From Blepharisma japonicum (Eukaryota; Ciliophora; Heterotrichea; Heterotrichida; Blepharismidae): a stretch of DNA of 64,000 nt. A model generated the notes under the pieces. That model saw only the letters and a list, made by a program, of their open reading frames with translations. It was not told the DNA's origin and made no database searches. Of the stretch, positions 1 through 64,000 are shown in pieces (within the stretch, counting starts at the first letter, position 1; each line of letters opens with the position of its first letter). The translations under genes and the position numbers were made by a program. The stretch covers positions 62,001-126,000 of the forward strand of contig CATKHK010000031.1 in the NCBI GenBank assembly GCA_949751835.1, in the 5' to 3' direction.

Positions 1-329
1 TGAAAAGCATAGTTATGGCCAATCTAACCAATGATAAAAAGGCATTTTATTGATTTTATATATATTAAAGGAATAAAATTTAATATTTCTAAAACTAATA
101 TTAATCTTGTTTAAATGACTCTTAAATATTTTTATAATTATTGATCTATTGTATTATTTTTTATTTTCTTGGCTTAAGGATGCCTTTTTTTAACTTTGAA
201 ACAGTATATATATACTGATTTCTGCTTTTGATTAGGTTATAATATATATTATCAATTTATAACAAACAAAATTTCATTGCCATTGAGTTAGAGTTAGAAC
301 AAATTAATAAAACTTAATGTTCATTAAGC
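1..329. other. AT-rich spacer, possible gene tail at extreme left
   Basis: Very AT-rich sequence with no supported gene. On the plus strand one frame from base 2 reads eleven codons (including a TGA) to a TAA at 35-37, which could be the last residues of a gene lying left of the window, but this is too short to claim. The remainder lies downstream of the minus-strand gene that ends at 330. Confidence 0.3.
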
Positions 330-1589
330 TTACTGCACCACTGTTCCCACAGGTGCAAGGTGAGGATAATACCCAGCATTATTTGCCGGCACAGTCCCAT
401 ATGGCTGAGCATTAAGTGGCTGTACATAATTTCGCTCTGTAGGTAGATTATGATAAGCCAAAACATCATAGGTGCTTGATGATTTATAAAACTTGTAAGC
501 GCACAATACAAATGACATAACGACAGAAAAAATAATTAAAGTTCCAATAATTCCTCCTGCTAGGCTGTGCTTTCCTATGTGCTTTCTGATATGGGCTTGC
601 TTTCTTTGATCTTTTCTGTGTCTATGTTTATCTTTATTTCCTTTTTTATGGTCTTTATTATTGGCTCCTTTTGCGTGACTTTTCTTTGTTGATTCAATGA
701 TGTCATCTGAATCATCTGAGTCTTCCTCTATAAAATCGTCAGGGTCGTTTGGATAATAAGGATCTTCATTTTCTTCGCTGATATCATCAAAGTCAGAAAA
801 GGAAATATCAAAAAGCTTCTCTAGAAGCTTCCCTTCATGCCAATAAGGTTTGATCCCAAAGAAATCATCTGGAGAAACAAAGGAGACTCCATTAGGATTT
901 TGGGATAGATTCAGATCTGTGCTATCTGATTCATAATCCTTATCTTGTAAAAGATCAACATTAAAGTCTCTGTACTCTTCAAACTGATTTTCAATAATAT
1001 TCTTTTTGCTGTGGTCATTTTTATTATAATGCCCACCCTCCTCATCTTTTATCTCATTTGAGCGATTACTTTTATAGTAGCTCCCTCTTGCGCTTTCTGA
1101 ATGGGCCATTGTATAGGAGATCGCAATGCAAATTATCACACCGGAAATGAAAAGGATCAAAGATTTGAGATACATTTTCGAATACTTAGTATTTTTGGTT
1201 TTACTAGCTTTAAGGCCAATCCAGGAAACAAAAAACATTGCAGATGTGATAAAAGTCCTCAGAATCAGCCACCGCAATGTAGAAGGTGTCTGTTCTTCTA
1301 GATTGAACAAATGAAAAATTATTAAGGCGAATCACAGAAGAGATAATACCATCATAAAACTCGACCCAAATCGTACCCAGGAAGCCCAACGATCACGGCT
1401 GACTTTAATTTCATATAGCTCAGGCATTGAATTGGGAACAGGAATAACAGAAACTTGTTCATGATCATGAGGTTGGGCTTGAGGTCCTATTTCAAGAGGA
1501 GCATAGACTGTTCTTCCATCAGGCCCAAATTGTGGGTAGTTTTGGTGTGGAAGGTATTGCTGGGAAGACGAACGAATAGCTCTTTCCAT
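330..1589 (-). CDS. Multi-pass membrane protein with acidic/basic lumenal-type region
   Basis: 419-aa protein that I do not recognise. It starts at ATG 1587-1589 (MERAIRSSS), crosses one in-frame TGA (1332-1334, read as Trp) inside a hydrophobic stretch, and ends at TAA 330-332. The N-terminal 70 residues are Gln/Pro-rich and polar. Four hydrophobic segments follow or close the protein: roughly residues 76-95, 105-125, 135-155 and a last one near 340-365. Between the third and fourth lies a long charged region, first Asp/Glu-rich (a run of acidic residues around EEDSDDSDD) and then Lys/His-rich (KKSHAKG, HRHRKDQRK). The C-terminal tail has Tyr/Pro motifs. The two parts share one frame only if TGA is Trp, and the Trp falls in a membrane segment, which supports the join. 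Function unknown. Confidence 0.8.
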
Positions 1590-2017
1590 ATTTTATTACA
1601 AATAAAATCTCACCAATGTCCAATTAGCATATATATAGCATTTACATCTGATATTTTTTAGTTTCTAGCATATGAAAAAAAGGAATATATAATTGTTCGC
1701 CAAATGATCACAATCAGCCATTTTAAAAGATTTTAATATTGTTTTTGGTAGATTATTTCAGATTTATGATTCATTAAGCTTGATTAATAGAATCGGGTGT
1801 TTTCAGGCTTAATAAATTTTATATTCTTTGCTCAAATAATATTAATTTCCTTTTGCACTTTTTTCTGTCACAATTTCCTACTTCTTACTTATTTTGCTTA
1901 TTTATTAATTCAATTGATCCATGCCTTTAGCATTCCCTTTAAGACTTGCTGGCCTCTGATCTTTTTATCCAGGCGGCTAGATTATAATCACTTCAATAAA
2001 ATGGTAATTAAAAGATA
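1590..2017. other. Divergent intergenic spacer
   Basis: About 430 bases between two divergent start codons, so it must hold both promoters. It is AT-rich; no motif stands out. An open frame at 1797-2018 has only a GTG start and a low-complexity hydrophobic translation, so I do not count it as a gene. Confidence 0.6.
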
Positions 2018-3625
2018 ATGAGCAAAAAGATTGACATTCAAGAGAGAAATCAGCAGTTCCTAAAAGAGCCAGATGTTGAAGATTACAGAAGAATTCATGA
2101 TGATAACCTTGTCCAGCTCAGGAAAAAGAAAAGAAACGAGCACCTTGCCAAACGGCGCGCTTTTGGCACAGATCGTGCCACTCAAGCTCAGGATTCCGTA
2201 GAAATGGTATCTGATGAGGTAAGATTTGACATAAGTTCAGTTCCAGAAGAACTTGCCAAATATGAGAGGCAGCTTGTAAATCCTGACCTCAGCCCCACAA
2301 ATCGTCTAAATGTTCTTATTTCACTTATTATCAGCAGCACATCCATGGACTTACTAAAACTATCAGTCCGAACTCTAAGACTCGTCCTTACATATGATGA
2401 AACCAACCCATGCAAATACATAGGAGATTCAGGAATCTCTGCAAAGCTTATCCAATGTGTGCTTTACCCTGACAAAGAGCTCCAATACGAAGCTGTATGA
2501 TGTATTACAAATTTATCCTCAGGAGAAGACAAAGTTGTAGATGAACTTTTAAGGCTGAACGTCATAGAAGCTTTAAGCAAGGTTTTCAATGAGAATCCAT
2601 CATCAGATATTGCAAACCAAGCTGTTTGGGCATTAGGAAATATTGCAGGAGGCTCACAAGAGCAGAGAGATAAAGTAGTTAGCTGCGGGATAGGAGAGTG
2701 GATTATCAAGCAAATTTCAACGTCACAAAGGATGACGGGAACCTCACTTAATACTATGGTTTGGACCTTAGCTAACCTTTTACGCGGCAAAACCATTCAG
2801 CAGGCAAGTCTTTTCCAAGAGTTTTTATCTATTTCACTCAAGCTTTTAAGCTTAGATAACGAAGATATACTCAGCGACACATTGTGGGGTTTTGCGTACG
2901 CAATGGATGGAGAAGCTGGAAGAATTCAACCAGTGTTGAACACAGGCCTAGGGATGAGAATAGTCCAATTAGTAGGCTCTGACAGCTATAAAATCAAGTT
3001 GCCTGCATTAAGGGTCGTAGGGAACATTCTCCTTGGAGATGAACTTCAAACACAAACAATAATAGACTACGGTGTCATTGATCGGCTTGTGCCTTTAGTA
3101 AACAGCCAGAATAAGCTGCTAAAAAAGGATGCAGCCTGGTGTATAAGCAATATTTGTTCTGGTTCAGTATCACAAGCCGAAGCTATTTTGGCACATGCTG
3201 GAATTGGTTCTATTGTATCTCTTTTAAGAGATCCTGATTTTAATGTCAAGCTCGAAGCCTGCTACATTTTTGTGAACTCCACAAACAGAGCAAGCTCCAA
3301 TCTAATAATTAATTTGCTTCAATATGACTTAATAGAAGAGCTGTGCCAACTGATTGACCATCAAGACGCAAGAATCGTGATACTCTCGCTCCAGACTATT
3401 TGGAATATCCTCAAACACAGTAAAGCATGCATGATTCATCATAATGAAAATACCGATAAAGCCTTACAAAGACTTGATGAAATTGGAGGCATCACCAAAA
3501 TTGAGAGCTTACAAAGCCACCGAAATTTTGAAGTCTATCAAAAAGCAATAGAATTACTAAAAGAGTTCTTAGGTGGAGAGGAAGTCTCACAAAATGCATA
3601 TCAGCAGGGAAACTTTGATTTCTAA
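2018..3625 (+). CDS. Importin alpha (karyopherin alpha)
   Basis: 535-aa nuclear import adaptor that binds basic nuclear localisation signals in the cytoplasm and docks on importin beta. Residues 1-60 form the importin-beta-binding domain, with the basic stretch LRKKKRNEHLAKRR. The rest is armadillo repeats, each with the NLS-binding W-x3-N type core: AVWALGNIAGG, MVWTLANLLRG, TLWGFAYAMDG (N replaced), ALRVVGNILLG and AAWCISNICSG. A TGA at 2498-2500 is Trp 161 in the ARM core sequence EAVWCITNLSSG; this Trp is nearly invariant in the family and is one of the clearest proofs here that UGA is sense. Length matches the usual 520-550 aa. Start is ATG 2018; stop is TAA. The following gene converges on it, 53 bases away. 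Confidence 0.97.
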
Positions 3626-3678
3626 AAATATTGAGAATGCATAATTAAACTAAAAATAGATATTAAGAAAACCTTAAA

Positions 3679-4053
3679 TTACTCTCGGATTACATCCTCC
3701 CAAAAACTACTGATGGAAGAGAGATGAGCAGAATGAATTTCGGAAATATGTAAGGCCTGCTTCAGGTTCGACACTTTGTTTTCAAGGTCTTTTATATTTT
3801 TCCTTTGCCTTTCAGCATTTTTGTCATGCTGCTTGGCTACGCACTGCAGCAGCTGTTTCAGATCTGAGCATGTGTAGGTAAGGGCGTCTTTTTCATTTTC
3901 TAATTTGTCCACCATGGACTGCAAAATGTCAATTTTTTGAAGAAGCAGTTGATTTTCTTTGTTAATGGGCTCTGTTGGTTTCAGAATTTCTTGAAATTCA
4001 GGTTTATAATCTGATAAAGAATTTTGTGACCAATAATTAACAGTTGTTGCCAT
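3679..4053 (-). CDS. Small coiled-coil protein
   Basis: 124-aa hypothetical protein, ATG 4051-4053 to TAA 3679-3681. Residues about 30-105 are heptad-like and rich in Leu, Lys, Glu and Gln (for example LQKIDILQSMVDKLENEKD and DLENKVSNLKQALH), predicting a coiled coil. No membrane segment, signal peptide or catalytic motif is visible. It is convergent with importin alpha, with 53 bases between stops, and diverges from the MGC protein gene at 4468. Family not recognised; small coiled-coil proteins are common in ciliate basal bodies and cortex, but nothing here proves that role. Confidence 0.75.
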   Translation of the reverse strand: MATTVNYWSQNSLSDYKPEFQEILKPTEPINKENQLLLQKIDILQSMVDKLENEKDALTYTCSDLKQLLQCVAKQHDKNAERQRKNIKDLENKVSNLKQALHISEIHSAHLSSISSFWEDVIRE

Positions 4054-4467
4054 TTTCGAAATTTTTATATTTGCCTCAGATTAGAAAATTTATGAATAAA
4101 GTTGAGTAAACAAATCCTTTTAATATTAAACATGCAACTCAGAATATTTTTATTGGAAAAGGATAGTAAGTGTAAAATTTTAATACAAATTTTGATTGTT
4201 TAAATGCAAATATGTAATAAAAGACATTATAAGATGCAATTAATCAAAGTTTTGGATCAAAATAATTCTTTGATTAAATAATTTATAATGCATTATTCTA
4301 GTTAACAGTATTTAAATGTAATTGTTGTAATTTATCTCTAAGACTAACGGTTATACATTAAGGGATATCCTTCTCTAAGATAAGCTTTAAGCCTTATATT
4401 ATGCTGAAAGCAAGTTTTCTCCATTATTTCCTTCATCACTTCAATCATTCTTGCATAAATATTAATA
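4054..4467. other. Divergent intergenic spacer
   Basis: About 410 very AT-rich bases between divergent starts. No open frame, hairpin or repeat worth naming was seen; it presumably contains the two promoters. Confidence 0.6.
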
Positions 4468-5505
4468 ATGGGTTGCAAAGCAAGTGTTTGCACTGATCCA
4501 AATGAATTATTACTTTCACAGCACCTCCAAGATAAAGACTCAGACCTCTCAAGCCATGTTTCTCAAAAATCAACTTATTATTCTCTTAATACACTAATTC
4601 GCAGAAGGGATGAAATAGATCTCTCAATCACGCCTCAAGAAAAAATAAGAACGGCCGTACAAATGATTTTTCAAAGCTCAAAGCGTCAAGCCGAATTTAT
4701 GGAAATCCTTGAAATGTGATTCAATGAAGTTTACACAATTTTAGATGACTCAGTCTTCTGTAAGCAAGATCTGAAAAGCTATTTATGTGTGGATTCTACA
4801 GGCTTAAATATGATAATTAAGCATGATGTTGATGGCATCCGCTCATATAAATGCTTAAAGGAGTTCTGTGAAAAATTTCAAAGACTTCCTTATTGTAACA
4901 ACTTGAGATTTAATACACAAATGTTTACCAGGCATGAAGACTTTTTACTTGCTTTATGCCCTCTAACTATTTCATTCTATCTTAAGCTTGGCTCTAATAT
5001 TGATTGTGGGTTTGGTGTTGAGAAGCCAATGGACAGAAAGCAGCTGTCACAATTTTTGCTCCACTCGGCTGAGGCAGAAAATATTTCAAGATGGTCTTAC
5101 CAAAACTCGCACCCAATTCCCATCCAATTTAATTATTCTTGTTTTCATAGCAGCAGAACTTGCAATTTTTACTTATTTGATGGGCTTAAGTCCCAGAATT
5201 ATGAGAGAGGAATTTCGATGTTCGAATGTTTTGGATCTCCTGTATCAGCAGAAATTTCAAAAATTATAAGAAGAGCTAAAGGAGAAGAAGTTAATTGTAT
5301 TATAGAAATCGACCAAGATTCAGTAATTTCAATGGCTATGCAGGTGCAGGAGCATGAAAATTCTTTGGCAATAGCCAAAGAACTTGATACTGAGCTAGAC
5401 CAAAAGAAATGGGTGAAGTTTCAAAAACTTCTCCAGCCTAAGTGGTTGCTTTTAGAACTGAATCGAGAAGGTTTTAGATTGGTTCAAATGAGTTTAATTG
5501 CTTAA
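4468..5505 (+). CDS. MGC-start (dually acylated) protein of unknown function
   Basis: 345-aa protein, ATG 4468, TAA 5503-5505, with one TGA (4717-4719) read as Trp in LEMWFNEVY. The N-terminus MGCKASVC is a good N-myristoylation site (Gly2, Ser6) followed directly by cysteines at 3 and 8 that could be palmitoylated, so the protein is probably tethered to the cytoplasmic face of a membrane. The rest looks globular and soluble: no membrane helices, several conserved-looking Cys residues, and a basic patch LIRRRDEID near residue 45. I do not recognise a domain. The first 80 residues are Ser/Gln-rich and probably flexible. Confidence 0.82.
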
Positions 5506-5667
5506 ATTGCTATATTTACTTTTCAAGTAAAATTGCTAGTTAAAAATATTTATTAAAATTAATGATTTAATTCTTTTAAATATTGACACGTATTTAATAT
5601 GGAAACAGTTCATAAAGGCTATATAATTATTACGAGCTCAATTGATTTAAAAAATAATTTCTTATAA

Positions 5668-6258
5668 ATGGATTTTACAAAGCCATTGAACAATAGGTAT
5701 GATCCTTATGTGACCAAAGCAAAACTGGATGAGTTTATAGTCCACCATTTATCAACAGAGCATAAGTTCCCTCTTAACAATAAATACTCCAACTCCAAGC
5801 TGATAATAGGGTTTATTGCTATTCTTTTTACAATCATTGCACACGCTTATGAATATGTTTTCGATGCTCATTTCCCTAAAGACTACTGGATAACTTTCAT
5901 CTGTGTGATTTTCTATTTTATTTTCAATTTTATTTATCAGTACATCGAATACTATGTAGAGCAAGAAATTTTCTTTACATCAAATCCTGAAGCGCCTCAA
6001 TGGAGTCACTTAAACGAAATTTCTATTTCATCATCCATAATGAAATTTGACTGTTATTACCGTATTAAACTCTATCTGAATACAAAGCCTAAAGCTGAGC
6101 TAAAACACAAAAAAGATATGAGAAAAATAAGAGATAATTTGTATGTTTGGGAAACAAAAATTATTGTCTCAAGATTTTTCACGGAAGATGGGCATATGGT
6201 TAACCAAAATGTGATTAAACTTATTAATGAAGTCCTTGAAGCTGCTGAGAAAGTTTAA
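5668..6258 (+). CDS. SPCS2: Signal peptidase complex subunit 2 (SPC25)
   Basis: 196-aa endoplasmic reticulum membrane protein, a non-catalytic subunit of the signal peptidase complex that links it to the translocon. It has the family layout: a short cytosolic N-terminus, two closely spaced membrane helices (about residues 45-63 and 74-95, IIGFIAILFTIIAHAYEYVF and ITFICVIFYFIFNFIYQYIE), then a cytosolic domain containing SSSIMKFDCYYRIKLYLNTK and ending with FFTEDGHMVNQNV, which matches the family pattern of a 'F.D.G.mv' motif near the C-terminus. Length is close to the usual 190-230 aa. ATG 5668, TAA stop, no intron and no TGA codon in the frame. Confidence 0.85.
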   Translation: MDFTKPLNNRYDPYVTKAKLDEFIVHHLSTEHKFPLNNKYSNSKLIIGFIAILFTIIAHAYEYVFDAHFPKDYWITFICVIFYFIFNFIYQYIEYYVEQEIFFTSNPEAPQWSHLNEISISSSIMKFDCYYRIKLYLNTKPKAELKHKKDMRKIRDNLYVWETKIIVSRFFTEDGHMVNQNVIKLINEVLEAAEKV

Positions 6259-6301
6259 TAAGCTAAAATCTTAGAATCTACCATATTTACATAAAAATCA
6301 A

Positions 6302-6949
6302 TTACACTTTTAAGCTTGCAGGGCCGAATTGGTCAATATGATGATTTCCTTTCTTGATTCCATTTTGCAATATCCTTAGATCTCGTCTTTCAATATCTGT
6401 CATTATTCTTAGAGCTGTTATAAATTTTCATAAGATTCTTGAAACAATAATATCAACAACTATAACTAATATTTCAAGAGTAGTAAATAAGGTATCATAA
6501 ATAATTATCATTAGAGCAATCCTTATGATTGCTAGTATAAAGATATAAGTCAAATAAGAAATTGCAAGCCAAATTTTATAATATCTTCCTGCAAGGTAAC
6601 CAATAACTGGGATAATGATCAAGAACATAAGAAATTTCAAGTCGCCAGGAGCAATCAGGAATATAAAAGTAAACAAAGATTCCAAAACTGACATAATTTT
6701 TATTCATTTTGCATATCTAACGCACTGCTTGAATTTAATGTCTCTTTCGCTAATTGGAATTATCATAGGAGTGGATATTTGCTGTGAAATCCTCGGAGGA
6801 GATTCCATCGAATGCAAATTATTGTTGAAGGAAGGTAATGACTGAGGGATATAAAGAACACTTGCATGATGCTGAGAAGACTGATCCTCAATCTCGATTT
6901 CTCTAAAATCTTCTTCTCGAAATTCATAGTTGGCCTTAACTTCAGCCAT
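6302..6949 (-). CDS. Small multi-pass membrane protein
   Basis: 215-aa protein, ATG 6947-6949 to TAA 6302-6304, with two in-frame TGA codons (6704-6706 and 6428-6430) read as Trp. Residues 1-80 are soluble and acidic then Ser/Pro-rich (FREEDFREIEIED). Residues about 88-180 hold three to four strongly hydrophobic helices rich in Ile and Leu. The tail of about 38 residues is basic and polar (RIMTDIERRDLRIL, NGIKKGNHH). Both Trp codons fall at membrane-interface positions. Family not recognised; it is convergent with SPCS2 with 43 bases between stops, which says nothing certain about function. Confidence 0.75.
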
Positions 6950-7237
6950 ATATCTCTATGATAATAAAGAAATATGTGATAATAATTGAAAAGTCAACAC
7001 AATTTATTTTAAGGCTTTTTAATGCATTGCTGAGAATTTGTAACATTTCTTACTTAAATTAATCAAAATAGAGCCAAAGAGATCTTAACAATTAATATGT
7101 AGAAAATTTAGAATTTGGCATATGAAATATATTGCTTAGGAGCAAAATTAAAACTTTTAAAAAGGCTAAACTCCTCAAAATAATAAATAGACTCTTTTCA
7201 ATTTGATGTGATAAAAGCTTGTAACCAATATGATTAA

Positions 7238-8698
7238 ATGGAAAGACTCAAAACATTAGATATATCACTCAGTGAAAAGCTCGACAGAATCACAAATCCA
7301 AACTTATTATCCTCTACTCAGTCAAAGCTCCTCATTCGCCCTAAAATGGAGACATACTCTTCTCCAGATTGAACGAAACTTTGAATTACGCGAATAAAAA
7401 AGAATAGCAGACAATCAAAATTTTCAAGGACAGCAGATCATTTTGGCCTCGCCCAGGCTAATAACACAATTTTGAATAAAGAAGGAGTAAGCAGCTTGCA
7501 ACAAGCTTCTTATTACGGAAAAGTAAAAATCATGAAAAGACTTATAAGAGAAGGTGCTGATGTCAATCATGAAGACTGAAGCGGAAACACTGCGCTGCTT
7601 TATGCAATTCAGTCAAATCAACCAGAGTCAGTCAAGATTTTAATGCAAGTCAAAGAACTTGCAGTTAGCCAAAAATTTGGAGATAGGCATGAAACAGCTT
7701 TAATAAAAGCTATAAAACTTGGCCATACTGAAATTGTTAGAGAACTATGCAAACGTCCAGAAGCAATATTGAAGCAAGATATAGATGGTAGAACTCCTTT
7801 ATTTCATGCAGTATTAAAAGGAAACTGTGAAATTGTCAATACATTGCTTGAAATAGGTGGCTCTGAAGAAGACTTGATTGATTATAAAGGACACAATGCA
7901 ATTGAGTTAGCCATAAGTATAGGAGAAATAGGGACTGTAAGGACTTTATTGTCATATCATAACCTTGAAATTACTCAAGCCATAGGACAAAGTTTACTGA
8001 TCCTTGCATGCTATATTAATGACATTGAAATTGTTAAAAGTCTATTAGCAAGAAAAATGCCAACCCACTGTGTTTGCAATGAGTCTCAAAAAACCCCGAT
8101 TTTTATAGCCTATAGTCTTGGATTTACAGAAATTGTCTACCAGCTCCTAGAAGTTGCTAATCCTGAAATTTTGGACCATAAAAGCTTAGAAGATGATTCA
8201 ATTCTCTTGATGGCGACAAGAAGAAATGATCAAATTTTAGTATCAAAATTACTTAAAAAAGGGGCAAATGCAAATATTCAGGCACCGTTTAATAGAACTC
8301 CTCTACTTATCGCAAGCGAAATGGGTCATGATACCATCATTAAACTACTTTTGCAGTATAATGCTGAACTAGACTTTCAAGATGTCCAAGGAGAGTCTGC
8401 ATTAATGCTGGCTGTTGCAAATAAGCATAAAAATGCAATAAAAGTTTTGTTAGAGTACAAACCTTTAACTTGTATAGTAAACAGCCGGAACAAGCGAGCT
8501 GTTGATTTGACTACTAACTTGGATATAAAAATTATGATTGAAGAATATATGTTTAATACCCCTGAAAAACAAAGCCCAGAATTTAACATAGAAGTCAAAA
8601 GACTAGTCCGCCAGCACTCAAAGCGTCCATCTACAGTATCGAACGACTCAATCTTCAAGCTTCTAAAGTCGTCTGCAAAATATGAATATTATTATTAA
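7238..8698 (+). CDS. Ankyrin-repeat protein
   Basis: 486-aa protein made mostly of ankyrin repeats, a protein-binding scaffold. A standard-code reading finds only residues 136-486; the true start is ATG 7238, and the first part crosses three TGA codons. The third lies in the ankyrin core HEDWSGNTALLYA, where a residue before the G-x-T-A-L motif is expected, supporting Trp. At least nine repeats follow, with DGRTPLFHAVLKG, GHNAIELAISIG, FNRTPLLIASEMG and GESALMLAVANK as clear examples. Residues 1-65 are basic and Ser-rich, outside the repeats. The last 50 residues are basic and polar. No kinase, channel or SOCS domain was seen, so the partner is unknown. Confidence 0.88.
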
Positions 8699-9059
8699 GC
8701 TTAATGGATTTCTTTAAACTTATTTACCATTACTTATTTTAAAAAAGTATAATGAATTATATTTTGAATGTTTCCACATAAAAGGTTATTATCATATAAT
8801 ATACATGATTAGACTTTAAATAATGAAATTTATCTATTTTTAATCCTAATAGTTACGAAAATTTTAAAATATTACTTATTAGGTGTCATAAACTTTATTA
8901 TGTTTTAAAAAATAATATACATCTTTGTTTGATTAAGTTTTTTATATTATACCGCCTTATATAAGATTAGTAAACTATTTTTCATATATTGTGCTGGCAT
9001 TAATTAAGCCTACTAAATTATTAATTTATTTATATTTATGCATTTATTCCGGTCAGATT
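8699..9059. other. Convergent intergenic spacer
   Basis: About 360 bases of very AT-rich sequence between two converging genes; no open frame or structured element was seen. Confidence 0.6.
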
Positions 9060-9833
9060 TTAATTTAGAAATCTGTCGCAATTTCTTTCATTAATTTGGC
9101 TCTGTAACTTATCAAACAAATTTCTTTGATTTGACCTATTTCTTATTTTGTTTTCATCTTCGCTCATCTTTGCAAGCTTATCTCACTCAATCAAGCTTTC
9201 CCTTATCTTGCTTTCCTCATTCAATACTTTTTCTATCATTATTTGCTTTTCTCTAATTTGTTTATCTAATGCATCTCTTATATCCTCTTTCACAACTTTT
9301 TTATTAAATTCATTATAATATTCTTTTAATCTTTCGTATTCTTCTAACTCTTTTTGAATTGCTCTTGCTTTTTCTTCATCAATTTTTGATTTTTCTAGCA
9401 TCGAGACTCTTTCGATGTTTCTTTTTTTCGTATTTTCAAATCTATTTTCCATTTCTTTAAATTCATTAAAAAATCTTTCTCTGATTTTGAGGTAGTCTGA
9501 AGGATCATTTAAACTCGTAATTTTATTAATAATTGGTTCTTCTTGATGAATTTCAGTATATTCTTGCTCGAATTTATCAATGTTAGATTGAGGAGTTATG
9601 AAACCAGATGTAAGCTCTGATTCTTGAACCAAAATCTTCGATTTTATATCTTGTGTAGCTTCATTAAATGTCAGGCCTTTATCAAATAAACCATCTGAAT
9701 TTTGAATTTCAAAATCTAAAATACTTATTTGACTTGGCGACATAGTACCTTCTCCTATTTCACTCAAAATGACTTTTCGTAATCTCTCCTTTCTTCTCTG
9801 ATTCAAAATATTTATTCGCTTATCTTGGCTCAT
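9060..9833 (-). CDS. Coiled-coil protein
   Basis: 257-aa protein from ATG 9831-9833 to TAA 9060-9062; one TGA (9183-9185) is read as Trp and adds about 40 residues to the C-terminus. The N-terminal 20 residues are very basic (NQRRKERLRK). Residues about 100-220 are a charged Glu/Lys/Arg-rich helix with heptad character (NRFENTKKRNIERVSMLEK, ARAIQKELEEYERLKEYY). There is no membrane segment. Family not recognised. It lies 135 bases downstream of the MORN gene on the same strand. Confidence 0.75.
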
Positions 9834-9968
9834 ATTCCTTATTGCTATCTAAATGAAAAATGGAAAACAATTTAAGCTTTAATTAAATTTGCTTTAATAA
9901 ATTGGTAGAAATTAAGTAAAATACTTTTCATCATACTATTAAATCTTTCAGTATTCTGATCTGTGAGC

Positions 9969-11051
9969 TTATTTTTTCACAACCTTTCCATCCTTCCATT
10001 CTCCTTCTTTTCTGTCCCCTTTTATATTAATTAAAATTCCTTTTCCATCTTGCTTGCCATCAGCCCAATACCCTTCATATTTCTTTCCGTCAGGTCAAGC
10101 AAAAACTCCATATCCATGCTTTTTATCATTGAAATATTCACCTGTGTAGCATCTTCCATCGAGCCATGTAAAAGTTCCTTTTCCATGCATTTTGTTGTTT
10201 TTCCACTCGCCTACATATTTTCTTTGATCGCTTCATATATAGGTTCCGAACCCGTGGATATTTCCTTCAAAAAATTCACCTTCATAAGAGCTTTTGTCAC
10301 TTCATAAAAATTTCCCTTTCCCATGCTTTTTTCCGTACCAATATTCTCCTTCATATTTTGAATTGTCGGGCCAAGTCTCAATTCCGTATCCGTGCTGCTT
10401 GTCATCAAGCCAGCTTCCTTCATATCTCGTATTATCGGCATGTATAAAAATTCCGTTTCCTTTAGCTTTATCGTCTTCTCAGTCTCCATCATAAACATCT
10501 CCATCAGCATGAATAAGCCTTCCTTTGCCGTTCGCCATGTCATTTCTTCAGTGTCCTTCATACTTTGATCCATCTTTTCATAACAAAACCCCTCTTCCAT
10601 GTCTTTCCCATTTATCATTTCATTCTCCAATATAAATTGCTCCGTTTTCAAGCTGAACCGGAGGTTTTTTTGATATCGCGACTCCATCGTTTAAAGACTT
10701 TTCATATTTGAAAGGCCCAAGTTTTTTTGCAGCAGATCTTGTTAATGGAGTAGAATAGTCAGGCAAGACTCCTTGGATTTCCATTAAAGATCTTGAATTG
10801 GTATCAGAGACCATTCTTTTGTGGTGAGACGCTCTAACTTTAGGTGCCAGAGCTCGACGATCTAGGAAGCCTCGCAGAATAGATTGGATCATTATGACTG
10901 ATGGAACACTTATTGTACGTATGGATGATTTTGAGTTAAATAAAACGACAGATGAATCTTGTTTCTGCTTGAGTTTACTACCGGTTTTGTCTAGTACCAC
11001 TTGGCTTTCTTCTACAATATGTTCTTTTAAACATGAACAAGATTGTCCCAT
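9969..11051 (-). CDS. N-acylated IQ/MORN-repeat protein
   Basis: 360-aa protein, ATG 11049-11051 to TAA 9969-9971. The N-terminus [10 protein letters not shown] fits N-myristoylation at Gly2 with neighbouring cysteines available for palmitoylation. Residues about 54-68 contain an IQ motif, [12 protein letters not shown], a calmodulin/centrin binding site. From about residue 138 to the end run nine to ten MORN repeats with the core Y-x-G-x-W/Y/F: YIGEW, YEGHW, YDGDW, YEGSW, YEGEY, YEGEF, YVGEW, YTGEY, YEGYW. Many of the MORN Trp positions are encoded by TGA, so under the standard code the gene stops at 10620. MORN proteins bind membranes and cytoskeletal partners; with the acyl and IQ sites this suggests a calcium-responsive cortical scaffold (inference). 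The next gene upstream starts 37 bases away on the same strand. Confidence 0.9.
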
Positions 11052-11087
11052 ATCCTTATTTATAAAATTTACATAATTAAGAAATAT

Positions 11088-12071
11088 TTAAAATGTATAG
11101 TCAACCATAGGTTTGGCTTTTAAAAGAAATGCTTTTGAGTTGAACCCAGATTTGAATCTGTAGTCAGCATGGTATGGAGTCAATTGACTATAAAACTGGG
11201 ATAGGATTGGGGAGCTCATATCTTTGGAGCTTCCTCTAGTGGTCCGAGTGAGAGTTCTTGAGGAATTAGGGGGAGGAATTCTTAGTGGAATTCCCTTTTT
11301 AGTAACTGAGCAATTTGCTGAATAATTTTTATCTTTCTGGAGATCAAGCGATTTTGAAGGTTTCTTGCTTGAATAACTATAGGCTCTCTTAAGCGAGAAT
11401 TTTTTTGGATCATTTGTGGACTTAGATGAGCCTGCGATTGGAATTCTAGGTGATAGCTCTGGTTGAAAAGTGCATCCAATTAGTTCATTGTCAAAGGACT
11501 GTCGTCTTTGTGTTTCAATTTTTTTCTGTTTTTCTTCAAACCAAGAATGAACTCTGTCAACCACACTCATTTTTAAGTAGTTTTTCTTTGGAGTCGGGAT
11601 TTCAGACACTGATTTTGATCTTGCTGTTAAAGATTTCTTTAAACTTTCTAAGCTGATATACGAATTCATTGCTCTAAAGGACTGAAGCTTATCTCTTTCA
11701 GCTTGCTTCACCGACTCCTTTTCATTTAAGAGGTCCAAACTTCTTCTGGCTTCAGCCATTCTTCGAGATTTTGGGTTAATTAAGGGCTTTTCTTTCAACT
11801 GAGCTGCTTCTTCAGATTCTTTTTCCAAGATCTTCAAGTTAAGCTTAGCTTTGTATCCTGCGTGCTGAGCATGAAGTAATTCTTCAATGCTTACAGTTAC
11901 AGAAGGGATTTTCTTTAGACTTTGAGTTGATTGATTTAACCTCCCTGATTTTACAGAACCTGAAGAAGAAGCAGGCCTTAAAGTCACGCTCACTCTGGGA
12001 ATAGATTCTGATTCAAGATATGGCTGAGAATCTATTGTGGAAAGAGGAATATTAGCCTCAAATTCTTCCAT
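11088..12071 (-). CDS. Basic Ser-rich protein, probably cytoskeleton-associated
   Basis: 327-aa protein, ATG 12069-12071 to TAA 11088-11090, without in-frame TGA. It is basic, Ser/Lys/Arg-rich and probably largely disordered, with a short helical stretch near residues 75-150 (LEKESEEAAQLKEK, EARRSLDLLNEKE). The segment IGCTFQPELSPRI near residue 200 is the 'C-T-F-x-P' motif that recurs in many ciliate proteins of unknown role. The C-terminus has aromatic residues (YHADYRFKSGF). I recognise no enzyme domain. The MORN gene follows 37 bases downstream on the same strand. Confidence 0.75.
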   Translation of the reverse strand: MEEFEANIPLSTIDSQPYLESESIPRVSVTLRPASSSGSVKSGRLNQSTQSLKKIPSVTVSIEELLHAQHAGYKAKLNLKILEKESEEAAQLKEKPLINPKSRRMAEARRSLDLLNEKESVKQAERDKLQSFRAMNSYISLESLKKSLTARSKSVSEIPTPKKNYLKMSVVDRVHSWFEEKQKKIETQRRQSFDNELIGCTFQPELSPRIPIAGSSKSTNDPKKFSLKRAYSYSSKKPSKSLDLQKDKNYSANCSVTKKGIPLRIPPPNSSRTLTRTTRGSSKDMSSPILSQFYSQLTPYHADYRFKSGFNSKAFLLKAKPMVDYTF

Positions 12072-12629
12072 GGCAAAATTTTTTATTGTTATGTATGGAC
12101 CTATGAAATAGATAAGAAAAGACTAGCCACTAATGGAACATATGTAAAAAAGAAGATTAATGATTTTGAGATAATATTGAGGATAAACGTAAGAAGGAAT
12201 AATAATTCATCAAAACGTTTATTCCGGGAGAATTAATTAATTACTTTTGTTTAAATGAAATAAGAGATCTAGGGAAAAGATAAGATTGGTTGCAAAAGTA
12301 CACTAAATTTATAAACAATTAGAGAGCAGCTCTTATAAAAGTTTAAACCTTTTGAACTTATAATTCATAAGCTTTATAAGCAGCTTTAGTTATGGGCCAT
12401 CTTTTTACTTATTATTTCCTATTAATTATTATTTAAGTTTTAAATTCTCTTTTAGAAGTGTATCCGCTTTAAGGCATTTTTGATTCGAACATATATAGTC
12501 AATAAATAAAAATTTCCTTTTATTCAAGATAAAAGAAGCATCATCGTTTTTAATTAGTGTTTATTTGAGTTCTCTCATTTACTAATCCATTATAATTCAA
12601 ATTGAAATTATGATTATCAAGTAGTATCT
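12072..12629. other. AT-rich spacer
   Basis: About 560 bases between two minus-strand genes. Very AT-rich; no open frame with coding character and no obvious RNA structure was seen. It should contain the promoter of the gene starting at 12071. Confidence 0.55.
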
Positions 12630-12797
12630 TTATAAAATGGCTCTTTTTTTTGATTTATTTCTTACTCTTAAAAATGAATCTTTGTAGTAAAGTAAAAGAT
12701 AATAAGCCAGAAGCATAATTATGGCGATTTCAATAGCATATAAATTAATTTTATTATATTTTTCATAATCATGATTTTTTCTTAGACTATTTTCCAT
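12630..12797 (-). CDS. 55-aa single-pass membrane microprotein
   Basis: Short open frame from ATG 12795-12797 to TAA 12630-12632. The translation is a charged N-terminus of about 20 residues (MENSLRKNHDYEKYNK), one membrane helix (about residues 21-38, LYAIEIAIIMLLAYYLLLYY without charges except one Glu) and a strongly basic tail (RVRNKSKKRAIL), a good positive-inside topology. The order of charge, helix and basic tail and the codon composition look like a real protein rather than a chance frame, but there is no homologue I can name. It lies 58 bases downstream of the DHHC gene on the same strand. Confidence 0.5.
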   Translation of the reverse strand: MENSLRKNHDYEKYNKINLYAIEIAIIMLLAYYLLLYYKDSFLRVRNKSKKRAIL

Positions 12798-12855
12798 GCC
12801 TATTAGATTTATTACCGAATTCTAACCCATTAAAAATTTAAAAGTTATACAAGGT

Positions 12856-13770
12856 TTAAAGCGTATGATTTGGGCCATTATTGCCGACGGGAATGCCATT
12901 AAATATTGGTAATATTTCGTCCTTCGCCATATTATCAAATCTAAGGCTGCTTGTGAATTTGCTGCACTTTTCGTTATCTGCAAAGCTCTGGTCTAAACCA
13001 GCAATCATTGTTGTATCATTTGCACCAGTTCGGATAACACTTATTTTTATGTTTCTCCTCCTCAAACTTATCCATTCATATGTGGTGAGATTATTGAGTT
13101 TCAGCCACCCATGCAGACCACACAGCAGTGTTAAAAAAACGATTACAAAAGATGCTTCAATCATCAAGATAAAAGCGAGAAATAAGATGACATCAAATTC
13201 TCCGATATCAAACATACTTTCAACTAAAGAATTATATCTTGTCTCATTGGAGTATTTAAAATCAATCAATGTTACACTGATCCCAAATAAGAAACACATA
13301 TTAATATTTTGCAGTATAATCAAATAGATAAATATCTTATAATTTTTTTTCCCAACACAATTATTCAGCCAGACGCAATGGTGATCAAAATCATCAACAC
13401 AGCGATTGCATACTCCACAATGTTTGCTTTTATCATTCACCAAACAAGCACAAATAGAACAATAAGAATTATATAGTCTCTCATCAAAATACACATTTTC
13501 ATTCCTTGCCTTTATGTAAGCAGTAGAGACTGGGTCAGTTGGATCGCTAATAGTTATCAAATACCCCAAAACAATAACAACCACTTGAGACACAAAATAC
13601 CCAAGTGTTAAAATTGACTAAATAGTTCCTACAATAGAAATAGATGAAGCTGAGGCAACAGATATGACTACTCCAAAAGCGACGTTTAGAACGGTAGCTA
13701 TTCAAGTTATGATCTGGAGCGGGTTTAAAGGTAGTGCAAAGCCATTTTTCTTAACTTTTCTTCTTTCCAT
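12856..13770 (-). CDS. DHHC-type protein S-palmitoyltransferase
   Basis: 299-aa multi-pass membrane enzyme that transfers palmitate to cysteines of cytosolic proteins. CDS is the complement of 12856-13617 joined to 13633-13770, with a 15-nt intron between. Exon 1 starts at ATG 13768-13770 ([20 protein letters not shown]) and carries one TGA read as Trp. Membrane helices lie near residues 22-45, 47-65, 140-165 and 185-215. The zinc-binding Cys-rich domain (about residues 97-145) contains [21 protein letters not shown] and the catalytic DHHC at residues 124-127, Cys127, followed by [12 protein letters not shown]. The TTxE motif is present as TTYE near 224. Length is typical for small family members. 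It could palmitoylate the acylated proteins encoded nearby, but nothing in the sequence shows that. It diverges from Mpv17 with 85 bases between starts. Confidence 0.95.
13618..13632 (-). other. 15-nt intron of the DHHC gene
   Basis: Transcribed-strand sequence GTAGGAACTATTTAG. Read through, it puts a TAG in frame; removed, exon ISIS continues to ILTLGYF in frame. Phase 0; A at position 10. Confidence 0.88.
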
Positions 13771-13855
13771 GTAATTATTAGTTCTCTAAAACTCTATTCT
13801 AGAGTTAAATGAAAATTCTTTCTGAAATAAAAATAATTTTAACCGTGATAACTAG

Positions 13856-14479
13856 ATGCTTAAAAAGGTATGGATATGATACGCTAACCAAGTAGACATA
13901 CGCCCACTTACAATGCAGTAAATCCCATATAGAGTTTTCGGTGGATGTTTGATTGCTGGAATCGGCGATTATATTTCTCAGGCATACCTTGAAGGGCCAA
14001 ATCAACGGTATAATAAAAGGAGGGCTTTTACAGTCACTTCTTATGGAGGACTTGAAATTGCAGTCGAAGCTCTATTTTGATACCCATTTCTTGATCGCTT
14101 TTTGGGATCCCATCAGGCTGTTATTACGTCATTTTGAAAAGCTATGATTGACCAAACACTCTACCAGCCTATAGAAATCACAGCTTTTATGAGATACACA
14201 TGAATATTAGAAAATAGAAAAGACAGTCTCAAGGAAAAATTTGAAAGGGACTATGAATTAGCAATGCTCGCAAATTTCTTTTATTGGGTTCCTATGTCAT
14301 TTATGCTGTTCCTGGTAGTTCCGCTTAAGTTCAGAGCAGTAGCTACGTCGTTTACTTGCCTAGTAATGGATACCTTTATGAGTTTTGCTGCACACAATAA
14401 TTTGAAAGAAGCTTACACGAATTTAGTGAACCTTTTCAAAGAAAAACTGGATGACTTAGATATTGATGATTGGTGGTAA
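13856..14479 (+). CDS. Mpv17/PMP22 family membrane protein
   Basis: 202-aa four-helix protein of mitochondrial inner or peroxisomal membranes. CDS is 13856-13917 joined to 13933-14479 around a 15-nt intron. Family hallmarks are present in order: W-x2-Y-x3-V-x3-P near the start (IWYANQVDIRPLTMQ), the GD-x3-Q signature (GIGDYISQ), FWYPFLDR in the middle, and the C-terminal block NFFYWVPMSFMLFLVVPLKFR followed by a Trp-replacing MDTFMSF. At least four TGA codons encode Trp, three of them at positions where the family has aromatic residues. Length is typical (about 180-220 aa). The ATG at 13856 was chosen because it gives the complete W-x2-Y motif and a total length divisible by three. Confidence 0.92.
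13918..13932 (+). other. 15-nt intron of the Mpv17-like gene
   Basis: Sequence GTAAATCCCATATAG. Unspliced it introduces TAA in frame; spliced it joins TMQ to VFGGC in a continuous Mpv17 motif. Phase 2; A at position 10. Confidence 0.88.
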
Positions 14480-14694
14480 ATATAAAAGAAAAATATTCAT
14501 TGATTTTTAATTTTCATATTACTAATTCTATATAAATGGGTTTTCTTGATTCGAGGTCTGAATTCTAATATTAAGATTATACTAGTAGTTGCTCTTCAAA
14601 TGAAAAGACAGAGTATAGGCAATTTAAAGTATTTAGCGAGTGTCAATTTAATTTATATTTAAAAAATTATTTTTATTATAAAAATCATTATATT

Positions 14695-16017
14695 ATGATT
14701 GAAATGCTAACTCTTATTTTGACTTTCATAGCTACAGTTCAATCAGTTCCTGTCACATCTACTCCAGAAGGACTTCTAAAATTCTACGAAGCTTTAGAAA
14801 TCAATTCTATGAACCACACAATTGCTTATTTTGAGGGACGCGGGCTTGGGATTAAATTAAAAACAGATGTGCACGAAGGTGATATTGTTCTTAAAAGTGC
14901 GCCTGTACTCTCTTTATGCAGCATCGAGCCATTTGAATTCAGTCCTTACTTAAAAGGCATGCCTTCCTATGAAAAACTCGTTGCAAGAATCCTATATGAA
15001 AAATTCATGGGGAAAAGAGGAAATTTCATCACAGAATACGTCCATTCATTGCCTGTAGAATTTGACACTCCAAACTACTGGAATGATGAAGAATTTGCAT
15101 TATTTCATAAATATGACTTATATGGTCTTACTAAAGAAAGTATAACAAGAAATCTTACTGAATACCACAATAATTTTGTTCACAGAGTAGGAAAATTAAT
15201 TGGAGTGCCTAAAGAAGCCTTAGACTATGAAGCCTACTTATGGGCTGCATCACTGGTTAAGAGTTGAGCATTTAGTTTTCCTAAAGAAGCAGTTTTGAAA
15301 ATGTTTCAAATTACTATAGATGAAGATGAATACAAAGATGAAGAAGAGTTTTCGGTCATGGTCTCACTCTTAGATTTAGCTAACCATTGGCATCAGCCAA
15401 AGTCTTCTACTTTTAAGGGCCGAGCACTTATGTGGACATATACTCCAGTTCCTGCGTTTGCCATAGTAGCAGCATGGAATCAATCTGCAGGGAACGAGTT
15501 TTTCTATGAATATAATCCTGGATTAAATAATTTTGACTTATTGACAGGCCATGGATTTGTAATTGAAGAAAATCCATATGATTTTATGATTTTGTCATTT
15601 CCTCATGTAGCTTGCTTTGAGTATAAAACATCAGAAAATAGTTGCAGCTATAGATTATATCCAAATCAGCTGAATAAAAATTTAATTAGGCTTTTCAGCA
15701 TTAAATGGCTTCAAAATTCAATATTCGAAGTCCCTGAAACAGAGAGCCCTCATGAGTTTTTCGAGAAAATTCAAGAAGAAAAAGAAAAATATGCATTTAC
15801 TCAAACTTTATGGAGCTATAGAAAGCAAATAGTTCCAAGAGTGGAAAATATGATAAGCTTAAGGCAAGTAGAAAGGGATAGAAAAAATGCAAAAACACAA
15901 AGAGAAAAGGTAATTTTTTCATATGCGGCAGCAGCTAGGAAAACAGTATATCAACATCTGAAAACAGTTGATAGAGAGTTCCTTTTAATATTGGTTAAAG
16001 GACTTAATTTATCTTAA
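14695..16017 (+). CDS. SET-domain protein (SETD3/LSMT-like) with N-terminal signal sequence
   Basis: 440-aa protein, ATG 14695 to TAA 16015-16017, with one TGA (15265-15267) read as Trp in VKSWAFSF. The SET fold is recognisable: the opening motif GRGLGI (residues 48-53) with following H-E-G-D-I, the central LLDLANHWHQP (matching the family 'D-x2-NH' motif), and EYNPGLNNFDLLTGHGFV-ENPYD, matching 'sN-x2-LL-x2-YGFv-x5-NP'. The motif residues deviate (GHGF for YGF). The last 100 residues resemble the helical Rubis-subs-bind region, ending in Lys/Arg-rich helices. Unusually, residues 1-20 (MIEMLTLILTFIATVQSVPV) look like a cleavable signal peptide, so the protein may be in the secretory pathway, unlike cytosolic or nuclear SETD3 relatives. 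Substrate unknown. Confidence 0.85.
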
Positions 16018-16128
16018 TCAGTAATTATTTTATTTAGTATTAAGCCTTACTCTAATATTTTATTTAGAATTATATATTTTACTTACATAATTTATACACA
16101 AAAAGATATATAAAATACCCTGTTCTAT

Positions 16129-19100
16129 TTATTTTTTATTTTTGTGTTTTGAGCTTGAAAATCCAAGAGACATCGTTAGCTTCGTGATAAGCCATACAAG
16201 CAAAACTTTAATTGGCATTTTAACAAACGGCATTACAAAAATATCAGAGCCATAGCTAACACTTGTGTTGCAAATCCATTTATATGTAAGACTCAGCTGG
16301 AATTGAATAGAAAATAATATAATTGACCAACAAAAATACCCCATCAGGCTCCACGATAGCAGGAAGAATCCAAATTTTTTCCACTTCTCCCTTTTCCTAA
16401 TTTTATTTTGTTTTTTTTCATCTGACTGCTCTTTAATATTTCTTTTTGCTAGAGTTCTTAAAATAATAGTTATCGGGATCATGATACCTGCAGAGTATAC
16501 CATAACCCAAAAATCGCGAAATGAATAATTGTTAACAGCTTCACTGAAACTCATACTATCGCTGTCGTCTTCTTTTTGTTCTCCATCTTGATAAAAAAGT
16601 CCAATAAAGAACATATTTCCAAGCAAGGAAACAGTGTATGCAGTCACTCGTGAGCTATGAGAAAATTGACTATCAGGTAAAAAAATGCTGATAAAATCGT
16701 GGTTTTTTCCAACAAATTCAAAAAAGGTCATTCTTTGCTTTGTTGGTTTGGTATCAAGATTTTCAACTTGGATAGCTGATATAGATTCAGTCCTACTAAT
16801 GTCTTGACTTGAATTTTGTGTTGTTGATTGGATAGTAGGATCATAGCCTATTTTGTGACGATAAACGTGCACTATTGAATCATCTGTCCTGTAGGTCATA
16901 TCCTCAGACCTTTCAGTTAATTCATCTTGCCTTTTAGAGCATTCTTCAGTTTCAGATGGACCCTTTTTTTTATTAAGCTGTTCCTCTTCTTCTTCCTTTT
17001 TATCGAGCTTACATGCTAGCATGGTAAGGATAGTATAAAAAATCAAAAGAGCTGCACAAAAATAGAGCCCAATTGCGTTAGTATCTCAGTCAATCGACGA
17101 AAAAGCATTAACGTTCACTGTTTCCCCTATATTACTTGACTGAGCAGTACTTGCAGCACCTCCAAAAAATGCTGAAAAAATTGATAAATGGTTACACTTG
17201 CAAATTATAAAAGTAACATTGAAAGAATCTAAGACACATCCATCTGTTTTTCATTTAGACTGGCCTTCTTCTAAATAAGTGCAATTTAGTGTTGCGTTAG
17301 AGCTGTTATTTACAAATTCAACTGGGATTGAAATATAATTATAATTGGTATTGTTCAGCGGGATGGCATCATGGGTGGATAAATCTGTAAGTGTAAAGGA
17401 AACTAAAGAAAAACTTGCATTGGCACCACTAGAAATAGGATCATAAAGCACAAAGCTTGTGCCAACATAGTCATTACTGAGAAAGCTTTCTGTGTTTGAT
17501 GCTAGAGTTATTGATGCCCCCATAATTTCTGACGAAAAATTCGAGAGCACAGAGCTTGGCTGCTTTGACAGCTCCATACTGATTTTATCATCAAGGAAAA
17601 CCTTGCTTTCTCTATCTGACATTCCATTTAATAAAGCAGAGCCAACGCTTTTTATATTGCCTTCAATAGAATTTATAGTGTCTGTTTGATTTGATACTGT
17701 GCTGCTGTTGACTTGGAAGTTATTGTTGCAAACTCCAATAAATGTCTGAACTTGGGTATCATCTAGCTGGACCTTTCCATCGAGACTGCTAACAATATCC
17801 TTTATTATATCAGATACTTTTGCGATATTATCATAACTGTTAATACTCGGATTAGAAGTTATAACTTTTAACATATTGAAAACGGTTGTATAGGTACTCG
17901 GGTCATAAGGATCTGTGTTTTGTGTATAGGAAGATATTTTATCAATAGCTATGTTGTATGAGTCCTGCATCTGTTGATCCACGGCTGAATAATCTCCGTA
18001 TACGATGTAATTTCTATTTAATGATAGGGAGGAGAGATCTGAAACAAGCTTTGGAATTGAGATTGGATTTAAATCGGGTGAATTTAATTGAGACTTTACG
18101 TCATCTACATATTGGTCAACGTTTGCATCTGCTTGATAAGATACTGTAATGCTTTGAAATATAGACACTTTGGATAAAAGAGAGTCATAAACGTCTACGG
18201 ATATCATTATTGGTTTACTTGAGTAAGGAAAAGTGGAATAAATCAAGGAAGAGAGGTTTTTAGAGCTGATAACTTGGTAGATATCACTAATTAAATAGCC
18301 AAACGCATACTGGATCGGAATATTATCTTCGGGATCTACCCAATTCTGCGCTTCAATTGTAAATTGAGTTGTCATTTCATATCCTGAGCTTGGTGTTACA
18401 GCCAAACTGCCGCCTTTCGGCCCTTGATTCACATAAAATGTCCACGTAAATACAAAATTTTGATTTATTAAAGCTTCCAAAGTGTACTTGGAGCCTGCCA
18501 ATAGCGAATTTTGTGCAATTACAAGATTAGCATAATTTAAAGGGCTTGAAAATAAAATAGGCAGATCACCTCTGGCTGATCAAAGAATTGAGGTGAATGA
18601 TCCTTGGGCTTGAATACGATATGCCGAGTCAGGATTCACAATCCCTGCGTTAGGGTTTCCAATTTCTACAATATTTACAGATGGAACTGTACCTTGCTGA
18701 GTTGTTATAAATATGCTTTTAGATGTTTGTATTACTGTGCTTATTGGATTCAGAGTAGTTTTAGTCAGAATTAGGGTAAAGTTATAAGTGATCCCTGAAG
18801 AAAGCGTATTCGCTGAAATTTTCATGAGTGAACTTAATGGATCTATAATAAAATTCGAGCAATCAGCAGTATTATATACACACAACCATTGAAAATTAAA
18901 CTGTGATCTGCCATCAGGATCATAAGAGCTGCTAGCATCAATTAATAGATCTTGACTAACTCCTACCGGCCCATCAGTTCGATTAAATAAAATGACAGGA
19001 TCAGACACATCAGTTTGTATTGTCACGCTTGCTTCTCCTTGAGATAGATAAACCAAATCTTTAGCACGGAATATAAATGTGACATTTGTTGCAGCTGGAA

Positions 19101-22100
19101 GAACTTTTGGAGGAATAATCAATACACTTTGTGAAGTCTGATTGCCCTTCAATGACACTTCGTCTATGCTTGTAATGTTATTAGTAACCAGTCCAATGCT
19201 TCAAGTGACACTAATACTGCTGGAGATTGTGCAGGCTTGAATCGATGAAATAGATATGGAAAATGACTTTAACCTAGAAATGTATGTATATGCTAGAGTA
19301 TTGAAATTTATAGTCAGATATAAGGATGAAGTCGCATTTATAGATTGGGAAACAGAAACTTCATTTCCAAAGTTATTCTTTGCTGAAAAAGTAGCTGATA
19401 TAATACTATCAAAAAGTGAGCTTTTAGGAATTGAGATGTCATTATATGTGCTGTTATATTGCGTGGAGTATGCAGATATTGCTGAGCTAGCTGGGATTGA
19501 AGCAAATGTTCATTTAAATTGTTCATATGGCAGATCATTCCCAAGAACTGCAGTCAATTTTAAGGTCTCGCAGAGAATTGAGAGGGTTTTGGGAGCTGAA
19601 AATGTAAAGCTTGGACTTGGAATTTGACTTGGAAGAGAAACTGGGACTGAAAAACTGATTGGAGGATTTCCACAAACCAAAGCAGAATTTTTTAATAATC
19701 CTGATAAAAATACCACATTTTCCTTGGAAATTGTATAGCCTTTCCCTAGATAAACTGTCAAACTGCTGTAATCTGTAGCGTAAGAGCACGTATATCCAGA
19801 TCCAAAGCTCTGCAAAGTTTGAGGGTCAAATAAGGAAGAACAATTTGTAGGCGAAGCATTAGCAAGAACAGTAAAATTAAATTGTATTTTTGAATAACTG
19901 TTATCAAAAGCAGCAGACACGCTTGCTTGATTCAAAAAATTTTCACATGGTATACAATTTAATGAGCTCAATCAATAGCCTTTATTGCATACACACGGAC
20001 TTGGAGCTCCACCTGAATTTGCAGCACATTGGGTGCACTCCCCAGATCCGAATCCTGTGCATATTGAGCACAAGGGATCATTACAAATATTACATGTTCC
20101 AGCTCTAACGCATCCAGTACTACACGAGCTGCAAGCTATACAAGAGCTTCCATCTCAATAATAATTTAAATCACAAATTCATAAACAATTGGAACCTTGT
20201 CCTGTGCCACATACAAGATCATGCATAGTGCTCGAAAAATCACGAATTGGAGTATTTCATAGACTGAAAGAACTAATAAATCCATTAAAGCCAGATGTGC
20301 TGCTTTTACCAATCATTAAGCTGGAAGATGCAAGATCTCTAAATATTAGGTTTGAGAAAGGATTTTGACTGGCAACAGCATTATTCATATAAAATGTTAT
20401 TGTTGTAACTCCAGAAGTATACTCAAAAGTAACTGACAAATAACTTCAACCATCCATTGAACTTGCTCCAAATAAAGTCTGGGTATTTAAGGCTTGCGTG
20501 GGGTCTTCCATTCCAACATTAACAGTACCTGCTGCTGATAAAACGAATTCTGGAGTTTGTTTTTCAAGCCAATTATTGGAATCAAATGAATAAAGTCATG
20601 CCGCAACTGAAAAGCTGTGTGAAAGCAAAACAGGTTTCGAAGATAATAAATACATATCTCCACTAAAATACAAACCTCGCTCATATGCAGGAATTGGGTC
20701 AACTATTTCTGGACTATTAAAAGGGTAGAAAGATGTTGAGCTTGTACCCGTTGCTAAAATACCATATGCACCTTGAAAACCAGAATTAAAAGATAGATTA
20801 ATGACTGGATTTGTTACTGATATGCAAGGAGATTCAAACCCATAAGGGCATCCATTTAAGCAAACAGATCCGACCAATTGATAGTTCATTTCGCAGGCAG
20901 AGCATTCAAAATAAGCAGTTTGTAAGCACGTCGAGCAAAGTGCATCACAAAATTCGCAAGTTTCTGATTGAGAGACCCAGAAAGCGTTCGAATTGCAGAT
21001 GCAACCCCCAGCCATTAATGGACTAGCATTAGTAATACAGTCTAAGCACGACTTTGTCCCAGTAAACTCTGTGCAAGTTAAGCATTCTTTGGTCTGGCAT
21101 AGCCTGCTGAAATCTGAACTCCTGCACCCTTTGTTAGCAGATGAAAGACAACTCATACAAGATGTGCCATCAAAGTATTGAAATATTGGACAACTGTCTG
21201 GGCAGCTGAAATCAGCTGGACACATTGTGCAGCTGCTCAAGCATCCAGAAGTTTGGAAATCAGTCAATGCGTTATTGTTTTGAGAGTAAATAGTTAATTT
21301 CCATATGAATCCAGTGAACCCAGAGCTATCATAATTTCCAATATAAACATCCCCTAATTGACTGTCCAAAAGATAAATTGCATTAGTAGTAGCTGATTGG
21401 GATTTTATAAGTAGGCCATTAATATAAGAAGTTATTGTTGTTATTCCATTAGAATCTATTGCAACATCAAATGAAAGAAAATACCATCCAGAATTAGTCA
21501 CATTTGCTGTCCTTACTGTATTCGAAACGGTTGTTGACAAATCTGAGAGGGTAAGAGAAAGTTTTGGATTTCCTGTGGATTCTATAATTTTCACATATCA
21601 TGTATATCCTGTCATATATTTACCTATAATATAACCAGGTCCTAAAGGTTGAATTCAGGTAGAAATGGAAAAGGTAGGAGGAAGAGTAAAGCTGTTTTTT
21701 AGATACTTGTCTGGCAAGAAATAATAGCCCCTCAAATATGCAGGATAAGGATCATTTGCATCGTAGTTTGGGTATGGTTTTGAGTCAGAGCCGACATTTC
21801 ATCATCAAAGAGTGTCTAGCACTATTATATTAGAGAAATCAAGTGACATTACTGAGCCAGAATAATCACAGTTGTTTGTTGTAGAGTTTTGAGTATATCC
21901 TAATGGGCAATATTTAAGACATTGAATATTTAAAAAGAAATAGCCACTAACACAGCTTGTGCATTGAAAAAATCCATTTCCAAAGCAGGTTTGGCATCCT
22001 TCAACACATTTTATGCATGAAAGGCCATCATTTGATTTTTGGTAATCTTGATTGCATACACAGCTGTCAACGTCCTTTGAAGCATTATCGACACAAGTTG

Positions 22101-25100
22101 TGCATTTTCCTGGGCCAAACCCAGTGCAGAGAGAACATAATTGATCATCACAGAGATTGCAGTCATAAGGTCTAACACATCCATTAGCGCATGAGCTGCA
22201 GCTCTTATAATTGTTCGTATCTTTAAAAGATGTAATGTAGCATGCTCATAAGCATGAAGCTCCCTGCCCTGATCCGCAAAATGAAAAGCTATTATAGATT
22301 GTAGAAAATGACGAAAATGGGACATTTCACAGCTGGAAATAATAGATAAATCCAACGAACCCAGAGTTGCTGCTTTTTCCTATTTGCAGATTCGTTAAGG
22401 CTAAGTCTCGAAAAATTTTATTTGCAAAAATGGCTCCACTAGCATAAACTCCACCGAGGTAAAGATAAAGGTTAGAGGCACCTGATTGATAGTTAACAAT
22501 AAATGAAAAATAAGTCCATCCACTAAATGTTGATGTTGATAATACATGACTTTCTGTTCCTTGTTGAGTATTTTCAATTGTTAAAGACACTGATCCTATT
22601 GATCCTACTATAAGTCTTGATTGCTTTTCTAGCAAATCTCCATTAATAACGGTATAAAATCATAATCCCATTGAAAAACCGTAAGAAAGATAAACAGGCG
22701 TTGAAGATGTTAAATACATATTTCCATTAAAATAGAGCCCTCTATTATATGCAGGAATGGGATCATAAGATTCAGGAGCATTAAATGGCTGATATGTAGT
22801 GTCTGACGTGCCAGTTATGAAGATTCCATATGCCCCACTAAAATCAACATCAAATGACTGGTCAATTACTGGGTTATTAGATGCTGTAGAACAAGCATAA
22901 TCGTAACCATAAGGGCAATCATTTAAGCATATGTTTCCTATTAATTTTTGGCTAGAAGAAGCGCAGGCAGTGCATGCAAAGCTGCTGTTTTGAATGCACA
23001 CAGAGCACAGTGCGTCGCAAGGCTCACAACTTGTTGTATAGGCTTGCCAATAATAATTTGCTTTGCATTGGCATCCTCCAGATCCATCACTTTCTGCATT
23101 TGGAATGCAGCTGGCGCATGGTCCTGAAAATGTTGTACAATTATAACACTGTTTTGTTTTGCAAAGCCCACAAGTGTCTGCAAATCTACATCCTTTGCAG
23201 GTTCCCGTTCCTAAACAGTTGGAGCAAGAGGATGTATCTCTGAATGTCGTTATTGAGCAACTATCAAAGCAATTTAAGTCGCCTGGACATTGAGTGCATG
23301 GCTGGGTGCAGCCAGAGGTTTTAAAATCAGAGTAATAAAGACTTTCAGTGTTAAATACACTCAAACTATATAAAAATCCAGTAAAGCCATTATTTAAGGT
23401 CGATTTAGTTCCAATATAAAGTGTGCCAGCGGCTAAATCTTGATAAAAAGCAAGGGTTGAAGATGTAGCCATAGTTGAGCTCGCTGCATTGCAATATGAG
23501 TTTATTGTGTATGTACCGCTTGTGTCTACTTTTCCTGTAAAGGCAACAAAATTTCAGCTGCTTGGCATAATGCTACTTGATATGGTTGCAGATAATGTAG
23601 AATTATCACTCAAAATAAGAGAAAACTTGGGCGATAACGTCCCGCTCAAAGTTTCTAGACAAAAAATTTCACTTCCAGACAAAATTCTTGACATAATCGT
23701 TCCAGCTGAATTTATATTTACCCATATAGAAACAGAAAAATATGGGCCAATTATCATACCTGTAGAAAGATAAGTAGTGCCATTAAAATAGTAGCCTCTT
23801 AGGTATGCTGGATATGGATCCCCGGAATCATAATTAGGGTATTTATTTGAAGAATCAGATCCTACTTTGATCCCTTCTATTTGGCCAAGCTCTATTTTAT
23901 CATAAAAAGTTATGTTAAATTCAAGTGTTGAAACGAAGTAGCAAATACGATTATCATAATTTCCAAAGTATCCTGCAGGGCAATTGAGAAGACATATGGT
24001 ATTATATAAGTAATAGCCTAAATTGCAAGAAGTGCAAGAATTATAAGCTATGTTTGTGCAACCCTGGCATCCATTATAGCAAGGAGTGCATGAAGGCGTA
24101 CCAGTTAGGTTCTGATAAGTTCCAGAGTTGCAAGTACATGGAGAACCAGAAGCATTAGGAACGCATGAAGCGCAAGTTCCTGATGAAAATGATGTGCATA
24201 AGCATAAAGTATCCTGGCATAAATTGCAAGAGTTTCCATTAATGCAGCCATTTGTGCATGAGGATAAGCAATTCAAATTGCTGGATCCATCAAAGTAATA
24301 CAAATAGTCACATGGCCACAAAACTGTGACTGATAAATTTGTTAAAGTGCCAATACTAGAATATGCTGAAAAATCACTAATAGCTGTTTGCCATAGCAAA
24401 AAATAAGCGATATATCCTTTATATCCTGTTGGTCCTGTGCCAAGATATAGTGCTCCTGCTGGCAATCTAAATACAGCATTTTCATTTGTTGATCCCACTC
24501 CAGAATTATTATTAATATAAGGCTTAATAGTAGTAACTTTATTTGCAAACTGAACTGAATAAGAAATAAGCGACCAGACTGAACTTATAGAGCAAGAAAG
24601 TACACCGCTTATGATTGTTCCATCCCACTTTTCTAAGCTAAATGTCATCGTTCCAGTGGCATCAATATAAAATTTATTTAAGGCATGGCTTATCATCGTT
24701 CCACTCATCGGATAAACTCACATACTAATAGTTCAAGTATGAGAGAGAGCTATAGCCCCACTCAAATATTGACTAGTATTAAAATAGAGACCTCTGTTTT
24801 TTGCTGGAAATGGGTCAGCAGTTTCTGGAGAATTCCAATAGTTATAGCTCGAAGAATTACTACCTGTAATTCAAGCTGACCCATAGACTCCAGCAAATGG
24901 GCCTGTAAAGTCAGCTGTTATAACCTGTGTAGAAACATCTATGGAACTCTCAAGTCCATATGGAGTTGCATAAAGGCAAATCCCTCCAATAAGAACTTTT
25001 CCATTGCTGCATGCAGTATTTGACCAAGTTTGATTGCAGGCTGTCCCATAAATGTCGCAACATCCTGGAAGTATACCTGTCGAGCATGCAGTGCACATAG

Positions 25101-26115
25101 ATAAAGAATATCCAGAACAAGAACTGCAATCAGTTGTATAGCAATATCTGCAATCAGTACCTCTCACACACCAAGGCCATGCAGCACATCCTTGAGTGCA
25201 GCTTTGGCAAGAAGATCCATTTCAATATTGACTACTGCTGCATTCAATTTTAGTTGGCATCGCTGGCGAACTTAGGGTAGTATCAAATCTGACTTGGAGC
25301 CAATAAATAAAGCCGTTAAATGTGCTTAATCCATCTGAAGAACCAATAATTCATTTATAAGAATAAGATCATGGAAACCTTGCTTCTGTGCTTGTTGAGG
25401 TTGCACTAGAACCAACTCCATCAATATAAAAAGTCCCAATTACGTCACTGCATGTAGATTGCGAAAATACAATTGACAATTGCTGTCAATTTTGTGTATA
25501 ATAAGTACCATGAGTTCAAGTGACTATTATTCCATTCGCGTTTGAATCATAAATTTCCAGGGCAAATTTGTATACGCCAGTGCTGTCTGCATATACCCTT
25601 AAATATTGAATTGAGCTATAAACAACATTAAGAATTTCTCCATAGCCAAGGGGTTTAATTCATAAATTTATCGTAAAATAGAAAGCAGGGACATGGTATT
25701 GGTTGCTAGCTATTCTAGACGTTTTAGCGAAATAAAAACCACGATCAAGTGTTGGAAGAGGAGCTAATTGACTTGTGGAGCTATATGGAATTGAATTTGG
25801 ATTAGCAAATTGTTCAGTAGAATTGACCGAATTTGAAATGTATGTTGCAGATAAGTCTTGGACATTTGAGAAATCTAATGTAAATAAGATTGCAGCATCT
25901 CCACTCGGTGGTTTACATGAAAGAAAACCTGTCACTCTGTCAGAGTTATCAATAAATAATGAAGGGCATGCACCTAGGCAGAGTTTTGAGTCGGCCAAGT
26001 AATATGGATTGTTGCATCAGCATGCTCCGCCTGCGTTATAGCTATAATATGGGAAACAGGTCGAGTATACAAGTAAAACTTTTGCGAAATAAATTAAAGC
26101 AAAAGTCATTTGCAT
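16129..26115 (-). CDS. Giant polycystin-1-like receptor with LamG-like modules, REJ and GPS
   Basis: 3,328-aa surface protein; one frame without TAA or TAG from ATG 26113-26115 to TAA 16129-16131, crossing dozens of TGA codons (Trp), including three in a row at 21799-21807. Order of parts: signal peptide (about 1-20); six laminin-G/concanavalin-like modules, marked by AYxRGLYF near their start and IGKSSxSGFxGFI near their end, alternating with furin-like Cys-rich knots (to about residue 2060); an REJ-like region with the PKD-type turn SSYDPDG (to about 2900); a GPS motif at about 2945-2985 with CTY-x7-W, GC and CKCNHLSIFS, the site of autoproteolysis before Ser in HLS; then a membrane block whose first loop HDFISIFLPDSQFSHSSRV matches the polycystin-1 'H-x3-S-x-F-x-P-x-S-x3-R' motif. 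About five membrane helices are visible; no PLAT domain was seen. Likely a sensory or adhesion receptor of the cell surface or cilium (inference). Confidence 0.88.
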
Positions 26116-27105
26116 TTATAATAATTTTAAAGAAGGCATAGACCTTAATTGGATATTGCTACCATAAGAAAGGCTTATGAAACTAGATTCAACTAATTTT
26201 CATGTAAAAATTTATACCTAAGTAAAGAATAGTTTGACTTTCAGGCTCCTTATCTATAAGACAATTTTATTAATATTAGCAAGCATATTTATTCAGTATT
26301 CGTGGGAATGACTTAAAATTTATTATATATTATTACTAATCATTAATATTTAATATTAATTATATTGTTATAGTTCAATTCTGAAGGAATTTTTGTCTAT
26401 AATTAAAAATTATTGGATCAAAATAAGAAATTAGACAATTATTCATATAGCAGCATTATGATAAATAAAATATTTTTAAAATCTTTGACCTTTTCTAGCA
26501 AGAAAATTGTTTTACGCCCTTGGAGTGGGTTAGCCTCTCAATTTTATATTAAAAATGTTTTAATCCAAAATATTCCAATTGACAAAAATTTAAAAATAAC
26601 TCCATTCTGAAAATTTTATAGAGGGAAAAAAATTTTTTACAAGTTGAAAATTTGCTTTTCAAAATTTTAATCAATTTCTTCCATAAGTATTTTATTATTT
26701 AAATTAAAAACTGTTAAACTTAGCCTTTGCGAAATTATTTAATTCTTTCAAAATATATAAATAAAACCTAATAACGATTAATTTCAATATTATTCTCGTT
26801 ACTTACATTAAATATATATAAGAAGCAATATATAAAATTATATATCAATAAACTCTTTAATTACTCTCGGAGGATGGTTTTTTGCTCAAGATAAAGATTT
26901 TTCAAATGCTTTTGCTAGTTCAAGGAGCCCGAGACTAAGAATTTAATTTATATTTTTGGAAGTAAGCTTTCAAAATTTAATAAATTAGCTATTTTATATA
27001 ATAATTTATATAAACGGTTTAGATAGACAATTACTATCAATTTTAGCTGATCTTGAAATTTCAATAGAAATGTCATACTAAAATCTAAATATCTCTTAAC
27101 TAATT
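26116..27105. other. AT-rich spacer with a short hairpin island
   Basis: About 1 kb upstream of the giant gene. Mostly over 75% A+T. A slightly richer patch at 26873-26940 carries CTCTCGG near one end and CCGAGAC near the other, able to pair over six bases; its plus-strand frame also reads 25 codons to TAA. An open frame at 26413-26610 is low-complexity and lacks an ATG, so it is not counted. Confidence 0.45.
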
Positions 27106-27303
27106 ATGATTTTATCACTTCTTGAAATACCCATTCCTGTGGATTCTATCCGAAAGGTTGAAAGAATGGCTTCTTTAATTAAAGCAGATGGTAATTGAGT
27201 CTCTAATACACTCTGGATAAAATTTTTGTCAGTAAAAGTACTAAATAAGGGCAGAATGACTAAAAATAAATCCCAGAAATACGAATTGAGTGATTCCTAC
27301 TAA
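27106..27303 (+). CDS. Possible 65-aa small protein
   Basis: ATG 27106 to TAA 27301-27303, with one TGA read as Trp (ADGNWVSNTLW). The translation is mixed in composition (IPIPVDSIRKVERMASLIKADG) and does not look like random AT-rich sequence, but it has no signal peptide, membrane segment or motif I recognise. It sits in a gene-poor stretch between the two giant genes and could be a real small gene or the remains of a larger one. Confidence 0.3.
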
Positions 27304-27749
27304 TGATAAGACATATTGTCTTAAGTATGGCATCTGTATAATTATTGTATTTGTTAACCTGTGGTTTTGATTTTATAAAAGTCATTTTATTATAAAGGCA
27401 TAAATTAGGTACACAAAACTAGATTAGGCAAGCTAAATCTGATCGCACATGAAATCAGTTTTCAAATTAGAAAAATGTTTAATTTGAAAGATCGAGAAAA
27501 AAATACAATAATTCTGATAAAATTGAATAAATCTAGTAAGATAAGAGCTGATTTTTTTAGTGCATGAAGGAAATACAGTAATAAACCATCAAGAAAGTGG
27601 TGAGAATAAGCTGACTATTGAAGAATCAATATGTGGCTGGATTAAATAATGAGAAAGATGCAATACCTGAGACTAATAATGATATAATCGGCACAAATTC
27701 AAATATGGAAATGATGCTAGTGAGCTTTTTCAACTTATTAGGTACTTAA

Positions 27750-28259
27750 TTAGAGACAGGGCTAATTCTTTTATTTCATCCCTCATTTTCAGAAAGCAAG
27801 ATTTCATTAGCTGCTTTTTCATTGAGTCTTCAAATCATATTAGATGGAATTTTTATAGAAACTTATGGCTCTGGTGCTTCAGACTCCAAGGACTATGATC
27901 TTAATGGAATAACACTTCAGATTGCTTTTGCTTGCACAATGACAGTAGCTGCCAATTTATTGGCTAGCTCAATTGAATGGAAACTATTTAGAAATAATGA
28001 AAGAGTGTTTCCAGAATTTAATAAGAAAGCAATATCGAAAAAGAGTTTTGCTAGCCATACTATTTGTGTGATGATCGTTTTTGCTTGTGTTTTTGCGAGC
28101 TACTTAATTGCAGATAATATAAATGGAAATTCATCAAGGATCTGGATGATCATGATACTAATAGGGATCAATTAGATTTCGTTTTTGTTCAAGGCATCAA
28201 AATTTTGTTTAGCTTTTGGATTTTCAAGAAATCTATTAAATGAAAATGAAATAATATAA
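27750..28259 (+). pseudogene. Decayed polycystin-like membrane block
   Basis: Open stretch of 141 codons without a usable ATG (it begins just after an in-frame TAA), then TAG 28173-28175, then a further 27 codons to TAA. The start, ILLFHPSFSESKISLAAFS, followed by LQIILDGIFIETYG, has the same layout as the post-GPS membrane block of the two giant genes ('F-x-P-x-FS', hydrophobic helix, then G-x-F), and is followed by LQIAFACTMTVAANLLAS and two more hydrophobic helices. No GPS, REJ or Cys-rich part was found upstream; the preceding 250 bases contain only broken fragments. I read it as the remains of a third copy, lying on the opposite strand to both giant genes. A functional gene using unseen upstream exons is less likely but not excluded. 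Confidence 0.5.
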
Positions 28260-28446
28260 AAATGAGCATTTCATAATTTAGACTTAACTTTCTCTTATTT
28301 GAAAAATTAGAATTTGTTAATACTATTTGGAGCACAATGCTTATCATATTCATTATAAAAATCTTTATGGATAAGAAAGAAATAGAAAAGTGTAGACGCC
28401 AGAGTTAATATGCAGAATATTTTTAATCTGAAAGATTATTAGTTAG

Positions 28447-31400
28447 TTAAACTTTGACCGTAACTTCTTCGGGTGGAAAACTCTCCAAAATAAAATATCT
28501 GGCAATCATATAGATTGTTTGCATCACGAATATTTCAATTAAAATACCCCAAAGGAAGCAAACTGCCCAGTAGCCACTCCACTCATGGCAGAAAGTATAG
28601 CTAAGCATCACAATTCCAATTATAGAACCAATAATCAATGCAATTCCTAAAGTAGTTGCAAATGCAGGCCAATAAGGAGCTTTATTTCTATCGATACTAA
28701 AGGCAATAATTAGTAAAATTTCAATTGGAATAGTAATAGCAAGGGCCAAAATAGTGTAACCAAAGAACTTGGCTTGGTAATCACCAAATAGTGTCTCAGT
28801 AGACTCATCTGATCCAGAATTAATATCTTCAAACCCAAATAGTAATAAGCCTTCTAGTAGCAATTCAAAGATAAGCACAGTGATCAAAGTAAACAATCTG
28901 GTCCATCGAGAAAAGATTGGTCTGTAATAAACAATTCCAAATGTTAAGTGGCCTTCGAAAAGTGCCTGCAGCTCTGTTTTACTAAATTCCACAGTCTGAA
29001 TTTGAGGCTTCTCCACGACTCCTGCGACTTGGAACGCGAATGAATTTTCAGTCAAATCAATTTCCTGAGAATTTACAATGCCTCCAGATTTCTCAAAGTC
29101 TGAGCTCTCCTCTTCAGAATCCACAACCTCTTCTTCTCCTCTGCTTAACTCTACTTCTACTCCTCTGCTTAGCTCTACTTCTTCTCCTCTACTGCTTGGC
29201 TCAATTTGTTCTACTGGTATCGCATAGGAATTTTCAGTTAAATCGATTTCTCGTGATTCAATAACTCCTGAGCTTTCTTCGGATTCATCAACTACTTCTT
29301 CTCCTGATGAAATGCCAGGCGAGTTGTTTTCAGAATGTATATTCATTAGAGCCATTTCGGTTGGTCTTGACATGTGAATTGGTCTTGGTGAATTCATAGG
29401 AACTTTCTTGTGGGTCTGCTGGACTTCATGGTCTACTTTTTGAGATCTGTCAAATAAGACCATGATAGGACTCAAGATGATGAGCATGAACAAAGTAACG
29501 ACCAGGATGTAGATTGGAGCATAATTATCGCCGCATGATGAGCTTGGAACTCTGTATTTCGGAGGTGGATCTATTGCAGAGCCTGCTTCACCTAGCTTAA
29601 ACATGGAGAAATGATAAACTTCGAAAATAACACTTTCGCTATTTATTTCTATAACCTTGCAGCCATCTTCTTTTCAAGCTTTACTTGTTTCGTTATAGTA
29701 TAGGCAGCCCATCGTTGCACCTTCAGAAACATTTTTATTTATAGGAAGCTCAATCGTGACTGGGAAATCTGAGCTGGAGAATGGCTTATAAGTTTCATTA
29801 TCATAGTAGTTCATTGTATTGTCAGTATAATTGCCAGAGGTTGAGAAACTCAACGATATCACATCAGAATAATCATTGGATGAAGTATTGAAGTATAGAG
29901 CTCTCATATTCATGATGTCTGTAGATGTGTAATCCAGCTGGCTTGGAAGCGCAATAGCCATATTTGTCCCAAGTGTGATGTTTGAATTTTGCATGTCGGT
30001 CGGGAAATTCCTGTATTTGAATATTTTAGTTTGGTCTGTATTTTGAGTCCCATTGAGAGAAGTCTGATTTACAAGATCATCTTTAGTTGCAACTGAAGCC
30101 CAAGTAAGGACAAAATCATTTGCAGACATTACATAATCTTCTAGAGTTTGTTCAGAGTAGTCTGTAGTATTTCCATAGCTCATGAAACTGTCTGCAATTG
30201 AAACAAGCGTAATCATGTTGTCTTGACTAGGAGTTAGAGAAGAATAAGTTGTAAGGAGCCCATTAAGCCAGCTAATAAATTCTTTATAGAGACTTAAGGT
30301 CATCTGAGATTCCTGAGATGTCATAGAATAAAGTGCTCCCAAAACGCTGTCCAGCTCACTGCTTGTGAGATCATTTTGGCTAGACACATAGCTCTGCAAG
30401 TCGCTCCACATTCTTGTGAATAAATCACTTTCAATAGTTGCTGAACTGCAGTAGAGACTGATAGAAGATGGGATGTTATCTTCATCTAAAGTGCTGGCGA
30501 TGTAGGAATCCATTAAACTATCTTCAAGAAGTCTCTTATTAAACGCTTTAACTCTTCTAGTTTTGGTGTAATCTGAGCAAGTTCCTAGCTGGTCACAAAC
30601 GTGGGCAGTTAACTGATTTTTCCCCCAGAACAAATAGGTGCTGACTGAATTTGCTTCGGTTGCATATCCAAGTGTAAACACTTTGCCTCTCCAAATATCT
30701 TGGAATTGATATAAGATTGGTAAATCCTCCCCATCGCGATCATAACAGCCGTCAATTGAAAGTTTATAAGTGTCAATTAGAGCTGATCCATTATCGTCAT
30801 CAATATTTACTTGAAGATCACCTGTACATGCAGCACCTTGGTTTACTGAAATTGATAGCTGGATGGTTAAAGTAACACCTCCATCAGTTATACTGAGATC
30901 AAAGCCATATATAACGCCTTCAGAGAGGGTCAGTGATTGGAATCCAATTGTTGAAAGATAGTTAGGATAAAATGAAACAGAATTTCCAGATCGCTGAGTC
31001 CAAAGCAATACAGCAGTGAGAGAAGCAACAATGTTCGCAATATACTTATTGAATCTGTGGGGATTAAGTTTGAGAGTATCTGATAATATCCAAGCAGCGG
31101 TACTTGTATCCTTCTTTAAGACATTGAGATTTATAGTCAGACTTGAGCTCCTAGTATCTTTAGAAATAGTGCAAGTGATATCCCATGCAGCTCCTTTGAC
31201 CATTCTTGATTTTGGAATAGTCAAACTTGATGCAACTTCGTTGTCTAAAAGAGTTTTCGAATCACTTCCAGTACAAGTAGACCCATCTCCATTATTTACA
31301 CAAGTCCAGCTATAGCTTAGAGGAAGAGTAGAATCATCTGGATCATAAGAGCCATTTGCATCAACGGTATAGTCTTGGCTAGGAGAAATATCCCCACTAT

Positions 31401-34400
31401 TCTTTGACAACTTGATATATAGCTGAGATGCTGTGACTGTTATAGAAATGGTTGCATTTCCTGTTATCGAAACTCCGTAGCTGACTTGGGTTGCTGTAGC
31501 CATGAAGACGTATAAAGTGCTGCTAGCTGAGAGTGCATTCGCACTAATTGTCAGTTTGCTCGTAGTGCCGCCATTTGCAAGAATTGATGCAGAATCAATT
31601 TCTGGGCCACTCACATAGCTCCATTGCCAAGAGATTGAAGAAGTTAAGTCACCACAAACTGCTGATACTTTTGCTTTGAGAGTCTTGGAATTCGAAGCTT
31701 TCATTGAGACAGAGTTCCCTTGATCAAATGCTACAGTCAAAGAGTCACCTCCTTGGATTGTTGTGGTCAATGAGTCTGAATTGGAAAGACCAAGGGTATT
31801 TGTAATTTTGAGAGTTACCTTTAATGTTGTAGTCGTACTTGCGCTGAAGCTGCTTCTTTTGATATTGAGGCTGGAAGCAGTATTAGCAGCAATAGTTGAA
31901 GCCAACTCTGAGTTTGATGGAGAGATTTCTGCCGACCAAGTATAGACAAAGGTTGTTCCAAGAGAGCCTGTTGACTTTTCACTTGTATAAACTAAATCAT
32001 CTGAACTGCAAGAGACTGAAATACTTGCTGGACCACTGATTTTGGCTGTAGGAGCTGGGTTTGAAGTAGCGGTTGGAGTCACACTTAAAGGCTGATACTG
32101 CGTTGTGCACGGATCATCTGTAGCTTTAACTATATAGGTTCCGTCCAAATAGAGCAATGAGTCAGTTCTCTGAGTAAAGCCCACTCCTAACCCAATTCTT
32201 AACGTCTTTGAGTCTGCCCAAGAGCATGCCGGATTTGTTCCCAACTTTGCAAGGGAGTCACTAGTTATCACTTTTGAGCAGCTCGAGTCAAGAGTTGTAT
32301 CAATTTTGATATTAAAGTAGACATACAAATAAGCCCATGAGGCGCTGAAAGACGACTTTTTGATATCAGAGTTTGATAAGTATTTCTTGCATGTCACACA
32401 TTTATTATTAGTGAGGGTGTATCCTGAGTTACAGACACAAGATTTTGAGGCAGAATCATAAGCAGAGTTTGCAGTGCAAGAGCAAACATCTTTTGATAGT
32501 TCAGCATTTGTAATGCAAGCTGTGCAACTATTGCCATTGGATTCGCTGCAAGCAGTGCAAAGGTTATTACATACAGATGTGCAAGATCCTAGGCTATTCA
32601 AGCTGAATTGTGTGTCACATTGACACAAATTATCAGCACCAATTGATGCATGTTTCTTGCAGGTTAAACACTTTGATTGACTTTCACAAGTTTCACATAG
32701 ATCTGGACACTTAGTACATTTTCCATTAAGAGAGAAATAGCCTGTAAGACAAGCACAAGAAGCAGTTGAAGTTAAAGCTGCTTTTTCTACACAAGCAGTG
32801 CACAGCTTCTCTGAAGTGCAAGAAGAACATCTTTCAGGGCAATTAGTACATATTGAATTGGTAGTGTTATAATATTGAGCTGCTGGGCATGAGCACAATC
32901 CAGTTTTTGTTGCAAGAGTCATACCATCTTGGCATTTTGTGCAAAAAGTTGAACTGCTGCATTCTGTGCAAGGTAAACTGCATTTAAAGCATTGATTGCT
33001 TTTTTCGTACATTCCTGATTTACATACACATGTGCCTGGCTGACTTTCGTTAGCTATCATCAAGACATCTTTACACTCAGTGCATTGAGTTTCAGAAGAA
33101 CAGATAGCACAGTTATTACTACATGATTTACAAGCCTTTGAGACTATATCATAATAGTATCCGTCCTTACAAACACATTTAAGTGGACTATTAGGATCTT
33201 GGACCATAAGAATTGGGTCTATGCAAATCGTGCATTGGGTCTCACTGCAAGATGAGCAAAGATCTCCACAAGTGACCTTACAAGTATTTGTGCCTTGGTG
33301 GTATCAATAGCCATCTATGCATTTGCAATTAGTAGGATTACTTGTATCTTTTATAACGTTGACAATATTTTCACACGCAAAGCACTTCTCTGCGCTACAC
33401 CTATTGCACAAGCTCCCACAAGGCAAGCAATTTGTTCCTTGGGCATAAAATGCTCCAGAACATATACAAGATCCAGGGTCTGCAGGATCAATAGCCATTG
33501 TTTCTGAGTTTATGCACTCTAAACATTTGCTGTCGCTTTCACAGTTTTTACACAAAATTCCACAGTTTGTGCAAGCATGTAAATCTGTGTCGTAATATGA
33601 TCCTTCATAACATTTGCAATTAAATGGATCATTAGGGTCAAGAGCCATAGTTTGAGTATCCAAACACTCTGTGCAATGCATAGTGTCACAAGAAGAGCAA
33701 AGAGCCCCGCATGAGCTAGAGCATGAAGTTCCACAATCTTCACATTTCTTAGTCGCATAATTGTAGATATGCCCATCAGTACATTTGCAACCTTTTACGT
33801 TATCTGGGTCCTTTTCAATATTGTCTATGTTTTCACATGTAAGACATTGGTCTGAGTTACACGTGCTGCATAAAGTTCCACAAGCTAAACAGGTTGAATC
33901 TTTTAAGTAGTAGGAATCTTTGCAAGCACACTTACCAGAGCCTTCAGGGTCAGGAATCATAGTGGTAGGATCAGAGCATTGAGAGCAAGCTGTTTTACTG
34001 GAACAGAGAGTGCAGAGATCTTCACAATTTTTGCATGATTGCGAGATTGTGTCATAATAAGTAGATCCAGTACACACTGAAGAGCAGCTATTATCGCAAG
34101 CAACACAATCGTTTTCTTTAAATATTGAACCTTTTGGACAGGAGCAAGATGTGCTATCAGATATTTGGCTACCTTTGCAAACGCAATTTTTGTTGTTGAC
34201 TGCTGTATCAATCTTCATTCTGATTGGGTCAGCACATTGAGTGCATGCTCCAGTATCGAAATCGCATTGACTGCAGAAAGTACCACAGCTTACACAATTG
34301 CCATTATTAAACCAACCAGAGCTGCATGTGCATGAGTCAGCTTGCTTTTCCAAATTTCCAATACAGACGCAACTTAAATGATCATCAGAGAATGTCATTG

Positions 34401-37400
34401 TTTTTTCATTATTACAATGCAAACAAGATGCAGTTTTGTCCTCACAATTATGGCATAGATCCCCACATTGCAAGCAGTTTGAGCCATCAAAGAATTTTCC
34501 AGCTTCGCAGCTACAGGTTTGCCCATCAAACAGCTGGTTTCCTGCACATTTACAAGTTTCAGGAAGGTCTTGATTGAAAATCATCCTATCATTCTTGCAT
34601 TTGGTGCATTTTCCATCATAGTTGCTGCACTCGCTACAGAAATCGCCACATGGTACACATTTTCCTGCTTTAAAGTAGTACCCAACTTGGCAAGAACATT
34701 TATTTAATACTTTATCAAGCGTCATGCTTGAGTCCACACATGATTTGCATGCTCCAGTAAAATCTTCGCAAGCCTTACAAAATTCAGGACACCAAGCACA
34801 CTGAGAACCATCGAAAAACTCTTGAGAAGCTAAACAGTTGCACCCTGAAGAGCTTGATGTTTGGTTTCCGATGCATTCACAAGCCAAGCCAGATTTAGAA
34901 TAGACCATTCTCTTTGGCTGTAAACATGAAGTGCACTTACCATCGTAGTCATCACATTTACCACAGAAAGTTCCACATTTTACGCAGTTTTGGGCGTTAA
35001 AGTAGTAGCTTGAGCTGCAAGTACAGCTCGACCCAGAAAGAGTTTGATTTCCTATGCACTGACAGATGATATTACTTAGAACCATTCTTTTATTGTCAAA
35101 ACATGAGGTGCACTTATTAGTTGTGGAATCGCATTCATCACAGAGGGTTCCACATTTAGCACAAGTAGTGCCATTGAACATCCCAGTTTCGCAGATACAG
35201 TTCGCACCATTAAAGATTTGAGTTCCCAAACAGTCACATTCTTTACCATTCTGATTTATAGCAGCATTATTAGGCTCTGAACAAGCTTCACAGTCTCCTG
35301 AATAATCTAAACACTTGCCACATTGTTTTCCACAGGCCACACAGTTTGAGTTGTCAAAATAGTGGCCATCAGAGCAGGAACAGCCTGCTGAGGTTGGTGT
35401 CTGGTTTCCTTTACAAGTACATGTATTAGGATTGGTCAGTGAAAGTTCCATCTTAGAAGGATCTATACAGGTTTCACATATACCTGTGGGATCTTTGCAT
35501 TTAGAGCACCAGCTATCACATTGAATGCAGTTTGAGCCATCAAAATATGTTCCATCTGCGCAATAGCATGCAGAATTAGTGTAAAGCTGGTTTCCGATAC
35601 ACATACAGTTTTTATTATTTGAAGTGCTGAAATCCATTCTGGTGATGTCCTTACATGCCAAACATTTGCCAGTTACATCCTCACATTTTGTGCACCATTT
35701 ACCACAGGCTTTTCTATGAACTCCGTCACCTACTGCATAATATCCGCTTGAAGGTGTCTTACAAGTGTAGCCGTCAATTCATTTATTAAGGTCCAAACAT
35801 TTGTCACACTGCTTAACTCTTGAGCATGCTCCGCAGCCAGAATCAGTACATCCTGCACATGTATTCCCATTAAAATACTCACTAGTGCCACATTCACATC
35901 CATAGAGTCCTGCAACCTGATTTCCTTTGCACTCACAGTCGTGGACATTTGTGGTGCTGACTTGCATTGTATAACCATTCCAACAATACAAGCAGTGCCC
36001 ATTGCTTGAATCACATGTGCCGCACCACTTTCCTAAGCAGGATTCACAATTTTCTCCATTAAAGTAATAATTTGAGTTGCAATAGCAAGAAGTTCCTGTA
36101 GATAGTTGGTTTCCTTTGCATGAACAAGTTGCACCATTTGAGTCTATTATCATTGTATTAGGGTCGATACAAGCACTGCAACTGTTGTAAGATGAGCACG
36201 TAGCACAGAGGGTTCCACAAGGAGAACAGTGAGCCCCATCCTTCTGTGAATAATATCCAGCAGGGCAACTTTGGCAAGAGTATCCATTTACATAACTCGA
36301 TAAGTCTTTACATTGAGAGCATTGGCGAGCAGCAGTACATTTTTGACAATCTGGATCAGTGCATTGATAACAGTAAGCATTCTTCAAGAAATATCCATCA
36401 TCGCAGTAACACTTGTTATCGCCAGGTTTTAAGTTTCCTTTACAAGCACAAATCTGGTTATTTAAAGATGAAATCGCCATATTGATTGAGTCAATACATT
36501 TTGTGCATTCCCCAGTGAAATCTTTGCAAGTTGAGCATAAATCGAGACAACTAATACAGCTTGAGCTTACGCTATCAAAATAGCCGCTGCTGCAGTAGCA
36601 ACCAGTATCTCCTGCAATCTGGTTTCCCTTGCAACTGCATACTCCGTTCAATAAATCCATTTTCTTGGCATCCTGACATTCTAAACATTTTCCACTTGTC
36701 TCTTCACATGTTTTACAGTCCTTTCCGCATTGCATGCACTGTTTACCATCGAAATAGTAGCTACTTGGGCAAGTACAAGTGTTGGCGTCTGTATCAAGGG
36801 TCATGAGGCTATCAATACATGAAGTACATTTTCCATTTGTGTCACTACAAACTTCACAATGTTTGGGACAGTCAGCACATGTTGACCCTGTGAAGTATGT
36901 CCTTGTCGCGCAATAGCAAATGTTACCGCTTGATAACTGAGAGCCTTTGCAACTGCAAGATCCATCAGCATTACTGACCATCCTATCTTTATTCATGCAA
37001 GCAGAACAAGCTCCTGAATAATCAATGCAGGTCTTACACATTGTTCCACAGCGGACACAGTTTTGATTGTCAAAATAGTATCCAGAGTAACAATAGCAAG
37101 TCTTTTTACTCAAATTCAGCAATTGGTTGCCAATACATTGGCAGTGATATTTCGAATTAGGAACATGCTCAAATCTCTCTAAACAAGTTGTGCAGTCTTT
37201 TGAATTTGAATCGCAATCATCACAGTAAGCGCCGCAATTAGCACAAGCAGTTCCATCATAAACCTTATTTTCCAAGCAAGAACAGGTTCCAGGATCTGTA
37301 ACACTTACAGCCATAGTTGTGTCATCCAAACAGGAAGAACAATCGGTGATGCTTGTACATTTATCACATAGAGTCCCGCAAGCATTACATTTGCTTGTAT

Positions 37401-40400
37401 CAAAATAGGTCCCATCTGGACATTTACACTCAGTGCCAGAGATTAGCATGGATGAATATTTACATTGTGAACAGGCATCCGCAGTGCATTTTGCGCAATT
37501 TGCTGTGCAAGATTCACATAGTTTCGTCCCAGTGTTATAGAAAAAGCCATCATTACACTTTAGACAATTATCTTCATCACATGATAAACAGTTTTGGGTA
37601 CAGATAAGACAAATGTGGCCATTCCAGGTTCCATCAGGACAATAACATTTTTTGGATGTTTCATCATAGAGCTGAGTTCCTGTGCATTTACACCCTGATT
37701 TGTCATCTTTAACAGCCATTCTTTGGGAGTCAGAACAAGCTGTGCAGGAAGCAGAAACATCATCACATGCAGCACACAGGCTTCCACAAGGCGAACAATT
37801 TGAGTTATCAAAGTAACTACCAGTTGAGCAATAGCATTTAGTTCCATCTGATAATTGATTTCCTTTGCAAGAACATTTATTCCCATCTACTTGCATCCTA
37901 TCATTCTTACTACAAGAAGTGCATGTACCAGTTAAATCATCACATTTATCACACATGCTTCCACAAGCTTTGCAAGTTCCATCAGAACTGCTAAAATATG
38001 TCCCAGCTTGGCAAGAACAAGATTTATCATTATTTTGAATTTGAGAACCTTTGCACTTACATGTTGTGCCCTTTGGATCAGGGTACATTCTATCAGCATT
38101 TACACATGTAATACAAACAGCAGTGATATCTTTGCATGCAGTGCAGGTACCATCACAAGCCTTGCAGACGCTTCCATCGTAATATTCTCCTGCAGCGCAG
38201 TAGCATGAACTTCCGCTTTGGGTTGCAGTTCCTTTGCATTTGCAAACCTTCTTGTCTCCATCATTAATTTCTGCATTTTCAACGCAAACTTTGCAATTTC
38301 CTGTAGAATCTTCACAAGTATCGCAAAGTTCGCCGCATTGAACACAAGTGGAATCATCAAAGAAAAATCCATCAGAGCAGCTACAAGAGTTTCCACTCAA
38401 AATTTGAGTTCCTTTGCATGTACAAGTTTTACTATCTTCGCTTATTTTCATTCTCTTTGAGTCCAAACAGGCAGAGCAATCTCCGGTATCGTCTTCACAA
38501 GAGGAACAAAGGCTTCCACAGGCCAAGCATTGAGTTCCATCATAGTAGGTTCCAGTACTGCAACATGAGACATGTTCGACATCTGCCTCAATTCTTAAGT
38601 TATTTTCACAAGATGAGCATAAACCTGTATAGTCCTCGCACTCTGTACAAAATTCAGGACATTCAGTGCATTTTGATCCGTCATAGTAGCTGTGTGAGCC
38701 ACATCCACAGCTGGAGTCATCAATGATGTCGTCTTCAATTCGGAAGTTGTTTTCGCATTTTGTGCATTTACCTGTTAAATCTTCGCATTCTGTACAGAAA
38801 TCGCCACATTGGATGCAAGTATTGTCGTTGCTATTGTAAGATCCTGGGGTACAACCACACTCTGTTATGCTTAGTTCAATTCTAAAGTTACTTTCACACT
38901 GAGTGCAAACACCAGTATAATCAGAACACTCTAAGCAACTCTTTCCACAAGAAGAGCAGCCGACTAATGGGTTGAAATAAGTTCCAACATTGCAGTAACA
39001 GTGAGATGAATCCTCTGTTTGGTTTCCAATACAACTGCATTTATTGGGATCGATATCATCTAATTTCATTCTATTATTGTCAATGCATGTTTCACAAGCT
39101 AATGAGGTTTCATCACAAGTGTAGCAAAAATGACTACATTTAGCACAGGTTGTTCCATTGAATTGTCCTTCAGCACATACGCAATTATTGCCATCGAAAG
39201 TTTGAGTTCCTAAGCACTCACAAATTTTATTATCATCTTTCTTTTTGCCCATTTTATATTCATCTTTACAAGTAATGCACTCTGCAGTGAAGTCTTTACA
39301 TTTAGCACATTTATCATAACATTCTAAGCATTTTGAGCCATCGAAATACTTACCGCTATCACAGGAGCAGCTCGAGCCTGTTTGAGTTTGGTCACCTTTG
39401 CATACACAAATTGTGCTATCATCATTTGAAATTTTCATCTTATTATTATCAACACAAGATGTGCAATGCCCTGTATTATCTTCGCAAAGGCCGCACAAAT
39501 CGCCACAAGGCACACACTCTTGCCCATTATAGTAGCTTCCATCTTCGCATCCACACCCATCGTCAGTAATATCGAGGGAGAGTCTAAAAGTGCTATCGCA
39601 AGATGTGCATCCTTCATTATCTTGGCAAGCTATACAATTCTTTCCACAGGCTAAGCAAGAATTTTCATTAAAATAAAAGCCTTCTTCACATTTGCAAGTT
39701 TTAGGATTATTAGGGTCTTTAATCATCCCTTCAAGGATACATTTTTTGCAATTGCCTGTGCCATCTTCACATAGACTGCACTTAGGGTCACAGCTTAAGC
39801 AAGAGGTACCATCTGAATATGTTCCATCGCTGCAACAGTTCGAATCAGTTATATCAAACTCAAGTCTTAAATTGCTGTTACAGGTCAAGCATTTTCCTGT
39901 AATATCCTCACACTCTTCACATTTATCACTACATTTTTGGCATGCTCCTTGGCTATCCATATAATATCCTGCATCGCATCCGCATTCTACAACATCAAAG
40001 ATAAGTCTTAAATTGCTGTCGCAGGACAAACAATTTCCTGTAATATCTTCACACTCTTCACATTTATCACTGCATTTTTGGCATGCTCCTTGGCTATCCA
40101 TATAATATCCTGAGTCGCATCCGCATTCTACAACGTCAAACTCAAGTCTAAAATTGCTGCTGCAAATCAAACAATTTCCTGTAATATCCTCACATTCTTC
40201 GCATTTATCATTGCATTTTTGGCATGCTCCTTGTTCGTCCATGTAATATCCTGGGTCGCATCCGCATTCTGCAACGTCAAACTCAAGTCTAAAATTGCTG
40301 TTACAGGTCAAACAGTTTCCTGTAATATCCTCACATTCTTCGCATTTATCATTACATTTTTGGCATGCTCCTTGCTCGTCCATGTAATACCCTGGGTCGC

Positions 40401-43006
40401 ATCCGCATTCTACAACGTCAAACTCAAGTCTAAAATTGCTGTTACAGGTCAAACAGTTTCCTGTAATATCCTCACATTCTTCGCATTTATCATTACATTT
40501 TTGACAAGCTCCTTGATCGTCCATGTAATATCCTGAGTCACATCCGTCGCAATCATTAATCTCAAGTTCAAGTCTTAAACTACTGCCACAAGTCAAACAG
40601 TTTCCTGTAATATCTTCACACTCTTCACATTTATNNNNNNNNNNNNNNNNNNNNNNNNNNNNNNNNNNNNNNNNNNNNNNNNNNNNNNNNNNNNNNNNNN
40701 NNNNNNNNNNNNNNNNNNNNNNNNNNNNNNNNNNCACTGCATTTTTGACATACTCCTTGATCGTCCATATAAAATCCTGAATTGCATGCACAATTAGTAA
40801 CATCAAGTTCAAGTCTTAAATTACTGCCACAAGTCAAACAGTTTCCTGTAATATCTTCACACTCTTCACATTTATCACTGCATTTTTGACATACTCCTTG
40901 ATCGTCCATATAAAATCCTGAATTGCATGCACAATTAGTAACATCAAGTTCAAGTCTTAAATTACTGCCACAAGTCAAACAGTTTCCTGTAATATCTTCA
41001 CATTCTTCACATTTATCACTGCATTTTTGACATACTCCTTGATCGTCCATATAAAATCCTGAATTGCATGCACAATTAGTAACATCAAGTTCAAGTCTTA
41101 AATTACTGCCACAAGTTAAACAGTTTCCTGTAATATCTTCACACTCTTCACATTTATCACTGCATTTTTGACATACTCCTTGATCGTCCATATAAAATCC
41201 TGAATTGCATGCACAATTAGTTACATCAAGTTCAAGCCTTATACTACTGCCACAAGTCAAACAGTTACCTGTAATATCTTCACACTCTTCACATTTATCA
41301 CTGCATTTTTGGCATACTCCTTTGTCATCCATATAATATCCTGAATTGCATGCACAATTAGTTACATCAAGTTCAAGTCTTAAACTACTGCCACAAGTCA
41401 AACAGTTTCCTGTAATATCTTCACACTCTTCACATTTATCACTGCATTTTTGGCATACTCCTTTGTCATCCATATAATATCCTGAATTGCATGCACAATT
41501 AGTAACATCAAGTTCAAGTCTTAAACTACTGCCACAAGTCAAACAGTTTCCTGTAATATCTTCACACTCTTCACATTTATCACTGCATTTTTGGCATACT
41601 CCTTTGTCATCCATATAATATCCTGAATTACATGCACAATCAGTTACGTCGAATTCAGATCTAACAGTGGGGTCACAACTAAGGCAAGCACCAGTATAAT
41701 CTTCACACTCTAGACAGTGAGGTTTGCAAGACAGGCAGCTACTTCCATCATAATAGTATCCCGATTTGCAGCAGCTATTTTCTGTAATTTCTATCTCAAT
41801 TCTGAAGTCATTTGAGCAAGTTATGCATTCTCCAGTCTCATCTTCACATTCACCGCACTTACTAGGGCATTTTAAACAGTCGCTTCCATCGTAATATTGC
41901 CCTTGATCGCAGCAAGAGGTCACGTCCATCTCAATTCTGAAGTCATTTGAGCAAGTTATGCAATCTCCAGTTTCATCTTCACACTCATCGCACTTACTAG
42001 GACACTTTAAGCAATTACTTCCATCATAATATTGCCCTTTATCGCAGCAAGAGGTCACGTCCATCTCAATTCTGAAGTCATTTGAGCAGGTTATGCATTC
42101 TCCAGTTTCATCTTCACATTCGCCACACTTACTAGGGCACTTTAAACAATCACTTCCATCGTAATATTGTCCTTTATCACAACAAGAGGTCACATCCATC
42201 TCAATTCTGAAGTCATTTGAGCAGGTTATGCATTCTCCAGTTTCATCTTCACATTCGTCACACTTATTAGGGCACTTTAAACAGTCGCTTCCATCGTAAT
42301 ATTGCCCCTTATCGCAGCAAGATGACACGTCCATCTCAATTCTTAAGTCATTTGAGCAAGTAATGCATTCTCCAGTCCCATCTTCACACTCACCGCACTT
42401 ACTAGGGCACTTTAAGCAATTACTTCCATCATAATATTGTCCTTTATCACAACAAGAGGTCACGTCCATCTCAATTTTGATATTCTGCGAGCATGATGTG
42501 CACTTTCCAGTTACGTCTTCACATTGATCACATCCTTCCTCACATTGAACACAAATTTTTCCATCAAAATAATGCCCAGATGAAGTGTCTTCATCACTAT
42601 CAACAATTGTCAACTCGATATGGAAAGTGTCTTTACAAGAAGTCACACAAGTGCTAGATTCTGAATCCCAAAAAAGGCCATTTTTGCATTTACATTTACC
42701 ATCAGATTTGTCCATGTTGTTTTCGTCAAGGCAAATTGAGCACACTGTATCGGTGCATTGTGAACAAAGGCCAAAGGCACTGCAATCATCAAGGTGACGC
42801 TTTGGTCGACCTGGAAATTTTTGTTTTGAGCCTCGCCCTGCCATAGCAATTTCTTGAGAAGGGCTAAAATCAGACGAAGAGTCGTCAGTGAGCTCAAATT
42901 CCATATGAGCAACGAGATCTTCATCCTGAGGAGAAAATTCAATCATTTCGGCAACTGAGAGCTGCCAGAACACTAAAAAGAACCACAAAATGATTCGATT
43001 TAACAT
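28447..43006 (-). CDS. Giant Cys-repeat/REJ/GPS-like/polycystin-like receptor
   Basis: Surface protein of at least 4,819 aa; ATG 43004-43006 to TAA 28447-28449. One frame from 28447 to 40634 and, after the 100-N gap, a frame shifted by one, as expected of a placeholder; deleting the Ns restores a single frame. Residues 1-20 are a signal peptide (IILWFFLVFWQLSV). Next come more than 70 furin/EGF-like cysteine-rich repeats of about 40-47 aa, including near-identical runs of 45 aa and 47 aa. From coordinate about 32390 downward follows an REJ-like region (SYDPDDSTLPLSYSWTC, SPSQDYTVDANGSYDPD), then a GPS-like motif (MGCLYYNETSKAWKEDGC, then VYHFSMF) in which the usual C-x-C is missing. The membrane block has about six helices, SRWTRLFTLITVLIFELL matching the other giant gene, and a cytoplasmic-type Glu/Ser-rich insert that repeats EIDLTENS twice. 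Probably a large adhesion or sensory receptor (inference). Confidence 0.86.
39850..41670 (-). repeat. 141-bp in-frame tandem repeat array
   Basis: About a dozen visible copies of a 141-bp unit encoding 47 aa with the core KCEECEDITGNCLTC, each unit having seven or eight cysteines. Successive copies of the stretch containing tcgtccat lie 141 bases apart (for example 40761 and 40902). Copies next to the gap are almost identical at DNA level; the outer copies on both sides diverge, the usual pattern of recent expansion by unequal exchange in the middle of an array. Confidence 0.9.
40635..40734. other. Assembly gap (100 N) inside the 141-bp repeat
   Basis: Exactly 100 Ns. The bases on the two sides, ttcacatttat and cactgcattttt, are contiguous in every other repeat unit, so the true gap should be a whole number (possibly zero) of 141-bp units. 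It is an assembly artefact of the array, not a frameshift in the gene. Confidence 0.95.
41790..42490 (-). repeat. 135-bp in-frame tandem repeat array
   Basis: Five to six copies of a 135-bp unit coding 45 aa with the core FRIEMDVTSCCDKGQYYDG and CPSKCGECEDETGECITC, close to the N-terminus of the giant protein. It is a separate expansion from the 141-bp array, with a different cysteine spacing (CC pair). Confidence 0.85.
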
Positions 43007-45468
43007 ATTTTTATAGCCAGAGTTATAAATCCATTAAAATTCAAAAATTAGAAAAGATGCAGATAATAAGGGATGAGCTGATTAGAAAATAAGAGAGAAT
43101 GATTGCATGAGCAATAGAAATTTCAAGTGTTGATTTATGGAAGGTAGTTTAAATTAAAAATATACATAAAAATAACTTTTGTATAATAATTATTAGATTT
43201 GAAAATGGAAGAATTTTGTATATGTTCTTTGGAGGAAAGGTAAAATTCAAAGTTGGCTATAGTTTATGGATATAGCTTCTGATTATTTAAAAAATTCTTT
43301 TCAACGCACTATTAAAGTAAAATAAAATTAGGAAAGGGCACATTTAGGAATTTAATAATATAAATAAGTTTATTAGAAGCATCTAAATCTATAAATCAGT
43401 TTGCGCTAGAAATATTTTTGATTAAGAATTGATAAGAGATTGCGATTTATATTAGCTATATAATGATATTTTTATAATTTATTCTATTTTTATTTAATAT
43501 CTTGAAAATGTTTATTTAATAATTGAAGTTAATATGAAATTCTACTTTCTATTTTAGTTTCAACATAACTTCATCTTTAACAAGAATTTGAAGAGATACT
43601 CTTAACCCAAGAAAATTCTACTCACTCTCTCAGTTTGAATTAAGGCAAAATGATTTCAATTTTTTTAAATTTTATTCCACTTATAATTTTTTTTTATGTA
43701 TAGAGAATTGCCCTAGTTAGTTAGCCCTATAAGGGTAGGTTTTGGAGCTGGAGTTCTAAGATGGTCAGACTAGCACTCTGATTTAGTCTGGCCAATAAGG
43801 TTGTACTTTATATTTGCATTCATTGCAACTCATTCAAAATTAAACTGCAGGCTCTATATTTATGGATATCACTAATGCTACTTATAAATTTATTTTTTTG
43901 AAAGCGATAATTAGATATTCAGAAATTTGAATGTACAAAATCTAGACAAAATTTCAAACGCAGGATAGAAAGCATCAGCTTTGTTCTAAAAAGAAAATCC
44001 AATAATGGCTTAATAATTCAAATAAACTGCAAGAGATTTTTTAAAATACTCTGAGAGGAAGGATGATTTCTTGAACTCACATTTAGTCGCTTATTATATA
44101 TATGATAGTTTTATGTACATTCTGAGCATTGCTTCAGCTTAAGCTTTAGAGTCAGTGAATTTTATAGGATCATCGGAATATGTGGAGATCAATTTTATGT
44201 TCTTAGCAATGAATATTATGTAGCATCATAATTGAAATGAGAAAAATTATGAATGCCACGTAATGAGTCCCCCGATTTCTCACAAAAATAGAATTAAACT
44301 TCTCAAGTAATGAAGGATTTAAAGTTTTTCCTTATTAAGGTGTTAAATTTACACATTCATAAGGATTAATAAATGCAAAACTGCAATTTTCTTCAAAAAT
44401 ATTTACAAGCTATGATCACATATTTTGAATACTTTATATAGCCCTACAGTGTAATTTATTAATCAAAACACTGTCTCAGTTATTATGAAAATGCAGTAGA
44501 AAATATTGAACTATCAGATAAATATAAGAATCTTAAAAATTAAAGCAATTAGCCAAGAGAGAGCTAAATTTGGCCTATCAATGAGTAATAGTTGAATCTA
44601 TATAGTTATTGAGGGTGATAAATATCATGCAGTAAGATAAGCTCCTTAGAAATCCAAAATACAAGTGTCAAAAGGGAAAAGATAAGAAACTCTGAGACAT
44701 ATATTGATGGTTTTGGGTATTGAGAGCATTACTGTTGTTTTTATTATTTTTTATGATGCTGGACATTATTAAATATTTGATGCCTAAACGCAAAAATTAT
44801 TTATAAATCGGCCTGCAATTGATGACTCTTATTAGCATAAACACTATTTTATACTTAGAAATAATTATTTTCTTCAAAATTAATCAAAAGTGATGCCAAT
44901 GAACATAATTAATCTCTATTAAAAAATGAGAATAAAAAGCCTAGATCTCTTAGAAATGGATCTATTGCGTTGGAGAAGCTATGGTTATTTCTATTCCCTA
45001 TTATATTCAATTATTCGCCAAAAGTCGAATATATTAAATTTCAAGATGCATAAAATTTTATTACAAAATTTTCAGATACCTATAGGTGTCAGAAAAGAAA
45101 AAATACAAATTAATCACTCTTATAAAGAGAATTTAATTCACATTTTCATTGGGAGAAGTTTCGCTTTTTCTTTTGCATCTAAAATTTTTTATATAAAGAC
45201 CGTAACTTCATCTATTAATTTCTTAGTTTCACACAAAAAATTACCGGCACATCTGAAATGAACTTAAGTTCCTTGCTTCAGCATCTTTTTAATTTATCTT
45301 AATTTCTCTATGCATTTATGTATATTTTGTTTTATTTTTTAATGGTTCTGACAATATATATATTACTCTTATGAAAATCATGCAATGCTTATATTATAAT
45401 TATTTTAACATAAAAGTATTTAGGACAATATATCGTTTAACAAATTGCTAAGAGCTATAAAAGAAAAA
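43007..45468. other. Gene-poor AT-rich spacer
   Basis: About 2.5 kb, mostly over 75% A+T, upstream of the giant gene. The only contrast is a G+C-richer patch around 43710-43810. An ATG-started frame at 44926-45267 (113 codons with one TGA) has a low-complexity Ile/Leu/Lys/Phe translation and is not accepted. Scattered short frames around 44560-44760 contain a few plausible codon runs broken by TAA and TAG, possibly old gene remains. Confidence 0.45.
43710..43810. other. Structured G+C-richer island, candidate ncRNA or gene relic
   Basis: Against a background above 75% A+T this patch is near 45% G+C. It contains CCCT-ATA-AGGG (43725-43735) and a ten-pair hairpin with one G-U pair, GGTCAGACTA (43763-43772) with TAGTCTGGCC (43784-43793) around an 11-base loop. 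It does not match tRNA, 5S rRNA or the conserved cores of U1, U2, U4, U5 or U6. On the minus strand it also reads as coding-like codons broken by TAG, so a gene relic is possible. Confidence 0.25.
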
Positions 45469-45882
45469 ATGGGAAAGTATAAGTGCCCTTACGAAGACTG
45501 TGGACTCGATTATAGTAAAAATTCTAATTTGCACAGGCACATAAACACATTTCATCTGAAAATTAGATTTTCATGCACAAAGTGCGGGAAAGAAGTAACT
45601 TCTGCTCAGAGTCTCAAAGACCACGGATATTTCCACTCTAGAGCCAAGCCGTATATGTGCAAAATTTGTCGAAAAAGATTTCGTCAAATAAGTCAACTAT
45701 CAGTCCATCGACGGAAATATCATCCTAATAGCAAATCCAAAGGTAAACCTGATTTCGTTGAGCTTAAGGTAAATTTTATGAAGATTAACCTCTTTGTGGA
45801 AAAAATTGCAAAAGTCTATGAAATCCCTACTGGACCTTTCACACTAGAAGACGCAAGATTACCTCCGATTTTAAATATTTAA
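45469..45882 (+). CDS. Three-finger C2H2 zinc-finger protein
   Basis: 137-aa protein, ATG 45469 to TAA. Three consecutive C2H2 fingers: CPYEDCGLDYSKNSNLHRH with a following H (C-x4-C-x12-H-x4-H), CTKCGKEVTSAQSLKDHGYFH, and CKICRKRFRQISQLSVHRRK followed by YH. The spacing and the conserved Leu/Phe positions are canonical, so DNA (or RNA) binding in the nucleus is likely. The last 45 residues are not finger sequence and end with LEDARLPPILNI. Another in-frame codon, TTG at 45445, was rejected as a start. C2H2 genes are relatively few in ciliates, and no neighbour suggests a target. Confidence 0.88.
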   Translation: MGKYKCPYEDCGLDYSKNSNLHRHINTFHLKIRFSCTKCGKEVTSAQSLKDHGYFHSRAKPYMCKICRKRFRQISQLSVHRRKYHPNSKSKGKPDFVELKVNFMKINLFVEKIAKVYEIPTGPFTLEDARLPPILNI

Positions 45883-47088
45883 CCAACTTTACGCATAAAG
45901 ATATATTTAAAAAATTTTATTCTTTGATCTTTTAATTTTTAACCTTTATCCATCTTTTTTGGCTATCAGTTTTTAACGGTATGATTTGATCTTAAATATG
46001 CAATTAGCTAAATGAGGCTTGATTAAAGGTAAAAATTTTAATAATTTATTAAGATCCTTTAGAGTTTCCTTTTAAATTTATTTTTTAATTGTGATTGAGA
46101 AGTGTTCCAGACTATATCTCTTGCTTTGATTAGAGTTATTTATAGACTATTGCACTTTTAAGCTAAAGATGGCTCATATACAGCTCACATGTTTTTGAAA
46201 TAGGAGCTTTCTAAGGAATTCATAACCAAAATTTTATCATATTGATAGCAAAGCAAAATCAACTCTTTCTCTATGCCTTTCATTTTAATAATCCCTTTAA
46301 TTAATTTGCATGAGAATTTTAAACGAAAGGTCCAAAAAGTAAAAATGATGCAGCTTAACTTATTTTAGTTATTTTTTGATAAACTATCTCCTGGATTATA
46401 AAGCCTTTGATTAGCTTGTAATTTATAGAAATAAATAAAAATATATGCTTAAATTTATATAATTATTTATTTCTGATAAAAAATATTGAGTTTAAGTAAA
46501 GATGAAGCTAATGTTAAAATTGAGTTAAAATATAATAAAATATATTATACCCTATTTCCTTGATGATAAATGATAAAAGTAAATTGAAATCATCTTGCTG
46601 ACTTAAGTTCGTTTCATTAAAGCAAAAAATATTTTTGAATAAAATTAGAGTTTAGGAAAAAGATAAAGTTATATAAAATAATTCTAAAAAATTATAAAAC
46701 CTATGATAAATCTATTTTTTCTGATAACCAATTAGCAGAGTAAACTGGAATTTCTCGCCGCTTAAAGTTGATTTAAATTAAACGACGCTTTATAAATTAT
46801 TTCGATTTATTATACTAGTCATGATTAAAAAATATGGAGTTTAAATAGGGTATCTTAATTTATAACCTTGTTCATTTATTTATTACTTGGTTCATAAATT
46901 TAGCATTCAACTTTGATACAAAACTCTCTCTTTTCATACAACGCATGAGAAGAATTATTTTAATTCTATAATATACCTTCTTTATCAAGCTTTAAGCAAA
47001 TCATTCGAATATATTATATAAAACTAGGAAAAACTAACTTGAAATAAAAGCTATTTTATTTTATTTAAAGTGATATTATTTCTCTAAT
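45883..47088. other. AT-rich spacer
   Basis: About 1.2 kb of very AT-rich sequence. I see no open frame with coding character, no repeat array and no stable hairpin. Confidence 0.5.
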
Positions 47089-48099
47089 ATGATGGTCTGG
47101 CCTAATCTGTATAAGGACTGAAGTCAATTAGACAGTTACATTAGCAATTATGACGATCTACTTGAAATCTTAAATATAGCTAAATACCAATGCTTAAATG
47201 AAGGGAAAGTCTAAGATTTTATTGAATTCTTTGTCTCAGTCATTTGAATTGATTCGTTTAAGATAAAGACAGGAATTCATGTTATATGGATTCGGGATCT
47301 TTTTAAAATATATAACCACAGATTTTTGATTATGAAATATGATTAAAGATACTAATACTACGATAGAAGGAATTTAATGAGTAAATGCAGCTTCTTTCAT
47401 TGGGCTTTTTATAGAAAGGGATTCTATAATTACTTACAATACCAAGATATAATGATTTGCTTCAAACCTCATCAAATTTGTTCGATGATTTAGTTTCAAA
47501 CCAATTTTTGTATCAGTCAGCCTAGAACTTTATGAAAATGAATAATAAATGATTTTAAGTGGGCACAATCTATATCTAATTTTTCCAAAAAATTACAGAT
47601 ATGGAATATCAGATATAAGGTCAATTCTGAGCTCTGCCCTTAATGTAATATCACTGATGCTTCTAGATGTCGAAAATATTAGCATGGATGAACTCGAAAA
47701 GTTGACCGAAAGTGGCTTTGATATAAATATTATAAATCTCTAGGAAGGATTGATCCATTTATGCATGCATCTTATTTAAATAAAACAGAATTGATTCCAT
47801 TTTTGCATTATAAAGCGCTGATTAAATATAAAAGTAATAAAGAGTTTGCAGCTATTGAATTAGTATTTGATGAGAATGATAAGTCACTTAAAGAACTTCT
47901 AAAACTTAGTGCAAAATTTTACCAAAAGAAAATGAAAATGCATTCAAAAAACAAGAAATTTTATGTTGATCAAATCTGTCCAAATAAAGAGATGAATTTT
48001 TGGCAGAAATTCTTTAAAATATTGATTTTAAATATTTTTTTTTTAAAAGCTGAGTTATTAATCGTGCTATTTGGTTTAGATTGTCTCGATTCTTTTTAA
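47089..48099 (+). pseudogene. Broken gene, ankyrin-like in its second half
   Basis: Coding-like sequence starting at ATG 47089 (MVWPNLYKDWSQLDSYI, with TGA as Trp) interrupted by several TAA codons between about 47210 and 47530, then an open stretch 47549-47743 and another in a different frame from about 47740 to 48099. The last two join if one T is restored near 47738: the sense becomes ESGFDINIIN then SLGRIDPFMHAS, LNKTELIPFL, an ankyrin-type G-x-DIN / G-R-x-PFM-A pattern. Several stops plus a frameshift make it a pseudogene. Its 3' end overlaps the last 24 bases of the U-box/kelch gene on the other strand. The parent gene is not in the window. Confidence 0.55.
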
Positions 48100-49362
48100 C
48101 TCTTTCGTTTTCAAATCAAATTTATAGTAATTGTATTCAAAATATCCATTATTCATCGAAATATACCAATTTCCATTATGAAAGCATTTAAAAAACTGGT
48201 GGAAACTTTCCAAGCATGATTCTCCAATTGGACTTCATTTATTAAAATCGTTGATTTCAGACTCATAAATTTTTCCTTGCTGTTCAGCCATGTAGGCTCT
48301 ATTTTCTCCAGCAAGTAGTAATTTATAAGAATCTGCTAAGACAGCAGAAAATATTTCTAAGTATGAATTTGCTACTGGATTATAGCTGTAAACAGATTGA
48401 TTATTTAACCCAGCTATCAATATATCTCCCATGAAAATAATGCACGAGGTGTTAATGCATCCCATTGGTAAGCTTGCAATCATTTCCCATTTATTCTGAG
48501 CTAAGTTGAATCGTTGAGCTAGAGTTAATTCTCCATCATAGGTCGATTCACTGCTGGTGCCTCCAAAGAAATAAACTGAGTCTTTGTAATAAAGACCTCC
48601 TGATGAATTAACTTGAGGGCCTGGAGGTAGCTTTTTTATGCTAAAGTTTTTGGTGTCTACGATAATAGCGTTTCCTGTAACTGGTTGAATATCGCCATAA
48701 AAAAATAACTGAGAATCTGGAAGTTGTATGATGGGTGTAGCCCAGCCTAAGGTAAACTCAAGATTTAATGATACTTGCTCTTGCTTTCTTGGCTTTTCTA
48801 TGTTATATATTATGAGTCTGGTATTTTGACTGTATCCTGAGGCTCCTCTTTCAATTAAATAAAGAGTTTTTCCATTTTCGACTCCAAAATCATTTTGGAA
48901 TATCTGCTCCTCAGGGTTTGTCTTGGCTTCCTCGTTATTTATTTCGAAATTCCTATGGCTTTCCTTTAAAAGTTTTGCGACATCTATTTCAAGCTGATAT
49001 CGGTTTGCCTTTTCAGTTGCTAGTAGCTCGATGATATAATTTAAATGACGGTCTTTATCAGCTTTAATTTCCTGCCAGCGCAGCTCGAGATTTCTAATTC
49101 CTTCTTCTAAATTTACGCTGAAATCCTCATTTTCTGCTTGACTTCTTCTAGCAAGATGATCATTAATCTCAGCTCTGAGATCAGAATTATCTTTAAGATC
49201 AAAGTTTATAAGTGAGACTCCAGTAACAGGACTTCAATCATGTCCTCTGAGCCATGCTTCAATTGAAGCTCTTTGGTAAACTTGCCCGTCAGCAGCTATC
49301 ACTGGATCACTTATAACTTTACCAGTTATTGGACAGCAAAGACTAATATTAGTGCTATACAT
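48076..49362 (-). CDS. U-box and kelch-like repeat protein (putative E3 ubiquitin ligase)
   Basis: 428-aa protein, ATG 49360-49362 to TAA 48076-48078; no TAA or TAG in frame, two TGA codons read as Trp. Residues about 9-50 form a U-box: CPITGKVISDPVIAADG, YQRASIEAWL, then HDWSPVTG, where the TGA-coded Trp sits just before the conserved S-P-x-T. U-boxes recruit ubiquitin-charged E2 enzymes. Residues about 65-150 form a helical, charged linker (ELRWQEIKADKDRH). Residues about 175-420 look like a kelch beta-propeller, with SGGLYYKDSVYFFGG followed by RFNLAQNKWEMIASLP, the typical 'yvfGG...yd...n.W..l..mp' pattern. It probably presents a substrate through the propeller. A decayed duplicate lies immediately upstream. 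Confidence 0.88.
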
Positions 49363-49654
49363 ATTTATATTGACTATCTTAAAATTTTAATTATTATCAT
49401 TATATTTATTCTCCAAATAATAATTTTATAAGCTAGTTTATTTTTAAGATTTATAAATAAATATTAAAAAATTATAGTGGTAAAGGATATATTTAAAATA
49501 GTTTTGGGAATCAATCTATTGATAAATTTACTAGATATTAAATATAATGACCTTATCGGATTCATATAAATACTTCTACTTTACAATGATATAATAAATT
49601 TTGTTTAGCTTAATATACTAGACTAGCCAAACAGTGTTTTTCTGATATATTTAA

Positions 49655-50300
49655 GAGTATAGCTGTAAATCGACTGATTATTTCTCCCAGCTATTATTAT
49701 ACTTCCCATGAAGAGAATGCATGCTGCCTTCATGACACCCGATGGCAGACTTGCAATCTTTTCCCATGTATTTCGAATTAAGTTGAATCGTTAAGCTAGG
49801 GTTAATTCTCCTTGATAGGGTGATTCATCGCTCGTTCCTCCATATAGATAAACTGAGTTTTTATAATAAAGACCTCCTGATGAACTTACATTCAGGACCT
49901 GTGGTAGAATTTTTATTCTAAAGTTTTTTGTGTCTAGAATAATAGCGTTTCCCTTAACTGGATGAAAATCGCCATAAAAAAATAACTGAGAATCTGGAAG
50001 CTGTATGATGGGTGTAGCCCAGCCTAAGGTAAACTTGAGGTCTAAACCTATTTGCTTTAGCTTTTTTGGCTTTTCTATTTTATATACTATGAGTCTTGCA
50101 TTTTTATTGTATCCTGTAGCTCCTCTTTCAAGTAAATAAAGAATTTTCCCATTTTCGATTCCAAAATCATTTTTAATTGCTAACTCCTCAGAGTTTTTCT
50201 TGGCTTCTTGATATTTGTTTCGATACTTGCCCCATCAGTAGCTATTCATGGATCGCTTATAACTTCATCTGCTATTGAATAGGGAAGACTAATATAGTTA
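49655..50300 (-). pseudogene. Decayed, internally deleted duplicate of the U-box/kelch gene
   Basis: Clearly alignable by eye with 48380-49350. Examples: gagaatctggaagctgtatg and ggtgtagcccagcctaaggt are shared with the intact gene. The copy lacks the C-terminal third, has an internal deletion of about 330 bases at about 50224 (the coiled linker and most of the U-box are gone, joining 'tttcgat' directly to the DPV-region), has lost the start codon, and has CAA turned to TAA at 49791-49793. It cannot encode the protein. Short similarity in the upstream flanks (about 49535-49610 and 50880-50950) shows that the duplicated segment was longer than the gene. Confidence 0.85.
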
Positions 50301-51127
50301 AATAAGGGAAAATGCTCTACGATTTTATATATATATATTATCAATTTATTGTTGAATTTGCTGTATAGTATATAGTATAATATGCTTAGGAGTTTTGATT
50401 TCTTTTAAGCTTTTTTAATTATAAAAATAGCTCTTATGAGTAACTTTAAAAACAAAAATCATAAAAATCAGATGTTTATAATTATTATTCTGATTGTACA
50501 CTCAATTTAATTATCAAAATTCATAAAAAATCTTGGAATAAGAGCGATTTTATGCTTTAGGAAAAAAGTGATGCATGAGTTCTCATATTTGATAAAACAC
50601 TCTGAAAATACGTATCTCCCAGCGTTTTTAAACTTGATAAAATAAAAGCTCATTGGGCCAAATATAATTGTTATAAAAACCACCTCAAGAAGTGAGAGTT
50701 TTAATTCCCAAGTGAAAAAGATCAATTAGGATATTGAAAGAAATTAGAATTGCCGCATATTTACAGTTCTTGAAAATATTAAAAAAATGTGAGACTGTTA
50801 CTTTTAAAAGAAAAGTTCATAGCACAAAAAGCATATTGTTCAAAAAAGTTTTTAAATCAATTAATTGATAATTGCTTTATAGATATTAAATATAATGCAC
50901 TTATAGGGGCAATATAAAGGCTTATGCTTACAATGATATAATAAATTTTATTTTAATATTATTATTGATTAATTGCTTCTATACTTTCTCGTATTATAAG
51001 CATTTAATATCATTAAGGTATATTCATCTCAGCGACAGCTGATAAGCATGCTCGAAGTGTTTTGCGATGAAGTTATGGCCCATCAACATTTATTAGCTCA
51101 AATTAAGAAACATGAGAATTGCCTGCT
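50301..51127. other. AT-rich spacer with duplicated flank
   Basis: No gene supported. The part near 50880-50950 (agatattaaatataatg ... acaatgatataataaatttt) resembles 49535-49610, upstream of the intact U-box/kelch gene, so it belongs to the duplicated block. A minus-strand frame at 50507-50725 is low-complexity and was rejected. Confidence 0.5.
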
Positions 51128-51415
51128 ATGAATTGGGTCTGAATTTTTAGGCAGTTGATTGCGTCTCTTTGTGCCAGCAGCACTGAGCTGATTAATGACC
51201 GATATGAAATAGGACGAATTACCTGTTCAATCTGCTTTGATGATTTGCACAAATTGTGCAAGTTGCTAAGACATTGTCGATTAAGTAAGAAAGTCTTTGT
51301 GCTACTTACCTTAAGTAGAAGTAATTTAGCTCTATATTTCCTTAGTCTAAACAAAAAATTACCGAATTTTTTCAGCCTACCTACAGATTTTGATAATAAT
51401 AATCTTTCCCAATAA
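51128..51415 (+). other. Open frame with half a RING-like motif
   Basis: 95 codons from ATG 51128 to TAA, one TGA. It contains ITCSICFDDLHKLCKLLRHC, which resembles the first half of a RING finger (C-x2-C then a Cys after the L-x-H), but the C-x-H-x2-C and final C-x2-C ligands are missing. It is either a relic of a RING gene or coincidence; not accepted as a working gene. Confidence 0.2.
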
Positions 51416-51631
51416 TTTAAAATATAAGCTCAGCAAGCAAAAATTCTTTGAATTTAACTAAAGAAATTTCAGCAAAAATTTTCAAATTTATAATTTTATA
51501 ATATCGGTCTTTCATTTTTATTCTGATGTCCCTAAGCAATCTTTTTCATAAGATTCAACATTGTTTAATTCTAAATTACCATAAGTTTATGGTCTAATTT
51601 TTGATTAAAAAATTTAATACCCAACCATCAG

Positions 51632-51943
51632 ATGAATGCGATATCTAATTCTCCAAAGCTCAGCGTAATATCAGAAGTATCCGAAAGCTGGGAAGCAAGC
51701 GAGCATGCTTCTCCTGCACACAATAAATACTTTGGGAAGCGGAAATCCCAGAAATCAGAATTTCTTGAACTGATTAGAGAAGAGTCCGAAATGGACATGC
51801 CTCATTCACCTTCTCAAAAGACGACAATTCACTCCGGACGAGTGTCTGTAGATGAAAACATGGAAAACAAAGAACTCGACAGGCTGGTAAAATCAAGAAT
51901 TATTCAAGGAAACAATTGCTCGTGCACTTGCTCGATTTTTTAG
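51632..51943 (+). CDS. Small polar protein with palmitoyl/CaaX C-terminus
   Basis: 103-aa protein, ATG 51632 to TAG/TAA-type stop at 51941-51943. Ser/Glu/Lys-rich and probably disordered (VISEVSESWEASEHASPAH, ELIREESEMDMPHSPSQK). Its C-terminus, NNCSCTCSIF, ends in a CaaX box (CSIF) preceded by two more cysteines, the layout of Ras-type proteins that are prenylated at the CaaX Cys and palmitoylated just upstream. This predicts anchoring to the cytosolic face of a membrane although there is no GTPase domain. Family not recognised. It stands alone between two gene-poor spacers. Confidence 0.72.
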   Translation: MNAISNSPKLSVISEVSESWEASEHASPAHNKYFGKRKSQKSEFLELIREESEMDMPHSPSQKTTIHSGRVSVDENMENKELDRLVKSRIIQGNNCSCTCSIF

Positions 51944-52510
51944 AAGTTCATCATATTTCTCGCACATATTTAAAGAGAAAAGTATAGTAATATATAATTA
52001 ATTTAAAGTTACAATTTTTGGAATGAAATAATAAACTTATAAACAAAAACATCAGGCATTTTAGGTCAAAAGGTTGATTTTCATTTATAAAAAGTAATTA
52101 TTTTTTGGACACAGAACTCTCTATCAAAGTAAAAAACTAATAAATGCTCACTTAAATAATTTAAATACTTAAAGGCTTAGCTTTGACATTAGTGAATTAA
52201 TATGAAATTAAAAATTAATTGCAATATCAATTTAAAGGGAATAAAAAACAACATTAAATGCATTGTCTTCACCACTATTTTTATCGCATAATTCTACTTT
52301 GTAAATTTTTGAATTATTTTTACTTTCAATATCTTTAATTGTATGATAGTAATAATTCCTAATAAATATTAAGAAATATATATTTATGCTAACAGAAGTA
52401 CTCCAAGACGCGCTCATGAGGAGCAAGCTAAATCCATTTCTAAGACTTCAGAAAGAATTTTATAGAATATTAACAGTTTTCAGATGTGTGTGGTTTATTG
52501 ATTCTATTAG
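51944..52510. other. AT-rich spacer with one doubtful small ORF
   Basis: On the minus strand an ATG at 52415-52417 opens a 61-codon frame to TAA 52232-52234 (MSASWSTSVS, a hydrophobic run, then NSKIYKVELCDKNSGEDN). The second half looks coding-like, the first does not clearly. I leave it as a possible small gene only; nothing else is seen here. Confidence 0.3.
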
Positions 52511-53716
52511 TTATATATCACTATAAAAACTTTCTGGATTCGCACTAATTTCATGAGACACTTCATTTGCTTGTGAGGATTTTCTGATAGATGATAGCTC
52601 TTCAAATGTGTGACAGTTTTCATTCTTAATTTGTCTTTCTGTATATATATTGCTACGTTGTGATGGCAATGGAGGTTTTGAAGATGCCTTTACTTGAGCA
52701 TCTCCACGCTTTTCTATTTCTTCTTCTTTTGATGAATATCGAGGAGAGTCACTGAAGTCACTAAATGAATCTATAAATTGGTCACCTGGTGTACTTTTTC
52801 TGTTTGGTGAATAAGCCATCAAAATTGGTTTTTTAATTTGATAATTTTCTTCAGAAGATTCATATCTTTGTGTGCTGTTTTTGGATAATGACTTTCTTGT
52901 TAATCACGCATTATACTCTTCTTCGGCCTTCATTTTTCTCTGCACTATTTCCATCTCTCTTTTCCTTTTTTCTTCAAAAATTTTTTTTTTATCTTCTCTT
53001 TCTTTTATCTTTCTTTCCCTTAATTTTATCAAATTATTTTTTAATCATTCTCGATATACTTTGCTTGACTCTTCGACTTTTTTTCTTTTTGCATTTTCCT
53101 CATCAGCTTTTGCTTTATTTATCTCATTTTTCTTTGCTTTTTCCTCTTTTGATTTATTCCTTTCCCAGTTTCTCACATGCTTATAGCTTTCTATTTTTTT
53201 GACTTCTTTATCTTCAGCTTCTAATAATTTTTCTTCATATTCAATTTCCAGAGCTTGCACTAATAATTTTTTCTTTAGCCTTTCTTCAGCGGCTTTTCTT
53301 CGTTTTCAATCTTCAAATGAAATTGATGAAGTTCTCATAGTTTTCCCAGCATTTTCTAGCCTTTCACTTAATAATTCATCAAATAGCTTTTCATTATCTT
53401 TTTCGTTTCCTTCCGCATTTTTAAGCTCTAACTCTAGCCCAATTACTTGCGAATTATCATACCCAAATAAGCCTTTTTGCATCCTCTGCCTTACAGCTTT
53501 GTCTATTGCATACTCAATATTATCAGGAAGCTCTATACCTTTGCATTTTGATTCTCTCAGTGAATTATGCCCTTTTAGCGCTCGAAAGTATTCAGTTGAC
53601 CCAAGTTTCTCTATCGGTTTTGCAGCTTTACTAAGATCCTTTATAAAAAATACCAATTGGCATACAAATTTATCGCAGCTTTGGGCTGTCCTTTTTCTAC
53701 TTCTGTCTGTATCCAT
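52511..53716 (-). CDS. Coiled-coil protein, CCDC34-like
   Basis: 401-aa protein, ATG 53714-53716 to TAA 52511-52513, rejoined across three TGA codons (53306, 53045 and one near 52904), each a Trp. Residues about 1-140 are mixed. Residues about 140-290 form a long, very charged helix with recurring aromatic-x2-W-x3-K units: FEDWKRRKAAEERLKKK, YKHVRNWERNKSKEEKAKK, VYREWLKNNLIKLRERK and EYNAWLTRKS. This spacing is the one seen in CCDC34/DUF4207 proteins, which act in cilia and sperm flagella; the Trp residues that define it are mostly TGA-coded. The last 100 residues are Ser-rich and disordered. Assignment to the family is by motif only. Confidence 0.7.
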
Positions 53717-53748
53717 ATTATTTGAAATATTCAAATTTAAATATTAGA

Positions 53749-55533
53749 TTATCCTTGCAATATATTAGACATTTTCTCTTCAAGTTTCTTAATTTCTTGG
53801 TTCTGCTGCGATAATTTGTCTCTGTTTTTATCCAGCTTGGTAATGATACTTTGGAGCTTATTATCGGGGCCTTTTGATTTTGAGGTATTTTTGAAGTCAA
53901 ATAAATCTGGCAAAGACCCAGTATGATGCATTTGTTTGGGAGCAATTGGAGAGGTCAAGCTGACCTGCCGAGAAAGCTCTTCTACTTCATTTTTTATTTT
54001 TGAAACTGCCTTTGTGAGCTGCATTTTTTCATTTCTCAATTCATTGCATTCTTTGATTAAAAATGCGTTCTCATGCTGCTTCCTAAATAAAGATTCAGTT
54101 TTTTCTTTTTGGTATCTTTTGCTTTGGCTTTGGAAGTTATGGAGCTTTTCTTTAATAGAAGAATGGTACTGTAAAGCTTCTTCTTGCGTTTTTTGCATGT
54201 TGGCTTCCATTAGAGTTTCTCTTATGTCTTTTCCTATGACTCCTGAGTATGTTTCAGTTTCTTCAGTATCCGCCGAGTTTGCATGCTTGTCATATAATTC
54301 CATTAACTTTAGTGCGATATGGTCTCTGTCAGTAGTTCTAATCAGATGTGCTAAATCACTCTGAAATAAAGTAATCTTTCTATTATTCTGAAAAATCTGT
54401 TTTCTTAATGTTTTATTCAGCTCATCTACTGCTTTATTTTTGTCTTTTAGCCTTTGAACTTTTTCAGTTAATAATTTTTTATTAGAGAATTCTTCTAACA
54501 GCTCAGTGTACATATCACGGATAGTTTCCTCACGCTCTTTTATTTTTATATCTAAAGGATCTCTTTCGTCTTTTAAGCTGCTAATTTTTTGGTTTAAAAC
54601 AAAGTGAAAATTCATTAAATGAATGTTGAAAGCACGGAGTTCTTTTATTGTGTTTTCTTTTCTATTAATAACTTCATCTCTTTCTCCAATTTGTTCTTCA
54701 GTTTTATTAAGCTTATTTCTGAGGGCTTCTGCTTCTGAAAGCCTTTCCTTATTAATATCTTCTAATTCAGAAACAACCTTCATTAGAGTTGATTTTTCTT
54801 CTTTAAGCTTGCATTTAGTTTCTTTTAAAACGCTGCTTTTCTTATAGAGCTCTTCAGTTTTAGACTGTTCTGAGGCGAGCTCTTCTTTTTTTCTTGATTT
54901 GGTGGCATCAATTTCTTTTTCATGCTCTTGCTCTAATAAGGAAATTTGGTTTTCATAGAGTTCGGAGTCAATTTTCATTTTTTCCAATAAAGTGTCGTAA
55001 GAGTTTTTTATTTCTTTTAAGTTTTCACTATATGCATCTTCAAATTCTTTAAGTTTCTGCTGATGGGCAATCATAATGGTTGTCAATTCTTGGTCAAATT
55101 TTACTTTCATTTCTTCCATATCTTCTCGGAGACGGTAATATCTTTTGAATTCTTCCTTAAGAGTAGCATCGAATTTTTCTTCTCGGAACTGATATTCACG
55201 ATCATTTTTTGCATCGAGCTGCTTTAGCTCTTCTTGATGATTTTCTTCTAATTTTAACAAGTTTGCATTAAATTCAGCCAATTTCTCTTTTTCGAATGTT
55301 AAAAGGCTGGTTTTTTCTTTGGTAAGGGTTTGGATTTTCTGAGTATAAAGAGCAACTTGATTTTCCAGGGATGTGATTTGTTCAGCTTTTAATTTCGCTT
55401 TTTTGAATTTTAATGATTTTATTTGTGATTGAACAGATTGGATATGATCATTAGGAACCAGACACAGCTGCTGAGAAGGGTCTGATTCAAATTGGTGGTG
55501 CTGAGTTGGCACAAAAGGTAGAAAAGGATCCAT
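53749..55533 (-). CDS. Long coiled-coil protein resembling the C-terminal half of CFAP57
   Basis: 594-aa protein, ATG 55531-55533 to TAA 53749-53751, no TGA codons. Almost entirely coiled coil from residue 30 to 560. Residues about 300-450 resemble the C-terminal coiled coil of the axonemal protein CFAP57/WDR65: HFVLNQKISSLKDERDPLD, then KIKEREETIRDMYTELLEEF, then FQSDLAHLIRTTDR and LKLMELYDKHA. The WD40 half of CFAP57 is missing; the protein starts with a short Pro/Gln-rich segment. A free-standing relative of that coiled coil, probably axonemal, is the likeliest reading (inference). It precedes the CCDC34-like gene on the same strand with 32 bases between stop and start. Confidence 0.68.
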   Translation of the reverse strand: MDPFLPFVPTQHHQFESDPSQQLCLVPNDHIQSVQSQIKSLKFKKAKLKAEQITSLENQVALYTQKIQTLTKEKTSLLTFEKEKLAEFNANLLKLEENHQEELKQLDAKNDREYQFREEKFDATLKEEFKRYYRLREDMEEMKVKFDQELTTIMIAHQQKLKEFEDAYSENLKEIKNSYDTLLEKMKIDSELYENQISLLEQEHEKEIDATKSRKKEELASEQSKTEELYKKSSVLKETKCKLKEEKSTLMKVVSELEDINKERLSEAEALRNKLNKTEEQIGERDEVINRKENTIKELRAFNIHLMNFHFVLNQKISSLKDERDPLDIKIKEREETIRDMYTELLEEFSNKKLLTEKVQRLKDKNKAVDELNKTLRKQIFQNNRKITLFQSDLAHLIRTTDRDHIALKLMELYDKHANSADTEETETYSGVIGKDIRETLMEANMQKTQEEALQYHSSIKEKLHNFQSQSKRYQKEKTESLFRKQHENAFLIKECNELRNEKMQLTKAVSKIKNEVEELSRQVSLTSPIAPKQMHHTGSLPDLFDFKNTSKSKGPDNKLQSIITKLDKNRDKLSQQNQEIKKLEEKMSNILQG

Positions 55534-56232
55534 TTTAGGTGATATATTTAATTAAAACTGCTAAGTACTTTTAAAAAACTAGTAATTCTTATTTATTAAA
55601 AGAATCATAGATTTTATTAATTAAGCAATAACTGGTTAATGATTTTACTATAATTGTTCCAAGCATACTATAGATCTGCCCATATCACTAGATAATATAT
55701 ATCTTTTTGTCTATCTTAAAAATATCTTTTATGTTCCACAAATTTATAAGAGATATTTGAGAAAGATTCTGTATTAATTAAATATAGCGATAGCAAGAGG
55801 GGAATTCAGCTGGAGATGATCATTTGGGCTCATTCACACGTTAAGCTGAGAACGAAGCATCCTAGCGTCATTTATTTCGTGAAGCCCCTGAATTTGCTTC
55901 TTCACATCTAAAGGGCCTTGTGAATTGCTCAATTATGCTGAAAAATTCACTCTGACCTCCTATTAGGTGAAGACCTTTGAGCCTGGACCCTTGATACAAA
56001 AAATTGAACTCTAATAAACGAAGATTCAAAAATTAAGTAAAATATGATATAAACTTTTTATAATTACTTCTAGATTCTCTATTTTCCATTTTTCCCCACT
56101 TATTCATCTTAATCCGACAAAATAAAAGTTATTGTAAAGATGAAGGGAAATTAACATATCTCTATTTTAAGTAGGAATAGATGTGCTTTACCATATAATG
56201 ATATTAATATTTTTATTTTTGATATAAAGGAA
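55534..56232. other. Spacer containing a G+C-rich island
   Basis: About 700 bases between two minus-strand genes. Most is AT-rich, but 55790-56010 is near 45% G+C and is listed separately. Confidence 0.5.
55790..56010 (-). other. G+C-rich island with two offset coding-like frames
   Basis: On the minus strand one frame reads QGSRLKGLHLIGGQSEFF and then EQFTRPFRCEEANSGAS, and a second, overlapping frame reads VKKQIQGLHEINDARMLRSQ then SPNDHLQLNSPLAIAIFN to TAA. Neither has a start codon; together they look like one reading interrupted by a frameshift. Alternatively the patch is a structured RNA: AAUUCAG and CUGAAUU segments can pair across it. No match to tRNA, SRP RNA, RNase P or snRNA cores was recognised. 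Confidence 0.3.
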
Positions 56233-57282
56233 TTAAACTATAGGATAAGATGGCATCATCTGAATTCCACAAACTCCTTCTCCTTCTTTAATTCCAATTC
56301 TGATATATCCACCATCACCCCATCCTGATCCCCAAGAATTTTTGACAATATAAAAAGGAATTGTAGTAGTCGTATTGAAACCTACAGCAAGAACTCCATG
56401 ATCCAAATTTGTTCCACAACCACTATCAATTACTCCTGTTGAATAAAACTGGAATGCAGCTTGATCAGCTTGAACAGCCACAGAAACGGGGCCTATTGCA
56501 AGAGCTGCCATCAAAGCAGTGCTATTATAAGGAGTGACATCTTTATATCCTGAAATAGTTGCTGATACAGCTGCTGCTTTATCCTTATTGCATTTTCCGT
56601 CTAATCCTGTATAAGGATAATTGGCTTCAGTTGTAAGGCCATTTTTAATGACATAATCAAAGGCATAGTCCATAAGTCCACCATCGCACCCTTCATTTCC
56701 ATATGACCTTGAGCAGTCTACAAGTTCTTGTTCACTTAAACTCACTAATTCATTTTTCGCCAAAAACCAAGCACCTTCTATAGCTCCTGTAGTTGAAAAC
56801 GACCAACAGCTTCCACACCCACCCTGGTTCTTAACATCAGTCACAGCTCCTAGAAGTCTCCAATCGACTGCATCAGGTATTGCTGCATCATTTGCCTCAT
56901 CAGTGTATCTTGGCAAATGTCCTCTTGGCTTAGTCCCTAAATAAGTATTTTTGAATTCTGTGTATGACATATCAGCGAATTGGTTTGCCTTTAAAACCCA
57001 GTTTTTCGACTGTGTGTTGTGGATTCTAATATAAGCTAAGTTGTCTCTGTAAACCCTAAAGCGTCTTGTATACTCTTCTACAGTGGAATAAATCTTGTTA
57101 TATTTTTTGACATAATGGTTGAATTCTTCTACTTCAAGTTGGAATTGTTGGAGCCCTGCTGAAGGAGCTTCTGAAGAGGTAAGGGCAACTGTGCAAACTA
57201 CACAAACGACTCCGAAAATGGCAAGGGCTGAGTAAAGAATTTTTGATTTCTTTGTGGAGGTGTTGAAATTAAGGTTATCCAT
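56233..57282 (-). CDS. Cathepsin L-like cysteine protease (papain family)
   Basis: 349-aa preproenzyme, ATG 57280-57282 to TAA 56233-56235. Residues 17-35 (YSALAIFGVVCVVCTVALT) are a signal anchor. Residues about 46-105 are the I29 inhibitor propeptide with the ERFNIN-type helix (YSTVEEYTRRFRVYRDNLAYI) and the GNFD-equivalent NQFADMS. The mature domain starts near PDAVDWR (137). Catalytic residues are intact: Gln153 in KNQGGCGSCW, Cys159, His295 in LDHGVLAVG and Asn315 in KNSWGSGWG. Disulfide cysteines and SEQELVDCS are present. A lysosomal or food-vacuole digestive protease is expected in a phagotrophic ciliate. Its paralogue lies two genes away on the same strand. Confidence 0.96.
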   Translation of the reverse strand: MDNLNFNTSTKKSKILYSALAIFGVVCVVCTVALTSSEAPSAGLQQFQLEVEEFNHYVKKYNKIYSTVEEYTRRFRVYRDNLAYIRIHNTQSKNWVLKANQFADMSYTEFKNTYLGTKPRGHLPRYTDEANDAAIPDAVDWRLLGAVTDVKNQGGCGSCWSFSTTGAIEGAWFLAKNELVSLSEQELVDCSRSYGNEGCDGGLMDYAFDYVIKNGLTTEANYPYTGLDGKCNKDKAAAVSATISGYKDVTPYNSTALMAALAIGPVSVAVQADQAAFQFYSTGVIDSGCGTNLDHGVLAVGFNTTTTIPFYIVKNSWGSGWGDGGYIRIGIKEGEGVCGIQMMPSYPIV

Positions 57283-57336
57283 CTTAATTTTATTTCTTCA
57301 ACAGAACTAAATAGAAGAGAATTATTATCAACATGG

Positions 57337-58644
57337 TTAAGTGCTTTTGGTTTCTTCGTTTAAGGCTTTCCAGATTTTTTGTCGCTCCTCTTCGTCGAGC
57401 TTTTCTTTTGAAGACATTTCTAATTCGACCCCGGGCTTGAGCTCAATGCTTTCTTCTGTACTGTCTGTTGTTTTTATAGCTTTGGACTGCTCATCTTTGA
57501 GCTCTAGGCCTAAACAGTCACTGAAGAAATTTGAAATTATCATGGCACTTGAAGAAGCATTGCCAGCTATCACTGCGTCTAATCGAGGAATGTAGTCAAT
57601 AAAAGTTATCACTTCAATCCCATCAACTGCTCTCTCTTGAAGCTTTGGCATAATTCTTTGTTGTGGTGACCAAGTTACCGACAAGCTTTCTAGTGACAAG
57701 CTAAGTGTGCTAGCTAAAATTGACCCATCACTTTTTCCAATCAGCAAACAGTCATTTTCATCCGGCAAAGCCAAGCTAAAAATTTTACATGAAAGTTCAG
57801 GTGTCACCCCTGTGTTTGGGACACCGAAACTGAGTACTTTATAGCAAGTTAAATAATCTCATATATGGACTTGGCTTTCTTGAGAGCTCAATGCTATAGC
57901 AAAATTTTTTGATTCAACGAGAGATACAGATAAGCAGCTCCCAGAGAATCCTTCCAGTAAAATTGGCTCAAAAACTTGAGCTAAAGCATTCATATAATAA
58001 ATTCTCAAAGGATTTGGGTCAAGCTTCGCTTGGCTGCCATCATCAGCTTGATAAGTATTATCGTGGCCTGATAAAATAAATCTGTGCTTGTTTGAGTATG
58101 CTAGTGCTCTGACTCCTGGAACTGTGCCTTCTTCTTTAATTTCTAACTGAGGCTCTTGGACAGCAAGATGCCATACCCGTATATAGCCATCATGAAACCC
58201 TGCATACAATAAATCTGGCACAGGAGAAATCATAATACTAATTTTGCTTGCCCCAGGAGTACTGAGCTGTGAAATGGTCCTCAGGGAGTAAGAATCAATC
58301 ACTTTAAACACCCTATCACTTTCTCCAATCACAATAACATTCCCCAGTAAGCTTTCTTTGCAATGTACAGCTGAAATAATAAGGGTTCCATGTGCAGGTG
58401 TGTATCTAGGAGTCCGGATATCCCCAGTAAGTAAACAGAACATATCAATATTTCTTGGCGTCACTGTGATTATGTGGAAAAGTTGTGAGTACACTGAAGA
58501 GTGACTTGAATCTGGAAAGAGAATAAAAACATTTAAAATGGATCCTCGTTGGTTTATTGGGTAAATCAGGTTAGAAGTTACGTGTGAAGCTATCTGGACG
58601 CCAAGTTTCTTATTCGGCACAGGCATAGGAGCACGATTTCCCAT
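57337..58644 (-). CDS. WD40 beta-propeller protein
   Basis: 435-aa protein, ATG 58642-58644 to TAA 57337-57339; one TGA (57859-57861) is the Trp of SSQESQVHIWDYLTC, exactly the W of a WD repeat. Propeller blades run from about residue 20 to 370, with YAGFHDGYIRVWHL, LIGKSDGSILASTL and VIVIGESDRVFKVID as recognisable blade ends, although most repeats are weak. The C-terminal 65 residues are acidic and Lys/Glu-rich (EKLDEEERQKIWKALNEE). The protein is probably a scaffold; I cannot name the orthologue. It lies between the two cathepsin genes, with 54 bases to one and only 15 bases to the other. Confidence 0.75.
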
Positions 58645-58659
58645 ATTTAAAGATATCTA

Positions 58660-59694
58660 TTAGATTATAGGGTATGAAGGCACTTTTTGGATCCCGCAAA
58701 CACCTTCGCCTTCTGTAATAGCAATTCTAGCATACCCTTTTTCGCCCCATAAAGAGCTAAAAGTATTTTTTATGATGTAATAAGGAATAGGAGCCGTTAA
58801 ATCGTAACCTACAGCGAGGACTGCATGGGTTAGGTTTGTTCCACAGTCTTTATCAATGATTCCGCCAGTATAAAACCTGAATGCATCTTGATTAGCTTGA
58901 ACTGCAACAGCCACAGGTTGTTTGCTAATAGCTATAAGAAGGGCTGTTGAATTATTAGGGGCTACGTCTACATATGAGGAAATAGTTGCTGAAACTTGTG
59001 AAGCTTTTTCCCAGTTACACTCAGTGTCTTTGGCTAAGTATGGATAGTTTTTTCCTGTAGTGAGCCCATGATCTACCACAAATTGGAAACCATAGTCATT
59101 TTCTCCACCATCACAGCCTGTGTTCCCATATGACCAAGAACAATCAACTAGCTCTTGTTCACTGAGAGGAATTAAATCATGTCCAGCAATAAACCAAGCA
59201 CTTTCTACTGCTCCAGTCACTGTAAAAGCCCAGCAACTCCAACAAAGCCACTGATTTTTTACTGGAGTTACCGCTCCTTTAGTTCTCCAATCTACCTGAG
59301 CAGGTATAATTTCAGTTAAATCATTTTCTTTATAATTTTTAGATGACACTCCTATTTCTCTATCGAAAAGAGAAGAAAATTCTTTCTGAGATAGATCAGA
59401 AAATTGGTTTATCCCGAGGAGCCAGCTGTGATTTTGAGAATTGTGAAGCCGGACTATAGAAGAATTTTCTGTAAAAATTTGAAGACGGCGTTGATATTCA
59501 TCGTTGGTTTCATAATATTTATTGAATGTCTTGATGAAGGATTGGAACTCTTGCTCAGCTAACTGCTGTTGCTCAATTTTGGTGTGGTAAAAGCTAATGT
59601 TCAGTCCTATAAAACCTAAAATGCAAACCAATCCTGTAGTCATAAAGAATGCATAAAGAGCTGACGACTTGAAAGTTTTGCCTCTTATGCCCAT
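58660..59694 (-). CDS. Divergent cathepsin L-like protein with altered active-site cleft
   Basis: 344-aa paralogue of the protease at 56233-57282, ATG 59692-59694 to TAA 58660-58662. It keeps the signal anchor (residues 12-32), the I29 propeptide (EYQRRLQIFTENSSIVRLHN), the mature start PAQVDWRTKGAVTPVKN, and the triad Gln148, Cys154, His290 and Asn310. However the strongly conserved Q-G-x-C-G-S-C-W has become QWLCWSCW, replacing both glycines with Trp (TGG codons, not TGA), and the usual KNSWG-x2-WG is KNTFSSLWG, losing the Trp that shields the catalytic Asn-His pair. These changes border the S1 site and oxyanion hole, so specificity is probably altered or activity lost. The full-length open frame argues against a plain pseudogene. 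Confidence 0.92.
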   Translation of the reverse strand: MGIRGKTFKSSALYAFFMTTGLVCILGFIGLNISFYHTKIEQQQLAEQEFQSFIKTFNKYYETNDEYQRRLQIFTENSSIVRLHNSQNHSWLLGINQFSDLSQKEFSSLFDREIGVSSKNYKENDLTEIIPAQVDWRTKGAVTPVKNQWLCWSCWAFTVTGAVESAWFIAGHDLIPLSEQELVDCSWSYGNTGCDGGENDYGFQFVVDHGLTTGKNYPYLAKDTECNWEKASQVSATISSYVDVAPNNSTALLIAISKQPVAVAVQANQDAFRFYTGGIIDKDCGTNLTHAVLAVGYDLTAPIPYYIIKNTFSSLWGEKGYARIAITEGEGVCGIQKVPSYPII

Positions 59695-60077
59695 TTATTA
59701 TATATTGGCTAATTATCCATTAATTATTATGCTAATATATTTTATATTCGCATGAAGATATTTCTTTGTTTCTAAATAAAGAGAACGCTAGGCTTGAGAA
59801 AATTGTTCAATTTTGCAGCTTACAATAGTTAAGATCTAAATAAAGGGAAAAAGAGTAAAATATTTATCGTATAATAATTTTCTATTTTATTTTTATATAT
59901 GCATTATTGTGAAATTCAATAATATAACTTATGCAAAATAATTGAAATTTATAAAAGAATGTGGTATTAATAAATTATTTAACACAACTCTTTAGTTTTT
60001 CTGTCCTTAGTTTCTCCTTAAATTTTATTAGAGAAAGAAGAGTTTTTATTAACTGATTTTAACTTAAGTGCCTATAC
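59695..60077. other. AT-rich spacer
   Basis: About 380 bases between two minus-strand genes, very AT-rich. No open frame or structured element was seen; it should contain the promoter of the second cathepsin gene. Confidence 0.6.
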
Positions 60078-61067
60078 TTAGGCTTTAATTTTTGGAGCTA
60101 CGACATAAATGTGTTGGTCGTGACTATCCAAGCTGAAGTCAGTTTTAACATCAACAACTTGTAATATATCATTGATTCACTTGTCTGGGCTTGATGGTGA
60201 CAGAATTTCATTATATTGATCTGATAATACTTCTACTGTTTCTTTACAAGGTGAATTTTTTTTGATTAAGTCTATTACAGACTTAGGAAGAAGCTCATAA
60301 GGTTTTTCTTCTGTCTCTTTTTCTTGAACAAAATTGAATCTACTATGTGAAACTTCAAAATCTCTTGAAAAAATTCTTGGTCTCAAGAAAACTTTTTTAG
60401 AAAAATTTTCTGTCATTGATCTATCTCTTGCCACTCTTGCTCTTGGTAAGGCTGTCTTTTCATCAGGTGGATCTACAACAATCTTTAATTTTTCTAATAA
60501 AATATTATTTGGCTGAATATTTTTAACTTGTGTCATAGAATCCCTTGGAATCATTTGGGATTGTGGTGCAAGCTTATGCAGATATAGACATTCTGGCTTA
60601 GGACAAGCTATCCCTTCTAGAAAGTAAGTGCAATATTTTGTAGTGCCAAAAGTCACTGTTAGTTGTTTTCCTTCAATAACAAATTCGTCACATGCTTTTA
60701 TGCAAAGTGAAGATTCCTCTTCATTAGAGAAAGTAATATAAGCTCCAAAAGAAACTCCAGAGGAGCCGTTCGTGTAGGCATTGGCCTTATTTACAACACA
60801 TTTTTTGATTGTGCCATATTGCCCAAAATACCTATAACTTTTAAGAATTGTCTCATCGGCAACTGATGGAGGTAGGTTAATAATGTAAACCAAGTCACTT
60901 TGGATTATGCGCATTTTTGAAAGCTCGCTTGGATTTGGTTGTGTTTTTTTGCTTTGCCGCTTTAACCTGAGTGGATCTTACATTTTTGAACCACTTAAAG
61001 GCGAAAAAGAAAGGCTTGTGTCAGTATGTGGATGAAGAGGAATTTGGCAAGAAAGCTTTCGCTCCAT
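60078..61067 (-). CDS. CNOT4-like RNA-binding protein (RRM plus C3H1 finger, no RING seen)
   Basis: 324-aa protein; CDS is the complement of 60078-60966 joined to 60982-61067 around a 15-nt intron. Residues about 46-135 match the CNOT4/NOT4 RRM: KMRIIQSDLVYIINLP, RYFGQYGTIKKCVVNK, AYITFSNEEESSLCIKA and LTVTFGTTKYCTYFL. Directly after it comes the C3H1 zinc finger C-x8-C-x5-C-x3-H (residues 141-159, YCTYFLEGIACPKPECLYLH), in the same unusual fusion seen in CNOT4. One TGA (60177-60179) near the end is Trp and adds 33 residues. In yeast and animals the N-terminus has a RING E3 domain; here only about 45 residues precede the RRM (SCQIPLHPHTD), with no C4C4 pattern. Ubiquitin ligase activity is therefore doubtful. 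Confidence 0.86.
60967..60981 (-). other. 15-nt intron of the CNOT4-like gene
   Basis: Transcribed-strand sequence GTAAGATCCACTCAG. Retained it gives TAA in frame right after SGSK-M; removed it joins to LKRQSKK in frame and makes the total length divisible by three. Phase 2; A at position 10. Confidence 0.75.
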
Positions 61068-62065
61068 TAAATAATTATATTATCATAAGAATTTTGGGAT
61101 TCTGATACCCCTAATCCAATGAAAAGTGAAAAGTCAAAATATTGAAAGATATTTTGTGTCCATTTATATCCAATAGAAAAAAGAATCTGAAGCTTGAGAT
61201 CTAATTTTATTATTTAATTTAAATTTTCCCACTTAAGTAAAGAATAAAAATTTGATGTATTCCAATTTTTACAAAAGTTGCTAGTGAATAAAAGTATATT
61301 AAAATAAAAACTGAATTTAGAAAAATAAAAAATTTCCAAACAATAATATTCATGAATTGCTATCAAAGTTTTCAAAAAATTCTAAATCTCACTCTATCTT
61401 TAGTAATAATAGTGCTGCTTTCAAAACTTATTATTTCATTTTTAATATTAAAATATCGATACTTAAAAGTCTGTTTACAGAAAAATGCTCTAATAATGAA
61501 TAAGCAATGTTTATAGCAAGAATAAATTAATTAATTAATTAATTAGGAAATGTATTAAACTATATATGTGGTCTGTGCTGGATTAATTGCGAGACTCCTT
61601 TATTGTCAGGAGATATAGTAAACGGTAACAGAATAAAAACAATCAACCTATAAAGCAGTTTGCTTGCAGGGTCGCCTAAATCAATTTCTGTGGACAATGA
61701 TGGATTAAAAGAGTTCTTAAGACATTTTCATATCAATTTTTCAATAATTATAAAAATAAGTCTATATTTTACGAAGCCCTCTTATCAATAAGTATTATAA
61801 TAAGATAATCAGAAGGCTATTTTTCTCTATATATTATATCAGAATACCTTAAAAATAATCTCCATCTCCTAAAGGATAATTCCCACATCAAACCCAAACT
61901 TAAATTACCTAAATAATTTTAAGAACCATTGTTTCTTTTGAAAAATTCAATGATAATAAAATTATGAAAATGTATCGTTCTGCATTTCTTTGCGAAGATG
62001 ATCAATAAAATGAAGACTTGAAATTCAAAAAAAAATAAAAATTATATAAATCGTTAAGTTTACAT
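61068..62065. other. Spacer with one coding-like relic
   Basis: About 1 kb between two minus-strand genes. Contains a short (TTAA)n run near 61527-61545. On the minus strand 61560-61795 is open for about 78 codons to TAG with a patch of mixed composition (PSLSTEIDLGDPASKLLYR, then LLPFTISPDNKGVSQL), but there is no ATG at its head, which follows a TAA. It is either the remains of a gene or a chance frame in a G+C-richer patch. Confidence 0.4.
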
Positions 62066-63232
62066 CTAATAATAAGACTTATAAAAATTTTTTCCACCGT
62101 ATGGAGATTTATATCCCGTTGGTTTTCCAAGTAGAGGTGATTTTCGGTCCAAAGTAATTGATTTTTTCTTATTTCCATATTTTTCAATCACATTGGAATT
62201 ATTTTGAGATTTTTTCTTTTCAATAGGAGGAAACATAGGATCTTTAGAAATTGATGACCCAGCTGCACTGTCTCCTTCGCTAGCAGTTAGTCCTTGAGGA
62301 ATCGGGAAAAACCTCATAACTTTCCCTTCAGGCTTCATATCACTGAAGTATGGATGTTTTAAAGCTTGGCTTGGTGTAATTCTCTCCTGCCATTGATAAG
62401 TTAACATTGCTTTAATCAGCGAAACAGCCTGTGAGGACACACCTGGAATCAATTTTTCAATTCCAGAGCCTTCTATCTGTTTGAAGTTAAAATCCATATG
62501 CGTAGCTTTCGATTTAAAATCATCCAAAATTTCTTGTGGAGGAGTTCCAAGCACCTTATGGATCTTTTTTATTTGGTCTAGCTCATTTTTTCCTGGAAAT
62601 AGCGGAGAAAGTGATAAAGCTTCAAAAAAGATGCATCCAACTCCCCAAATATCCATGGCATAATTATAATAACCGTCAGTCAATAAACATTCGGGAGGTC
62701 TATACCATCTAGTTGAAATGTATTCTGTATAAGGCTGCGTTGAGTTAATCCCTCGACAAGACCCAAAATCAGCTAATTTTAAGCTTTCTTCAAATAAAAG
62801 CACATTTTCTGGCTTGATATCTCTGTGAAAAATCCCGTTACTGTGGCAGTGGTCAATAGAGAGAAGTAGCTGATACATGTAGCGCTTTATTTTTTGCTCA
62901 TTTGGAGGGATCTTCAAAGAGCAATACCATTCATAGAGGTTGAGCTCCATTAATTCAAAAACTAATGCAAGACGGCCTGTTGGCTCATCACTACATAAAG
63001 GATACTAAATAATTTCAAGCAGTTTCACTATGTGAGGATGAGGTGAAAGTCTCCTCAAAGCTTGGATTTCTCGTAAATTATTAACTTGGTCAAGCGAAGT
63101 AAAATGGTTTTTCATGCATTTTATTGCAACATATTTCCCAGTTTTGATACTTTGGGCTTTAATAACTTCACTAAAGGTGCCTTCACCCTTTTTGGATACA
63201 AGCCTGTACTCTGATTAGAAATTACTGTGCAT
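62066..63232 (-). CDS. MOK: MOK-type protein kinase (MAK/ICK/MOK family)
   Basis: 378-aa serine/threonine kinase. CDS is the complement of 62066-62990, 63006-63210 and 63226-63232, i.e. exons of 925, 205 and only 7 nt separated by two 15-nt introns; stop is TAG. All kinase motifs are present: Gly loop GEGTFSEV, Lys33 in VAIK, helix C Glu in VNNLREIQALRRL, HRDIKPEN with Asp128, DFG at 145-147, and activation loop QPYTEYISTRWYRPPEC with the TEY dual-phosphorylation motif at 159-161. The stretch NGIFHRD, DFGSCR and ELDQIKKIHKVLGTP are closer to MOK than to MAK or ICK. RCK-family kinases regulate cilium length. The C-terminal 100 residues are basic and disordered, as in the family. Confidence 0.94.
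62991..63005 (-). other. 15-nt intron 2 of the MOK gene
   Basis: Transcribed-strand sequence GTATCCTTTATGTAG. Retained it gives TAG in frame after LEII; spliced it yields EIIYDEPTGRLALVFE, continuous with family sequence. Phase 2; A at position 10. Confidence 0.9.
63211..63225 (-). other. 15-nt intron 1 of the MOK gene
   Basis: Transcribed-strand sequence GTAATTTCTAATCAG. It leaves a first exon of seven bases (ATGCACA) and joins MHK to YRLVSKKGEGTF. Phase 1; A at position 10. Confidence 0.82.
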
Positions 63233-63811
63233 GTTGGAATTAAATTATGATTTTGTTTTCCATATTAAAACTTTTAATTATAGTGATAAATTGAAGGAGA
63301 AGAAAAGCCACAAAGATAACGAGACTTAATTATAAATCTGCAAGAGCTCCTAAGAGACAAGTATCATAATTTTTATGGTAGAGCATTCTCAAAAATGAAT
63401 AGCCATAATAGATCCAATATAAGTTATTTATTGCTAAAAGAGTTATTGCAAACATAAATTTTTCTAAAATTTGCTTATGATAAATAAATTAACGAGTTAA
63501 TTGCGATGCCATTGTGCATAGAGTGAATGCCTAATAAATCAGTTGAAAATACGAGCTAAATATTGAATTTTTTCCATTTTGGCATAATTTTACTATAAAT
63601 TCACCACATCGAATAAATTATTGCAAGCTCTCCTTACATTATTATTTTTCATCACCTTTAACAATACCTAAAACCTTGAGCACTTCATGCTCTCTTTTCC
63701 TTGCTTTGACAATTATCCTCGATTAAGTTTCTTTATATTGACCCGATTATATTAATCCGTTTCTTACAGTTAATTAGTCGCCTTTATTTAACTTAATACT
63801 AATCGTTTAAA
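63233..63811. other. AT-rich spacer
   Basis: About 580 bases between the kinase start and the centrin stop. AT-rich, no supported gene or structure; it must contain the kinase promoter. Confidence 0.55.
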
Positions 63812-64000
63812 TTAAGGGAAAGCTTTCTTGGTCATGATGTTGTAAAAGTCCTCGAAAGAGACTTGTCCATCTCCATCACTATCAGCTCTCTCAATCATTT
63901 CTAGTAGCTCTTCATCAGTCATTGTTTCTCCAAGCTCTTTGGCGACTCTTCTTAGGTTCTTTATGCTGATGGTTCCAGTTTTATCGTCATCGAAAAGTCT
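63812..64000 (-). CDS. Centrin, C-terminal part (cut by window edge)
   Basis: 62 codons and TAA 63812-63814; the gene continues beyond base 64000. The sequence is the C-terminal lobe of a centrin: EF-hand 3 loop [12 protein letters not shown] preceded by RLF, linker [22 protein letters not shown]-hand 4 loop [13 protein letters not shown], and the tail [10 protein letters not shown]. The -F-P/-F-Y type end and the '[15 protein letters not shown]' linker separate centrin from calmodulin. Centrins are calcium-binding proteins of basal bodies and contractile cortical fibres, prominent in heterotrichs. EF4 keeps acidic residues at positions 1, 3, 5 and 12, so it should bind calcium; EF3 also looks competent. 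Confidence 0.93.

Follow-up and report, generated by a model that had tools for sequence, protein, structure and literature searches.

The gene read from the minus strand of a 64,000-nucleotide stretch of Blepharisma japonicum DNA (hereafter the window) probably encodes, with a probability of roughly 0.68, a large adhesion-type surface receptor in which a head of laminin-G-like (LamG) modules and Cys-rich knots is carried on a REJ-GAIN stalk and anchored by five helices similar to TM1-TM5 of polycystin-1 (PC1). This figure covers the identity of the protein and its role as a receptor, and the signalling step lies outside it; it was lowered to this value because the canonical GPS tripeptide was present in only 6 of 24 aligned rows. 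By the usual definition the target does not qualify as a polycystin-1, since no PLAT, TOP or channel part was detected.

Gene frame and domain composition

The span given in the initial annotation was exact: the minus strand from 26115 to 16129 is translated into 3,328 amino acids from ATG to TAA. In the standard code the frame is broken by 30 TGA codons, while with TGA read as Trp there is no internal stop. TAA and TAG are absent from the frame against 161.8 expected from the base composition, Trp is encoded by 30 TGA and 25 TGG codons, and a TAA lies in frame immediately 5′ of the ATG. In the probable ortholog from B. stoltei, a protein that was itself predicted with UGA as Trp, Trp is found opposite 28 of the 30 TGA and all 25 TGG codons. 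For B. stoltei, PMC9942806 reports UGA as Trp and introns of mostly 15 and 16 bp. A 15-bp intron keeps the frame and could hide within it; the motif counts and the length of the ortholog, however, speak against one. GTA..TAG 15-mers numbered 0 against 1.3 expected from codon shuffles and 16-mers 2 against 2.25, the corresponding values for plain GT..AG being 19 against 22.2 and 31 against 24.3, and the end-to-end alignment contained no 5-residue excess of the target over the ortholog. The frame is uninterrupted, as had been proposed, and the gene appears to be intronless. The features of the gene and of its neighbour are as follows.

16129..26115, minus: whole gene (3,328 aa, ATG start, TGA as Trp, stop TAA)
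26056..26115, minus: hydrophobic N-terminus, probably a signal peptide (about residues 1-20; hydropathy peak at residues 3-21)
25258..25896, minus: LamG-like module 1 (residues 74-286), the most divergent; missed by Pfam alone, 43.9 bits when left out
24358..24924, minus: LamG-like module 2 (residues 398-586); below the Pfam cut-off, E 0.0027
23317..23934, minus: LamG-like module 3 (residues 728-933); passes the Pfam cut-off
22288..22869, minus: LamG-like module 4 (residues 1083-1276); missed by Pfam alone, 139.3 bits when left out
21232..21858, minus: LamG-like module 5 (residues 1420-1628); Pfam 33.7 bits
20218..20805, minus: LamG-like module 6 (residues 1771-1966); Pfam 35.6 bits
19936..25257, minus: six Cys-rich knots, one following each LamG module, 14-18% Cys (about residues 287-397, 587-727, 934-1082, 1277-1419, 1629-1770 and 1967-2060, borders uncertain by up to 7 residues)
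18082..19242, minus: REJ domain (residues 2292-2678); PF02010, 104.8 bits, cut-off 25
17158..18024, minus: GAIN fold (residues 2698-2986)
17173..17286, minus: GPS motif (residues 2944-2981); PF01825, 32.2 bits, cut-off 22.5, from the C-terminal 649 aa scanned alone (GPS was not listed in the whole-protein scan)
17011..17067, minus: TM1 (residues 3017-3035), by hydropathy; a helix in the structure model
16666..17007, minus: acidic loop between TM1 and TM2 (residues 3037-3150); mostly pLDDT <50, no PLAT match
16168..16659, minus: TM2-TM5 (residues 3153-3316); three of the four by hydropathy at 1.5, four in the model
28447..43006, minus: neighbouring paralog with Cys-rich repeats, REJ, a GPS-like site and 5 TM; no LamG found

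Both the six LamG-like modules and the Cys-rich knots described in the initial annotation were recovered. A Pfam scan of the whole target protein gave 104.5 bits for Laminin_G_3, with 6 stretches at E<=1. Scanned singly, modules 3, 5 and 6 were above the cut-off and module 2 below it, and modules 1 and 4 gave no Pfam match at E<=0.1. When each module was left out and compared with a profile of the other five, it scored 43.9-147.2 bits, whereas the best shuffled control reached at most 8.6 bits (196-200 scored shuffles for each module). The ectodomain modules have the Laminin_G_3 sandwich of the LamG/ConA-like lectin superfamily, and structure prediction lends support to the fold class of one LamG module and of the GAIN domain. 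The REJ and GPS domains, which had also been claimed, were detected by their profiles above the cut-offs, and in the alignment the GPS contains four Cys and a His-Leu-Ser tripeptide at 2976-2978. A REJ module and a GAIN/GPS before TM1, both features of the polycystin-1 family, are present in the target; the GAIN/GPS is a feature of adhesion GPCRs as well.

The membrane part was described in the initial annotation as the polycystin-1 membrane block. This was an overstatement: the part matches by predicted fold only, covers no more than helices 1-5 of the eleven, and is accompanied by no PLAT, TOP or channel part that could be found. Five helices are present in the structure model and four hydropathy peaks in the target sequence, and in the best row of the structure comparison the modelled TM1-TM5 aligned to PC1 3067-3620. 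A sequence profile of the TM2-5 block gave nothing believable against PDB and Pfam. The frame ends after TM5, with a tail of only about 12 residues. PLAT, PKD_channel and PKD repeats gave no match in the target at E<=1 for the whole protein or E<=10 for C-terminal pieces, and LRR, C-type lectin and WSC no Pfam match at E<=1 in the whole protein. Among the polycystin-1 features, then, the PLAT between TM1 and TM2, the 11 TM with a TOP/PKD_channel half, and the PKD (Ig-like) repeats, LRR, C-type lectin and WSC modules were not found. Of the profiles proposed earlier as a check, Laminin_G_3, REJ and GPS were matched, while PLAT and PKD_channel were not listed. A genome-wide PLAT search gave no match anywhere, controls included, and so says nothing about other genes.

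Relatives in other organisms

The B. stoltei protein P0003 (UniRef 'TNFR-Cys domain-containing protein', 3331 aa) is the probable ortholog. It is 80% identical to the target end to end in the alignment and has the same six LamG modules, REJ, GPS motif and C-terminal helices; no architectural difference was seen, and it has no described function. The C-terminal part is 88% identical, and comparison of head (75%) and core (88%) suggests that the head has changed faster, which fits a recognition role but is no proof of one. B. stoltei has two further LamG+REJ proteins, with 10 and 8 LamG modules by the family profile, and every protein retrieved in word-limited searches came from B. stoltei. In the initial annotation no described protein with this domain order was known; these three proteins are already in UniRef/NCBI as unnamed products, so the architecture is public. 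The target is best described as a LamG-headed half of a polycystin-1-like receptor. No description of ciliate REJ or LamG-REJ proteins was found among the best open-licence literature matches.

The sea urchin protein suREJ1 has one TM, and its lectin/EGF modules are of folds other than those of the target. Like the target, it carries REJ and GPS below a carbohydrate-recognition ectodomain, as described in part in PMC4700764. Some sea urchin REJ proteins have eleven TM according to PMC9672506. The brown-algal protein Ectocarpus Esi0130_0068 (1427 aa), with REJ, GPS, 6 or 7 predicted helices and a weak polycystin-channel match inside its REJ region, is, as the target is, a non-animal REJ and GPS protein with several helices; unlike the target, it has no LamG or Cys-knot array in its description in PMC4700764. 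PC1 and the PKD1-like proteins share with the target REJ, GAIN/GPS and perhaps, going by predicted fold, TM1-TM5. PC1 has in addition LRR, PKD repeats, C-type lectin, WSC, PLAT, TOP, channel-like helices and a coiled coil (PMC9672506); none of its other Pfam-listed modules was matched in the target, which has LamG instead. PMC7728438 divides PC1 into a TM1-TM5 portion at the periphery and a TM6-TM11 portion, the latter assembling with three PC2 subunits.

The gene family in the B. japonicum genome

A search of the genome (45.2 Mb, 224 contigs) gave 54 REJ hits, merged into 51 loci. At least 10 of these are preceded on their own strand, at a distance of up to 16 kb, by a Laminin_G_3 hit, and two more (on contigs C117 and C67) have LamG by the family profile; because the LamG search scored 150 of 255 candidates, the LamG counts are lower bounds. 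The 35 PKD_channel hits lie outside REJ genes, and none of the 51 loci is followed by one on its own strand in the next 8 kb; for at least 5 of these loci the contig ends before 8 kb. These neighbourhood counts used 35 of 138 LamG rows and 12 of 35 PKD_channel rows, the remaining rows being on contigs that carry no REJ hit or, in the case of four on C46, more than 140 kb away from one.

Thirty REJ loci were retrieved together with their 3′ ends, and in 19 of them a single frame ran through to a stop. All 19, which include the neighbouring gene of the target (L050), stop 8-83 residues past the last helix, and 18 have five hydropathy helices. The other 11 were not counted: seven gave no profile row, two ran off the contig end (L040, L049) and two matched just a section of the profile (L037, L038). 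The target is among the 21 of 51 loci outside this set and was read from the window instead. Since the missing channel is common to its relatives, it is not damage to the target gene. Among the REJ loci read to their end, the REJ-GAIN-5TM chassis is constant and the ectodomain differs.

A midpoint-rooted tree of 23 C-terminal parts has two arms. One contains 8 rows, including the neighbouring gene, with a changed GPS and no LamG seen; the other contains the target together with every LamG-labelled row, 8 in all. For most loci LamG was scored from about 1-2 kb of upstream sequence, which makes its absence weak, and the tree carries a long-branch warning for L043 and L026. Three changes in LamG content are required on this tree, possibly a single gain followed by two losses.

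The neighbouring paralog, a giant Cys-rich repeat protein, lies in tandem upstream of the target on the same strand, with two long frames flanking a 100-N assembly gap at 40635-40734. Its GPS is changed to His-Phe-Ser with two Cys lost. REJ was not listed when its 1,318-aa piece and 4,118-aa frame were run through hmmscan, yet the same site scored 76.8 bits for REJ in the genome search; the miss may be a composition-filter effect. Elsewhere in the window, two frames resembling papain-type cysteine peptidases (349 and 344 aa, assigned by eye) lie at 56233-59694 on the minus strand with a third frame between them, perhaps a duplication.

Several other loci were observed in passing. Contig C41 (66804-71096), without a REJ hit, has three matches to the membrane block of the neighbour about 1.8 kb apart, perhaps short genes with the membrane block only. 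TM-block matches on C210 and C154 contain TAA/TAG and are perhaps decayed family members. Contig C78 (72500-131200) has two LamG+REJ genes in opposite orientation, with LamG hits at 78672-94038 minus and 115639-125049 plus, that look like an inverted duplication.

Within its own genome, the REJ-to-TM core of the target is nearest to locus C67 (69%). Its LamG modules 5-6 are nearest to a LamG gene cluster on contig C69, with 57% identity for the top match listed, compared with 44% to the target's own modules 3-4; this search scored 69 of 482 candidates, so that ranks below the top are incomplete. Because the core and the LamG array have different nearest relatives, it is simplest to suppose that the head and the chassis arose separately and were probably joined before the split from B. 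stoltei. The C67 modules beside the core are 23-33% like target modules 3, 5 and 6, with no match listed to modules 1, 2 and 4. That C67 lacks LamG, its open frame being 1,282 aa, was considered and rejected on finding two LamG modules upstream of its core. Contig C69 (12161-236285) holds 25 of the 69 listed matches to modules 5-6, 23 of them on one strand and all at most 57% identical. No REJ or core match was found on C69 in the genome searches, and a search for the 3′ end of one C69 gene (L052) reached only further LamG modules and knots.

Proposed function and alternative readings

From its sequence, the receptor would be secreted and anchored in the membrane. Given the intact motif and the fold, the GAIN domain may cut itself at His-Leu/Ser to leave a non-covalent pair of ectodomain and membrane part. 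The LamG array could then bind a glycan or glycoprotein on prey, on a partner cell or on the cell's own coat, and pulling or shedding of the ectodomain would change the five-helix part. This part might signal alone or, by analogy, in trans on a separate PKD2-like channel in the same cell. This last step is borrowed from PC1: activation of the PC1/PC2 channel by a cleaved N-terminal fragment, through its C-type lectin domain, is reported in PMC7728438.

Plain polycystin-1, a decayed 7TM receptor and joined genes were each weighed and rejected as readings of the target. It is possible, if rather doubtful, that the protein is a true polycystin-1 descendant whose lineage lost PLAT and the channel half, with a plain adhesion or coat role and no signalling. 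This shares the identity of the receptor reading and differs in function, so the odds of the two do not sum to one. It would account for the match of REJ, GAIN/GPS and TM1-TM5 and for the short form common to the 19 paralogs, but the present data do not separate loss from ancestral absence, and the intact His-Leu-Ser GPS together with the conserved core suggests that the membrane part still matters.

A more speculative idea, advanced here tentatively, is that the PC1 halves are separate, trans-acting families in Blepharisma (the REJ loci and the PKD_channel hits), REJ-GAIN-TM1-5 being an old stand-alone receptor with an exchangeable head that was later fused to a channel in animals.

It is quite improbable that the target is an adhesion-GPCR-type receptor whose helices are a decayed 7TM. 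CELSR and ADGRG4 combine a GAIN stalk with LamG or pentraxin-type modules, as the target does, and the nine best Foldseek rows and the best profile hits were adhesion GPCRs. These receptors, however, have 7TM and, to our knowledge, no REJ, which is not known as a GPCR module. The target has no seven-helix domain, the five helices recur in its paralogs, and a long loop separates helix 1 from helix 2. Among 50 rows of the structure comparison, its modelled TM part aligned with polycystin-1 chains, and the one CD97 row spanning it had an rmsd of 19.9.

It is hardly credible that the locus comprises more than one gene or that its frame was created by misassembly: the neighbouring gene does contain an N gap, but there is no N inside the target frame, the order is identical along the 3,331 aa of the B. 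stoltei protein, which comes from a separate genome, and LamG also precedes REJ in two longer proteins of that species.

The family bears on the origin of polycystin-1 and on the role of its front five helices without the channel. A family apparently with only the first part of PC1, on a GAIN stalk, would make the receptor half testable alone, and in the target the GPS is intact and the head is of lectin type. With its many members and exchanged ectodomains, the family is also a candidate ciliate recognition system, which may serve mating, prey or self-coat recognition.
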